A stretch of 42,736 nucleotides of DNA, taken from an uncultured Bacteroidia bacterium. Lineage in GTDB: Bacteria > Bacteroidota > Bacteroidia > Bacteroidales > UBA932. The stretch's first letter is position 1; every line of letters begins with the position of its first letter. The position numbers and the translations under genes are program-made. The DNA lies in assembly GCA_902769525.1 (NCBI GenBank), contig CACXPG010000015.1, forward strand, positions 1 through 42,736. The letters run 5' to 3'. Under the pieces are notes generated by a model. That model worked only from the letters and a program-made list of their open reading frames with translations. It had not been told where the DNA came from and searched no databases. Shown here piece after piece: positions 1 through 42,736 of this stretch.

Positions 1-19
1 ACTTTAACCAGCCAAACCA

Positions 20-1099
20 ATGGAAACACAAACACTAGCGATGCCAAAGAAAAAAGAAAAAGTTGATTTATCCCGCAAGTATTCCCTTCCTGAAGGAGTT
101 TTCAACGACGAGTTTCTGAAACAGCTTCATACAGAAGAAGATGTGGAGCGTTTTATGAACGACCTTCACGCCCAGTTATACGAGCGCCTTCTTCAGGGAG
201 AGATGGATGTCCACCTGGGCTACAGGAAGAACGACCCTTCTGGAAACAACAGCGGCAATTCACATAACGGAAGCTATTCCAAGACAATCCAGACTGTCCA
301 CGGGGAACATGAGATAGAAGTTCCCCGCGACCGCAACGGCACCTTCGAGCCTCTGGCCGTCCCCTGCCACTCCCATCGCGGATTCTCCCTTGAGAAACTT
401 GTCATCTCTCTCTACGCCAAGGGGATGAGCGTCTCCGACATAGAAGGGGAGATGCGGGACATCTATCAGGTGAACCTGTCCAGCTCGGCCATTTCCGTCA
501 TAACCAACAAGGTGACCCAGGCTGCCCTAGAATGGCAGAACCGCCCTCTGGAAAGCCTGGGGAGTGGAAGATATACTGATAACCTGTACCGACAACCTTA
601 ACGGCTTTACAGAAACAATCCGGACAGTATTCCCGCAAGCCGCCACCCAGATATGCGTTGTCCATCAGATCCGCAACAGCTGCAGATATGTGGTCTACAA
701 AGACTTGAAGGTTTTTGCAAAAGACCTTCAAGAAATCTACGGAGCGCCAAATAAAGAGGCTGCCGCATACGCCTTGGACAAGTTTGAGGAGAAATGGGAG
801 CTAAATACCGCTATGCCGTCAAAAGCTGGCGGGACAACTGGGACTATCTGACCACTTTCTTCGATTACCCTGTGGAAATCAGGCAGATTATCTACACCAC
901 GAACCTGATAGAGAATCTTAACGGGAATATCCGCAAATACACAAAAACCAAGCTCTCATATCCAGGTGACGATGCCGTCAAGAAGTCCATTTCCCTTGCT
1001 ATACAGGAGATTGAAAAGAAATGGACAATGCCCGTCAAAAATTGGGGCATTGTCCTTAGCCAGTTTATTGCTATCTTTAATGACCGAATCAGACTATGA
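20..1099 (+). pseudogene. IS256-family transposase, broken by an internal deletion and a frameshift
   Basis: Three consecutive reading frames together give an IS256-type transposase. Frame A (20-601) holds the N-terminal part through the WQNRPL segment. Frame B (from about 549, through GVEDILITCTDNLNGF) holds the second catalytic Asp region and the CVVHQIRNS motif. Frame C (about 795-1099) holds the C-terminal YTTNLIENLN segment with the expected catalytic Glu. Between RPL and GVEDIL about 60 codons normally present in the family are absent, including the first catalytic Asp. The join lies near 547-551 and changes frame. The second frame change near 797 looks like loss of one G in a GGG run, where FEEKW should continue into GAKYRYAVKSW. 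No active enzyme can be made. Confidence 0.85.
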
Positions 1100-1114
1100 C
1101 AACTACCAGAATTA

Positions 1115-1144
1115 GTCATTTACACAAAACTCTGTACAGTGCCC
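1115..1144 (+). repeat. Putative right terminal inverted repeat of the IS256-family element
   Basis: Read on the minus strand, this 30-base segment begins GGGCACTGTACAGAGTTTTG, which resembles known IS256-group ends. It sits just after the transposase stop, where the right end is expected. The partner end is outside the window, so the match between ends cannot be tested here. Confidence 0.55.
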
Positions 1145-1234
1145 AGTGCCCTCTTATTCATCATAATGTCTTTCTTGTTTTAATCATCTATTGTAAATAC
1201 GGTATTATATTACGTCCGTTGAACATTACTTCTT

Positions 1235-3358
1235 TCATTTAGCAACTTCCTCAATGATATTCGTTACTTTATCCAACTCATATTTATTTCCACTATAATC
1301 ACACATCACCTTCAGTAGACATGTATTTCCATAATCCTTTGGAGCATATACTTTTATTGTCTGCACAAGTTGAACATCATAAGGCGGTTTAATATTATCA
1401 ATATTACTATATAGATGGTTATTCGCATCAATCTCTGTATAGCCACCTCTTGTAAAAGCAGTCTCAACAATCTCCATAAAGGGGAGTTCAGATTCTCGCA
1501 AAATCCATAAACTATTGGAAAATCCTGTCATTCCAAGGCTCAAAATCTCATATTTCTTATATGAATGCTTATCACCTTCAATAGATATCTTGTTTCTAAA
1601 CTCATAACGATACAGTGCATTCCCTATATCAACAATGACAAATCCTTCTGGCAATTCAAGTCTGTCAATAGCGTCTAGCAGATCTTTTTGATTTATACTA
1701 TAACTAAACGCACACGGCATCATTGAGAAAGCTGCTCTAAGATATTCGTTGAGCATGTTGAAATTCAACTCATATACCAAGGCACCCCCGAAGTTACCCA
1801 ATTCCTTCTTAGAACCTTTTGTGATATAGGGCTTTTCAATCCTATTTGTCACTTCAATAGGTGTTGAATGTATATTATATAGAGTCTCGTCCAAATTAGA
1901 ATTAGCCTCCTCCTTCATTGGTATTGGACAATAAGTATTTGTATTGCGCACAATCATTTCATCCCTAATTACCTTCGCCTTATTCTCATCGACCTCGTCA
2001 CGAGCCTCTATTTCAATTATTTTTTGTTTTAAAACATCAATATATTCATCTAGTTTACTCTTAACATCATTTACATCAGGAACACTTCCAAAACCAAATT
2101 CAGTTACCAGTCCATTATTATACCAACGCTCAACGTTTTTCTTCATCCACTCTACTCTATTTATCATTCTTTCATTATTCTCAACATACTCTTCATCCGC
2201 AATAGGTAAAATCAAGGGATCAGTATAATTGATATTATAATCGTTGTAGGTCCACAGCCTGATTATTAAAAGTGCCAAGTACTGATATGCATAACCTGCG
2301 ATAGCTTCATCCATTTTAGCTCCTTCTTCCAATCCCATGAACTGATACTTCTGATACAGCCCGAAAGGTTGTTCATTCAGCTCAGCTACAAACCAAACCA
2401 TCTCGAATATTTTCCCTAATGTTCCAGGTATCAGTTCAAACTTTTCTGGCTGTGACTGGCTGAAATGCATGATATGGCTAAGCCATTCATATCGCTTGAA
2501 ATAAACCAGTAATCCACCCATTATAACATGATAGCGATAGAAATCTTTGAGGTTAGTGACCCTCAAAGGGGTTCTTCCACCCAACTGGTAGAATCTATAG
2601 TATTGGTCAGCATATGTCCAGTAATCTCTGAACCACCCAGTATTACCAGCCTTGGCAGCCCTGTTCACCATCTCCCATATTTTTTGCTGAGTATTAGGTG
2701 ACAAACCTCCATCTGAACTATGATTATACACTACTCTTACAAACCCAATATAGTTGTATCTGTCATCAGTCAGAGTAGGGTCACCCACTCTCTTAGCGAC
2801 TTTCGACAGAATGTCGTATAGCTCTGAAGAATACTCTACTGGCTTATCCTTCGGTGCCACTTGTTGCTCTTCATAAAACAGCCCTACTATTTCTGACAAG
2901 CTATTAACATACAGCATAAAATCATCCGTCTTAGCTGCAAATTTCGCTAAATCAAGTAAAGCATTTGCATCTTTATTCTTTACATTTTTCTTAAGCAGTT
3001 CATATAAATCCAGAGGAGAATAATAGGAAATAATTTGTTGAACAAGAAGGACCACATCAACCATCAGTAAAAGAATAAGGCAAACAGCCACAGACACCAC
3101 GTAATATTTCCATTGAGCAGTCTCTACACATTCAAGTACGTATGTCAGTACGCCAAAACAGGCGATACATACTACTATCAAAACATTGAAAGCCTTGAAC
3201 TGCCATCTTTTTCGCAAGTCAGTTGCAAGCACAGATGATGTGTATTTTAGGTCTATCCGTTCTATGGCTTGTAAGATGAGCGGATATGCCATACCAAACA
3301 CTGCGGCAAATACAGTAATGGTCAGCGTATATGTATGATATAGAAAATCGAATTTCAT
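1235..3358 (-). CDS. Hypothetical membrane protein, 707 residues
   Basis: I do not recognise this family. The N-terminal ~110 residues hold three hydrophobic segments (about 7-29, 53-74 and 84-109). The remaining ~600 residues look soluble, rich in Tyr, Asn and acidic residues, and probably cytoplasmic or membrane-associated. No catalytic motif is evident. There is no signal peptidase II box, so it is not a lipoprotein. The coding DNA is AT-rich like its neighbour at 3453-4004, which lies 94 bases upstream on the same strand, so the two may form an accessory pair. No TAnnTTTG box is visible in the gap before the start. The start is the first ATG of the frame and places the first membrane segment at the N-terminus. 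Confidence 0.8.
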   Translation of the reverse strand: MKFDFLYHTYTLTITVFAAVFGMAYPLILQAIERIDLKYTSSVLATDLRKRWQFKAFNVLIVVCIACFGVLTYVLECVETAQWKYYVVSVAVCLILLLMVDVVLLVQQIISYYSPLDLYELLKKNVKNKDANALLDLAKFAAKTDDFMLYVNSLSEIVGLFYEEQQVAPKDKPVEYSSELYDILSKVAKRVGDPTLTDDRYNYIGFVRVVYNHSSDGGLSPNTQQKIWEMVNRAAKAGNTGWFRDYWTYADQYYRFYQLGGRTPLRVTNLKDFYRYHVIMGGLLVYFKRYEWLSHIMHFSQSQPEKFELIPGTLGKIFEMVWFVAELNEQPFGLYQKYQFMGLEEGAKMDEAIAGYAYQYLALLIIRLWTYNDYNINYTDPLILPIADEEYVENNERMINRVEWMKKNVERWYNNGLVTEFGFGSVPDVNDVKSKLDEYIDVLKQKIIEIEARDEVDENKAKVIRDEMIVRNTNTYCPIPMKEEANSNLDETLYNIHSTPIEVTNRIEKPYITKGSKKELGNFGGALVYELNFNMLNEYLRAAFSMMPCAFSYSINQKDLLDAIDRLELPEGFVIVDIGNALYRYEFRNKISIEGDKHSYKKYEILSLGMTGFSNSLWILRESELPFMEIVETAFTRGGYTEIDANNHLYSNIDNIKPPYDVQLVQTIKVYAPKDYGNTCLLKVMCDYSGNKYELDKVTNIIEEVAK

Positions 3359-3452
3359 CTAATCGTATCTTTTGAGCAACGGCAACAACATGTATCATTC
3401 GGTATTATTACCTTTGTATTATCGTTTATTACTACTTTTCTCTCTTCTGTCT

Positions 3453-4004
3453 TTACATATCTTTGTTCTTAATAATTGTTTTCCTTGTTCTATTGTTTAC
3501 ACTTCGATTATCGTTATTGATAATCATATTGGGGGCAATTTTTATCTCAAGTTCATTATCAATCTTTTCCAAGATCACACCCAATTTGCCTATCTCCCCT
3601 TTCATTTCGTTAATGATAGTTATCAGCGAATCCATCTTGACTTCAATAGAGTACCGGTTCTCGTTTATCTCTGATTCTACTACCCTCTTATTACATTTTA
3701 TGAAGAGAGTAAGGCATATTAATAATGGTATGCACCCTGCCAACAACCAGCCATACGGTTTGAGATTTTGTAAAGCGATGACACATGATGTTTTAACCTT
3801 GGTAAAGATAGATGTCTTTTCTTCAGGCCTCTCTACATAGCTAATGAAAATGTTATTTACATCATCCTTATTTATCCAGTCTTGCAATAGAGCTGATGGC
3901 AGCCCATATTTAGCTGTTACTTCTTCAAGAGGCAGGTCGCCTTTCTTATATTCTTCAACTACCTTTTTCTTGAACTCTTCTGTATATCTAATTTTAGAAG
4001 CCAT
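3453..4004 (-). CDS. Transposase-type HTH domain joined to a membrane segment and coiled coil
   Basis: This is a 183-residue protein. Residues 1-45 (RYTEEFKKKVVEEYKKGDLP, then EVTAKYGL) match the helix-turn-helix of IS3-type OrfA proteins (HTH_Tnp_1 class). Unlike OrfA, it continues into one strong membrane segment (about 83-103, from YGWLLAG to LFIKC) and then a heptad-like helical stretch (about 112-155). The C-terminus is Asn/Arg/Lys rich. No transposase catalytic partner is adjacent. I infer a domesticated DNA-binding module on a membrane-anchored protein, or an HTH used for protein contacts. It sits upstream of the 707-residue membrane protein on the same strand. Confidence 0.75.
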   Translation of the reverse strand: MASKIRYTEEFKKKVVEEYKKGDLPLEEVTAKYGLPSALLQDWINKDDVNNIFISYVERPEEKTSIFTKVKTSCVIALQNLKPYGWLLAGCIPLLICLTLFIKCNKRVVESEINENRYSIEVKMDSLITIINEMKGEIGKLGVILEKIDNELEIKIAPNMIINNDNRSVNNRTRKTIIKNKDM

Positions 4005-4120
4005 ATCTTATATTCCTTAAAAGTCCGTAGATCCGTTAATCTGCAATTCCGCAACTCCCACGAAGTGTGTTCCATTCTTCCGTCTATCCATAGCACCTTT
4101 ATTCCGTCCTTCCTCCGAAC

Positions 4121-5374
4121 TCACAACCCCATCAGCCACTTCCATACCGGCACCACGGGAATTCCCTCTTCCACACCCTCCTCATCATAAGTAATCAGCA
4201 GGCACTTCCAGTCCTCGTGCGCCTTGGCATACTTCACCAGTGGCGGCACCTCCCTGCTGTAAGTTGCGTCCTCCTTGATGCTGTACGACACCTGAATAGC
4301 CACTTTCTCGTCAGGAACAATGAAGTCTATCTCCTTCTCCGCGTTCAGGAAAAACACATTCTTTTTGCCAAACCGCCTGCACAGTTCCACCGCCACCATA
4401 TTCTCCAGCAGTGAAGTCTCTGAGTTCATCAAGAACAAGTTCAGCAGCCCGTTGTCAACGAAATAGTATTTCTTCTGCATTTCCTTCTCCGTCAGTTTCC
4501 CAATCTCGTTCTCCATAGGTAGTATCAGCCAACTGTCCGAGACGTAAACCGCATAGTCTATCGTAGTAGGCACACTGATGGGCGACCCAGTTGCAACTAT
4601 CACGTTCTTCAGCCTGTTATACGACAGTGGTTGCTTCACGCTCTCCGCCATCTTCTTGATTAGAATGTTCAGCACCCTGTCATTCTTGATGTTGTTCCGT
4701 GCACAGATGTCACCCAGGTAGATCTTTTGGTACAAGCTCGAAAGCATAGCCCGCTTGTTTTTAAACGACAGGATCTCTGGCAGACCGCCGTAAAAGAAGT
4801 ACTCATTCAAATGTCGCTTCACCTCGCTCCGCTGTATCGTGTCATACTCCCAATGCTCTTTCAGTTCCACCTGCTGCGCTGTCAGATACTCTTTGAATGA
4901 ATATGGGTACGCGTCATAGATAAAAAAACGTCCGCCCAGCGTAGTTGCCACCTCCTTGCTCAGCATCTTCGCGTTGCTGCCCGTCACATATACCCTATAT
5001 TTCGCATCAGTCAACCTCCGTACAAACTTATCCCAATGCGGAATATTCTGCACCTCATCCAGAAATACCACGGGCTTCTTGCCATACAGTTCCAGATGAG
5101 TCTCCAGCAGACTGTTGAAGTCTTCCGTCTGAAATTCCGCCAGACGCTCATCCTCAAAGTCCACAAACAGAATCTCGTCCCATCCCTTTCCTGCTGCCTG
5201 TAGCTGACGTACGCGCTGATACAACAGGTACGATTTACCCGCATGTCTCACGCCAACTATCACATAGTTGCCGTTCTCTTCGAAATCTACAGGACGGTTC
5301 ACAATCACCGCCTCATCCACCTCGCGCTGCTTGCTAATCAGGCACTGCTTTATGACATCTTTGCTGATACTCAT
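4121..5374 (-). CDS. AAA ATPase with C-terminal DUF4143 domain
   Basis: A 417-residue protein of the AAA_14/DUF4143 class, abundant in Bacteroidales and of unsettled function. Walker A is GVRHAGKS (41-48). A Walker B-like FLDEVQNI strand follows, then VTGSNAKML, which fits the sensor strand. The C-terminal half has the DUF4143 pattern EIDFIVPDEKVAIQVSYSI, which looks like a PD-(D/E)XK nuclease fold, although the usual Lys after the last strand is Ser or absent. The length is typical. It has its own promoter region with two direct repeats. Its G+C is closer to the core genes downstream than to the two genes before it. Confidence 0.88.
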   Translation of the reverse strand: MSISKDVIKQCLISKQREVDEAVIVNRPVDFEENGNYVIVGVRHAGKSYLLYQRVRQLQAAGKGWDEILFVDFEDERLAEFQTEDFNSLLETHLELYGKKPVVFLDEVQNIPHWDKFVRRLTDAKYRVYVTGSNAKMLSKEVATTLGGRFFIYDAYPYSFKEYLTAQQVELKEHWEYDTIQRSEVKRHLNEYFFYGGLPEILSFKNKRAMLSSLYQKIYLGDICARNNIKNDRVLNILIKKMAESVKQPLSYNRLKNVIVATGSPISVPTTIDYAVYVSDSWLILPMENEIGKLTEKEMQKKYYFVDNGLLNLFLMNSETSLLENMVAVELCRRFGKKNVFFLNAEKEIDFIVPDEKVAIQVSYSIKEDATYSREVPPLVKYAKAHEDWKCLLITYDEEGVEEGIPVVPVWKWLMGL

Positions 5375-5403
5375 ATAAATTATATTTAATAAGAATTACG
5401 TGA

Positions 5404-5453
5404 TTCTATAAAGTACGGTTTGCAAATTTAGGCATTTTCTATAAAGTAAGGTT
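5404..5453 (-). promoter_or_regulatory. Promoter -7 box flanked by two 17-bp direct repeats, upstream of the DUF4143 ATPase gene
   Basis: On the minus strand a TAAATTTG box (5430-5423) fits the Bacteroidetes -7 consensus TAnnTTTG. It lies between two direct copies of a 17-base motif: 5404-5420 and 5437-5453 (plus-strand reading TTCTATAAAGTAMGGTT), which differ at one base. The period is 33 bases, about three helical turns, so a protein could bind both copies on the same face. This placement suggests an operator. No canonical -33 TTTG is found at the usual spacing. Confidence 0.5.
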
Positions 5454-5553
5454 AACAAATCCCAAAATTTTGCAAGATTTCACATTATTTACTGCAAATC
5501 CTGTCTTTCTTCAAAAGAGAAATCTCTCCAGGATTATCCTTGTCAAAATCTAT

Positions 5554-5934
5554 CTATTGCTTAAGATTGCGAACAATCGAAAGGTCTGCAGGAAGCCATT
5601 CAACTGAGTCCAGTTCATTGGCGGAGAGCCATCTGGCGGATTCGTGTTCAAGAAGATGGAGGGTGTCGTTTTTCAGGCTGCACAGAAAGCAGTGAAGGAT
5701 CAGGTGGAACTTTGGATAGTCGTATTCAACTGTCTGGAGGAAGGAATCAACTGAAATGTCGGCATCCAGCTCTTCCTTGATTTCCCTTTTAAGCGCCTCT
5801 TCACGGCTTTCACCGCTTTCAATCTTCCCACCCGGGAACTCCCACATATCCTTGAAGTCTCCGTAGCCTCTCTGAGTGGCAAAAATACGGCCGTCTCTGA
5901 CTATGACGGCCGCAACTACTTCTATGGTTTTCAT
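5554..5934 (-). CDS. Nudix (MutT-type) hydrolase
   Basis: A 126-residue single-domain Nudix protein. The Nudix box is intact as G36-x5-E42-x7-REIKEE (R50 to E55), giving the metal-binding Glu cluster. The final Gly of the classic box is replaced by Asp57, which other MutT-type proteins tolerate. The segment AAVIVRDGRIFATQRGYG resembles 8-oxo-dGTP/CTP pyrophosphohydrolases, so a nucleotide-pool cleaning role is likely. It starts 4 bases after the AMP nucleosidase stop and is surely co-transcribed with it, which fits a nucleotide-metabolism pair. The exact substrate cannot be read from sequence. Confidence 0.9.
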   Translation of the reverse strand: MKTIEVVAAVIVRDGRIFATQRGYGDFKDMWEFPGGKIESGESREEALKREIKEELDADISVDSFLQTVEYDYPKFHLILHCFLCSLKNDTLHLLEHESARWLSANELDSVEWLPADLSIVRNLKQ

Positions 5935-5938
5935 CTGA

Positions 5939-6751
5939 TTACCAGTCGTATTTCAGGTGCTTTACGGTTCTGTTGTCTTCTATGATCTTCTTCAGGGCAT
6001 CTATTCCCATCTGGAGGTGGTCTTCAACATAGTTTTTTGTCACGATGTTGTCGCTGGCCTCGGTCTTGATGCCCTCAGGTATCATAGGCTGGTCGGAGAC
6101 AAGGAGCAGGGCTCCGGTAGGAATGTGGTTGGCGAAACCGCAGATGAACAAAGTGGCAGTTTCCATATCCACACACATCGCCCTGGTGGTGGAAAGGAGA
6201 GTCTTGAAATGCTCGTCGTGCTCCCAAAGCCTTCTGTTGGTGGTGAATACGGTGCCTGTCCAATAGTCTTTGCCGTGGTCTCGGATGGCTGAGGAAATAG
6301 CTCGTTGGAGCATGAATGCAGGCAGGGCCGGAACAATCAGAGGGTAATAGTCGTCAGAAGTTCCTTCTCCCCTGATGGCGGCAAGCGGAAGGACCAGGTC
6401 CCCTATCTTGGTATGCTTGTCTATGCCGCCGCACTTGCCCAGGAAAAGGCAGGCCCTTGGATGGATTACTCCCAGAAGGTCCATGATGGTGGCGGCGTTA
6501 GGGCTTCCCATTCCGAAGTTGATTATAGTTATACCCTCGGCGCTGGCGTTAGGCATATTGCCTTCTTTTCCCACAACCTCAACGCCGAACTTCTCGGCAA
6601 ACATATTCACGTAGTTGCCGAAGTTCGTAAGAAGTATGCAGTCCGTGAAATCCTCCAGTTTCCTCTTGGTATATCTCGGCAACCAGTTTCTGGCGATGTT
6701 TTCCTTCATTATCGCGGCATCGGGATGGGCCAGCGCGTTTTTCTGTTCCAT
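5939..6751 (-). CDS. amn: AMP nucleosidase
   Basis: A 270-residue protein of the nucleoside phosphorylase fold that matches the short Bacteroidales AMP nucleosidases, which lack the N-terminal regulatory domain of the E. coli enzyme. Visible motifs are GKCGGIDKHTKIGDLVLPLA (phosphate/ribose site region), CVDMETATLF (the Met-Glu ribose-binding pair) and LLVSDQPMIPEG. The expected reaction is AMP plus water to adenine plus ribose 5-phosphate in the cytoplasm. A TATATTTG -7 box lies 25 bases before the start. The Nudix gene follows after 4 bases. Confidence 0.88.
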   Translation of the reverse strand: MEQKNALAHPDAAIMKENIARNWLPRYTKRKLEDFTDCILLTNFGNYVNMFAEKFGVEVVGKEGNMPNASAEGITIINFGMGSPNAATIMDLLGVIHPRACLFLGKCGGIDKHTKIGDLVLPLAAIRGEGTSDDYYPLIVPALPAFMLQRAISSAIRDHGKDYWTGTVFTTNRRLWEHDEHFKTLLSTTRAMCVDMETATLFICGFANHIPTGALLLVSDQPMIPEGIKTEASDNIVTKNYVEDHLQMGIDALKKIIEDNRTVKHLKYDW

Positions 6752-6775
6752 AACTATGATGTATTAGGTTCCTTG

Positions 6776-6783
6776 CAAATATA
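6776..6783 (-). promoter_or_regulatory. -7 promoter box for the amn-Nudix pair
   Basis: On the minus strand the sequence reads TATATTTG, matching TAnnTTTG, in the 43-base gap between the rmuC stop and the amn start. I find no good -33 TTTG at 19-21 bases. Confidence 0.5.
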
Positions 6784-6794
6784 GTAAAAGATAG

Positions 6795-8132
6795 CTACTC
6801 TTCTTCCAGAAGTCGGCTAGGAGAATCGGTGTCTATGGATACGGCATCAGCCTCCACATCGCGGAGTTTGCGGTTTATCTGGTTGGTGCGGGTGGTGATA
6901 AGCTTGTCCATGTCCTCCAGCCCGCCCTGGATCTTGCCCTTGGCCTTTTCAAGCATATCGCCGAACTTGCCGAACTCGGTCTTGACCTCTCCCAGGACTT
7001 TCCATACGTCGCTGCCCTTCTTCTGGATGGCGAGTGTACGGAACCCCATCTGGAAACTGGTAAGAATGGCTGACAGGTTTGTAGGGCCGGCAACCGTTAC
7101 GCTGAACTCCTTCTGCAGGCTTTCCAGCAGGTTGGCGTCTCTGGCCACCTCCGCATAAAGCCCTTCAAACGGCAGGAACATTATCGCAAACGGCGTGGTT
7201 TCAGGCACGTTGATGTACTTGGAAATGTTCTTTGCCTCGTTCTTTATGGCAGAACAGAACTCCCGGCGGGCACCATCCATAGCATCCTTGTCAGCTGATT
7301 CATACGCCTCCAGCAAAGCGTCATACCTGTCTTTCGGGAACTTTGAGTCTATTGGAAGCAATATCGGATTCCCGTCCTGGCCCGGAAACCTTACGGCAAA
7401 CTCCACAACGGCGTTCTTGTCTTCTCCCGTATGGGCGTTGGCCACATACTGCCCGGGCGCAAGATACTGTTCCAGAAGCATCTGGAGCTGTACCTCGCCG
7501 AGTCCGCCACGCATCTTCACGTTTGAAAGGACCTTCTTCAGGCCACCGACATCCTTTGCCAGGTCACGCATCTCGGCCAGGCCGTTCTTGACGTTGTCCA
7601 GCTGGTTGCCCACAGTTTCAAAGCTCTTGCTGATGCGGTCGTTGAGGGTCTTCTCCAGCTTCTCCTCCACGGTATTGCGCATTTTCTCCAAGCTCTTCTC
7701 TGTGGAAAGAATCATACCTGCCTGAGTCTTCTCTATCTGCTCCAGTTTGATTTTCTGGCTCTCTTCCAATGATTTGAGACGCTCTTCCTGACGAGTCTGC
7801 ATCTTGTCAAGCTGAAGTCTCTGGCTTTCATTCAAATTATCGAGCCCCTTTTTCTGGACATCGCTGAGCAAAGTAACCTTTTCGGAGAAATTTGAATTGA
7901 AATCCTTTATCCTCTCCGATATCTCTTCTCTCTGCGATGTCTGGGCTCTCTCGTAATCATCCTTGTTTTCCTTGTGATACTCCTTCAGGTTCTGGCTGAG
8001 TTCCTTCATAAAACCCGAATTATCTTCCTTCAACGAACGAATCATCCTCCCCTGCTTTGATGAAAGGATGAACAGCACCACAAGCGCCACCACCAACAGC
8101 GCGAAAACCACATAAATCAATACCTCTGGCAT
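6795..8132 (-). CDS. rmuC: DNA recombination protein RmuC
   Basis: A 445-residue protein with the RmuC layout: an N-terminal membrane anchor (about 3-24), a long charged coiled coil (about 25-185) rich in Glu, Lys and Gln, and the RmuC domain (about 195-400). The domain contains GGLGEVQLQMLLEQYLAPGQ, PIDSKFPKDRYD and FLPFEGLYAEVARD. The family is related to PD-(D/E)XK nucleases and is linked to limiting inverted-repeat recombination. Length and order are normal. It has the best promoter in the window, TTTG-N20-TAAATTTG, and lies after the S41 protease terminator. Confidence 0.93.
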   Translation of the reverse strand: MPEVLIYVVFALLVVALVVLFILSSKQGRMIRSLKEDNSGFMKELSQNLKEYHKENKDDYERAQTSQREEISERIKDFNSNFSEKVTLLSDVQKKGLDNLNESQRLQLDKMQTRQEERLKSLEESQKIKLEQIEKTQAGMILSTEKSLEKMRNTVEEKLEKTLNDRISKSFETVGNQLDNVKNGLAEMRDLAKDVGGLKKVLSNVKMRGGLGEVQLQMLLEQYLAPGQYVANAHTGEDKNAVVEFAVRFPGQDGNPILLPIDSKFPKDRYDALLEAYESADKDAMDGARREFCSAIKNEAKNISKYINVPETTPFAIMFLPFEGLYAEVARDANLLESLQKEFSVTVAGPTNLSAILTSFQMGFRTLAIQKKGSDVWKVLGEVKTEFGKFGDMLEKAKGKIQGGLEDMDKLITTRTNQINRKLRDVEADAVSIDTDSPSRLLEEE

Positions 8133-8148
8133 AACTTCACAATTTTTC

Positions 8149-8180
8149 CAAATTTACTTAGAAATTCTTTTAATATCAAA
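8149..8180 (-). promoter_or_regulatory. Bacteroidetes-type promoter for rmuC
   Basis: On the minus strand a -33 TTTG (8180-8177), a 20-base spacer and a -7 TAAATTTG (8156-8149) precede the rmuC ATG by about 16 bases. This is an exact fit to the Bacteroidetes sigma-ABfr consensus. Confidence 0.7.
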
Positions 8181-8186
8181 GGCAAG

Positions 8187-8274
8187 TGCTCCCAGCCTCA
8201 CTTTTTAAGATAGGATAGGAGCAAAAACACGCAAAAATGCTCCCAACCTCACTTTTTAAAATAGGCTAGGAGCA
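8187..8274 (-). repeat. Two tandem copies of a 37-bp stem-loop unit
   Basis: Copies at 8187-8223 and 8238-8274 share the pattern TGCTCCCA, R, CCTCACTTTTTAA, R, ATAGG, M, TAGGAGCA. They differ at three positions and repeat with a 51-base period. Each folds into a 12-bp stem on a 13-base loop. Loop and stem are both conserved, so this is a duplicated unit and not two unrelated terminators. Confidence 0.8.
8233..8274 (-). terminator. Intrinsic terminator after the S41 protease gene
   Basis: Transcribed from the minus strand, the stem TGCTCCTAGCCT pairs with AGGTTGGGAGCA over all 12 positions, counting two G-U wobbles, and is followed by TTTTT (8237-8233). On the plus strand the wobbles become A-C mismatches, so the element is built for the minus strand. 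It starts 24 bases after the protease stop codon. Confidence 0.75.
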
Positions 8275-8297
8275 CTTTAAGATCAGAACTGTATTTC

Positions 8298-11200
8298 CTA
8301 CTTGATTTCCTTCAGAAGGCCCTTGACAGCTGCTTCAAGCTGAGGGTCCTTGCCGGAGAGAAAGTCGTTGTAAGGAAGTTCAACCTTTACATCAGGCTCA
8401 AACTGCTTGTTCTCGGTAACCTTGCCGTCTGTTCCCATAGAGCCGATCATCGGGATACCGAATACGATGGTAGGGTCGATCTGAGTTTCCCACCATACAG
8501 CGGTTCCGGTACCAGGTACAGGCATACCGTAAACCTTGCCGATTCCGTTCTGCTGATAGACGAACGGGAACATGAAGGCGTCTGAGTAGTTGCCCTCACA
8601 GGTGAGGACTGCACTCGGCTTCTGCCATCTTCCAAGAGGCTCGCCGTCGTCCAGAAGATTTCCCTGAGGAGCGTAGCGCATGTAGGTCTTGGCGCCGAGC
8701 AGGGTGACCAGCTCGTCGTGCAGCCAGCCGCCGCCGTTGAATCTCGTGTCAACCACTACGGCCTGCTTCTTTACGTGTTTGCCCATCAGACGGTTGTAGA
8801 TAACCTGGTAGCTCTGCTGGTTCATGCCCTCAACGTGGACATAACCAATCTTGCCGCCGGAAAGCTCCTCAACCATTTTCTCGCATCTTCTTACCCACCA
8901 CTCGTAAACCAGATGGCTCAGGCTTGATTCGGTCACAGGACGGAGAGTCTGGGTGAAGGTGTTGCCTGCAGTGGACTTTACGGTTACCACGGTGTTGACG
9001 TTGGCGATGTTGTTCAGATACTTGTTGTAGTTCTCCGATGCAGGGATATTCTCGCCGTTGATGGCAGTGATGATGTCACCAGGACGGATCTTGTTGGAAA
9101 GCTTGTCTGCAGGACCGCCAGGGATGATGGCTGAAACCTTGATGCCTTCTCCAGTGTAGGTCTCGTCGAAGAGCATACCGAAGTTGGCGGTAACGTCACC
9201 TCCGGTCATCGCCCTTGCCGCATAGAAGCGTCCGCCAGTGTGGGAAGCGTTAAGCTCGCCGAGAAGTTCGCTCAGAAGAACCTGGAAATCATAGTTGTTG
9301 TTGATGTAAGGGAGGAACTTTGCATATTCGTCGTGATACATCTTCCAGTTGATTCCGTGGATGGTAGGATCGTAGAACTTCTTGGTGACCTGGAGCCACA
9401 TGTGGTCGAACATATAAGCCCTCTCGCCGGCAGCGTCAAGTTCCATCTTGCCAGCAATCATTATCGGCTTTGCCATTCCGCTCATAAGGTCGATCTTCAC
9501 AGGAGAACCGTTGCGCAGGGCAAAAAGACTCTTCTCGTCTGCGCTGAGCTCGGCTGCTGAAAGCATTCCGCCTACTGAACCCTGGCCTACCTTCTTGCTT
9601 TCACGGCTGCGGGTATCTGTGCTCCAGAGCTCCATTCCTTTCTCACCGTTCTTTGCATAGTACATCTTCTTGCCGTCCTTGGTAAGGAAATAAGCCATTG
9701 GGGAGCCGTCTGTGCGGATGTCGGCTATTCTGGTCTCAATGAGGTCAAAATCATCGAAAACGATAGGCTTTACGTCTTTCTTACCAGGCTTTTCTCCCGG
9801 TTTGCCGTCTTTCTTGTCGCCTGGTTTGTCACCTGGCTTTCCTTCAGGCTTCTTTCCGGCCTTTTCCTTCTCTTCCAGAAGCTCGAAGTCATCCTTGGAG
9901 AGCATGAACTTGTCGTAAGACTCCTTGTCGAAGAAAGCGGCCTTCACTCCACCGCCGCCGCGGTTTCCGCCGCTGCCGATGTAGGTCATTGCCTGTCCGC
10001 CGAAGCCGAACTTGGCCATTCTCTCGCCGTATGCGCTGTTGACCGGATATCGGATCTCTCCGCCGTCTGCACTGATAAGGGCGGTTGCTCCGCCTCTCAT
10101 CATGTTCTTCTGGTCATCAACCAGCAGCCACTTGCTGTCTGGAGACCACTCGAATCCCCAGTCACCGTCGCGATAAGAATGGTTGTGGCCCTTAGGAAGC
10201 ACCGTAACGGTCTTCTTGCTCTTGAGGTCCATAACCTTCAGGGTGTTGCGCTCGCTGATGTAAGCCAGCTTCTTTCCGTCAGGAGAAACGTCAGGCATGA
10301 AGTTGTCCTTGCCGTCGGCGACAACCTTGCTGATATTAACGAGGGTGGAAGCGTAGAAGTACTTCTCGGTGGTGTCTTTGAGGGTAGCCTTCATTATGTT
10401 CCAGTTGCCGTCAACCTCAGCGGAATAGTAGATGGCCTTTCCGTCCGGATCCCAGGTGATCATCCTCTCCTGGTAAGGAGTGTTGGTGATTCTCTTGGTG
10501 CGGCCGTCGTTGACCCCTACAACGAAGAGTTCGCCGCGGTTGATCAGGGCGATTTCCTTGCCTGTAGGGCTTACGGACATCTCGGTGGCGTTCTTGATGT
10601 CGATATTCTTGATCTTCTGGTAACCAGCATTGTCAGCCACATAGATATTCAGTTTTCTTGCCTTCTGGCCGTCCTTTATGGTGTAGATGTCACCCTTCCA
10701 TACAAAGGAGATGGTGCCGTTCTTTGCGATGCTGATCTCTCTTACAGGGAAATCCTTGAAATCTGTCAGCTGAGTCTTGGTCCCCGATGCAAGGTCCTGC
10801 TTGAAGAGGTTCAGGGCGTTGTTGGCCTTGTTGAGCTTCATCTCGGAGATATAGTAAACAGCCTTTCCGTCAGGGCTGAAGACAGGCTTCAAGTTCTCGC
10901 CCTCGTAGGTGCTGACCTTGGTGTAAGTGTTTGCCTTGAGGTCATATACCCAGATGTCGCGGGTAACGGAAGATGTATGGTGCTTTCTCCAAGGATCCTC
11001 ATATCCCTTCTTGTCCTGGAAGACGATCTTGCTTCCGTCGGAGTTGAAGTTGGCCTCGTCTGCACCGGCTGCGGTTACCAGGATAGGCCTTCCGCCGCCA
11101 ACAGGAATCTTGTAGAGGTTCTTGAACATAGATGACGGGAAACGGATACTCTCTGCCGGAGCGAACCTGCCGCTTCCGAACAGGACATACTTTCCGTCAG

Positions 11201-11573
11201 GAGTGAAATCGAACGGATAGTCCGCCGTAGAGTTGTAGGTCAGACGGGTCGGAACACCGCCGCCGGATGGCATGACGAATACATCGAAGTTGCCGTAAAG
11301 ATCTGAAGCATAGGCGATATATTTTCCGTCTCTGCTCCATACAGGATAACCGCTGTAGTTATCTCCGCTGGTAATTGCGGTAGCAAGACCGCCCTCTGAA
11401 GAAACCTTGTACAGATTGCCCATATAGCCGAACACTATCTGGGACCCGTCTGGCGAAATTGCCGGGTTACGCAGCCATCTGACATCCTGCTGCGCGCTGG
11501 ACACATTTACAAAAGCCACAAGAGCCAAAGCGGTTGCGGCAATCTTGACGATTCTTTTGAACAGTTGATTCAT
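8298..11573 (-). CDS. Tricorn-like S41 protease with N-terminal beta-propeller and PDZ domain
   Basis: A 1091-residue secreted protease. Residues 1-27 form a Sec signal peptide ending SSAQQ. Residues ~30-540 are WD40/PD40-type blades (repeated SPDG-x-x-I/L motifs), like the tricorn propellers that gate peptide substrates. A Lys/Pro/Gly/Asp-rich linker lies near 570-600. A PDZ domain spans about 797-870. The S41 catalytic parts are His778 in NASHTGG, nucleophile Ser997 in NYSDAFMFP and Glu1054 in TENKQFEPD, the tricorn Ser-His-Glu arrangement. The family degrades oligopeptides. Here it should act in the periplasm, by inference from the signal peptide. It stands alone with its own terminator. 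Confidence 0.92.
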   Translation of the reverse strand: MNQLFKRIVKIAATALALVAFVNVSSAQQDVRWLRNPAISPDGSQIVFGYMGNLYKVSSEGGLATAITSGDNYSGYPVWSRDGKYIAYASDLYGNFDVFVMPSGGGVPTRLTYNSTADYPFDFTPDGKYVLFGSGRFAPAESIRFPSSMFKNLYKIPVGGGRPILVTAAGADEANFNSDGSKIVFQDKKGYEDPWRKHHTSSVTRDIWVYDLKANTYTKVSTYEGENLKPVFSPDGKAVYYISEMKLNKANNALNLFKQDLASGTKTQLTDFKDFPVREISIAKNGTISFVWKGDIYTIKDGQKARKLNIYVADNAGYQKIKNIDIKNATEMSVSPTGKEIALINRGELFVVGVNDGRTKRITNTPYQERMITWDPDGKAIYYSAEVDGNWNIMKATLKDTTEKYFYASTLVNISKVVADGKDNFMPDVSPDGKKLAYISERNTLKVMDLKSKKTVTVLPKGHNHSYRDGDWGFEWSPDSKWLLVDDQKNMMRGGATALISADGGEIRYPVNSAYGERMAKFGFGGQAMTYIGSGGNRGGGGVKAAFFDKESYDKFMLSKDDFELLEEKEKAGKKPEGKPGDKPGDKKDGKPGEKPGKKDVKPIVFDDFDLIETRIADIRTDGSPMAYFLTKDGKKMYYAKNGEKGMELWSTDTRSRESKKVGQGSVGGMLSAAELSADEKSLFALRNGSPVKIDLMSGMAKPIMIAGKMELDAAGERAYMFDHMWLQVTKKFYDPTIHGINWKMYHDEYAKFLPYINNNYDFQVLLSELLGELNASHTGGRFYAARAMTGGDVTANFGMLFDETYTGEGIKVSAIIPGGPADKLSNKIRPGDIITAINGENIPASENYNKYLNNIANVNTVVTVKSTAGNTFTQTLRPVTESSLSHLVYEWWVRRCEKMVEELSGGKIGYVHVEGMNQQSYQVIYNRLMGKHVKKQAVVVDTRFNGGGWLHDELVTLLGAKTYMRYAPQGNLLDDGEPLGRWQKPSAVLTCEGNYSDAFMFPFVYQQNGIGKVYGMPVPGTGTAVWWETQIDPTIVFGIPMIGSMGTDGKVTENKQFEPDVKVELPYNDFLSGKDPQLEAAVKGLLKEIK

Positions 11574-11664
11574 AAATGAGATTGAGTTAATATTTGATTT
11601 GCTTTAATTATCTGTCACGACATAAAGATACTATAAAGAAACCATATTTAAGACGAATAAAAGC

Positions 11665-11672
11665 TAACTTTG
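11665..11672 (+). promoter_or_regulatory. -7 promoter box directly before the DJ-1 family gene
   Basis: TAACTTTG fits TAnnTTTG and ends only 7 bases before the ATG at 11680. If transcription starts at the usual distance, the mRNA would begin at or next to the start codon. There is no room for a leader and no ribosome binding site is seen. Confidence 0.5.
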
Positions 11673-11679
11673 TGGCATT

Positions 11680-12246
11680 ATGAAAAAAGTTTTTCTGTTC
11701 CTGGCTCCGGGATTTGAGATTCTGGAGGCCGCAGCCCCGATAGATGTGCTTGAAAGATGCAAAGTTGAGGTGGAAAAGGTCTCGCTGGAAAAAGACCTTA
11801 TGGTTCCCTCTTCCCACAATGTCTTCCTCAAGGCGGACTCTTTCCTCAGCGACGAGAAAGATATCCGCAGGATAGTTTCGGAAGGAGATATGGTAATTCT
11901 CCCGGGCGGCTATCCGGGATACAGGAATCTGGCCGAAAACAGTCTTGTAGGCACAATCCTCAAAGAATACGAGAAGGCAGGAAAGTTTATAGCCGCGATC
12001 TGCGGGGCGCCGTCCGCCCTGGCAGGATTCAGCATAATGAAAGGCAAGAGGGCAACCTGCCACACATCTGTCAGGGAAGAGGTGGAGAAAAACTTCAGCA
12101 TGTCAACCGCAAAGACGGAGCGGGACGGTCTTCTTGTTACCGGACGCGGGGCCGGAGTGTGCCTTGAGTTCGCCTTCGAGTGCGCAAAGGCTCTGGTGAA
12201 CGATGACCTCATCGCCGAGGTGAAAAGGAAAATGGAAATCCGCTGA
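11680..12246 (+). CDS. DJ-1/PfpI family protein (YajL-like)
   Basis: A 188-residue cytoplasmic protein of the DJ-1/ThiJ/PfpI superfamily. The nucleophile elbow AAICGAPSAL contains the conserved reactive Cys, and the N-terminal FLAPGFEILEAAAPIDVLER holds the conserved Glu that activates it. Length and motifs match the DJ-1/YajL branch (stress-linked chaperone or deglycase activity, which is debated). It is the only plus-strand gene between 5374 and 26427. Its stop codon directly abuts the stop of the convergent acyltransferase gene with no bases between. The 106-base gap before it also contains the start region of the divergent S41 protease gene. Confidence 0.9.
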   Translation: MKKVFLFLAPGFEILEAAAPIDVLERCKVEVEKVSLEKDLMVPSSHNVFLKADSFLSDEKDIRRIVSEGDMVILPGGYPGYRNLAENSLVGTILKEYEKAGKFIAAICGAPSALAGFSIMKGKRATCHTSVREEVEKNFSMSTAKTERDGLLVTGRGAGVCLEFAFECAKALVNDDLIAEVKRKMEIR

Positions 12247-13407
12247 TTATTCCAAAGAAAGCTTGTTGACTACCGGATTGCTGTAAACCTTCAGATAGAG
12301 GTTCATAAGAGGCAGCAGGCTATCTTTCCATCTGGATAGAGTGGCGTGCATCACGTCTGCAAAATGCTTGTATTCTTCCTTGGTGTACCTGTCCGTAAAC
12401 TTGAAGGTGTTGTACAGCATGTCAAACGCTATAAAGTTGTTTGTGAACAGTTTGTAGCCGGAATAAATCCTAGAGTCTATCAACGATGCGACATAGGACA
12501 GAGCCTCGTTGCGGTCCATCTCGTCGGCTAACTTCAGCTCTTCTGAATCCAGCGGCTTGCAGATGTGTATGTGGATTTTGCCCTTAGGCGAGAGTATACC
12601 CTCCATAATGCTGCGGAAGTCCTCCCCTTCCTCCTTGATGTAAGGATGATCCTCAGACAGGTACAGTTCCCTCACTTTCTGTGCTATGCAGGTCTCCCAT
12701 TCGTAGGACACGGCCATAGGCACGATATTAAGTTCAGAGAAACTGGAGCCTATCTCCTTTCCTCCCGAAAGGGAGAACATCTTAAGGACAGTCTGGCTTG
12801 TCTTGTCATCCCCGTCCTTGGTCCTGCCGTTTCTCTGGGCAATCCATACAGAAGTGCCGCGCTCCTTCAGCACATATCTTATGTAGCTGGAAAGATGGAG
12901 AGAAGTCCGGTAGAAATCCCGTGCCGAACCGCTTCTTACAACCTTGAACATACGGTTAGCCTTTCCGAAGTCGGAGACAATTCCGGGCTGCATCAGATTG
13001 TTGCCGAAGGTTATCTCAGAACAGTCCAGGCCGCTGTTGTAGAGGGCAATCTGGAGCAAGGCGGCATCCAGGAGTATGTCTCTGTGATTTGAAACGAAAA
13101 GATATCCCTTACCCTTTTCAAGATTCTCGAACCCGTCGTATGTAAAGCTGTCCGCGGTCTTTCTCACAATAGCGTTAATGGCATCAAACATAAAGCCTAT
13201 CTGAAACTGGCTCACGGTCTTGTATGCGGCAAACTCCCGGATTCTCTCCCTGACATTCTGACCGTCATAGATGAATTCCATCACCTTTGGAAAGTCCTTG
13301 TGAGAAACGATTCTCTGCATCGCGGCAGGAATCTCGTCGTCCCTGAAAGGGCGGATGTCGTCCCATTCGGGAGTCAAGTCTTTTGGAGTCTTTGCATTGA
13401 TATCCAT
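12247..13407 (-). CDS. PlsC-like acyltransferase, last gene of the polyene operon
   Basis: A 386-residue acyltransferase-fold protein. The motif is NHRDILLD (His108), a variant of the PlsC H-x4-D box: the distal Asp114 is five residues away instead of four, so Asp110 or Asp114 may serve. VWIAQRNGRTKDGDD follows as the second block. It probably transfers acyl chains to glycerol phosphate or a related lipid. No signal peptide is seen. It starts 3 bases after the esterase stop, which makes it the final gene of the 14-gene minus-strand run, although it could be a lipid-metabolism gene that merely rides along. Confidence 0.8.
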   Translation of the reverse strand: MDINAKTPKDLTPEWDDIRPFRDDEIPAAMQRIVSHKDFPKVMEFIYDGQNVRERIREFAAYKTVSQFQIGFMFDAINAIVRKTADSFTYDGFENLEKGKGYLFVSNHRDILLDAALLQIALYNSGLDCSEITFGNNLMQPGIVSDFGKANRMFKVVRSGSARDFYRTSLHLSSYIRYVLKERGTSVWIAQRNGRTKDGDDKTSQTVLKMFSLSGGKEIGSSFSELNIVPMAVSYEWETCIAQKVRELYLSEDHPYIKEEGEDFRSIMEGILSPKGKIHIHICKPLDSEELKLADEMDRNEALSYVASLIDSRIYSGYKLFTNNFIAFDMLYNTFKFTDRYTKEEYKHFADVMHATLSRWKDSLLPLMNLYLKVYSNPVVNKLSLE

Positions 13408-13410
13408 AAC

Positions 13411-14247
13411 CTATTCAAAAACCGTGTTTTCAAGCCATTCCACAAACCTTTCCTGCCAGTTGAACGCTCCTGACCGGGAGGATGCCCTCACACCGAAGCC
13501 GTGCCCTCCCCTCTGGTGGAATTCCACTTTGCAATTTACTCCTTTTTTCTCAAATTCAGAAGCCAGCAGGCGACTTCCTTCTGGGCTGACTATATGATCG
13601 TCCTCGCAGCAAAGAAGAAAGACAGGGGGAAAATCATCGCAGACCCGCTCTTCCAGAGACAATTCCCCTTCCATAGACAAATCGCCCCTGAGCAGATGCT
13701 TCTTAGATGCATGGTGGCAATTAGGCTCACGCATCGTGACTACAGGATAAATCATGGCGGCAAAGGCAGGCCTGTATCTTTTGCTGCTCTCAATGGCGGC
13801 GCATCCGGCCAGATGCCCGCCGGCGGAAAAACCGACCACCCCTATTCTGGAGGTGTCTATTCCCAGTCTTACTGCATTGTCCTTGACATAGTCCATCGCC
13901 TTGCGGTAATCTTCTATCTGCTGAGGGTATCTCGCTCCGAAAAAGCCCATCCTGTAACGCACCACAACAGCCACATAGCCCCTTGAGGCAAACCACTTTG
14001 CCACATCGCGGCCTTCCGAGTTTACGGCAAGGTAAGTATAGCTTCCGCCCGGAAGGATGAGAACGGCCGGCATATAGGTAGTGGCAGCCACTGGCTCGTA
14101 AACGAAAACCATTGAACGGTATCTGCCTTCTGAATGCGCCGCTTTGCCTGGCCACAGCTTCGCTTCCTCCACAAGGTTCTGGGCCCTGGATTCAGCCGTG
14201 CAAACGACGAGCGCAAACAGACACAGCATCAATCTAAACCATCTCAT
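13411..14247 (-). CDS. Secreted alpha/beta hydrolase (acetyl-esterase-like)
   Basis: I place the start at 14247 (MRWFRLMLCLFALV), because it begins with a clean Sec signal peptide ending ESRAQ and overlaps the upstream stop by 14 bases. An in-frame ATG at 14301 would bury the signal. The 278-residue product has the oxyanion PGGSY motif, nucleophile elbow GFSAGG (Ser141), a CCEDDHIVSPE segment for the acid and a GGHGFG His near the C-terminus. This is the layout of BD-FAE/Axe-type carbohydrate or lipid esterases. In this operon it may trim or deacylate the product in the periplasm, which is inference. Confidence 0.85.
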   Translation of the reverse strand: MRWFRLMLCLFALVVCTAESRAQNLVEEAKLWPGKAAHSEGRYRSMVFVYEPVAATTYMPAVLILPGGSYTYLAVNSEGRDVAKWFASRGYVAVVVRYRMGFFGARYPQQIEDYRKAMDYVKDNAVRLGIDTSRIGVVGFSAGGHLAGCAAIESSKRYRPAFAAMIYPVVTMREPNCHHASKKHLLRGDLSMEGELSLEERVCDDFPPVFLLCCEDDHIVSPEGSRLLASEFEKKGVNCKVEFHQRGGHGFGVRASSRSGAFNWQERFVEWLENTVFE

Positions 14248-17200
14248 CCTCAGACTTATAAAGATTATTATCCTTGATTCTTGAAGCCTTGAACGAAGCA
14301 TCGGAGTAAGCCTTGTCCTTCAGGTTGGCATATTCGTCTTCATAATACCTCCTGAAAGCCTGAGCCTGCTTGAGCGGCCGTGGCCCGTAAGTCTCAAGAC
14401 TTGAAACCGGAACCCTGTCTTTAACTTCAACGATTACCTTGCCTCTTCTGAGGATGTGTTCGCCTTTTGGCAGCACCTCTCCCGGCCCGAACAGAACTAT
14501 CGGCAAGACATCCATACCCAGCTCTCCTGCCAGAGAGAACGCCCCGCTCTTGAATTTGAGAATGCTGCAGTCTTCACTCCTGGTGCCTTCAGGGAAAACC
14601 AGAATTGAGCAGCCTTCCTCTCTCAGGCGGGAGAAAAGCTTTATGTTCTCCTCCATTCCGTTTTCCGTGCACACGAATCCTGATCTTCTCACCAGAGAGC
14701 CATAAACCGGAGACTTGTAGACCCATCTGTTAGTCATTACAGTAATCTTTGGAGAAAGGGCCTGCAGGTAAAGAAGATCCAGGTGAGACTGATGATTGCT
14801 GATGACGACACTTGGATTGGAAGACTCGAAAAGCCTGTCCGCCTCCCTGAAGGCGTCTTTTCCCTTATATTCCACACCGTTTACTGTCAGAGAGAAAGGA
14901 ACCCGAGGCATTCTCAGGGCAAAGAACCTGAGCTTGCCGCACAGTTTCTGCCTGAGTTTTTCTGAGCTCATTTTCGGGGAGAAAGAAACCCTGAGTTTCA
15001 TCCACAAAAGGGCGAACGCAAATACAGCGGCGCAATAGACAGTTATCGCGATATCTGTGAGCCTTATCGGGAATATCCTGTCTTTACGGTCTTTCCTCAG
15101 CGATTTGCACACCAGAAAGCGGAACAAAATCGGCGGAAGCACAAATGCCAGAGCCACCACGCAAAGCATTCCTATCACGGCAACTGCCCCTAGGGAATGA
15201 AGGGCGGGATGGACTGCAAACACAAGGGACCCGATGCCCACGAACATTGTCAAGGCAGAAAGCGTGACACCAGTCTTGTATGACGAGAGAAGAGGCTTCC
15301 TGAACGTGTGCTCGTACTGAAGGCCTTCCACCATAAATATCGTGTAGTCGTCGCCCAGGCCAAATATGAATGTAGCCAGAATGATATTCACTATGTTGAA
15401 GCTGACTCCGAAGATTCCCATTATGCCGGTTATCCAGATCCAGCTGACAACCATCGGAAGGAAAGCGGCCAGCGCAAGCTCCAGACGGCGGAAAGCAATC
15501 CACAGGAACACGAACACCAGGACAGAACAGATAGCCAGAACCTTGTTGAAGTCATTCTGAAGAATGTCTATCATCTTGTCTGTCATAGAGAAAGAGTCGA
15601 AAAGGAAAGACCCTTCAGCCTTACCTTTAAAAGCGTCAAAACCGGCATATACCTCATCCGCCTTTTCAGAAGGCGAGTACAGGATGCTCATAACCAGAGT
15701 CTGCGAAGAATCCCTGAGAATAAATGGAGAAAGCAAAGAAGAAATCTCGCTGAAGCCGGAGACGTCAACACTCTGCCACTCTTTGTCCAGAGTCTCCCGG
15801 AAAGAGTTGAAGGCATCAGCGCTGAAGCCGGCCTTGCCAGCGTAGGTGTCTATCGCCTGAAGGAGAGCGCCTTTGTTCTTGTTCACGAAACCATTCCAAA
15901 GGTTCAGCCTCTCCCTCTGCTTTGAAGCCGATGGGAGCAAAGAGCCGATTCCTCTGGTTTTCAGAACCTTCCCGTCTGAAATCATGGAAGATATGAAACC
16001 GCTGTTCTTCTCCGAAGCCTCAAGTGCCTGGTCCAGGTCCTTGCCTTCAGACACGGCATAGACTGCCAGCGTCCCTTCGGTGTTTGTGTGGGATGAGAAT
16101 TCGTCCAGCAGCTTCTGCTGGCTCTCTGCCATATAGTTGATCTTGGTGAAATCTCCGCTGAAAGTGACCTTGCGGCTGAAAAAGAAAAGAACTGCGGTTA
16201 CAGCAAGCAGAATCCAGAACACATAGCGGTGCTCTTCCGGACGGAATCCGGCCCAACGGCCCATCCAGCCGCCATCTCTTTGTCTATAGTCCTTAACCCT
16301 CACCCAGTGAGGCAAAAACAATATCACGAACAATATTGCTCCTACCAGAGAAACCGCGGCGAACAGACCGAAGTCCCTCATTCCGGAAGCGCTCATAACC
16401 AGCAGAGAAAGAAATGCTCCAACCGTGGTGGCGTTCCCTATCACCATAGGGCTCGCGATGTCTCTCAGGGCAACTCTGGCATCTTTTGTAAAGCCCAGAC
16501 GGGTGGAATACAGCAGCGAGTAATCCACTGCAATTCCAAATATCACGCAGCAGGCTGCCAGAGCCACGCTGGAGATGCTGGACTGGAACACTCCCATAAA
16601 CGCCAGGCCTGAAAGAATGCCGAACACTACCGGAACGCAGATAAGCAGAATAGGCCTCAGCCTTCTGAAATACCAGGCCAGAAGCCCAACAATCAGCACA
16701 ATCGATATCGCGGCGCAGGTGGCGGCGTCTTTTTTCATCCTTTCCGCATTCATCACCGCAATTACCGGAGAGCCGGTGAATTCCATCTGGACATCTGGAT
16801 AAAGAGTTGTCACCGAATCTCTTATGGCATAGACAGCAGAAAGCAAAGCCGTGTTGCCCTTAGTGTCGCTTCCACCGTAGGCGGAGGAGAAGTTCATCAT
16901 CACTCCGGTGGAGTCCGGCGTAAAAAGATAGTCTCCGATAACCTTGTAGCCACTTTCTGACCCAAGGGCGGACAGTTCCCTAAGAACCCTGGATGAAAAA
17001 TGGAGAGGATCTGCCGATATCACCCTTTCTATCATTCCGCTGGAAGCGACCAGAGCCTCCCTGTCCCCTTCCAGTATAGACGCATAATCTCCCGCGGCAA
17101 CTATTGAATCCATCGCGGAGTAATCTGAAGAATCCAGAAAAAAAGGCATATTCTCCGCGATAAAACCAGAAAGCGAAAGCATTCTGGCTGCGTCAACCTT

Positions 17201-17548
17201 TATGACAGGATCGTTGATTCCTTCTATCTGGGCCTCCTCCAGCCTCCACGAGAACTCGTCGGCGGCCTGGCTGAGCAGGTCTATGTCAGAAAAACGGTCT
17301 TCCCCCTTTGACTTGAGACGCATGATGGACATCACCTTGTCCTGGCGCCTAAGGTTCTGGTACACGAACTGGCTCTGCCGGCTGCTTTCCCCTGTTCCGT
17401 AAGGCAGAAAAGCCGCAATGTCGTCGTCCAGAACAATCCTCCTTGCACAAAGGAAGAAAACCCCGGCCAGAATCAAAGGAACCAAAAATGCCAAAAAGCG
17501 CTTCCCGCTTGAGAAAAAATCATAGATTTTCAGCAGAACCTTTTCCAT
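14234..17548 (-). CDS. MMPL/RND-type exporter fused to a PlsC-type acyltransferase
   Basis: A 1104-residue fusion. Residues ~1-850 are an MMPL-type exporter with two repeated halves: an N-terminal membrane helix, a large periplasmic loop and a bundle of membrane helices (first bundle about 275-420, second about 670-850), including FGLGDDYTIFMVEGLQYE. Residues ~880-1070 are a PlsC/LPLAT acyltransferase with NHQSHLD (His919, Asp924) and FPEGTRS (985-991). In aryl-polyene and flexirubin clusters MMPL exporters are thought to move lipid-linked polyenes across the inner membrane. The fused cytoplasmic acyltransferase suggests that acylation is coupled to export. It starts 2 bases after the upstream gene and overlaps the next by 14. 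Confidence 0.9.
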   Translation of the reverse strand: MEKVLLKIYDFFSSGKRFLAFLVPLILAGVFFLCARRIVLDDDIAAFLPYGTGESSRQSQFVYQNLRRQDKVMSIMRLKSKGEDRFSDIDLLSQAADEFSWRLEEAQIEGINDPVIKVDAARMLSLSGFIAENMPFFLDSSDYSAMDSIVAAGDYASILEGDREALVASSGMIERVISADPLHFSSRVLRELSALGSESGYKVIGDYLFTPDSTGVMMNFSSAYGGSDTKGNTALLSAVYAIRDSVTTLYPDVQMEFTGSPVIAVMNAERMKKDAATCAAISIVLIVGLLAWYFRRLRPILLICVPVVFGILSGLAFMGVFQSSISSVALAACCVIFGIAVDYSLLYSTRLGFTKDARVALRDIASPMVIGNATTVGAFLSLLVMSASGMRDFGLFAAVSLVGAILFVILFLPHWVRVKDYRQRDGGWMGRWAGFRPEEHRYVFWILLAVTAVLFFFSRKVTFSGDFTKINYMAESQQKLLDEFSSHTNTEGTLAVYAVSEGKDLDQALEASEKNSGFISSMISDGKVLKTRGIGSLLPSASKQRERLNLWNGFVNKNKGALLQAIDTYAGKAGFSADAFNSFRETLDKEWQSVDVSGFSEISSLLSPFILRDSSQTLVMSILYSPSEKADEVYAGFDAFKGKAEGSFLFDSFSMTDKMIDILQNDFNKVLAICSVLVFVFLWIAFRRLELALAAFLPMVVSWIWITGIMGIFGVSFNIVNIILATFIFGLGDDYTIFMVEGLQYEHTFRKPLLSSYKTGVTLSALTMFVGIGSLVFAVHPALHSLGAVAVIGMLCVVALAFVLPPILFRFLVCKSLRKDRKDRIFPIRLTDIAITVYCAAVFAFALLWMKLRVSFSPKMSSEKLRQKLCGKLRFFALRMPRVPFSLTVNGVEYKGKDAFREADRLFESSNPSVVISNHQSHLDLLYLQALSPKITVMTNRWVYKSPVYGSLVRRSGFVCTENGMEENIKLFSRLREEGCSILVFPEGTRSEDCSILKFKSGAFSLAGELGMDVLPIVLFGPGEVLPKGEHILRRGKVIVEVKDRVPVSSLETYGPRPLKQAQAFRRYYEDEYANLKDKAYSDASFKASRIKDNNLYKSEDEMV

Positions 17549-17550
17549 AG

Positions 17551-18657
17551 CTATCCGAAAATCTTATGATAAAGCATCCGGGGATATCCGTACACCAGGG
17601 CTCCGCCAGTAAGGAAGGTATTCATCAGGGAAATCCTGGTGAAATCCGCGCCCCTTCGGAAATGAGTCACCCGGTCTTCCGGGTAAACTACATCTACAGG
17701 CACTTCCAGAAGACGGAAACCCCTCCAGGCCATCCTCACAAGAACTTCTGTCTCAAACTCATACCGGTTGCCCAGGAAACGGGTCCTGCAAATCTTTTCA
17801 AGAGGATAAAGCCTGAGGCCGCTCTGGGTGTCGCCCACTTTTCTGCCGGTCTGCACTGTCAGCCAGAAATTGGAGAAGTTGTTGGCGAACTTTCCGCCGC
17901 TGTCTGCTCCCCTTTTGCTGCGGCTTCCCACTATTATCGTTTTTTCCCTCTGTTTTTCCTCAAGACTCAGCGATTTGTCTATCAGAGACTTTGCTCCGGA
18001 AATCGTGTGCTGGCCATCAGCGTCAAAAACCACCGCGTATTTGAATCCCAACTGAAGAGCCTTCCTAAAACCTTGCCTTATGGCATAGCCCTTTCCCCTG
18101 TTCTTCTCGTAGGAAACCAGGGCGGAAGGACCGGCAAGACGTGCCTGGTCCAGACTCTTGCCGTCTGTAGAGCCGTCATTGACCGCGATAACGGGATAAC
18201 CGGCTGCCATAACAGAAGTTATGACATTGTTTACAGTATCTGGATTATTGTAGAACGGTATCACTAAACACACATCGCTGCAGCACTCTTCAAGGATGGC
18301 TGTCACTGAAGCCGCAGATATCTTTTCTTCTGTCCGGAGGATGGAGTATGAAATCTTTGCCTTGAATTTTCCGCCATCTTCGCCAAGGGCGATGGAAACT
18401 GCCAGCTTCTCTGCCACAGAAGGCTCCACGGCAACCTTGAACCTGGCGTCTGAAACCTTTACAACCCTCATTTTCTTTCCAAGAGCCTTGCCGCAAAGAT
18501 CTGCTCCTATGCCCAGAAGAACTGCTCCGGGAACTATTGGCTTCCCCGGGAAATGAACCTGGAAAAGCCAGTGGCTGATGTCCAGAACCAGGACTGAATC
18601 GATTGTCTGCCCGTCAAATGAAAATGCTTCGGTTGAATATAGTCCTTCCAGTGTCAT
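17551..18657 (-). CDS. Hot-dog dehydratase (ApeI-like) fused to a GT2 glycosyltransferase
   Basis: A 368-residue bifunctional protein. Residues 1-~120 are a FabZ/ApeI-like hot-dog domain with VHFPGKPIVPG (His35 as the expected catalytic base). Residues ~127-340 are a GT2 domain of the dolichyl-phosphate-mannose-synthase type: LVIPFYNNPD, AVNDGSTDG, KNRGKGYAIRQG and the metal-binding FDADGQH (Asp212, Asp214). No C-terminal membrane helix pair is evident. One chain thus carries a late chain-building step and a sugar-transfer step. It starts 4 bases after lolA and 2 bases before the exporter gene. Confidence 0.9.
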   Translation of the reverse strand: MTLEGLYSTEAFSFDGQTIDSVLVLDISHWLFQVHFPGKPIVPGAVLLGIGADLCGKALGKKMRVVKVSDARFKVAVEPSVAEKLAVSIALGEDGGKFKAKISYSILRTEEKISAASVTAILEECCSDVCLVIPFYNNPDTVNNVITSVMAAGYPVIAVNDGSTDGKSLDQARLAGPSALVSYEKNRGKGYAIRQGFRKALQLGFKYAVVFDADGQHTISGAKSLIDKSLSLEEKQREKTIIVGSRSKRGADSGGKFANNFSNFWLTVQTGRKVGDTQSGLRLYPLEKICRTRFLGNRYEFETEVLVRMAWRGFRLLEVPVDVVYPEDRVTHFRRGADFTRISLMNTFLTGGALVYGYPRMLYHKIFG

Positions 18658-18661
18658 AGCG

Positions 18662-19264
18662 TCAGTTGAAAAGTTGCATATCCAGATCAGAGTCTTTTTT
18701 CAGATTGCTGAACGTTATCAGAGTATATCCGGAAGACGAACGGATTTCAAAAGACTTGATCGTTGAAGAAGGGATGTCGAAAACCATTATCACGCTCTCT
18801 ACCATGCTTTTCATTCTCGGCGATACTGGAACAGCGGTAACAGTGAGCAAATTGCCGGATTTGGAGTATGTCACGGAATAGTCTTTCAGATCCTGCGAAA
18901 GGCCGCTCATAAGAGAAGTGACCATCTTGCCGGTCTGGCCGAAGCCTCTTGACAAAGCCCCGTTCCTCTGCCCGTCCTTTACCATATAGGCGCCCTTGGG
19001 ATTGAGGACTCCGTAATTGCGGCTGTCATATTCCCATCTCATGTATGAGGGAGACTTGTACCAGAGCTTTCCTGTTGTCACGACATCTTCAGTGAGCATT
19101 TTCAGGTGTTTGGTCTCCGTAAAATCAGATGTCATGCTTTTAATCGAGCGCGTGGCAGACACTATCTTGTCAAAGGCCGCCTTCTCCTGGGCTGTCTGGG
19201 CAAAGGAAGGTGCCGCAAACAGCAGGACTACAGCCAAAAGCAGATATGATCCTATCTTCTTCAT
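18662..19264 (-). CDS. LolA-like periplasmic lipoprotein carrier
   Basis: A 200-residue protein with a Sec signal peptide (1-22, ending PSFAQ) and a LolA-like fold: IKSMTSDFTETKH, GKLWYKSPSYMRWEY, NPKGAYMVKDG. LolA proteins carry hydrophobic ligands across the periplasm. LolA paralogues recur inside aryl-polyene and flexirubin clusters, where they are thought to accept the polyene lipid from the exporter. This copy sits between the DMT transporter (1-base gap) and the dehydratase-glycosyltransferase (4-base gap), so it is likely pathway-specific and not the housekeeping LolA. Confidence 0.85.
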   Translation of the reverse strand: MKKIGSYLLLAVVLLFAAPSFAQTAQEKAAFDKIVSATRSIKSMTSDFTETKHLKMLTEDVVTTGKLWYKSPSYMRWEYDSRNYGVLNPKGAYMVKDGQRNGALSRGFGQTGKMVTSLMSGLSQDLKDYSVTYSKSGNLLTVTAVPVSPRMKSMVESVIMVFDIPSSTIKSFEIRSSSGYTLITFSNLKKDSDLDMQLFN

Positions 19265-19265
19265 C

Positions 19266-19622
19266 TTATTTCTGGACTATGAGTATCGCTCCGATTATAA
19301 TCAGCGCCACGCCCACATATCTTACAAACGGAATATGCTCGTGGAACACAACTCCTGCAACTATCAGACCGAGAACATAACTGAAACTGATCATCGGATA
19401 GGCCGCGCTGAACGGATAGTGCTTAAGAATGTAAAACCAGAGAACAGATGCACCTCCCATGCAAAGGCCGCAAAGCAGGAAATTCCAGTCTGTGAACAGC
19501 TGCTTTATGCACCTCCAGGTAAAGGACAGCTTGTCTATCTTGTTCATCGTGAACTTGAGAAACATCTGGCCGAACACGAGCAGGGCGCTCTGGACTATAG
19601 AAAGCAATATCAGTTTGTACAT
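19266..19622 (-). CDS. Small DMT-family membrane protein (EamA/SMR, ArnE-like)
   Basis: I choose the start at 19622 (MYKLILLSIVQ), giving 118 residues with four hydrophobic helices. Upstream ATGs would add a polar extension inside the previous gene. The length and the four-helix pattern, with SYVLGLIVAGVVFHEHIPF in the third and fourth helices, fit single-domain DMT proteins such as ArnE/ArnF, which flip undecaprenyl-linked sugars. A flippase role for the glycosylated or lipid intermediate is an inference from the adjacent glycosyltransferase. It overlaps the upstream gene by 13 bases. Confidence 0.82.
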   Translation of the reverse strand: MYKLILLSIVQSALLVFGQMFLKFTMNKIDKLSFTWRCIKQLFTDWNFLLCGLCMGGASVLWFYILKHYPFSAAYPMISFSYVLGLIVAGVVFHEHIPFVRYVGVALIIIGAILIVQK

Positions 19623-20506
19623 ATTCCGGAAAGCAAAATATATGAATGGCCTATGGATGATTCTCCCGAAAGAAGGATCCTCCTGGCACCGTTGTTTTTC
19701 AGAGCCTGACAGCAGCAGAAAAGCCCGAATGCGGAAGCGCTCAGAAATTCTCCGCAATATTTCTTGTAGTCTTCCGGCATTACCGTAAGGTCTATGTCAT
19801 CGCGATTAAGGCCATTGGATGATAGCATCCTGTCCAGCTCCCACTCAGGGTTGGAGCGGGTCTGAACCATATCCTCCACAACAGCAAAGGCCCCTTCAGG
19901 AGAAGAAGACAGCACAAAGGCGCAGGCTCCTTCAGACACCGGAATCCCCTTCCACAGGCCTTCCACGTTGAGCATCCGGTACAGGCCTTCAGTCATCTGG
20001 TCTGCAGTGCAGAGCAAAACATTCTTGACGCTTCCCTTCTGCAGCAAAAACAGGCAGTCCTGCAGGGCTCCCTCCATTGCAAACCTGTCGTCCACGTGAG
20101 TGGAGTTGAATCCTTTGCAGCCCAGGGAAATGGCAATCTGTGAACCGATGGTGTTAGGCGTTGAGCAGATGAACTTTGAAGGATTGAGCATAGATTCTCC
20201 GTCCTCCACCATCTTCGTAAGGAAAGCCTCCGTATCTGAAACGCATCCGTTTCCGGTTCCCGTGATAATTGCATCCGGGCACGCAATTCCGCATTCTGAG
20301 AGAGCGTGCTTTGATACAGCAATGCTTCTCTTTAGAATGCCGCTCATCCTCCGCCCTGCCATAGGATTGATATACTGCTTGAAATCAGGGTCTTTGCAAG
20401 GCACAAACACTCCTTCTGCAGGAAGGGCGGCAAAGTCCTCCATCCTTGAGAAAGGCTCCTGGGCCGAAATGGCCGAGGCTGCTATTATGTATGCCTTGTT
20501 TTTCAT
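19610..20506 (-). CDS. Ketosynthase-like chain length factor (ApeC-type), no catalytic Cys
   Basis: A 298-residue protein of the beta-ketoacyl synthase-like family used as chain length factor in aryl-polyene type II systems. I start it at 20506, which makes an ATGA overlap with the ketosynthase stop; an ATG three codons upstream is possible. The STPNTIGSQIA and GCKGFNSTHVDD segments align with the ketosynthase core, but the nucleophile Cys position holds no Cys. It is about 80-100 residues shorter than a full ketosynthase. It should form the heterodimer partner of the product of 20503-21705. Confidence 0.85.
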   Translation of the reverse strand: MKNKAYIIAASAISAQEPFSRMEDFAALPAEGVFVPCKDPDFKQYINPMAGRRMSGILKRSIAVSKHALSECGIACPDAIITGTGNGCVSDTEAFLTKMVEDGESMLNPSKFICSTPNTIGSQIAISLGCKGFNSTHVDDRFAMEGALQDCLFLLQKGSVKNVLLCTADQMTEGLYRMLNVEGLWKGIPVSEGACAFVLSSSPEGAFAVVEDMVQTRSNPEWELDRMLSSNGLNRDDIDLTVMPEDYKKYCGEFLSASAFGLFCCCQALKNNGARRILLSGESSIGHSYILLSGICTN

Positions 20507-21705
20507 ATCGAGCAAGCAGATGAAAATATCAATGATGAATCGTTTCCTCCGAAACCGAACGAATTGCTCATCACGTGCCTTAACTGCACATCCTTCAAAT
20601 TTTCGGTCACAGGGCAGAAATTCAGCCCCGGATCCTTGGTCTCAAACCTCAGGTTGGCAGGAATAAATCTGTTCTGGATGCAAAGTATAGATATTACGGC
20701 TTCCAAAGCTCCCGCCGCGCTGGTTGCGTGACCTGTAAAGCATTTGGTGGAGCCCACATAAGGCATCTTGTCCCCGAACAGAGTCATAAGCGCAACTCCT
20801 TCAGACAGGTCGTTGTTTTCTGTTCCCGTGCCGTGGGCGTTCACATAATCAATGTCTGACGGACTAAGCCCTGCCACATCCAGAGCCGCCTGCATTGCCG
20901 CCAGAGCTCCCCTTCCGTCTGGAGAGGAGGCTGTCTGGTGGTATGCGTCGCAGGCATTTCCCCAGCCGGAGAGCAATGCCCTGACCCTCGCTCCACGCAT
21001 ATCAGCATGCTTCTTGCTTTCCATCACGATGAAAGCGGCTCCCTCGCCCAGGTTCAGCCCTTTTCTGGAAGCGTCAAACGGGCGGCAAGGATTGCTGTCC
21101 AGAATCATAAGGCTGTTGAAACCGTTCAGATGGTATTTTGTCAGACATTCCGTACCACCGGCTATCACAATGTCATATTCTCCAGAGAGAATCAGTTCCG
21201 CTCCGAAGGCTATTGCATTGGCCGCCGCGCTGCAAGCCGTGGAAATCACATCTGTATATGCAACATCGCAACTCAGAGCATCTGCTATGAAGTCTGTCGA
21301 AACGCCGTTCAGGTGAAGCCTTATCAGCTGGCTGAAGTCAGGATTCTTGCCAAACTCCTTGAAGTAGCGCTCGGTGATGTCCATTCCGCCAACCGTTGTT
21401 CCGCTTATCAGGGCAACCCTGGTTCCAGGAATCAATCCGGCGTCTTCTTCCGCCTGCCTGGCAGCCACGATACCCAGCAAAGAGGAACGTGAAATAACCC
21501 TCCCCTTGTCTTCGCGGCACAAGTCATACAGCTGGGAATCAGAAAGGTCCACCTCACCGCAAGGAAGGTCAGAATGTGAAGTGGAAAGATGCTTCAAAGG
21601 AGCTATAGGACAGATGCCGTCCACAAGATGACGGTAAGTCTGTTCCAGGCCAACGCCCAGAGCAGAGATTATACCGGCTCCTGTTATGGCAATTTGCCTA
21701 TGCAT
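20503..21705 (-). CDS. Beta-ketoacyl-ACP synthase (type II PKS ketosynthase)
   Basis: A 400-residue FabF-like condensing enzyme with a full triad: Cys158 in ISTACSAA, His291 in NAHGTGTENND and His326 in KCFTGHATSAAGA. It extends the ACP-bound chain with malonyl units. It is followed at once by the Cys-less chain length factor (4-base overlap) and preceded by the ACP (15-base gap), the standard minimal PKS order. ApeR/ApeO-type enzymes of aryl-polyene pathways are the nearest match I recognise. A FabF duplicate is less likely given the neighbours. Confidence 0.92.
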   Translation of the reverse strand: MHRQIAITGAGIISALGVGLEQTYRHLVDGICPIAPLKHLSTSHSDLPCGEVDLSDSQLYDLCREDKGRVISRSSLLGIVAARQAEEDAGLIPGTRVALISGTTVGGMDITERYFKEFGKNPDFSQLIRLHLNGVSTDFIADALSCDVAYTDVISTACSAAANAIAFGAELILSGEYDIVIAGGTECLTKYHLNGFNSLMILDSNPCRPFDASRKGLNLGEGAAFIVMESKKHADMRGARVRALLSGWGNACDAYHQTASSPDGRGALAAMQAALDVAGLSPSDIDYVNAHGTGTENNDLSEGVALMTLFGDKMPYVGSTKCFTGHATSAAGALEAVISILCIQNRFIPANLRFETKDPGLNFCPVTENLKDVQLRHVMSNSFGFGGNDSSLIFSSACSI

Positions 21706-21720
21706 CAGAACTTGGGTAAA

Positions 21721-21969
21721 CTATTTGTTCTCCTCGATGAAACTTGCCATTGTGGCGACACTTGCAAAAACGCCCTTGGCCTTTGCCGGATCGGTGAGCT
21801 TTATTCCATAATTCTTCTCCAGAAGAACTATAAGTTCCAGCGCGTCAATCGAATCCAGTCCGAGTCCATCTGGACCGAACAAAGGTGCATCATCGTTAAT
21901 ATCCTCAGGTTTAAGCTCTTCCAAATTCAGAGCGTCTATAATCTGAGTTTTCAGTTTCAGGGTATCCAT
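21721..21969 (-). CDS. Acyl carrier protein
   Basis: An 82-residue ACP with the phosphopantetheine site LGLDSIDALEL (Ser40). It is acidic and of normal length. The DS-I motif and the surrounding DALELIVLLEK helix fit type II ACPs. It is the only ACP in the operon, whereas many aryl-polyene clusters have two. The 66-base gap before it is the largest inside the run and may carry extra regulation, but I see no clear promoter box there. Confidence 0.93.
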   Translation of the reverse strand: MDTLKLKTQIIDALNLEELKPEDINDDAPLFGPDGLGLDSIDALELIVLLEKNYGIKLTDPAKAKGVFASVATMASFIEENK

Positions 21970-22035
21970 AATTATCTATTTAAGATGCGCAAGTTACCAA
22001 AAGTTTTTGAAAAAGCCGCTATTATCTCCGATTTA

Positions 22036-22470
22036 CTAGACTGCAACCTTAATCTGGCTCTCCGCAACGACAGCTCCGTTTTCGGTCTTGACTACTGCAG
22101 ATGCCAGAAGCACTCCCATAGCCTCGGCTTTAGGGGTGATATGAGTGAAGATTCTTTCTCCCGCTTTTGGGAAACACGAAATGGACAAACCTTTGACTGA
22201 GCCTATTACGCCAGGCTTCACAGGCAGTTCGTGAAGCCAGTCATAAAAGCCGATCCTGGCGGCGCAGCTCTGGGCAATGTTCTCCATTATGCCTTCTGCC
22301 CTGAATATGCCGTCTTCGACAAACACACCGTCCTTGGGAACCGTGTAGGAAGTGGTAACGGCGGTTGTAGCTTCATCGTAAGACTCCAGCCGGTCTATCA
22401 GCACAAAAGGCCGGCGGTGAGGCAGGATGACAAGAATGTCCAGAGTTGTTATGTCGTCAATTGTTCTCAT
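22036..22470 (-). CDS. 3-hydroxyacyl-ACP dehydratase, ApeP/FabZ-like
   Basis: A 144-residue hot-dog protein. LPHRRPFVLIDRL near residue 16 is the FabZ/ApeP signature and RAEGIMENIAQSCAARIGF is the long central helix carrying the acidic residue. It should remove water from 3-hydroxyacyl-ACP to leave the conjugated double bonds. It is the second dehydratase of the operon, beside the hot-dog half of 17551-18657. This matches the ApeI/ApeP pairing of aryl-polyene systems. It overlaps the acyltransferase stop upstream by 14 bases. Confidence 0.88.
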   Translation of the reverse strand: MRTIDDITTLDILVILPHRRPFVLIDRLESYDEATTAVTTSYTVPKDGVFVEDGIFRAEGIMENIAQSCAARIGFYDWLHELPVKPGVIGSVKGLSISCFPKAGERIFTHITPKAEAMGVLLASAVVKTENGAVVAESQIKVAV

Positions 22471-23362
22471 TGTCCTCTATCTTCCAGAAATCGTAGAAAT
22501 TGAACCACTGCAGCGGATACTCTCTGACAATCTTCTCCAGAACGTCCACGTATGCCTGTCCGTAGGCTCTCGCCCTGGCTTCACGGCCCTTGATCGAATC
22601 ATCGATGGCCAGTGGCTGCGCATATACCTTGTATTTGAAGTTCTTTCCTGTACCAAGAACAAACATTACGACTATGTTTGCCTTGTAACGGTCTGCTATA
22701 CTGTAAATTCCTGTCGGGAACCAGGCTTCTTTGCCAAGAAAACTGAACTTCTGGCGGCGCCTTCCCGTAAACACGCGGTCTCCTGTAAGAGTCACGGCTT
22801 CGCAGGCAGAAAAAGCATCGTTGAGCTTGAAGATGTATTCCATATCCTGGCCAACCCCTATCATCTCGATATTGTTGTCCCCCATAGCATCAGACCTCAT
22901 CTGCTTCATCTTCTCCGTCTCGCCGGAAAAGGTGAGCACATTGAGTTTCTTCTCCAGCTTTCCGCACAGATAGGAAGATATTTCAAAGTTGCCCACGTGG
23001 GCCCCCACCAGAACCAGAGGTTTAGGAGTGTTGAAATGCCTGTAGAACATGTCCTCATCCAGGTTGACCACCGTATAACGGTCTTTGTGTCCGGCAAATA
23101 CATAGAAACGGTCCATCAGGAACTTCCCGAAAAGAATATGGTTGCGGTATGTGCCGACTGCCGCCTTGAAAAAGGAGAAGCCCTGCCTTCTTCTCAGATA
23201 CGAATAAATAGCATAGGCCCGCTTTCGGGCAAAAATCAGATATCCGCACACAACGAACGGGAGGAAGCAGTATATCACCCTGATATTCACGTGCTTCATC
23301 AGACGCATAAGCATTCCCTGCTTTGCGTTTCCGCCACCCGTTTTACCGCCCCATTCAGGCAT
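22457..23362 (-). CDS. LpxL/HtrB-type lysophospholipid acyltransferase
   Basis: A 301-residue member of the lipid A acyltransferase family, with the H-x4-E box in VGAHVGNFE, an N-terminal membrane-associating segment (about 24-44) and a GDRVFTGRRRQKFSFLGKEA stretch typical of the family. Such enzymes also occur in aryl-polyene clusters, where they are thought to attach the polyene to a lipid. It starts 4 bases after fabG and overlaps the dehydratase gene. It could alternatively be a true lipid A acyltransferase. Confidence 0.88.
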   Translation of the reverse strand: MPEWGGKTGGGNAKQGMLMRLMKHVNIRVIYCFLPFVVCGYLIFARKRAYAIYSYLRRRQGFSFFKAAVGTYRNHILFGKFLMDRFYVFAGHKDRYTVVNLDEDMFYRHFNTPKPLVLVGAHVGNFEISSYLCGKLEKKLNVLTFSGETEKMKQMRSDAMGDNNIEMIGVGQDMEYIFKLNDAFSACEAVTLTGDRVFTGRRRQKFSFLGKEAWFPTGIYSIADRYKANIVVMFVLGTGKNFKYKVYAQPLAIDDSIKGREARARAYGQAYVDVLEKIVREYPLQWFNFYDFWKIEDNENN

Positions 23363-23366
23363 CTTG

Positions 23367-24095
23367 CTAGGTATTCAGTCCGCCGTTTATCTCAATGACC
23401 TGGCCGGTAATGTAAGCGGCCTTGTCCGATGCGAGGAAAGCAACCAGGTCTGCAACCTCATCTGCAGTGCCGAATCTTCCGGCAGGGATGGTCTCTTTCA
23501 AGGCATTCTGGTCCAGTTCTTTTGTCATGTCAGTCTCCACGAATCCGGGAGCCACGGCGTTTACAGTAACCCTTCTCTTTGCTACCTCCAGGGCCAGCGC
23601 CTTGGTGGCGGCTATCACTCCGCCCTTGGCTGCAGAGTAGTTGGTCTGCCCCGGCATTCCCTTGATTCCGGAAAGCGATGCCACGCTAACCACCCTGCCC
23701 CATTTCTTCTTTGCCATCGGGGTTATGAGCTTGCGCGTGGTGTGGAAGAATCCGTTAAGGTGGATGTTAACCACATCATACCAGTCAGCATCCTCCATCC
23801 ACATCATAAGGCCGTCCCTGCGGATTCCAGCATTGTTTACCAGAACGGCTATGTAATCGTCCGGATGAGCGGCAATCCATCCGTCCAGGGCGGCGTCCGT
23901 CTCCTTCAGGTCCGCAACATTGAATTTCAGAAGCTCGGCCACTCCGCCAGAACTCTCTATCTCACGCTTCACCTCAAGAGCCGCGTCTTCTCTGCTTACA
24001 TAGTTGATTATCACAGGATAGCCCTCTTTTGCAAGAGCTTTGCTTATTGCAGCCCCGATACCTCGGCTGCCTCCGGTTACAAGTGCGTATTTCAT
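23367..24095 (-). CDS. 3-oxoacyl-ACP reductase, FabG-like
   Basis: A 242-residue short-chain dehydrogenase. The nucleotide motif is TGGSRGIG, followed by NNAG, and the catalytic residues are Asn114, Ser140, Tyr153 and Lys157 in NYSAAK. The APGFVETDM segment is typical of FabG. It supplies the ketoreduction step of the polyene chain. It overlaps the MurU-like gene by an ATGA and is 4 bases from the acyltransferase gene. It could be a second copy for fatty acid synthesis, but its position argues for the pathway. Confidence 0.9.
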   Translation of the reverse strand: MKYALVTGGSRGIGAAISKALAKEGYPVIINYVSREDAALEVKREIESSGGVAELLKFNVADLKETDAALDGWIAAHPDDYIAVLVNNAGIRRDGLMMWMEDADWYDVVNIHLNGFFHTTRKLITPMAKKKWGRVVSVASLSGIKGMPGQTNYSAAKGGVIAATKALALEVAKRRVTVNAVAPGFVETDMTKELDQNALKETIPAGRFGTADEVADLVAFLASDKAAYITGQVIEINGGLNT

Positions 24096-24856
24096 AATTG
24101 AACTAATTTTCTTTTTAGGAATTCTTCAGCGAGGGGAAGGTGCTCCAGCCGGCCCACATCTATCAGCTCTAGTTTGCGGATAAACCGTCCTTCAAAATGC
24201 CAGTCGGCAGCATTTGAAAGATAGAAATCCACTATGGAGAATTTCTCCTCCCAGCTCTTCATAACTTCCAGTATCTTAGGAGAAAGCACGTGGATTCCGC
24301 CGAAAGCGCATGGACGAAGTCCGGACGTGTCCAAGAACGGAGGCTTTATCTCTCCAGTCTTGATATTCTCCCAGCCCCTGAGCCTCATATTGGAGTCGAA
24401 CAGCAGACGGCGGTCGCTGTAGCGGCCGCTTACAACCACGCATCCTATAACGTCAGAAGAGCGCATCTTCCTGCAGCAGGAATTGTAAAAACGCCTCAGG
24501 TCCAAGTCTGAAAGTATATCCACATTGTGGACCAGGAATGGTTCGCCATCTGAAAGCAAAGAAGCGGCATGGCGGATTCCTCCACCGGTATCTCTCAACA
24601 AATCAAACTCTTCGGAGAACTGCACACGAAGTCCGCAATGCGGATTCTTCTCAAAGAACTCCCGCACTGCGTCTTCCACCATCTGACCAAAGTGGTGGAC
24701 ATTTATCACGATATCCTTAAAGCCGAAAGAAGACAGCCTGAGAAGCTGCCACTCCAGAAGACTCCTCCCCCCGACTTCCACCAGAGCCTTCGGCCTGTCA
24801 TCGGTCAGTGGCCTGAGCCTTGTTCCCAATCCCGCTGCAAAAATGAGGGCTTTCAT
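24092..24856 (-). CDS. Sugar-1-phosphate nucleotidyltransferase, MurU-like
   Basis: A 254-residue nucleotidyltransferase. The N-terminal signature FAAGLGTRLRPLTDDRPKAL and VHNVDILSDLDL (metal Asp) are intact, and the length equals that of MurU (MurNAc-1-P uridylyltransferase). It directly follows an AmgK-like kinase after 6 bases. In Pseudomonas, AmgK and MurU return MurNAc to UDP-MurNAc in cell wall recycling. The same pair is inferred here, although mannose-1-phosphate or glucose-1-phosphate cannot be excluded. Confidence 0.85.
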   Translation of the reverse strand: MKALIFAAGLGTRLRPLTDDRPKALVEVGGRSLLEWQLLRLSSFGFKDIVINVHHFGQMVEDAVREFFEKNPHCGLRVQFSEEFDLLRDTGGGIRHAASLLSDGEPFLVHNVDILSDLDLRRFYNSCCRKMRSSDVIGCVVVSGRYSDRRLLFDSNMRLRGWENIKTGEIKPPFLDTSGLRPCAFGGIHVLSPKILEVMKSWEEKFSIVDFYLSNAADWHFEGRFIRKLELIDVGRLEHLPLAEEFLKRKLVQL

Positions 24857-24862
24857 CCAGGA

Positions 24863-26281
24863 CTAAACTTCCTCTTCTATATCCAGTTCGCGATGGGTGA
24901 GCTTCACCTTCACGTTGAATTTCTTTGCTATGTGGTCTGCCAGATGCCTTGCGCAGTAAACGCTGCGGTGCTGGCCTCCGGTGCATCCGAAGCATACCTG
25001 CAGATGGGTGAACTTCCTCTCCACAAACCTCTTTACGTGAGGATCCACTATGTCATACACATTTGCCAGGTATTTTTTGATTCCGCCCTCGTCCTCAAGG
25101 AACTTGATAACCGGCTCGTCCAGTCCGGTGAAGGTCTTGTACCTCTCGAACTTGCCAGGATTCTCCAGGCCTCGGCAGTCGAAGACATATCCTCCTCCGT
25201 TTCCGCTGTCGTCCATCGGGATGCCCTTCTTGTATGCAAATGAGAATATGTGCACTTCCAGAGTCACGTCCCTGCGCAAATCCTTGAGCTGGCGCATCTT
25301 GGTCAATTCCGTCAGGACCTGCTGAAGATAAGGATACTCAACAAAAGGTTTCTTGATCAGTTTCCTCAGGTTCTCGATCGCGAAAGGAATGCTCTGCAGG
25401 AAATGAGGCTTCTTTTCAAAATAACCCCTGAAACCGTATGCTCCAAGAACCTGCAGTGTGCGGAACAGCACAAACAGCCTCAGGTCGTGGTTGAATTCCT
25501 TCTCGGAAACCATCACGTATTTCTTGAGTTCCTTGCGGTATGTCGCTATGAGAATTTCTTTCAGTTCGTCTGAATAGTTGGCCCTGGCCTGCCATACAAA
25601 CGATGCGATATCGTAGTAGAACGGGCCTTTCCTTCCGCCCTGGAAGTCTATGAAATAAGGCTTGCCGTCTTTGAGCATGACGTTCCTGGCCTGGAAATCG
25701 CGATACATGAAAGTGCTGCCCCTCATCACTCCCAGAAGGTCAGAGCACATCTTCTCCATATCCTGATGGAGCTTTATCTCGCTGAACTCCAGACCGCTGG
25801 TCTTAAGGAAACAATACTTGAAGTAGTTGAAGTCGAACCAGATGTTCCTCTCGTCAAACTCCGGCTGAGGAAAACAGACGGAATAGTCCATATCCCTTCC
25901 GCCCTCAAACTGGAACTTAGGCAGAAGCGCCATAGTTTTCTTCAGCAGAGCCACTTCCTTGGCACTGTAAGAGCCTTTCTGTCTTCCCGATGCTATTGCG
26001 TCAAACAGGGAAACCGTTCCCAGGTCCTCCTGCAGATAATAAACCTTGTCTGAAGACACGGTGTAAACCTCCGGCACATTCAGCCCCACATCCCTGAAAT
26101 GGTTGGCCAGAGAGACAAAAGCCTTGTTCTCTTCCACAGAAGTGCCCATCGCCCCTATCAGCGATATCCCTTCTGCCTTGAGCCTGAAGTATCTGCGGTT
26201 GCTTCCGCTCTGCGGCAACTCTTCGCAGGACAAACATTTCTTGCCTGTATATTGCTTGAATAATTCTTCCAGTTGTTTCAT
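24863..26281 (-). CDS. AmgK-like sugar kinase fused to a RapZ C-terminal domain
   Basis: A 472-residue fusion. Residues 1-~325 are an aminoglycoside-phosphotransferase-fold kinase with catalytic loop YRDFQARNVML (Asp195, Asn200) and DFG-like IDFQGG (Asp212), as in AmgK anomeric kinases for MurNAc/GlcNAc. Residues ~340-472 match the C-terminal half of RapZ, including CFGCTGGQHRSVY (430-442). In E. coli that half binds glucosamine-6-phosphate. No RapZ N-terminal P-loop domain is present. I infer kinase activity tuned by an amino sugar signal. It is the first gene of the operon. Confidence 0.85.
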   Translation of the reverse strand: MKQLEELFKQYTGKKCLSCEELPQSGSNRRYFRLKAEGISLIGAMGTSVEENKAFVSLANHFRDVGLNVPEVYTVSSDKVYYLQEDLGTVSLFDAIASGRQKGSYSAKEVALLKKTMALLPKFQFEGGRDMDYSVCFPQPEFDERNIWFDFNYFKYCFLKTSGLEFSEIKLHQDMEKMCSDLLGVMRGSTFMYRDFQARNVMLKDGKPYFIDFQGGRKGPFYYDIASFVWQARANYSDELKEILIATYRKELKKYVMVSEKEFNHDLRLFVLFRTLQVLGAYGFRGYFEKKPHFLQSIPFAIENLRKLIKKPFVEYPYLQQVLTELTKMRQLKDLRRDVTLEVHIFSFAYKKGIPMDDSGNGGGYVFDCRGLENPGKFERYKTFTGLDEPVIKFLEDEGGIKKYLANVYDIVDPHVKRFVERKFTHLQVCFGCTGGQHRSVYCARHLADHIAKKFNVKVKLTHRELDIEEEV

Positions 26282-26308
26282 AAAATGACAATAATTCCAA
26301 CTATTCTA

Positions 26309-26316
26309 CAAATTTA
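26309..26316 (-). promoter_or_regulatory. -7 promoter box for the 14-gene minus-strand operon
   Basis: On the minus strand TAAATTTG fits TAnnTTTG, 27 bases before the AmgK-RapZ ATG. No clean -33 TTTG is present at 19-21 bases. This is the only good candidate I found for the whole run down to 12247. Confidence 0.5.
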
Positions 26317-26376
26317 GCAAAATCCTGTGAAAACACCTATCAAGAAAACGTTTAATTAAAGTTGGGTAAATTTCCG

Positions 26377-26384
26377 TATCTTTG
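26377..26384 (+). promoter_or_regulatory. -7 promoter box for pncB
   Basis: TATCTTTG fits TAnnTTTG and lies 42 bases before the pncB ATG, divergent from the operon promoter. A TTTA at 26351-26354 is a weak -33 candidate with a 22-base spacer. Confidence 0.5.
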
Positions 26385-26426
26385 GATGTTTATATGTTAT
26401 TGTGGATAATTATATACACTTGAGAT

Positions 26427-27944
26427 ATGGAAAAGGAAGACAACCTGCTTAAGGTGATGAGCGATGTTTCTTATTGCTCTGACAAGTATCAGTATACTAT
26501 GGGCAAGTCATTCCTGGAATGCGGAATGAAAGACAAGATTGCCTATTTCAACCTGTTTTACCGTAAGGCCCCGGACAACAACAACTGGGCTGTAGTCAGC
26601 GGAATAAGGGAAGCGATGGAGATGATTTCCAACCTGGGCGGGAAGTCTCCCGAGTTCTTCGAGAAGTTCCTGCCGGGAGAAGGTTACAGGGAGTTCAGGG
26701 AATATGCCTCGGCGATGAAATTCACCGGAAACGTGTATGCGATGCGGGAGGGCGAGGTAGCCTTCCCTAGAGAGCCGGTCATCACGATAGAGGCCCCTGT
26801 CATCGAGGCACAGGTGCTGGAAACCCCTCTGCTTTGCATAATGAACCACCAGATGGCAATCGCCACCAAGGCCAGCCGAGTGTGCCGTTCTACCAAGAAG
26901 CCGGTAAGCGAGTTCGGAAGCCGCAGGGCTCACGGACCATGGGCTGCCACTTATGGTGCAAAGGCCGCATACATAGGAGGTTGCGCAAATTCTTCAAATG
27001 TGCTTACCACTGAAATCTTCGGAACACCGGCATCCGGAACAATGGCCCACAGCTATGTGACCAGTTTCGGCTGCTCTATCAAGGGAGAGTATCTGGCATT
27101 CGAGAATTACATCAAGACACATATCGGCGAGCCGCTGATTCTGCTGGTGGATACATACGACACCCTGAACTGCGGAGTGATGAACGCCATCAAGGCCTAC
27201 AAGGCAATGGGCATAGATGATTCTTATCCTCAAGGATACGGCATCCGTCTGGACAGCGGAGACCTTGCATACCTCTCAAGAAAGGCAAGGGAGATTCTGG
27301 ACAATGCCGGTCTTAAGAACTGCAAGATATTCGCAACCAACGCACTGGACGAGTACCTGATTGCCGAAGTTGAGAAGCAGGGCGCCTGCATAGATTCCTA
27401 CGGCGTGGGAGACGCCATCGCCACCAGCAAGCACAACCCTTGCTTCGGTAACGTTTATAAGCTGGTACAGATTGGCGACGAGCCTGTCCTCAAGCGCAGC
27501 GAAGACAAGATCAAACTCATAAACCCTGGATTCCAGGTAACTTACCGCATCATCCAGAACGGAATGTTCAAGGCGGATGTCACCTGCCTCAGGGGAGACG
27601 CCACATCAAGGAAGATTGAAGCCGGAGAAGAACTTAGAATTCAGAACGAGTTTGACGAAACCCAGAGGAAAAAGTTCCCTAAGGGAAGTTACACTTACAG
27701 GGTTTTGCAGCAGCAGACAATGAAGGACGGCAAGATCTGCTACACCGACGAGCCTATCGACAAGAAGAGAGAGTATTTCCAGTCGAACCTGAAGAGCTTC
27801 AACGAGACAGAGCGCCGTCTGATAAATCCTCACATCTACAAGGTGGACATCTCCGATGAACTCTACGACCTGAAGATGAAACTGATAAACAACCTCATAA
27901 ACGAGATCGAAGCACTGAAAGAATCCAATGCAAAGGAACAGTAA
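26427..27944 (+). CDS. pncB: Nicotinate phosphoribosyltransferase
   Basis: A 505-residue NAPRTase: nicotinate + PRPP + ATP give nicotinate mononucleotide for NAD synthesis. Motifs seen are YQYTMGKSFLE near the N-terminus, EFGSRRAHGPWAA, GTMAHSYVTSFG with the regulatory/active-site His, VDTYDTLNCGV, and IRLDSGDLAYLS for the phosphoribosyl site. The length is normal for the Bacteroidales form. Its stop overlaps the start of the porin gene by 17 bases. Confidence 0.95.
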   Translation: MEKEDNLLKVMSDVSYCSDKYQYTMGKSFLECGMKDKIAYFNLFYRKAPDNNNWAVVSGIREAMEMISNLGGKSPEFFEKFLPGEGYREFREYASAMKFTGNVYAMREGEVAFPREPVITIEAPVIEAQVLETPLLCIMNHQMAIATKASRVCRSTKKPVSEFGSRRAHGPWAATYGAKAAYIGGCANSSNVLTTEIFGTPASGTMAHSYVTSFGCSIKGEYLAFENYIKTHIGEPLILLVDTYDTLNCGVMNAIKAYKAMGIDDSYPQGYGIRLDSGDLAYLSRKAREILDNAGLKNCKIFATNALDEYLIAEVEKQGACIDSYGVGDAIATSKHNPCFGNVYKLVQIGDEPVLKRSEDKIKLINPGFQVTYRIIQNGMFKADVTCLRGDATSRKIEAGEELRIQNEFDETQRKKFPKGSYTYRVLQQQTMKDGKICYTDEPIDKKREYFQSNLKSFNETERRLINPHIYKVDISDELYDLKMKLINNLINEIEALKESNAKEQ

Positions 27945-30204
27945 CATATACTCAAAAACTGCGGGATATTTGCGCAAGGCATTGATTCTGGCATCCTTAT
28001 GCTCGGGATTGATGCTGCTCGCTTCCTGGAGCAGCCCTTCAGCCAAAGGACTGAGAGGTTCATTCCGGTGGCAGGACACTATAGTCAAGACAGCCTACCA
28101 GCAGATGATAGACTCGCTCTACGACCTGAACCTCAGCCCCGATTCGCTGAGGAGAATGGGCCTGAGCGAGGCAATACTCTACTCGATAGACTCCGTCAGG
28201 AAGGTGGACTCGCTTTCCAGGATCAAGGTCTACACCCCCAAGGAACTCAGGAGGATGAAACGCGACAGCGTCCGCAAGCGCACGGACAGCATTATCCGCA
28301 ACACCCCAAGAGTGCTGGACACCTATGTCTTTGCAGACAGCATCAAGTACACCAGAATATTCTCCTGGAAGCACGACACCTATCTCAACAACCAGGAAGT
28401 GATGAAGATAGACACAGGGTTCAACTATCATTTCCACGACCTTCCTTTCCATCGCGATGACATAAACGCCCAGTATCTGGGAGTTAGCGGAAGCGCCGCC
28501 CTGCCGTTCAACTACCATAACAGGCAGGAGCATGACCTGTTCCCGTTCTTCTCTCCGTACATGACCTACACCTACATGCCGGAGACGATGCCGTTCTACA
28601 ACACCAAGACTCCTTACACCGAGCTCGGATACACGGGAACACTCCTGGCCAACCGCCAGAAGAGCGAGGACAACATCCACTTCCTCCACACCCAGAACTT
28701 CACGCCAAAGTTCAACTTCGCCATCCTTTATAACAGAAACGGAGGAGGAGGACTTCTCCAGAACGAGAAGACCGATTTCAGGACATTTGCAATCACAGGC
28801 AACTATCTGGGAGAAAAATACATAGCCCAGGGCGGCTACATCTTCTCCAGGCTCAAGAGACAAGAGAACGGAGGCATTGAAGACCTCACTATGGTCAGCG
28901 ACACAACTATAGACGTGCGCACGGTTCCTGTATATCTCAGCGACGCAAATTCCATAATGAGAAGAAACACGTTCTTCATCACCCACAGCTACGGAATCCC
29001 TATCAGGTGGAAAGCCGAGAGAGACTCTCTGGGAAACAAGATTCCTGACACACTGAAGACCGACAAGGGAACCGTGACCTACTTCGGGCATTATGGCGAA
29101 TACTCCGTATATTCAAGAAATTACACGGACTACATAACAGATTCTATTGGAAGGTCGCTCTACAGGAACATCTTCCTTCTGAACCCTACCCAGAGCGCCG
29201 ACTCGGCCAGGGTAATGAATCTGGAGAACAGGTTCTTCATTAAAGTCCAGCCGTGGAACGCGGATGCGGTCGTGTCTAACCTGGACGGAGGAATCGGGCA
29301 CCAGATGCTGAGTTTCTACGGATTCCAGCCGGAGTTTTTCATATCCGGAAACCAGAACAAGACTTACAATAACATCTACGCCTACTTCGGGGCCGGCGGA
29401 AAATTCAGGAAGTATTTTGCCTGGAACGCCCGCGCAAAAGCCGATATAGCAGGCTACTACAAGGGTAACTTCAGCGTTGACGCTGCCATGAGGTTCTCGT
29501 CATGGGCGATAAAGGACGGTATCCACCTGACAGCCAAGTTCTCTACATCGCTGAGAAAGCCGTCATATTTCCTGAACAGCTACACATCCAACCACCACTT
29601 CTTTGACTACGACTTTGACAAGACAACCAGAACCACCGTCCAGGCAAGGCTGGATATTCCTCACTGGGGGCTGGAAGCCTCGTTCGGCTACACGCTGCTG
29701 AACAAGAACATTTACCTGGACACTCTCTGCACCCCTATCCAGAACAACGAGACGATGAGCATACTCTCGGGATATATCGCCAAGAACATAAAAGTGGGGC
29801 CACTGCATCTGGAAAACAGGCTTTTGCTCCAGACATCCAGCAAGAAGGATATTGTTCCGCTGCCTAAGGTTGCAGTAAACCTCAGGTACTATCTGGAATT
29901 CTTTGCGGTAAAGGATGTCCTCAACGTGCAGATCGGAGCGGACATGACCTACAATACCAAGTACTATGCCCAGGCCTTCGACCCGGCTCTTGGAATGTTC
30001 TACAACCAGGAGAGATACAAGGTAGGCAATAACCCTTACATAGACGCCTTCATCAACCTCCAGTGGAAGAAGTGCTGCATATTCGTCAAGTGCGAGAACG
30101 TGCTTCAGGGAACTCCTAACAACGAGTACTATTCAACCTACAGGTACATCAGGCCGCAGAGAGCATTCAAGGTGGGCATCTGGTGGCCGTTCTACATCAA
30201 ATAG
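27928..30204 (+). CDS. Putative outer-membrane porin (Porin_10 family)
   Basis: A 758-residue protein. An N-terminal signal-like segment (about 18-35) is followed by a polar periplasmic stretch (~40-150) with many Asp, Ser and Arg, and then by alternating aromatic-rich strands typical of a beta barrel. It ends in FKVGIWWPFYIK, and a C-terminal aromatic strand is usual for outer-membrane barrels. It matches the Bacteroidota putative-porin family that I know as PF14121. The start overlaps pncB by 17 bases and the stop directly touches the next gene's ATG, so the three genes form one operon. Confidence 0.82.
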   Translation: MQRNSNIYSKTAGYLRKALILASLCSGLMLLASWSSPSAKGLRGSFRWQDTIVKTAYQQMIDSLYDLNLSPDSLRRMGLSEAILYSIDSVRKVDSLSRIKVYTPKELRRMKRDSVRKRTDSIIRNTPRVLDTYVFADSIKYTRIFSWKHDTYLNNQEVMKIDTGFNYHFHDLPFHRDDINAQYLGVSGSAALPFNYHNRQEHDLFPFFSPYMTYTYMPETMPFYNTKTPYTELGYTGTLLANRQKSEDNIHFLHTQNFTPKFNFAILYNRNGGGGLLQNEKTDFRTFAITGNYLGEKYIAQGGYIFSRLKRQENGGIEDLTMVSDTTIDVRTVPVYLSDANSIMRRNTFFITHSYGIPIRWKAERDSLGNKIPDTLKTDKGTVTYFGHYGEYSVYSRNYTDYITDSIGRSLYRNIFLLNPTQSADSARVMNLENRFFIKVQPWNADAVVSNLDGGIGHQMLSFYGFQPEFFISGNQNKTYNNIYAYFGAGGKFRKYFAWNARAKADIAGYYKGNFSVDAAMRFSSWAIKDGIHLTAKFSTSLRKPSYFLNSYTSNHHFFDYDFDKTTRTTVQARLDIPHWGLEASFGYTLLNKNIYLDTLCTPIQNNETMSILSGYIAKNIKVGPLHLENRLLLQTSSKKDIVPLPKVAVNLRYYLEFFAVKDVLNVQIGADMTYNTKYYAQAFDPALGMFYNQERYKVGNNPYIDAFINLQWKKCCIFVKCENVLQGTPNNEYYSTYRYIRPQRAFKVGIWWPFYIK

Positions 30205-31290
30205 ATGAAAAAGTTCTGGAAGACAAAGGCAATGAGGGTTGGCACCATCGCGATGATGGCGCTCCTTCTTGCCTATATCTTCCTGACTTTCTTCCGCTCT
30301 CCGGACACATCTCAGTATAACCGCTCCCAGAACCTTCTGGTGGGAGACACGCTTTACTGCACCATACTGATAGACAACAAGCTGAACCCGGGAAACCCGG
30401 CCCTCAAGTTCGCCACAGACATAATCCGCCAGTTCTCCCGCAATACCCACTGCCTGGTTGAGGTCTCTGTCGAGAAATCCTCCATAAGAAACTGGGAAGA
30501 CCTGACCGACAAGCTCACAGACGTCATTATCTACAACAGGCAGACAGACTCTATTCCGGATGCCTTTAAAGACTATCTAGTAGTCTCCGATCCGGTTGAG
30601 AAAGACTATGTCTGCGCAATGCGATACGACGATGACGCCATAATAGACAACATCAACTTCTGGATTGCCCACGTGAAGCCGACAGCAGAATACAAAAGGC
30701 TCTACGCCAAGCTCCACAAGAGGGAAAACAGCCAGGTCTACGCCCTGCCTATGACAAGGTACTCTATTTCTCCTTTCGACGATCTGGCCAAGAAGTACGC
30801 AGCCTCCATCGGATGGGACTGGAGACTGCTCAGCGCACTGATGTACAAGGAATCAGGCTTCAATATGGGCGTGGTTTCAAGTATGGGCGCCGTCGGGCTG
30901 ATGCAGGTGCTGCAGTCGGTGGCCAACTCTATGGGAGTGGAGAACATCTACGATCCTGAACAGAACATCAGCGCCGGCTGCAAGATTCTGGGCAAGACCC
31001 AGAAGAAGTTCCTGTCTCAAGGAATCGACCCGGAAAACGCCCTGCTGTTTACCCTCGCATCATATAATGCCGGTGAAGGCAGAATCCAGCAGTGCCGCAA
31101 GGTTGCCAGGGCGGAAGGCAAGAATCCCGACGTGTGGGAAGATGTCAAATCGGTGATTCCCCTTATGGTTGACGGCTATGACCACAACGGGGTAAAGGTC
31201 GGGCCTTTCCGTGGCGGTGCCCAGACGATGAACTACCCGGAAAGGGTTATGGGACAGTACGAGATCTACAAGAAAACAGTCGAAGAATAA
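30205..31290 (+). CDS. MltF-like membrane-bound lytic transglycosylase
   Basis: A 361-residue protein. One N-terminal membrane helix (about 11-30) is followed by a solute-binding-like region (~45-170) and a C-terminal SLT lysozyme-like domain (~195-345). The catalytic Glu is E216 in MYKESGFN, followed by GAVGLMQVLQ and SYNAGEGRI. It cleaves the glycan strands of peptidoglycan. Its ATG directly follows the porin stop (TAG ATG). Its stop is separated by zero bases from the stop of the convergent permease gene. Confidence 0.9.
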   Translation: MKKFWKTKAMRVGTIAMMALLLAYIFLTFFRSPDTSQYNRSQNLLVGDTLYCTILIDNKLNPGNPALKFATDIIRQFSRNTHCLVEVSVEKSSIRNWEDLTDKLTDVIIYNRQTDSIPDAFKDYLVVSDPVEKDYVCAMRYDDDAIIDNINFWIAHVKPTAEYKRLYAKLHKRENSQVYALPMTRYSISPFDDLAKKYAASIGWDWRLLSALMYKESGFNMGVVSSMGAVGLMQVLQSVANSMGVENIYDPEQNISAGCKILGKTQKKFLSQGIDPENALLFTLASYNAGEGRIQQCRKVARAEGKNPDVWEDVKSVIPLMVDGYDHNGVKVGPFRGGAQTMNYPERVMGQYEIYKKTVEE

Positions 31291-32532
31291 TTATCTGACT
31301 TTGATAGTCTTTGCCGGCTGGATTTTGCTTATGAAGTGGCAAGGGATCAGCAGAATCGCCATTATCGCGATAAAGGAAATCACATCTGCCGCCAATATAC
31401 TCCACCAGGATATATCCACAGGCACGTGGTCTATGAAATAGTTGGCCGGATTGAGAGACAGTATCTTGAAATGCTTCTGCACAAGCAGCAGGCCTATTGC
31501 TATCACGTTCCCGATAATCAACCCCGTCAAAACAATCGAAGAGCTCTTTGCCAGGAACACTTTCTTAATGCCGGAATTCTTCATTCCGAGAGCCTTCAAA
31601 ACTCCGATAGACGATATGTTCTCAAACAGGATTATCAGCACGCAGCTTACCATATTGAATGCTGCCACCGCTATCATAAGTATCAGGATGATAAGCACAT
31701 TCATATCCAGAAGCCTCAGCCAGTCCACCAGATTCGGCATCTCCTCCATAGCTCCTGAAATCCTGAGATACTGGTCATTGTCCCACTTGCCGTAAACCAG
31801 GTTCACAATCTCCTGTTTTCTGGCCGGGTAGTCTTTGTCCGAATGGTCTGAAAATGTTATCTGATAGCCGCTGCTACGGTCTTCTTCCCAGCCGTTTAGC
31901 CCGTTTACCATCTTCCTGGAGCATATCACATACATCTTGTCCAGATTCTCCAGCTGAGCCGAATAGATTCCGCATATCCTCAGCCGGCGAACCTTGACCT
32001 GATTACCCACAAAGTACAGCGTTATCCTGTCTCCTGCCGAAAACCCCATCATATCCGCCATTCTCCTGGAAACCAGGGCAAAATCATCCGAAGCAAGATC
32101 CGGCAGACTCCCCTCTTCCAGGCAAGACGAATAAAACTTCCAGTTGAATGTGGAATCCACTCCCTTCATCATCACTCCCTGGATATTCTCCTCTGTCTTT
32201 ATCATTCCGGGCCTGTAGCTTACTGCCTGGAAAGAAGTGACATAAGGCAGAGCCAGCACGTCCTCCCTGGCCTTGATTGGCGGAAGAGAATACTCCGGCG
32301 CATCATAGTCTCCAGACAGAGATGGAGGCATGACAGAGAGGCTAACATCCCCCGCAAATGCCGACATCTTCTCCAGTATCTCCTTCCTGAAACCTCTTGA
32401 CACTGATATCGAGACAATTATCACGATTATGCTGACAGCCACCGAAAAAACGGCAATGACATTCCCCAAAGAGGCCAGGCGCCCCTTCTTGCCGCTACCT
32501 ATCCTTTTGGCAATAAACCAGCTGAGTCTCAT
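31291..32532 (-). CDS. LolC/LolE-type ABC transporter permease
   Basis: A 413-residue FtsX-family permease. One helix lies at about 24-46, a large periplasmic MacB-like domain at about 50-265, and three more helices near 275-300, 325-350 and 375-400. The LolC/E-type cytoplasmic signature is KALGMKNSGIKKVFL. It is expected to pull lipoproteins out of the inner membrane together with a LolD ATPase, which is not in this window. Bacteroidota often carry a single combined LolC/E gene. A TATCTTTG promoter box lies 59 bases upstream. Confidence 0.88.
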   Translation of the reverse strand: MRLSWFIAKRIGSGKKGRLASLGNVIAVFSVAVSIIVIIVSISVSRGFRKEILEKMSAFAGDVSLSVMPPSLSGDYDAPEYSLPPIKAREDVLALPYVTSFQAVSYRPGMIKTEENIQGVMMKGVDSTFNWKFYSSCLEEGSLPDLASDDFALVSRRMADMMGFSAGDRITLYFVGNQVKVRRLRICGIYSAQLENLDKMYVICSRKMVNGLNGWEEDRSSGYQITFSDHSDKDYPARKQEIVNLVYGKWDNDQYLRISGAMEEMPNLVDWLRLLDMNVLIILILMIAVAAFNMVSCVLIILFENISSIGVLKALGMKNSGIKKVFLAKSSSIVLTGLIIGNVIAIGLLLVQKHFKILSLNPANYFIDHVPVDISWWSILAADVISFIAIMAILLIPCHFISKIQPAKTIKVR

Positions 32533-32591
32533 ATCAGTAATCAGATAATCCTATATTCAATATTAAATCAGCGTAACCAACCGCTTTCCTG

Positions 32592-32599
32592 CAAAGATA
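32592..32599 (-). promoter_or_regulatory. -7 promoter box for the LolC/E permease gene
   Basis: On the minus strand TATCTTTG fits TAnnTTTG in the 114-base region divergent with the tRNA. No clear -33 TTTG is present. Confidence 0.5.
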
Positions 32600-32617
32600 A
32601 TAAATTAAAAAAATTGC

Positions 32618-32625
32618 TACCTTTG
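32618..32625 (+). promoter_or_regulatory. -7 promoter box for tRNA-Gly
   Basis: TACCTTTG fits TAnnTTTG and ends 21 bases before the first tRNA base. Confidence 0.5.
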
Positions 32626-32646
32626 CATTCCCCAAACCAACAACAA

Positions 32647-32722
32647 GCGGAAATAGCTCAGTTGGTAGAGCATCAGCTTCCCAAGCTGAGGGCCGCGGGT
32701 TCGAATCCCGTTTTCCGCTCCA
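32647..32722 (+). tRNA. tRNA-Gly(CCC)
   Basis: This is a complete cloverleaf. The acceptor GCGGAAA pairs with TTTCCGC, the D arm is GCTC-AGTTGGTA-GAGC, the anticodon stem TCAGC/GCTGA encloses loop TTCCCAA (anticodon CCC), and the T arm is GCGGG-TTCGAAT-CCCGT. The discriminator is T, and CCA is encoded (32720-32722). It sits at the border between the core block and the AT-rich island. Confidence 0.95.
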
Positions 32723-32728
32723 CTTCGC

Positions 32729-32757
32729 AAAGAACTGGCACCCTGTCAGTTCTTTTT
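32729..32757 (+). terminator. Intrinsic terminator after tRNA-Gly
   Basis: An AAAGAACTG/CAGTTCTTT stem with a 9-base loop is followed by TT (T-rich run at 32753-32757), seven bases after the tRNA end. Confidence 0.75.
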
Positions 32758-32775
32758 AATTTTCGTCTATCTTAA

Positions 32776-33339
32776 CTATCTCCAGCAATATATCGGTTTA
32801 CATAGTGGTTTACATAAATCACTAAACCGAACCCTGTATGCAAAAGTTCTTCTCTCTATTGGTGTGGCTGATATGTAAGTTACCTTGTCAAACTGTTTAG
32901 CGGTCTTGAGAAGTGTCCTGACAGCATTATTGCGAAACAGGTAAGCCTGGAAGAGTATATGCCACTCATCTACGATAAGATGTGCTTCTTTATATGGGTT
33001 GAAACCCTGTTCTGTGAGGGTGGAACATACTTTTTCGAGTGAATCGTATGTTGTCATGATCTTTATTAGGGAATGCGTCTTGATATATGATTCGATTTCC
33101 TCTGATTTGTCGCCTTCCCCGTAAATGCCCAGTAAGCCATCCCCTATCTGATGTACCTTATTCTGGATAAGACCGATAAATGGTACCGCTATTATCGTGT
33201 TACCGGGCTGTTTGATTGCGAGAGTAGTTGCACCGCATCCTGTGATTCCTTTGTTCAATACACAGTTTGCAGGTATCTCTCTCATTCATTCGTTCAGATA
33301 CAACGCCTCTGTTGGGGCCTCTATTACTCTTTGTTTCAT
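32776..33339 (-). pseudogene. Decayed DEAD-like helicase/ATPase N-terminal fragment
   Basis: Reading from ATG 33339, an N-terminal 17-residue segment ends at a TGA where a Trp codon (TGG) would keep the frame open: the frame goes on at once with MREIPANCVLNKGITG. The following 169 residues contain a P-loop-like GITGCGATT, a DEAD-like VDEWH and a motif III-like ISATP, as in superfamily 2 ATPases. After ISATPIER the sequence loses helicase character and ends near residue 169, so the C-terminal half is missing. It is probably a remnant of an integrated element next to the tRNA. Confidence 0.75.
32794..32829. repeat. Inverted repeat with internal direct repeats near tRNA-Gly
   Basis: CGGTTTA (32794-32800) and TAAACCG (32823-32829) form perfect inverted arms. 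Inside, GGTTTACATA occurs twice (32795-32804 and 32807-32816) with a 12-base period. The layout resembles a recombinase or iteron binding site. It lies inside the frame-shifted tail of the helicase fragment, 71 bases after the tRNA. Confidence 0.5.
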
Positions 33340-33426
33340 AGATTGAAATTTTATTATTAATGAATCTATTAATTCTATATAGATACAATATTATGTCACT
33401 CAAAAAAAGTGTCACTTACTGCATAA

Positions 33427-33685
33427 GAAAAGGGAGAGGATCTCCCTTTTGATCTGTACAAAGATAAGAAAAAGATTGTTTTAAAGCAAATATATAAAGC
33501 TCTTAATATCGCTGATAACAAAGAACTTATTGCTATTATAACAAATAATATAACAGATAAATTAAGCAGAGAACACCGCGAATACCGATGTCCTCCGCTA
33601 TCTTAAAAAGGTTGCTCTATCCTCAAAACCAATAAATGTAACCTATGTTATTTCTCTTACAAAGGTTAAAGAAAGAAAACATTAA
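33427..33685 (+). pseudogene. Possible remnant of an unknown coding sequence, frameshifted
   Basis: The gap of about 340 bases between the helicase remnant and the LRR gene is not empty. One plus-strand frame (33427-33606) reads as plausible protein (DLYKDKKKIVLKQIYKALNI and on) with no start codon. A second frame (to the TAA at 33683-33685) continues in the same style (TDVLRYLKKVALSSKPINVT and on). A single-base indel near 33570-33590 would join them. I do not recognise the family. The hairpin at 33430-33448 lies within this remnant. Confidence 0.4.
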
Positions 33686-35865
33686 TCTACTTCAACTATA
33701 GTTGTCCCATAACGAGTTGGATTACAATAGTCCGTCCCTCTATAATAATAACCTGACGAACTATCATAATACTTAATATTGCTACCTTTTTTAATTGTCA
33801 ATGTTTTTAAATGACAAGTACTAGACCCTCCCCACCAAGCATTAATTGTTTTAAGTAATGAATTATTGCTCACGTCCAATGAGGAAATCGAACTTTGGCG
33901 AGTACATAAATGAACAAGTGAAGTACAACTGCTTACATCCAAAGATGTTAAAGGGAAACACATGCGACAATCAATAATTGTTAATTTTGGATTATTGCTC
34001 ACCTTCAATGAAGACAATTGGTAACAATGCCCGCACTCAACTTCTTCCAATTCTGTGTTATTACTTAAATCTAAAGATGTCAAAACTTGATCGCTTGAAC
34101 AGTAAAGATATTTAAGTCTTAGATTATGGCTTAAATCTAATGATGTGAATGCTACATTGCCGCCACAATTAAGGTACTCAAGAGAAGACTGATTACTTAC
34201 ATCGAGTGCTGCTAAATAATAGTTTGAACCACAGCCCAAGTATGTAATAAGTTTATTTTTTCTTATGTCTAGTTCTGAAAGATTATTGCCGCTGCATTCT
34301 AATTTCACGAGCATATTGCAATCATCAAGTCTTAGTTCTCCTATTTCATTATCCGAACAGTCGAGTTCTGTCAGATTTTCACATTGCCTCAATAGTAGCT
34401 GATTAATTGAGCCTTGACTACAATTCAGTATTTCCAAAGAAACATCTCCACTTACATCTAAATAATCAATTTTGCTATAGTTACAAAATAGATACTTAAG
34501 CGATTTATTATTAGAACCGTCAAGGTGTGTTAAAAGCTTATTGTAATCGCAATTAATAATACATATATTAGGGTTGTTGATAACAACAAGACTTGTAAGA
34601 AGATTACTTTCACACCCGAGATTCGTGAGTTCTTCATTATTAGAAAGATCCAACTGAGAAATCTTATTATGTCCACAATCCAAATAAGATAGTTTCTTAT
34701 TATAACAAACATCTAATTGGGTAAGTTGATTTGCCCAGCATATTAGAGTATCTAGCAACAAATTCTTTGAAACATCTAATTCTTTGAGTTTTCCAGAGCC
34801 TCCGGAAGAAGGTTGGTATTGAGAGGAAGAAGCTGATGTTCCCGAACATCTTAAATATGTTAAATTTTCAAAGTATTCAATACCGCCAAGTGATTCAATA
34901 TCAAAACTTGGTCTATAACCAGATTTTGCTTCAGTATATACAAAAATTCTTTTAACCATTTTTGCCTCAGCATAACTTATCTCACCATCTTGGTTCAAGT
35001 CAAAGTTTTGCACACAATATCTCTTAAAACCCTCATCTTTAAAATCAACAAAACCTCGAATTTGATTCTTAACAGTATACATATTGGAAGTAGCTATTTT
35101 ATCAGCTAACACTTCAAAATGATCTCCTCTTTCGGAGTCGAAGAAATATATATTACTGCTTTCTTGATCAATAGGAATAAAAGAAATATATGTATCATTT
35201 GATATTTTTCCGTGAATTAGTCCGACCTTAAAGAATATTCGTTCAGGTATTACTTCTATACCTCCAGTTTTAGATATATTGATTCTTCCGCCGACATTAT
35301 TTCCGTTAATTGCTAGTTTTATCTCGCCAGTATAATCCTCATCGGTGATTAACATATCCTTAGGTAATCTAAATACAGCGCAAAGTGGCTTAAAGGCAAG
35401 GTCTTCGACCTCTGATGAAGTAATCTGCGCCCTAGCCAACAGCAAGTCTGTTTGAAATAGCTTTTCAATGGTCCCTTCTTGAGATGTAATATCATAGGCC
35501 AAGTTGTCTATGTAAGGGTAGACCGCAATTATTTCTTCATCTTCGAATGTTATGTTGTCATCGCTTGCAAATAAAGCGGTATGACCGTCATCGCTAAGCT
35601 CTCCTTTTTGAGTGAATTTGAAAAGCTCCTTGCCATCAGAAACTGCAATCTCATCACCGTTTTTCCAGCAAACTTTCAATGTCTTATCGGAGTACTCATG
35701 CTGCGTTTTAGTTGCCGGGATTGTAGCCGAAACTGTTCCTTTAAGAATAACATTTGAGTTCAACTCGGGGGTATTGCTATCTTCTTTGCTGCAAGAACAA
35801 ACAAAGAGTATTATCAGTGTTGCTGATAGATATTGCAAAGCAGATGTTTTATATATTGTTTTCAT
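33682..35865 (-). CDS. Surface lipoprotein: fimbrillin-like domain, EF-hand, leucine-rich repeats
   Basis: A 727-residue lipoprotein. The signal ends in FVCSC with the lipid Cys likely C25, followed by SKEDS, which resembles the Bacteroidota surface export signal. Residues ~35-270 resemble a fimbrillin-type N-terminal domain (SATIPATKTQ, then ALFA and VYPYID). Residues 289-300 (DLNQDGEISYAE) form a canonical 12-residue calcium EF-hand loop. Residues ~325-700 are internalin-like LRRs of about 21 residues (LDVSNN, then LDCSGN). A short Tyr/Gly-rich tail follows. It is the last gene of the minus-strand lipoprotein block, 12 bases after the BIG2 gene. Adhesion is the likely role. The gene is AT-rich. 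Confidence 0.85.
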   Translation of the reverse strand: MKTIYKTSALQYLSATLIILFVCSCSKEDSNTPELNSNVILKGTVSATIPATKTQHEYSDKTLKVCWKNGDEIAVSDGKELFKFTQKGELSDDGHTALFASDDNITFEDEEIIAVYPYIDNLAYDITSQEGTIEKLFQTDLLLARAQITSSEVEDLAFKPLCAVFRLPKDMLITDEDYTGEIKLAINGNNVGGRINISKTGGIEVIPERIFFKVGLIHGKISNDTYISFIPIDQESSNIYFFDSERGDHFEVLADKIATSNMYTVKNQIRGFVDFKDEGFKRYCVQNFDLNQDGEISYAEAKMVKRIFVYTEAKSGYRPSFDIESLGGIEYFENLTYLRCSGTSASSSQYQPSSGGSGKLKELDVSKNLLLDTLICWANQLTQLDVCYNKKLSYLDCGHNKISQLDLSNNEELTNLGCESNLLTSLVVINNPNICIINCDYNKLLTHLDGSNNKSLKYLFCNYSKIDYLDVSGDVSLEILNCSQGSINQLLLRQCENLTELDCSDNEIGELRLDDCNMLVKLECSGNNLSELDIRKNKLITYLGCGSNYYLAALDVSNQSSLEYLNCGGNVAFTSLDLSHNLRLKYLYCSSDQVLTSLDLSNNTELEEVECGHCYQLSSLKVSNNPKLTIIDCRMCFPLTSLDVSSCTSLVHLCTRQSSISSLDVSNNSLLKTINAWWGGSSTCHLKTLTIKKGSNIKYYDSSSGYYYRGTDYCNPTRYGTTIVEVD

Positions 35866-35877
35866 AATAAATCCTAA

Positions 35878-37011
35878 TTAAATTTCAACATCAGGTCTGT
35901 CCTCTAGACCGCCTTGCTTTGTTACCGTCACAATACAAGAAGCTGATTGGTCTCCACTGGTCGCTTTGATAACTGCGACGCCAGGGACTTTTGCATCAAC
36001 CTTTCCGTTGCTGTCTACAGTCGCGACAGCTGTGTCGGAACTAGTCCAAGTAACAGTTTTGTCTGTTGCACTATCTGGTTTAACTGTAGCTACAAGCGTT
36101 TCAGAAACACCCTCCTTTATTATCAACTCTGTTTTGTTGAGTGTTACTGATTCTACAAGGATGATAACAGTGATTTCACAAGTCGCAGTTTTCCCAGAAG
36201 CCTCGGCTGTAATTGTTGCTGTTCCAGAATTTACGGCAGTAACAGCGCCTCTATCCACAGTAGCTACTGACGGATTTGAAGAAGTCCATGTCACAGTCTT
36301 ATCTGCAGCATTTGAAGGATTCACAGTAGCTGTGAGAGTCAGAGGTTCTTTCCCCACTGCTATCGTCTCTGATGTTATGTCAAGTGTTATTGACTTGACT
36401 TGAACAATGACAGTAACCTTGCATGTTGCCGTTTTTCCTCCGCTAGTTGCTGTGATATTTACAGTTCCATTATCTATGCCTGTAACCTTACCATTATTAT
36501 CTACAGTAGCTACAGATGTATTGGAAGAAGCCCAAGTAATAGTTTTATCAGTAGCATCATCTGGCTTAACTGTGGCTTTAAGAATTACAGTTTCTTCCGC
36601 ATCAAGCGTAACATCTGTCTTATCTAATTCCACAGAAGCTACGGGAACAGCAGGTTTCTTAACCGTAACTTTACATACTGCGCTCTTTCCATCTGCTGTG
36701 GCTGTAATGTTTGCGGTACCTTCCGATTTAGCTGTCACAAGACCTGTTGGGGTTACGGTTGCTACAGCGCTGTTTGAAGAAACCCAATCAACGTGCTTGT
36801 TTGTTGCATTTGACGGATTCACGGTTGCAGTAAGCTGAAAAGTATTCCCAATCTCCAACTCTTGAGAAGTCTTAGAGAGTGTTACCGAAGTCACGGCAAC
36901 AACATCTGGGGTTATCGGTCCATCAGGTTTGTCTCCTCCACCTCCCCCACCGCAAGATGCAATCGCGAAAGAGGCTAGGATCAGAAATAGTTTCGTACAA
37001 ATCTTTATCAT
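35878..37011 (-). CDS. Surface lipoprotein with four bacterial Ig-like (BIG2) domains
   Basis: A 377-residue lipoprotein. The signal peptide ends IASC with lipid Cys20, followed by a Gly6 linker and Asp/Pro. Four BIG2 repeats of about 80 residues span roughly 37-117, 120-200, 203-283 and 284-363. Each has the hallmark LTATVNPSNA then DKTVTWTSSN, SVATVD, and GTATITA then GKTATCKVTV. The C-terminal 13 residues are a short tail ending RPDVEI. BIG2 tandem arrays act as stalks or adhesins. It sits between the fimbrillin lipoprotein and the LRR lipoprotein in one operon. Confidence 0.9.
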   Translation of the reverse strand: MIKICTKLFLILASFAIASCGGGGGGDKPDGPITPDVVAVTSVTLSKTSQELEIGNTFQLTATVNPSNATNKHVDWVSSNSAVATVTPTGLVTAKSEGTANITATADGKSAVCKVTVKKPAVPVASVELDKTDVTLDAEETVILKATVKPDDATDKTITWASSNTSVATVDNNGKVTGIDNGTVNITATSGGKTATCKVTVIVQVKSITLDITSETIAVGKEPLTLTATVNPSNAADKTVTWTSSNPSVATVDRGAVTAVNSGTATITAEASGKTATCEITVIILVESVTLNKTELIIKEGVSETLVATVKPDSATDKTVTWTSSDTAVATVDSNGKVDAKVPGVAVIKATSGDQSASCIVTVTKQGGLEDRPDVEI

Positions 37012-37109
37012 ATTAAATTGCTATATAAACACTATCATTCACGATATATGATTCAATGTACATTTACTTTTAACTCATTTCTTGAGCATGATATTCATAC
37101 TCAATCTAT

Positions 37110-37970
37110 TTAGTCCCATCCTTCCACCCCAGCGTCAATTGAGATTTCTATCTGCTCCTGATCTGGAGAAGTGTTTAGTGTAACGTTAATCGTGTGAATG
37201 TAGCCAGCCCTAAAGCTCAGCGAAGTTTCTAGAAGGTAAGCGATTCCTCCCATTGAGAGTTCAATGAGAGGTGTTCTTTTCTCAAGGTTTTGAGGCACAA
37301 CAATTGCCTCAAACCTCTCGTTGCTTATCTTCTTCATGGTTATCGTGTTTTTCCCTGCGAATATATCTTTCTCTATTGATCCAGAGGTCATATTCACATA
37401 GCAGTCTGTGATTGTGCTGTAAACGTGGGCTACAACATCATCTGGTATCTCTCCGTCAAACTCGGGGCCTTTTATAAGGTTAACTGCAACCTTTGACATT
37501 ATGTGCCCGAACTGCATAAGCACCGGGCCATCTGTTCTGGTCTTATTCTCTGAATAAGCATACAGCAGGTCTGAATTCTCATATCCTTCTCCAGATTGAT
37601 CCAATGCTACTGAGAATGGTTGCTTTTCAATTGAGTTAATGCTTGTCTGATAAGGATACAGGGCATAGAAATCGCAAGGATTATCACTCCAATAAAGAGT
37701 CCTTTGGCTTGTCCATGCGCTCCCACTATAGGTTATCTTCTCATTGTTTAGATAGTTTCCAGACACCTGTATAGGCATCGGCTCATTTCCACGCCATTCT
37801 ACGGCATACAGACTCACAGCATCCCCACTTTCAAAAGCAGTTGAGGTTACCTTGGTAGCGCCTTTACCAATGGAGAACATAAACTCTATCTGGTTGGTCG
37901 TTGGAACCTGACTTTTGCTGCATGACAGAACAACCAAACCTGCAAGTATTATATAGATAAACTTTTTCAT
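37110..37970 (-). CDS. Fimbrillin-family lipoprotein
   Basis: A 286-residue lipoprotein. The signal ends VVLSCS with lipid Cys17. It resembles Mfa_like_1 fimbrillins: EFMFSIGKGATKVTSTAFES, GDAVSLYAVEW, then YALYPYQ and a second domain with FGHIMSKVAVNLI. A single stand-alone fimbrillin unit is a candidate subunit for the neighbouring display proteins. It lies 28 bases downstream of the M64 protease gene on the same strand. Confidence 0.88.
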   Translation of the reverse strand: MKKFIYIILAGLVVLSCSKSQVPTTNQIEFMFSIGKGATKVTSTAFESGDAVSLYAVEWRGNEPMPIQVSGNYLNNEKITYSGSAWTSQRTLYWSDNPCDFYALYPYQTSINSIEKQPFSVALDQSGEGYENSDLLYAYSENKTRTDGPVLMQFGHIMSKVAVNLIKGPEFDGEIPDDVVAHVYSTITDCYVNMTSGSIEKDIFAGKNTITMKKISNERFEAIVVPQNLEKRTPLIELSMGGIAYLLETSLSFRAGYIHTINVTLNTSPDQEQIEISIDAGVEGWD

Positions 37971-37998
37971 ATTATTCTCTTCTCATATATGTATATTA

Positions 37999-40900
37999 TT
38001 ATCTGACTTTTGGATGTTCTCCCATATAGATAAGGCATGGCCTTGTTAATCTATTGTAGTTAGGATCTACACCGAAAGACCAGCCTTCTACAGTTGTTTT
38101 TGCCATAGACTTTGTGATTGGTCCAAAATCATCATTATCTTTTTGGTAGAACTTCTCAAGCGTAAACTCTTCTCCAGCACTCTCCATTATTCTCTCCACG
38201 ATTGCCTGACGGCTAATTGCTGAGAAGTAAGGAATATTGTTGTTCATACAACTGGTTGCTTCTGAACGATATATTCCTCTTGTATGCATATATCCGCCCT
38301 CGTACATATCTACATAGTCTGAATACTGATTATTGTATATAAGATGTGCCCAAGGAACCTTGTGAGCATCCGCGGTCATGGAAAGATTCTTGTACCAGCC
38401 CAGGGCTTTGAACTTACCATAAGCACTCTTAATATCTGCGTCAGATTGCGGATGGTCGCAGCCGTCGTTACACATACAGTTCTGTATGAAAGCATTATGG
38501 TAGATATATTCATCTGCCAATTTGCCGAAGCCATGTCCTCCAGCCTCATGCTGTACAATACCGCGGAAGTCATAAGGATAGGCCTCTGTGCTTACAGGGC
38601 AACAGGCAATGGCAGAACCGTCACCATACATGTAGGTTATACCCTCGTATGTGCTTGTATTCTGCAAAAGAATAACAAGACTCTTGGTAAGGTCCATACT
38701 GGCATTTGCTTTCTTTGCCCATTGAAACACCTCGCTCTGTTTTTCAAGCAAGATTCGGTTCTGGGTAAAAGTACTTCCAAACTTAGAATCCCTGATTGTG
38801 TTTAATGTTCCTATACCCGTCTCGTCAGACATGGCCGTAACAGCATATACATTAAAGTAATCCTTGTAGGTCTTGTATGGCTCAACATCAAAGAAGTGAC
38901 CGTAGCCGGTAGCTACATTGCTGTGGAAAGTTCCTTTAGCAATATCCTTTGCGTCATATCCATCCCCAACAAACACTATGTCTATGCCAGCACCTTTTGT
39001 AGCGGTCTGTAAGGTTTCTACCCTACCGTCAGGATATTCTGAATGGTATTGTTCAACTTCTGCCGTAAAGGTGTAGTTCTTATCATCAAGTCTGAAAACA
39101 ATAGATCCTCTTCTACCGGAGTAGTTCTTGTATGATGGGTATGTTACAGAACCTTCATTTACCTCAAATGTCCCAATCTGGCTACTTGGCATTTCGGAGA
39201 CTGTTACGATTACATCCGTTCTTCCTGTTCCTGATTCAGGAGTAACGGTAACCCAATCAGGTTTCTCCCCTATACTCCAGTTCATTCCGGAAGGAGCCCT
39301 GAGAACCAGTGCCTTGGAATACTCTCCATCCAATGCCCTTATGAGGCTTCTGCTCAGAGAAAAGTCATGGTGGGCTGCAATCCTCTTAAAATCACTCCAG
39401 CCACTTTCGGCCTGATATCGCTTGATGGAAGCTGCAGGAACGGCCAAGGTAAAATTATCTTTTGCAACACCATTAAATGCTCCGCTTTGCACTGTCGGAG
39501 GTTCTATGGCATAGGATGTTATTCTAGAAATAGAATAGTTTCTGTCAAAAGCCCTAGATCCTATATTTTGAAGAGTTGAGGGGAACTCAAGTTTTAATAA
39601 TTTGCTGCAACCTATAAAAGCGGTTTCTCCGATACCAATTAAGCCTTCATTGAATTGAATTTCCATTAATTGTGCGTTATCATAAAAGGCCCCACTAGAA
39701 ATATCTTTGAGGGTATTAGGGCAAATCACTGATGTAAAATTATCTCTCTCAAAGCAAGAGGGTGGAACACTTATCAATCCCTCCGGAAGAACTAATTCTC
39801 CATTAAACGAGCAGAAGCTGAATGAAGCAAAATCCATTGAAGTAACATTATTCAAGTCTAGAGCTCCTGAAAACTTGGTACCTGAAAAAGCGTTGTTTTC
39901 AATAGTTCTTACCTTCTCTGGAATTACAAGATCTCCTAAGAAGGAACCAGAGTAAGTAAAAGTATAATAACGTATTATTTCTATATTTGAAGGAAGCTCC
40001 AGCCTGCCGTTAAAACTGCAACCATTAAAAGCATTATCACCTATATCTGAAACGGAATCTGGAATTAGCAAAGAGCCTGTTAATGAAGAACAATTTTGGA
40101 AAGCACCTCTTCCTATTATTTTCAAGGTTGCAGGAAACTGTACGCTGCTAATTAAAGTATTCCAAAAAGCATAACCCCAGATAGTAGTAACATGATTTGG
40201 AATAATCAAAGTGCCTGCCAGTTTTGTTTTAGAAAATGCATAATTACCTATGCTCGTAATATCATCTGGGAAAACAAAATATGTAAGTGTTGCCTTCTCA
40301 TTGAAGGCATAATGCGGAATAATTGAAGCGCCTTCCTGATATTCTGTTTCCTTCATATTTACAGCCTCGAGTATGGCCATGCTGTCCCGCATGAAATAGT
40401 AGTCCTTGTCTTTTACCTTGCCAGTAACTTTTAGGTTGCGAATCTTGTCAGGGTTCTTCTTGGCCGCCTTGAGAACTGCACCCAGGGTTCCGGCTTCAGT
40501 AAGATTGACAACAAAGTACTGTCTTGCTTCACCACCATGAGAGTTGAGGTCTTCCCTCCAATCTGTGATCTGGGCATCAGCAAGCTGAAGCTCATATGTT
40601 CCTGTTGGCGTCTTTTTGTTCAGGTTGATGGTTACTGTCAGCTGTTTGCCCATCTGGTAAGTAACATCATTTGTTTGCTTGAAGGAATATGAAATACCAT
40701 CGAGAGTAATCGCAAACAACTGTGTGCTGGCTGTAACTGTCTGAGGGATAACAATAGCCCGGAAAGAACCATCGGTCTGAGGACACATAACGATACCATC
40801 CTTCTGAGGAGAACCGAGAGCAGTCGGGGTTCCTGTTGAGTAATCCAGAGTAGCCTTACGGGTCGTATTGGTAAGGATGACACTCTTTGAGATAGATTCA

Positions 40901-41493
40901 AACTCACCTTCAGCAAAGCCTGTTCCCTCATTCAGAGTAACCTGAACGGCAGAGAGACGATGACTCATCATTATCCTGACACTTGATTCCTGAGGAGTGA
41001 TGTTTTCTGCCTTGCCCCACATCCAGTCTGATGCTTCATATCCGGAAAGGGCTGAAGATGTGGCAGCTGTACTCTGGTCTTTCTGAACCTCAAAGTTTGC
41101 GCTGTTTACATCTGATATGGAAGATTGGAAGGGATAATAAAGGTAAAGGTCAACGTTTGTATTAATGTTCTTGTAATAAACAGGGCGCACAGGAACCCAT
41201 TTGTGGTTGGATTCGTCAAAGTTGTAACGGACATTGTCTGCCTGATTTCCGCTGTTTTTTAGAACACCGGCTACCGTATTGTTGCTTTCATAGTTTACTG
41301 CAAACAAACCAACGGCATCGTTGTTTACAAAGCCCTCAGATGTAACCTTTGTAGGAACTTGATTAACGGCACCACTGATGTTCAGCGGTATAAGACCTTC
41401 ATCCTCTACTTTGAAATTGCTGTCATCTTTTGCACATGAAAACAGCAAGGCTATAGACAAAGCCGCTAATGTGAGTGTTTTTAAAGCTCTCAT
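37999..41493 (-). CDS. Surface lipoprotein: fimbrillin-like domain, BspA LRRs, BACON-like domain, M64 metallopeptidase
   Basis: A 1164-residue lipoprotein. Lipid Cys20 (LLFSC) is followed by AKDDS, a surface export-like signal. Residues ~35-290 are an Mfa-like fimbrillin domain. Residues ~385-700 are LRR_5/BspA-type repeats (IPDSVSDIGDNAFNGC style). Residues ~735-815 resemble a BACON domain. Residues ~830-1110 are an M64 (IgA peptidase-like) domain with IVFVGDGYD and zinc motif HEAGGHGFGKLADEY (His982, Glu983, His987). The His-to-His spacing is H-E-x3-H instead of H-E-x2-H. Display of a protease at the surface is the natural reading. It is followed by fimbrillin, BIG2 and LRR lipoprotein genes. 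Confidence 0.88.
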   Translation of the reverse strand: MRALKTLTLAALSIALLFSCAKDDSNFKVEDEGLIPLNISGAVNQVPTKVTSEGFVNNDAVGLFAVNYESNNTVAGVLKNSGNQADNVRYNFDESNHKWVPVRPVYYKNINTNVDLYLYYPFQSSISDVNSANFEVQKDQSTAATSSALSGYEASDWMWGKAENITPQESSVRIMMSHRLSAVQVTLNEGTGFAEGEFESISKSVILTNTTRKATLDYSTGTPTALGSPQKDGIVMCPQTDGSFRAIVIPQTVTASTQLFAITLDGISYSFKQTNDVTYQMGKQLTVTINLNKKTPTGTYELQLADAQITDWREDLNSHGGEARQYFVVNLTEAGTLGAVLKAAKKNPDKIRNLKVTGKVKDKDYYFMRDSMAILEAVNMKETEYQEGASIIPHYAFNEKATLTYFVFPDDITSIGNYAFSKTKLAGTLIIPNHVTTIWGYAFWNTLISSVQFPATLKIIGRGAFQNCSSLTGSLLIPDSVSDIGDNAFNGCSFNGRLELPSNIEIIRYYTFTYSGSFLGDLVIPEKVRTIENNAFSGTKFSGALDLNNVTSMDFASFSFCSFNGELVLPEGLISVPPSCFERDNFTSVICPNTLKDISSGAFYDNAQLMEIQFNEGLIGIGETAFIGCSKLLKLEFPSTLQNIGSRAFDRNYSISRITSYAIEPPTVQSGAFNGVAKDNFTLAVPAASIKRYQAESGWSDFKRIAAHHDFSLSRSLIRALDGEYSKALVLRAPSGMNWSIGEKPDWVTVTPESGTGRTDVIVTVSEMPSSQIGTFEVNEGSVTYPSYKNYSGRRGSIVFRLDDKNYTFTAEVEQYHSEYPDGRVETLQTATKGAGIDIVFVGDGYDAKDIAKGTFHSNVATGYGHFFDVEPYKTYKDYFNVYAVTAMSDETGIGTLNTIRDSKFGSTFTQNRILLEKQSEVFQWAKKANASMDLTKSLVILLQNTSTYEGITYMYGDGSAIACCPVSTEAYPYDFRGIVQHEAGGHGFGKLADEYIYHNAFIQNCMCNDGCDHPQSDADIKSAYGKFKALGWYKNLSMTADAHKVPWAHLIYNNQYSDYVDMYEGGYMHTRGIYRSEATSCMNNNIPYFSAISRQAIVERIMESAGEEFTLEKFYQKDNDDFGPITKSMAKTTVEGWSFGVDPNYNRLTRPCLIYMGEHPKVR

Positions 41494-41565
41494 AGTATGT
41501 TGTTTGTATTGTTCAGATATTCTTATTTATTGTTGAGTGTTGTCTCACGGAAGATGTCGGGAACG

Positions 41566-42387
41566 TTATTCCGCATCTCCGCCAATAGTTCCACCATCTC
41601 CCCAATCGCCGACGATAAGACCAAGGGATTGCGGCACCTCGCTGAAAGAGTTGCAGGTGAGGCCATACCTCTTTCCAGCTTCATATGCTCTTGACGGAGT
41701 TTTCTTGCACTGGTATTCCTTCTTTTCTTTGTTGAGGACACTGACCGTTACCTCTACACCGTTAAGATTGACAGGAGCTATCATCATGTAAACCCTGAAG
41801 GTTGATTGTTCTGTAAGGGTAATTCCATCCAGGTCCAATAGGAACTGATTGCTGTTTTCCGTAGAAACAATAGCCGGATTGGATGCTACCAGACTGTAAT
41901 AGCCTTTTGAAGTGAAAACCTCTGAAGGAGCAGTGATGGCAAGCTTTGTATAGGTGCCGGCAGGAAGGGTAGCATTAACATAGAGCAATGTACTCAAATG
42001 ATGGAAGTTGAAAACCAGGTTTCCGGTTGGGGAAGACGCCGGGTCGGTGTACATAAAGTCACATAGTCCTATATGATCAACTCCCGTTGTCCCTGTTTGC
42101 TTCTGTCCCAGATAAGAAACCGGTATATGGGTTCTGTCCAAATACATGTTACCTATAAACGGATAGTAGCTGTAATATACCGCAGACGGTTTAAGGTCCC
42201 ATCCTCCGCCATCAAACTGGACCGTAGAGGCAGCCCCTCCACCATCCATCGCAAAATAGACTTGGGAACCCGTGTTAGGATAAATTCCTATGGTATCGTT
42301 AGCACTCCAAAGGAAAGAAGTACCATCTTCCCCGATGTAAGTTTTTGTAGAAACATCTTCAACAACTGTATCTGCTGTATCAGCAAC
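41566..42387 (-). CDS. Fimbrillin-family protein, 5' end missing at a sequence junction
   Basis: The frame is open from the stop at 41566 up to 42387. It contains a fimbrillin core, TKTYIGEDGTSFLWSANDTI, then GIYPNTGSQVYFA and YYSYYPFIG, and ends GDWGDGGTIGG. There is no start codon, signal peptide or lipid Cys. Upstream of about 42350 the residues stop looking like a fimbrillin, and a stop follows at 42390-42388. The true N-terminus was lost where the sequence joins a cyclophilin gene. Internal ATGs (for example 42249) lie inside the domain and are not the start. Confidence 0.85.
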   Translation of the reverse strand, partial: VADTADTVVEDVSTKTYIGEDGTSFLWSANDTIGIYPNTGSQVYFAMDGGGAASTVQFDGGGWDLKPSAVYYSYYPFIGNMYLDRTHIPVSYLGQKQTGTTGVDHIGLCDFMYTDPASSPTGNLVFNFHHLSTLLYVNATLPAGTYTKLAITAPSEVFTSKGYYSLVASNPAIVSTENSNQFLLDLDGITLTEQSTFRVYMMIAPVNLNGVEVTVSVLNKEKKEYQCKKTPSRAYEAGKRYGLTCNSFSEVPQSLGLIVGDWGDGGTIGGDAE

Positions 42388-42390
42388 TCA
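42341..42390. other. Junction between a fimbrillin gene and a cyclophilin gene
   Basis: Two partial genes on opposite strands meet head to head here, each lacking its start. The fimbrillin frame reads sensibly down to about 42350 and the cyclophilin linker from about 42353. No repeat, insertion sequence or attachment site is visible. This fits a chimeric join in assembly better than a biological rearrangement. Confidence 0.7.
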
Positions 42391-42736
42391 GGGAAACAGT
42401 ACAGTCAATAAAGAATCAAGTGTTATAAAGTCGTCTGCGCCTGATATTTCAGACCCGCTTGATGATTCAAAGGAATATATCGCAGAGATAAGCGTAAAGG
42501 ACTACGGCAAGATAACAGTAAAGCTTGACCCAAAAGCCGCGCCTCGAACAGTAAAGAACTTTGTAACGCTTGCAAATTCGGACTTTTATAACGGTCTTAC
42601 GTTCCACAGGATAATGAACGGCTTTATGATGCAGGGCGGCGACCCTAACGGCAACGGTACAGGCGGTTCTTCGGAAAATATATACGGTGAATTCAAAGAA
42701 AACGGCTTTGATAATCCGATATCTCATTCAGCGGGC
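42341..42736 (+). CDS. Cyclophilin-type peptidyl-prolyl isomerase, partial at both ends
   Basis: The plus-strand frame is open from after TAA 42338-42340 to the window end. It reads a Ser/Thr-rich lipoprotein linker (STTVSAVSATQGNSTVNKES) and then a cyclophilin core: ISVKDYGKITVKLDPKAAPR, TVKNFVTLANSDFYNGLTFH, RIMNGFMMQGGDPNGNGTGG. The catalytic Arg of FHRIM and the QGGDP motif are intact. No start codon or signal is seen at the 5' side. The sequence type resembles Ruminococcus/Eubacterium-type secreted cyclophilins, unlike the Bacteroidales genes here. Confidence 0.85.

Follow-up and report, generated by a model that had tools for sequence, protein, structure and literature searches.

The 14-gene operon on the minus strand at 12247..26281 of the window (the whole analysed stretch of 42,736 nucleotides from an uncultured Bacteroidia bacterium) probably encodes the extension, attachment and export half of an aryl-polyene (APE)/flexirubin-type II PKS pathway, in which a module on another contig (C5) would load the starter in place of the ammonia lyase of some relatives. 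The best reading of the genome comparisons is an APE-type pathway whose genes lie at two or three loci and whose starter module has been exchanged, and its predicted product is an aryl-polyene-like lipid.

Gene content of the operon

All 14 minus-strand ORFs were recovered at 12247-26281, with an intergenic spacing of -68 to +66 bp (chosen starts for genes 8 and 9). The widest gap, 66 bp, separated the ApeP-like gene from the acyl carrier protein gene, in agreement with the original prediction of 14 genes with no larger gap. A scan for promoters and terminators, made with a sigma-70 consensus rather than a promoter model for Bacteroidetes, did not clearly delimit the operon. Pfam and NCBIfam bore out the gene content first proposed and refined it by two fusions and by names for genes 1, 2 and 13.

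Proteins for chain synthesis (all on the minus strand, as are the genes below) included a FabG/ApeQ-like ketoreductase (KR; gene 3, 23367..24095), an acyl carrier protein (ACP; gene 6, 21721..21969) with Ser40, an elongating ketosynthase (KS2; gene 7, 20503..21705) with C158/H291/H326 and a Cys-less chain length factor (CLF; gene 8, 19610..20506) with Arg141 replacing Cys in the alignment to FabF and in alignment A1. The KR (S139/Y153/K157) showed 43% identity to E. coli ApeQ and overlapped gene 2 by 4 bp. Its top Pfam match was PF13561, whose description also covers enoyl reductase, and gene 3 alone of the 14 genes matched a family that includes enoyl reductases. The ACP matched E. coli ApeE at 52.5% and ApeF at 38%, and passed NCBIfam PRK09184 (71.1 against a cut-off of 70), while KS2 matched ApeO at 34% and ApeR at 29%. 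Homologues of the CLF carry PF13723 and are named 'beta-ketoacyl synthase chain length factor', and the CLF itself scored slightly under the PF13723 cut-off (23.7 against 25 bits).

Two dehydratase subunits were identified. The ApeP-like hotdog subunit (gene 5, 22036..22470) was recognised with its Glu63 by alignment with E. coli ApeP; E63 and Q67 were invariant in alignment A2, the FabZ matches in NCBIfam were weak, and neither a Pfam match nor a BLAST match to ApeP was found. The ApeI-like subunit (His35) was fused to a GT2 domain corresponding to the N-terminal half of ApeJ (gene 11, 17551..18657). Its FabA domain scored 26.8 against 23 bits, it aligned with E. coli ApeI, the GT2 part matched ApeJ at 33%, and PF22818 (ApeI-like) was assigned from the precomputed annotation of a 98%-identical protein. 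ApeI and ApeP presumably share one active site.

Proteins for attachment and export included an LpxL-type acyltransferase (gene 4, 22457..23362; Pfam Lip_A_acyltrans, H122-X4-E127) with 25% identity by BLAST to residues 264-556 of ApeJ, its C-terminal half, a PlsC-family acyltransferase (gene 14, 12247..13407; Pfam PF01553, 26.1 against 23 bits) and an ApeM-like MMPL exporter fused to a PlsC-type, ApeD-like acyltransferase with H919-X4-D924 (gene 12, 14234..17548; Pfam, BLAST and motif). A small DMT/ArnE-ArnF-like flippase (gene 9, 19266..19640) matched EamA, with the ArnF and ArnE models under cut-off; its start was chosen by us and the ORF extends further upstream. The LolA-like lipid chaperone (gene 10, 18662..19264; Pfam LolA) had flexirubin LolA2 as its nearest NCBIfam model (114.9 bits against a cut-off of 125). 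Gene 13 (13411..14301) encodes an alpha/beta hydrolase of BD-FAE/acetylxylan-esterase type (Pfam BD-FAE, GFSAG motif; AxeA1 model at 134 bits, under cut-off), predicted as probably secreted.

Gene 1 (24863..26281), which also opens the orthologous operon of congeners, encodes an AmgK-like sugar kinase with a fused RapZ C-terminal domain (Pfam APH and RapZ C-terminal domain; NCBIfam AmgK 74 bits and RapZ 100 bits, both under cut-offs), and RapZ is, we assume, linked to GlcN6P. Gene 2 (24092..24856; Pfam NTP_transferase) encodes a MurU-like sugar-1-phosphate nucleotidyltransferase, for which the top NCBIfam models were MurU, yet under cut-off. Gene 1 probably serves amino-sugar recycling and its tie to the lipid is conjectural; genes 1 and 2 may have a role in cell-wall recycling and merely travel with the operon. 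Ligase, ammonia lyase, thioesterase and methyltransferase families of Pfam and NCBIfam had no match in the 14 genes, as had been noted from the sequence at the outset.

Relation to aryl-polyene and flexirubin clusters

BLAST against the E. coli APE proteins gave matches for the KR, ACP, KS, GT2, LpxL-type, MMPL and PlsC-type parts (ApeD, E, J, M, O and Q) and none for the CLF, LolA, ApeI-like and ApeP-like parts, for which kinship with ApeC, L, I and P was drawn from family or alignment. These are the parts in common with the ape cluster of E. coli CFT073 and the APE cluster of X. doucetiae (PMC8253772); the gene order given there, together with the products of the record, served to assign the letters ApeA-R to the CFT073 genes. 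Unlike in E. coli ape, no operon gene had its best match in ApeA, B, F, G, H, K, N or R, the ApeI-GT2 and MMPL-acyltransferase parts are fused and the two halves of ApeJ are separate genes. In the KS tree, the gene 7 KS grouped with ApeO and the KSs of flexirubin clusters in a clade of 45 KSs (support 1.0), and E. coli FabF and the FabF of the same genome fell outside; the placement with FabF that the original prediction had named as its refutation did not occur. Three features of an APE PKS were present: a C-H-H KS with a CLF recognised by family and absent Cys, a KR with ApeI/ApeP in a cluster that lacks a separate enoyl reductase, and attachment and export genes (acyltransferase/GT, MMPL, LolA). 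The Ape matches and alignments, the NCBIfam families and the tree together sustain the APE/flexirubin logic proposed from the sequence.

With the flexirubin clusters (flx and dar) of Chitinophaga pinensis and Flavobacterium johnsoniae (PMC3992019), the operon shares type II KSs, KR, dehydratases, acyltransferase, GT, LolA and exporter, and five congeners resemble these clusters further by an ammonia lyase in their orthologous operon, identified as FlxA in the one tested. In contrast to those clusters, FlxA, an FlxY-type ligase and a DarA match were missing from the searched genome, the operon has neither thioesterase nor methyltransferase, the ligase at the second locus belongs to another lineage, and the ApeI-like domain is fused to GT2.

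Starter genes in the genome and the genus

With an assembly completeness of 92%, absences in this genome fall short of proof. The source bacterium is akin to one from yak rumen. The proposed HAL/TAL search ended with a single PF00221 match, hutH (591 against a cut-off of 539), which scored 349 against 700 with the model of the tyrosine ammonia-lyase FlxA; its adjoining genes are, as we take them, hutI, hutU and ftcD. Four PF00501 proteins were found, on contigs C5, C2, C8 and C9, and none matched four FlxY-type 4-coumarate ligase queries in BLAST, one of which passes the FlxY model.

The PF00501 protein on contig C5, an AMP-forming acyl ligase, adjoins a KS-CLF fusion (KS1-CLF1) and an ACP. 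It matched ApeH weakly (24% over 276 aa, E 9e-8), and the C5 ACP bore scant resemblance to ApeE or ApeF. Searches of PDB, NCBIfam and homologues returned no curated model that names the substrate of the ligase, and its neighbours in PDB and NCBIfam were mixed (malonyl-, feruloyl- and fatty acyl-CoA ligases, NRPS adenylation). The structure model of KS1-CLF1, built from 27 sequences, had a pLDDT of 92.8, and its first Foldseek match was the PfaC KS-CLF (757 columns, TMq 0.75, rmsd 7.2), while single KSs reached TMq 0.54-0.59; the VIA-align rows span the KS half alone (residues 1-374). A profile of free-standing mini-CLFs had chain B of the ishigamide KS/CLF as top match (E 0.0036); in hhalign, mini-CLF and CLF aligned only weakly (probability 5%, E 0.0075). 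A further KS on contig C1, KS0, branched with ApeR in FastTree (0.90), had FabB as best NCBIfam match, under cut-off, and is kept as an ApeR-like lead only. KS0 (at least 58% identity) was present in 26/26 genomes with a CLF and also in 6/13 without a CLF match, so it may serve another lipid.

The genus set comprised 39 genomes, 26 with an APE-type CLF and 13 without. A C5-type ligase (at least 53% identity) was found in 18/39, all of them among the 26 with a CLF (0/13 without), counting G188 whose ligase is split in two. The three-gene C5 set precedes an M13-peptidase gene in 12 genomes, this one included. In G086, G067, G056, G026 and G184 a distance of 6-16 kb separates the ligase from the core CLF, and in the first two a ligase-ACP pair lies beyond gene 14 of the orthologous operon. 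The suggestion that the starter comes from elsewhere is probably sound as to place, given the C5 module and the ACP-ligase pair near the PKS core in these five congeners.

A second ammonia-lyase type was present in 8/39 genomes. Eight CLF genomes have no C5-type ligase; six of these carry this lyase, three of them inside the operon. An ammonia lyase stands between the NTP-transferase and KR genes (genes 2 and 3) in G003, G144, G162, G208 and G210 (loci L191, L192, L193, L194 and L199); the one of the five tested, that of G003, is FlxA by the curated model, and G003 has no C5-type ligase. Ligase and second ammonia lyase occurred together in 0/26 CLF genomes (Fisher p 1.2e-4, shared ancestry ignored). 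Two of the 15 genomes of the operon's clade have no ligase, namely G144, which has the ammonia lyase, and G207, which has neither and is 78% complete. An aryl starter is probably ancestral, because the orthologous operons of congeners hold an ammonia lyase together with the same KS2-CLF lineage.

The dehydratase genes also vary. Nine relatives have operons without ApeI/ApeP, and DarA-like matches were found in eight of them but in 0/6 genomes whose operon keeps ApeI/ApeP, this one included. This reciprocity represents 1-2 independent contrasts; the two or more joint dehydratase losses hinted at by the tree were dropped, as a single dehydratase-minus clade was not rejected by the AU test (p 0.069). 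DarA is a name we presume, for a protein with no Pfam or NCBIfam match that precedes a DarB passing its model; in G125 the neighbouring DarB passed its NCBIfam cut-off. Where the operon has no ApeP, this gene was found at the DAR locus or at what remains of it (the DAR loci of G205 and G209 were placed by coordinates alone), and ApeP in 26/26 CLF genomes by whole-genome search ruled out dehydration-loss pathways for the sister operons. No ApeI was seen in the stretches read of G125, G203, G206, G202 and G195; the PF22818 genus search cannot show ApeI absence because it missed the ApeI of the window itself. The core cassette is subject to recombination.

Proposed pathway and alternatives

In the proposed pathway, the C5 ligase would put a carboxylic acid onto the C5 ACP, and KS1-CLF1, perhaps with the ApeR-like KS0, would carry out the first condensation. 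KS2-CLF, KR and the ApeI:ApeP dehydratase would then extend the chain without enoyl reduction to a polyenoyl-ACP, which the LpxL- and PlsC-type transferases and GT2 would attach to a lipid or sugar anchor, and the small flippase, MMPL and LolA would carry the product to the outer membrane.

That the operon serves housekeeping fatty-acid synthesis, or is a relic in decay, is scarcely credible. The KS is nearly as close to FabF as to ApeO by simple identity (33% and 34%), but the tree separates it from FabF, the genome has a FabF of its own, the catalytic residues given above for KS, KR, ACP and both dehydratase subunits are intact, and dN/dS between congeners stayed within 0.03-0.17 in all pairs compared, for nine genes in up to six pairs of genomes; the operon genes are, by these comparisons, under purifying selection. 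A flexirubin proper, in which the aryl polyene is esterified with a dialkylresorcinol, would suit the LolA closest to flexirubin LolA2 and the DarA-like genes in 10/39 genomes of the genus. It is nonetheless very unlikely because a DarA-like query had no match in this genome, nor in the other genomes that keep ApeI/ApeP in the operon.

A starter other than an aryl acid, by which the operon or the C5 ligase would use a fatty acyl or short acyl group as primer and yield an acyl polyene or unsaturated lipid, fits the mixed neighbours of the ligase and the missing dedicated aryl-acid source among the families searched in this genome. The ammonia lyase of the congeners' orthologous operons (FlxA in G003), the shared KS2-CLF lineage and the mutual exclusion of ligase and lyase speak against it and leave it a minor possibility. 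Less probable still is that the C5 module makes another product and that the starter comes from the unassembled 8% or from another ligase (C2, C8 or C9): C5 and the operon do lie on different contigs, which counts against a split pathway, but the ligase-ACP pair past gene 14 in two congeners, and the 18/18 ligase genomes with a CLF and none with the second ammonia-lyase type, link the two.

The proposed split APE-type pathway has a parallel in the arcuflavin of Azoarcus BH72 (PMC3949708), whose aryl-polyene genes are divided between unlinked loci, two in number, with colourless mutants obtained at both. That system includes DAR, and an encoded chorismatase of the XanB2 type supplies its starter acid. 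In contrast, the present pathway has no known acid-forming enzyme.

A tentative extension, less certain than the pathway itself, is a starter switch by module exchange in gut Bacteroidales. Within one operon lineage, the TAL-derived coumarate that starts flexirubin-type polyenes would have given way to a transferable KS-CLF-fusion/ACP/ligase module priming with an acid acquired from the gut (e.g. a plant phenolic acid), and TAL, ligase and DAR-plus-dehydratase modules would recombine as cassettes, changing the polyene chemotype. Cluster annotation alone leaves the starter unexplained, and the C5 data give the likely place of the starter genes. The data suggest that a single genus holds three natural arrangements, with ammonia lyase, with ligase, and with ligase plus DAR, and they make starter choice testable through modules that nature already swaps. 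If the switch is real, these anaerobes would make a polyene lipid whose head group is new to description.

Architecture of the operon and placement of its ketosynthase

The fourteen minus-strand genes at 12247-26281 have an intergenic spacing of -68 to +66 bp, which bears out the original prediction of an operon with short gaps. Blastp of the operon proteins against the annotated ape cluster of E. coli CFT073 matched KR with ApeQ (43% identity), ACP with ApeE (52.5%) and ApeF (38%), the ketosynthase (KS) with ApeO (34%) and ApeR (29%), MMPL with ApeM (22%) and the acyltransferase fused to MMPL with ApeD (26%). ApeJ is one protein in CFT073, whereas its N-half and C-half have separate counterparts in the window, the GT2 (33%) and the LpxL-type transferase (25%). 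ApeA, B, F, G, H, K, N and R were the best match of no operon gene in this search. The CLF, LolA and both dehydratase subunits had no blastp match in the CFT073 ape cluster. The CLF was placed in PF13723 via its homologues, has Arg at the Cys site and has a yak-rumen Bacteroidales MAG as its nearest named relative (97%). The nearest NCBIfam model to LolA was flexirubin LolA2 (115 bits, under the 125 cut-off), and the dehydratase subunits were alignable to ApeI and ApeP with His35 and Glu63 kept. Overall, the blastp matches to ApeQ, E, O, J, M and D, with the family and alignment matches, supported the predicted aryl-polyene (APE)/flexirubin-like PKS core. An AmgK-like kinase fused with a RapZ C-terminal domain, an unusual amino-sugar kinase whose extra domain is possibly a built-in sensor, was found at 24863-26281 and is followed by a MurU-like gene. 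Fimbrillin-like (Mfa) proteins were encoded at 37110-37970 and 41566-42249, close to Big_2 and LRR proteins.

The KS tree proposed with the prediction was built with FastTree from 59 KSs. The window KS was located among KSs preceding CLFs in Bacteroidota clusters; these, ApeO and the KS1 group make up one clade of 45 members (support 1.0). FabF of E. coli and the FabF that this genome encodes on contig C5 were outside this clade, which argues against a housekeeping FabF. The split between ApeO/KS1 and the window KS group was poorly supported (0.19-0.28).

Starter genes and the C5 module

A starter supplied from elsewhere had been proposed, and a genome-wide HAL/TAL search (2.23 Mb, 92% complete) returned a single PF00221 hit that passed the hutH model, not that of FlxA, the tyrosine ammonia-lyase (TAL); we take its neighbours to be hutI, hutU and ftcD. 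A likely source of the starter is a module on C5, composed of a 576 aa KS-CLF fusion (KS1-CLF1, C5:75887-77614), an ACP (PF00550) just before the ligase, and an acyl ligase (C5:77819-79129), one of four PF00501 proteins in the genome. KS1 kept C-H-H. When the predicted structure of the fusion (pLDDT 92.8) was searched with Foldseek, the PfaC KS-CLF came first, with TMq 0.75 over 757 columns and an rmsd of 7.2. Free-standing mini-CLFs of other clusters had ishigamide KS/CLF chain B as best match (E 0.0036) and aligned weakly with the CLF family by hhalign. FlxY-type ligases were present in 18 fetched family and phylum loci, including L148 (G111) and L189 (G201) of this genus, and the L049 ligase passed the FlxY model; none was found among the genome's own ligase loci.

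The survey took in every one of the 39 genomes returned for the genus. An APE-type CLF was found in 26 and a C5-type ligase (at least 53% identity) in 18, all within those 26 (Fisher p 2.6e-5, indicative only because the genomes are related). G086 and G067 carry the ACP-ligase pair beyond gene 14 and one DJ-1-like gene, with KS1-CLF1 inside or adjoining the operon; G056, G026 and G184 have core CLF, ligase and KS1-CLF1 on one contig; the ligase-CLF distance in these five is 6-16 kb. The C5 module probably belongs with the operon, given that the ligase occurs only in CLF genomes and lies near the core CLF in five congeners. In 12 genomes, including that of the window, the module is set ahead of an M13-peptidase gene. 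KS1-CLF1 is matched at full length once in each of the 12 (split into two in G118), and all other matches are partial (30-38%). The CLF of G125 has 287 kb or more of contig on either side, and the module is on another contig. The operon copy of KS1 was probably replaced and not moved, since KS1 of C5 is nearer in the KS tree to its counterparts in G184, G056 and G201 than to the operon-borne ones of G003, G207, G086 and G067.

Eight of the 39 genomes have a second ammonia-lyase type, with PF00221 E-values from 1e-151 to 1e-163; those of the hut type are 1e-178 or below. In the orthologous operon of G003, G144, G162, G208 and G210 this lyase separates NTP-transferase from KR, and in G111, G043 and G201 it belongs to another APE-type cluster. 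The sole copy scored, that of G003, reached 852 bits with the FlxA model and so passed its cut-off of 700. At the site that holds the lyase in the five orthologous operons, NTP-transferase and KR of the window overlap by 4 bp. Among the 26 CLF genomes, six had the lyase, 18 the ligase and two (G180, G207) neither; no genome had both (p 1.2e-4, likewise only indicative for related genomes). A LuxS gene was located between NTP-transferase and flxA in the lyase-type operon of G003 (L124 1282-1764).

Probable exchange of the core cassette and distribution of dehydratases

Window genes 1-3 showed 93-99% identity to G195 and 91-99% to G156. LpxL, CLF and LolA showed 60-67% to G195 versus 88-96% to G156, the small flippase being the exception (96% to G195). 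The core tree (KS, CLF, MMPL, GT2) rejected a clade of the window genome, G156, G195 and G206 (p 1e-115). A clade of the window genome, G156 and G086 was rejected by the upstream tree, built from KR, NTP-transferase and kinase (p 6e-9). Both clades had been chosen after inspection of the trees. The core cassette was probably exchanged between close relatives.

The comparison of DEHYDRATASES and dialkylresorcinol (DAR) genes covered the 15 genomes nearest to the window operon (CLF E 8.3e-118 or lower). ApeI/ApeP were in the operon in six (that of the window, G156, G086, G067, G144, G207) and absent from it in nine. DarA-like genes, with ApeP nearby, were found in eight of these nine and in none of the six, a reciprocity that amounts to only 1-2 independent contrasts on the tree. 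DAR-type loci were L203-L205, L207, L208, L133 and L134; DarB of L203 passed its model (571 vs 550 bits). Among the loci read, ApeI was found in three (G095, G118, G150), lying ahead of DarA in L204 (G095); L203 (G125) had no ApeI there, with neighbours at most 3 bp apart. G195, the closest relative by C5 module (ligase 99%), retained ApeP and had no DAR genes. In its locus L206 no DAR genes stand between ApeP and the 288-aa gene found after the DAR locus in other genomes, and the lone ApeP is apparently a scar.

A third locus and the pathway as a whole

On contig C1 of the same genome, L167 (8433-18617) is a third lipid locus with PlsC-like, KS0, ACP, MMPL, FAD oxidoreductase, LolA and DUF5686 genes. 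All 26 CLF genomes have KS0, as do 6 of the 13 others. L210 of G132, which had no CLF hit, is arranged PlsC-KS0-ApeP-ApeI-MMPL-FAD-KR-LolA-TE-DUF5686 and is possibly a CLF-free polyene or unsaturated-lipid locus. Family and phylum clusters L053, L136, L138 and L043 contained B12-binding radical SAM, amine-oxidase/phytoene-desaturase-like and tryptophan-halogenase-like genes.

PMC3992019 gives FlxA as TAL and FlxY as 4-coumarate ligase of the flexirubin pathway. For E. coli, PMC8253772 reports only partial pigment loss on apeK deletion, the main APE lipid still present without apeR, and an unknown anchor lipid. PMC3949708 describes APE genes at two unlinked loci with a colourless mutant in each, PMC8241843 counts 2,800 APE clusters in rumen genomes, and PMC11839114 is further related literature. 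Titles and abstract openings of the literature searched described no TAL-to-ligase swap. All enzyme activities, as well as starter, product and co-expression, are inferred. Judged from sequence, an APE/flexirubin-type pathway is probably dispersed over two, perhaps three, loci in this organism. It lacks the ammonia-lyase starter gene in this assembly, and a ligase module likely takes the place of that gene.
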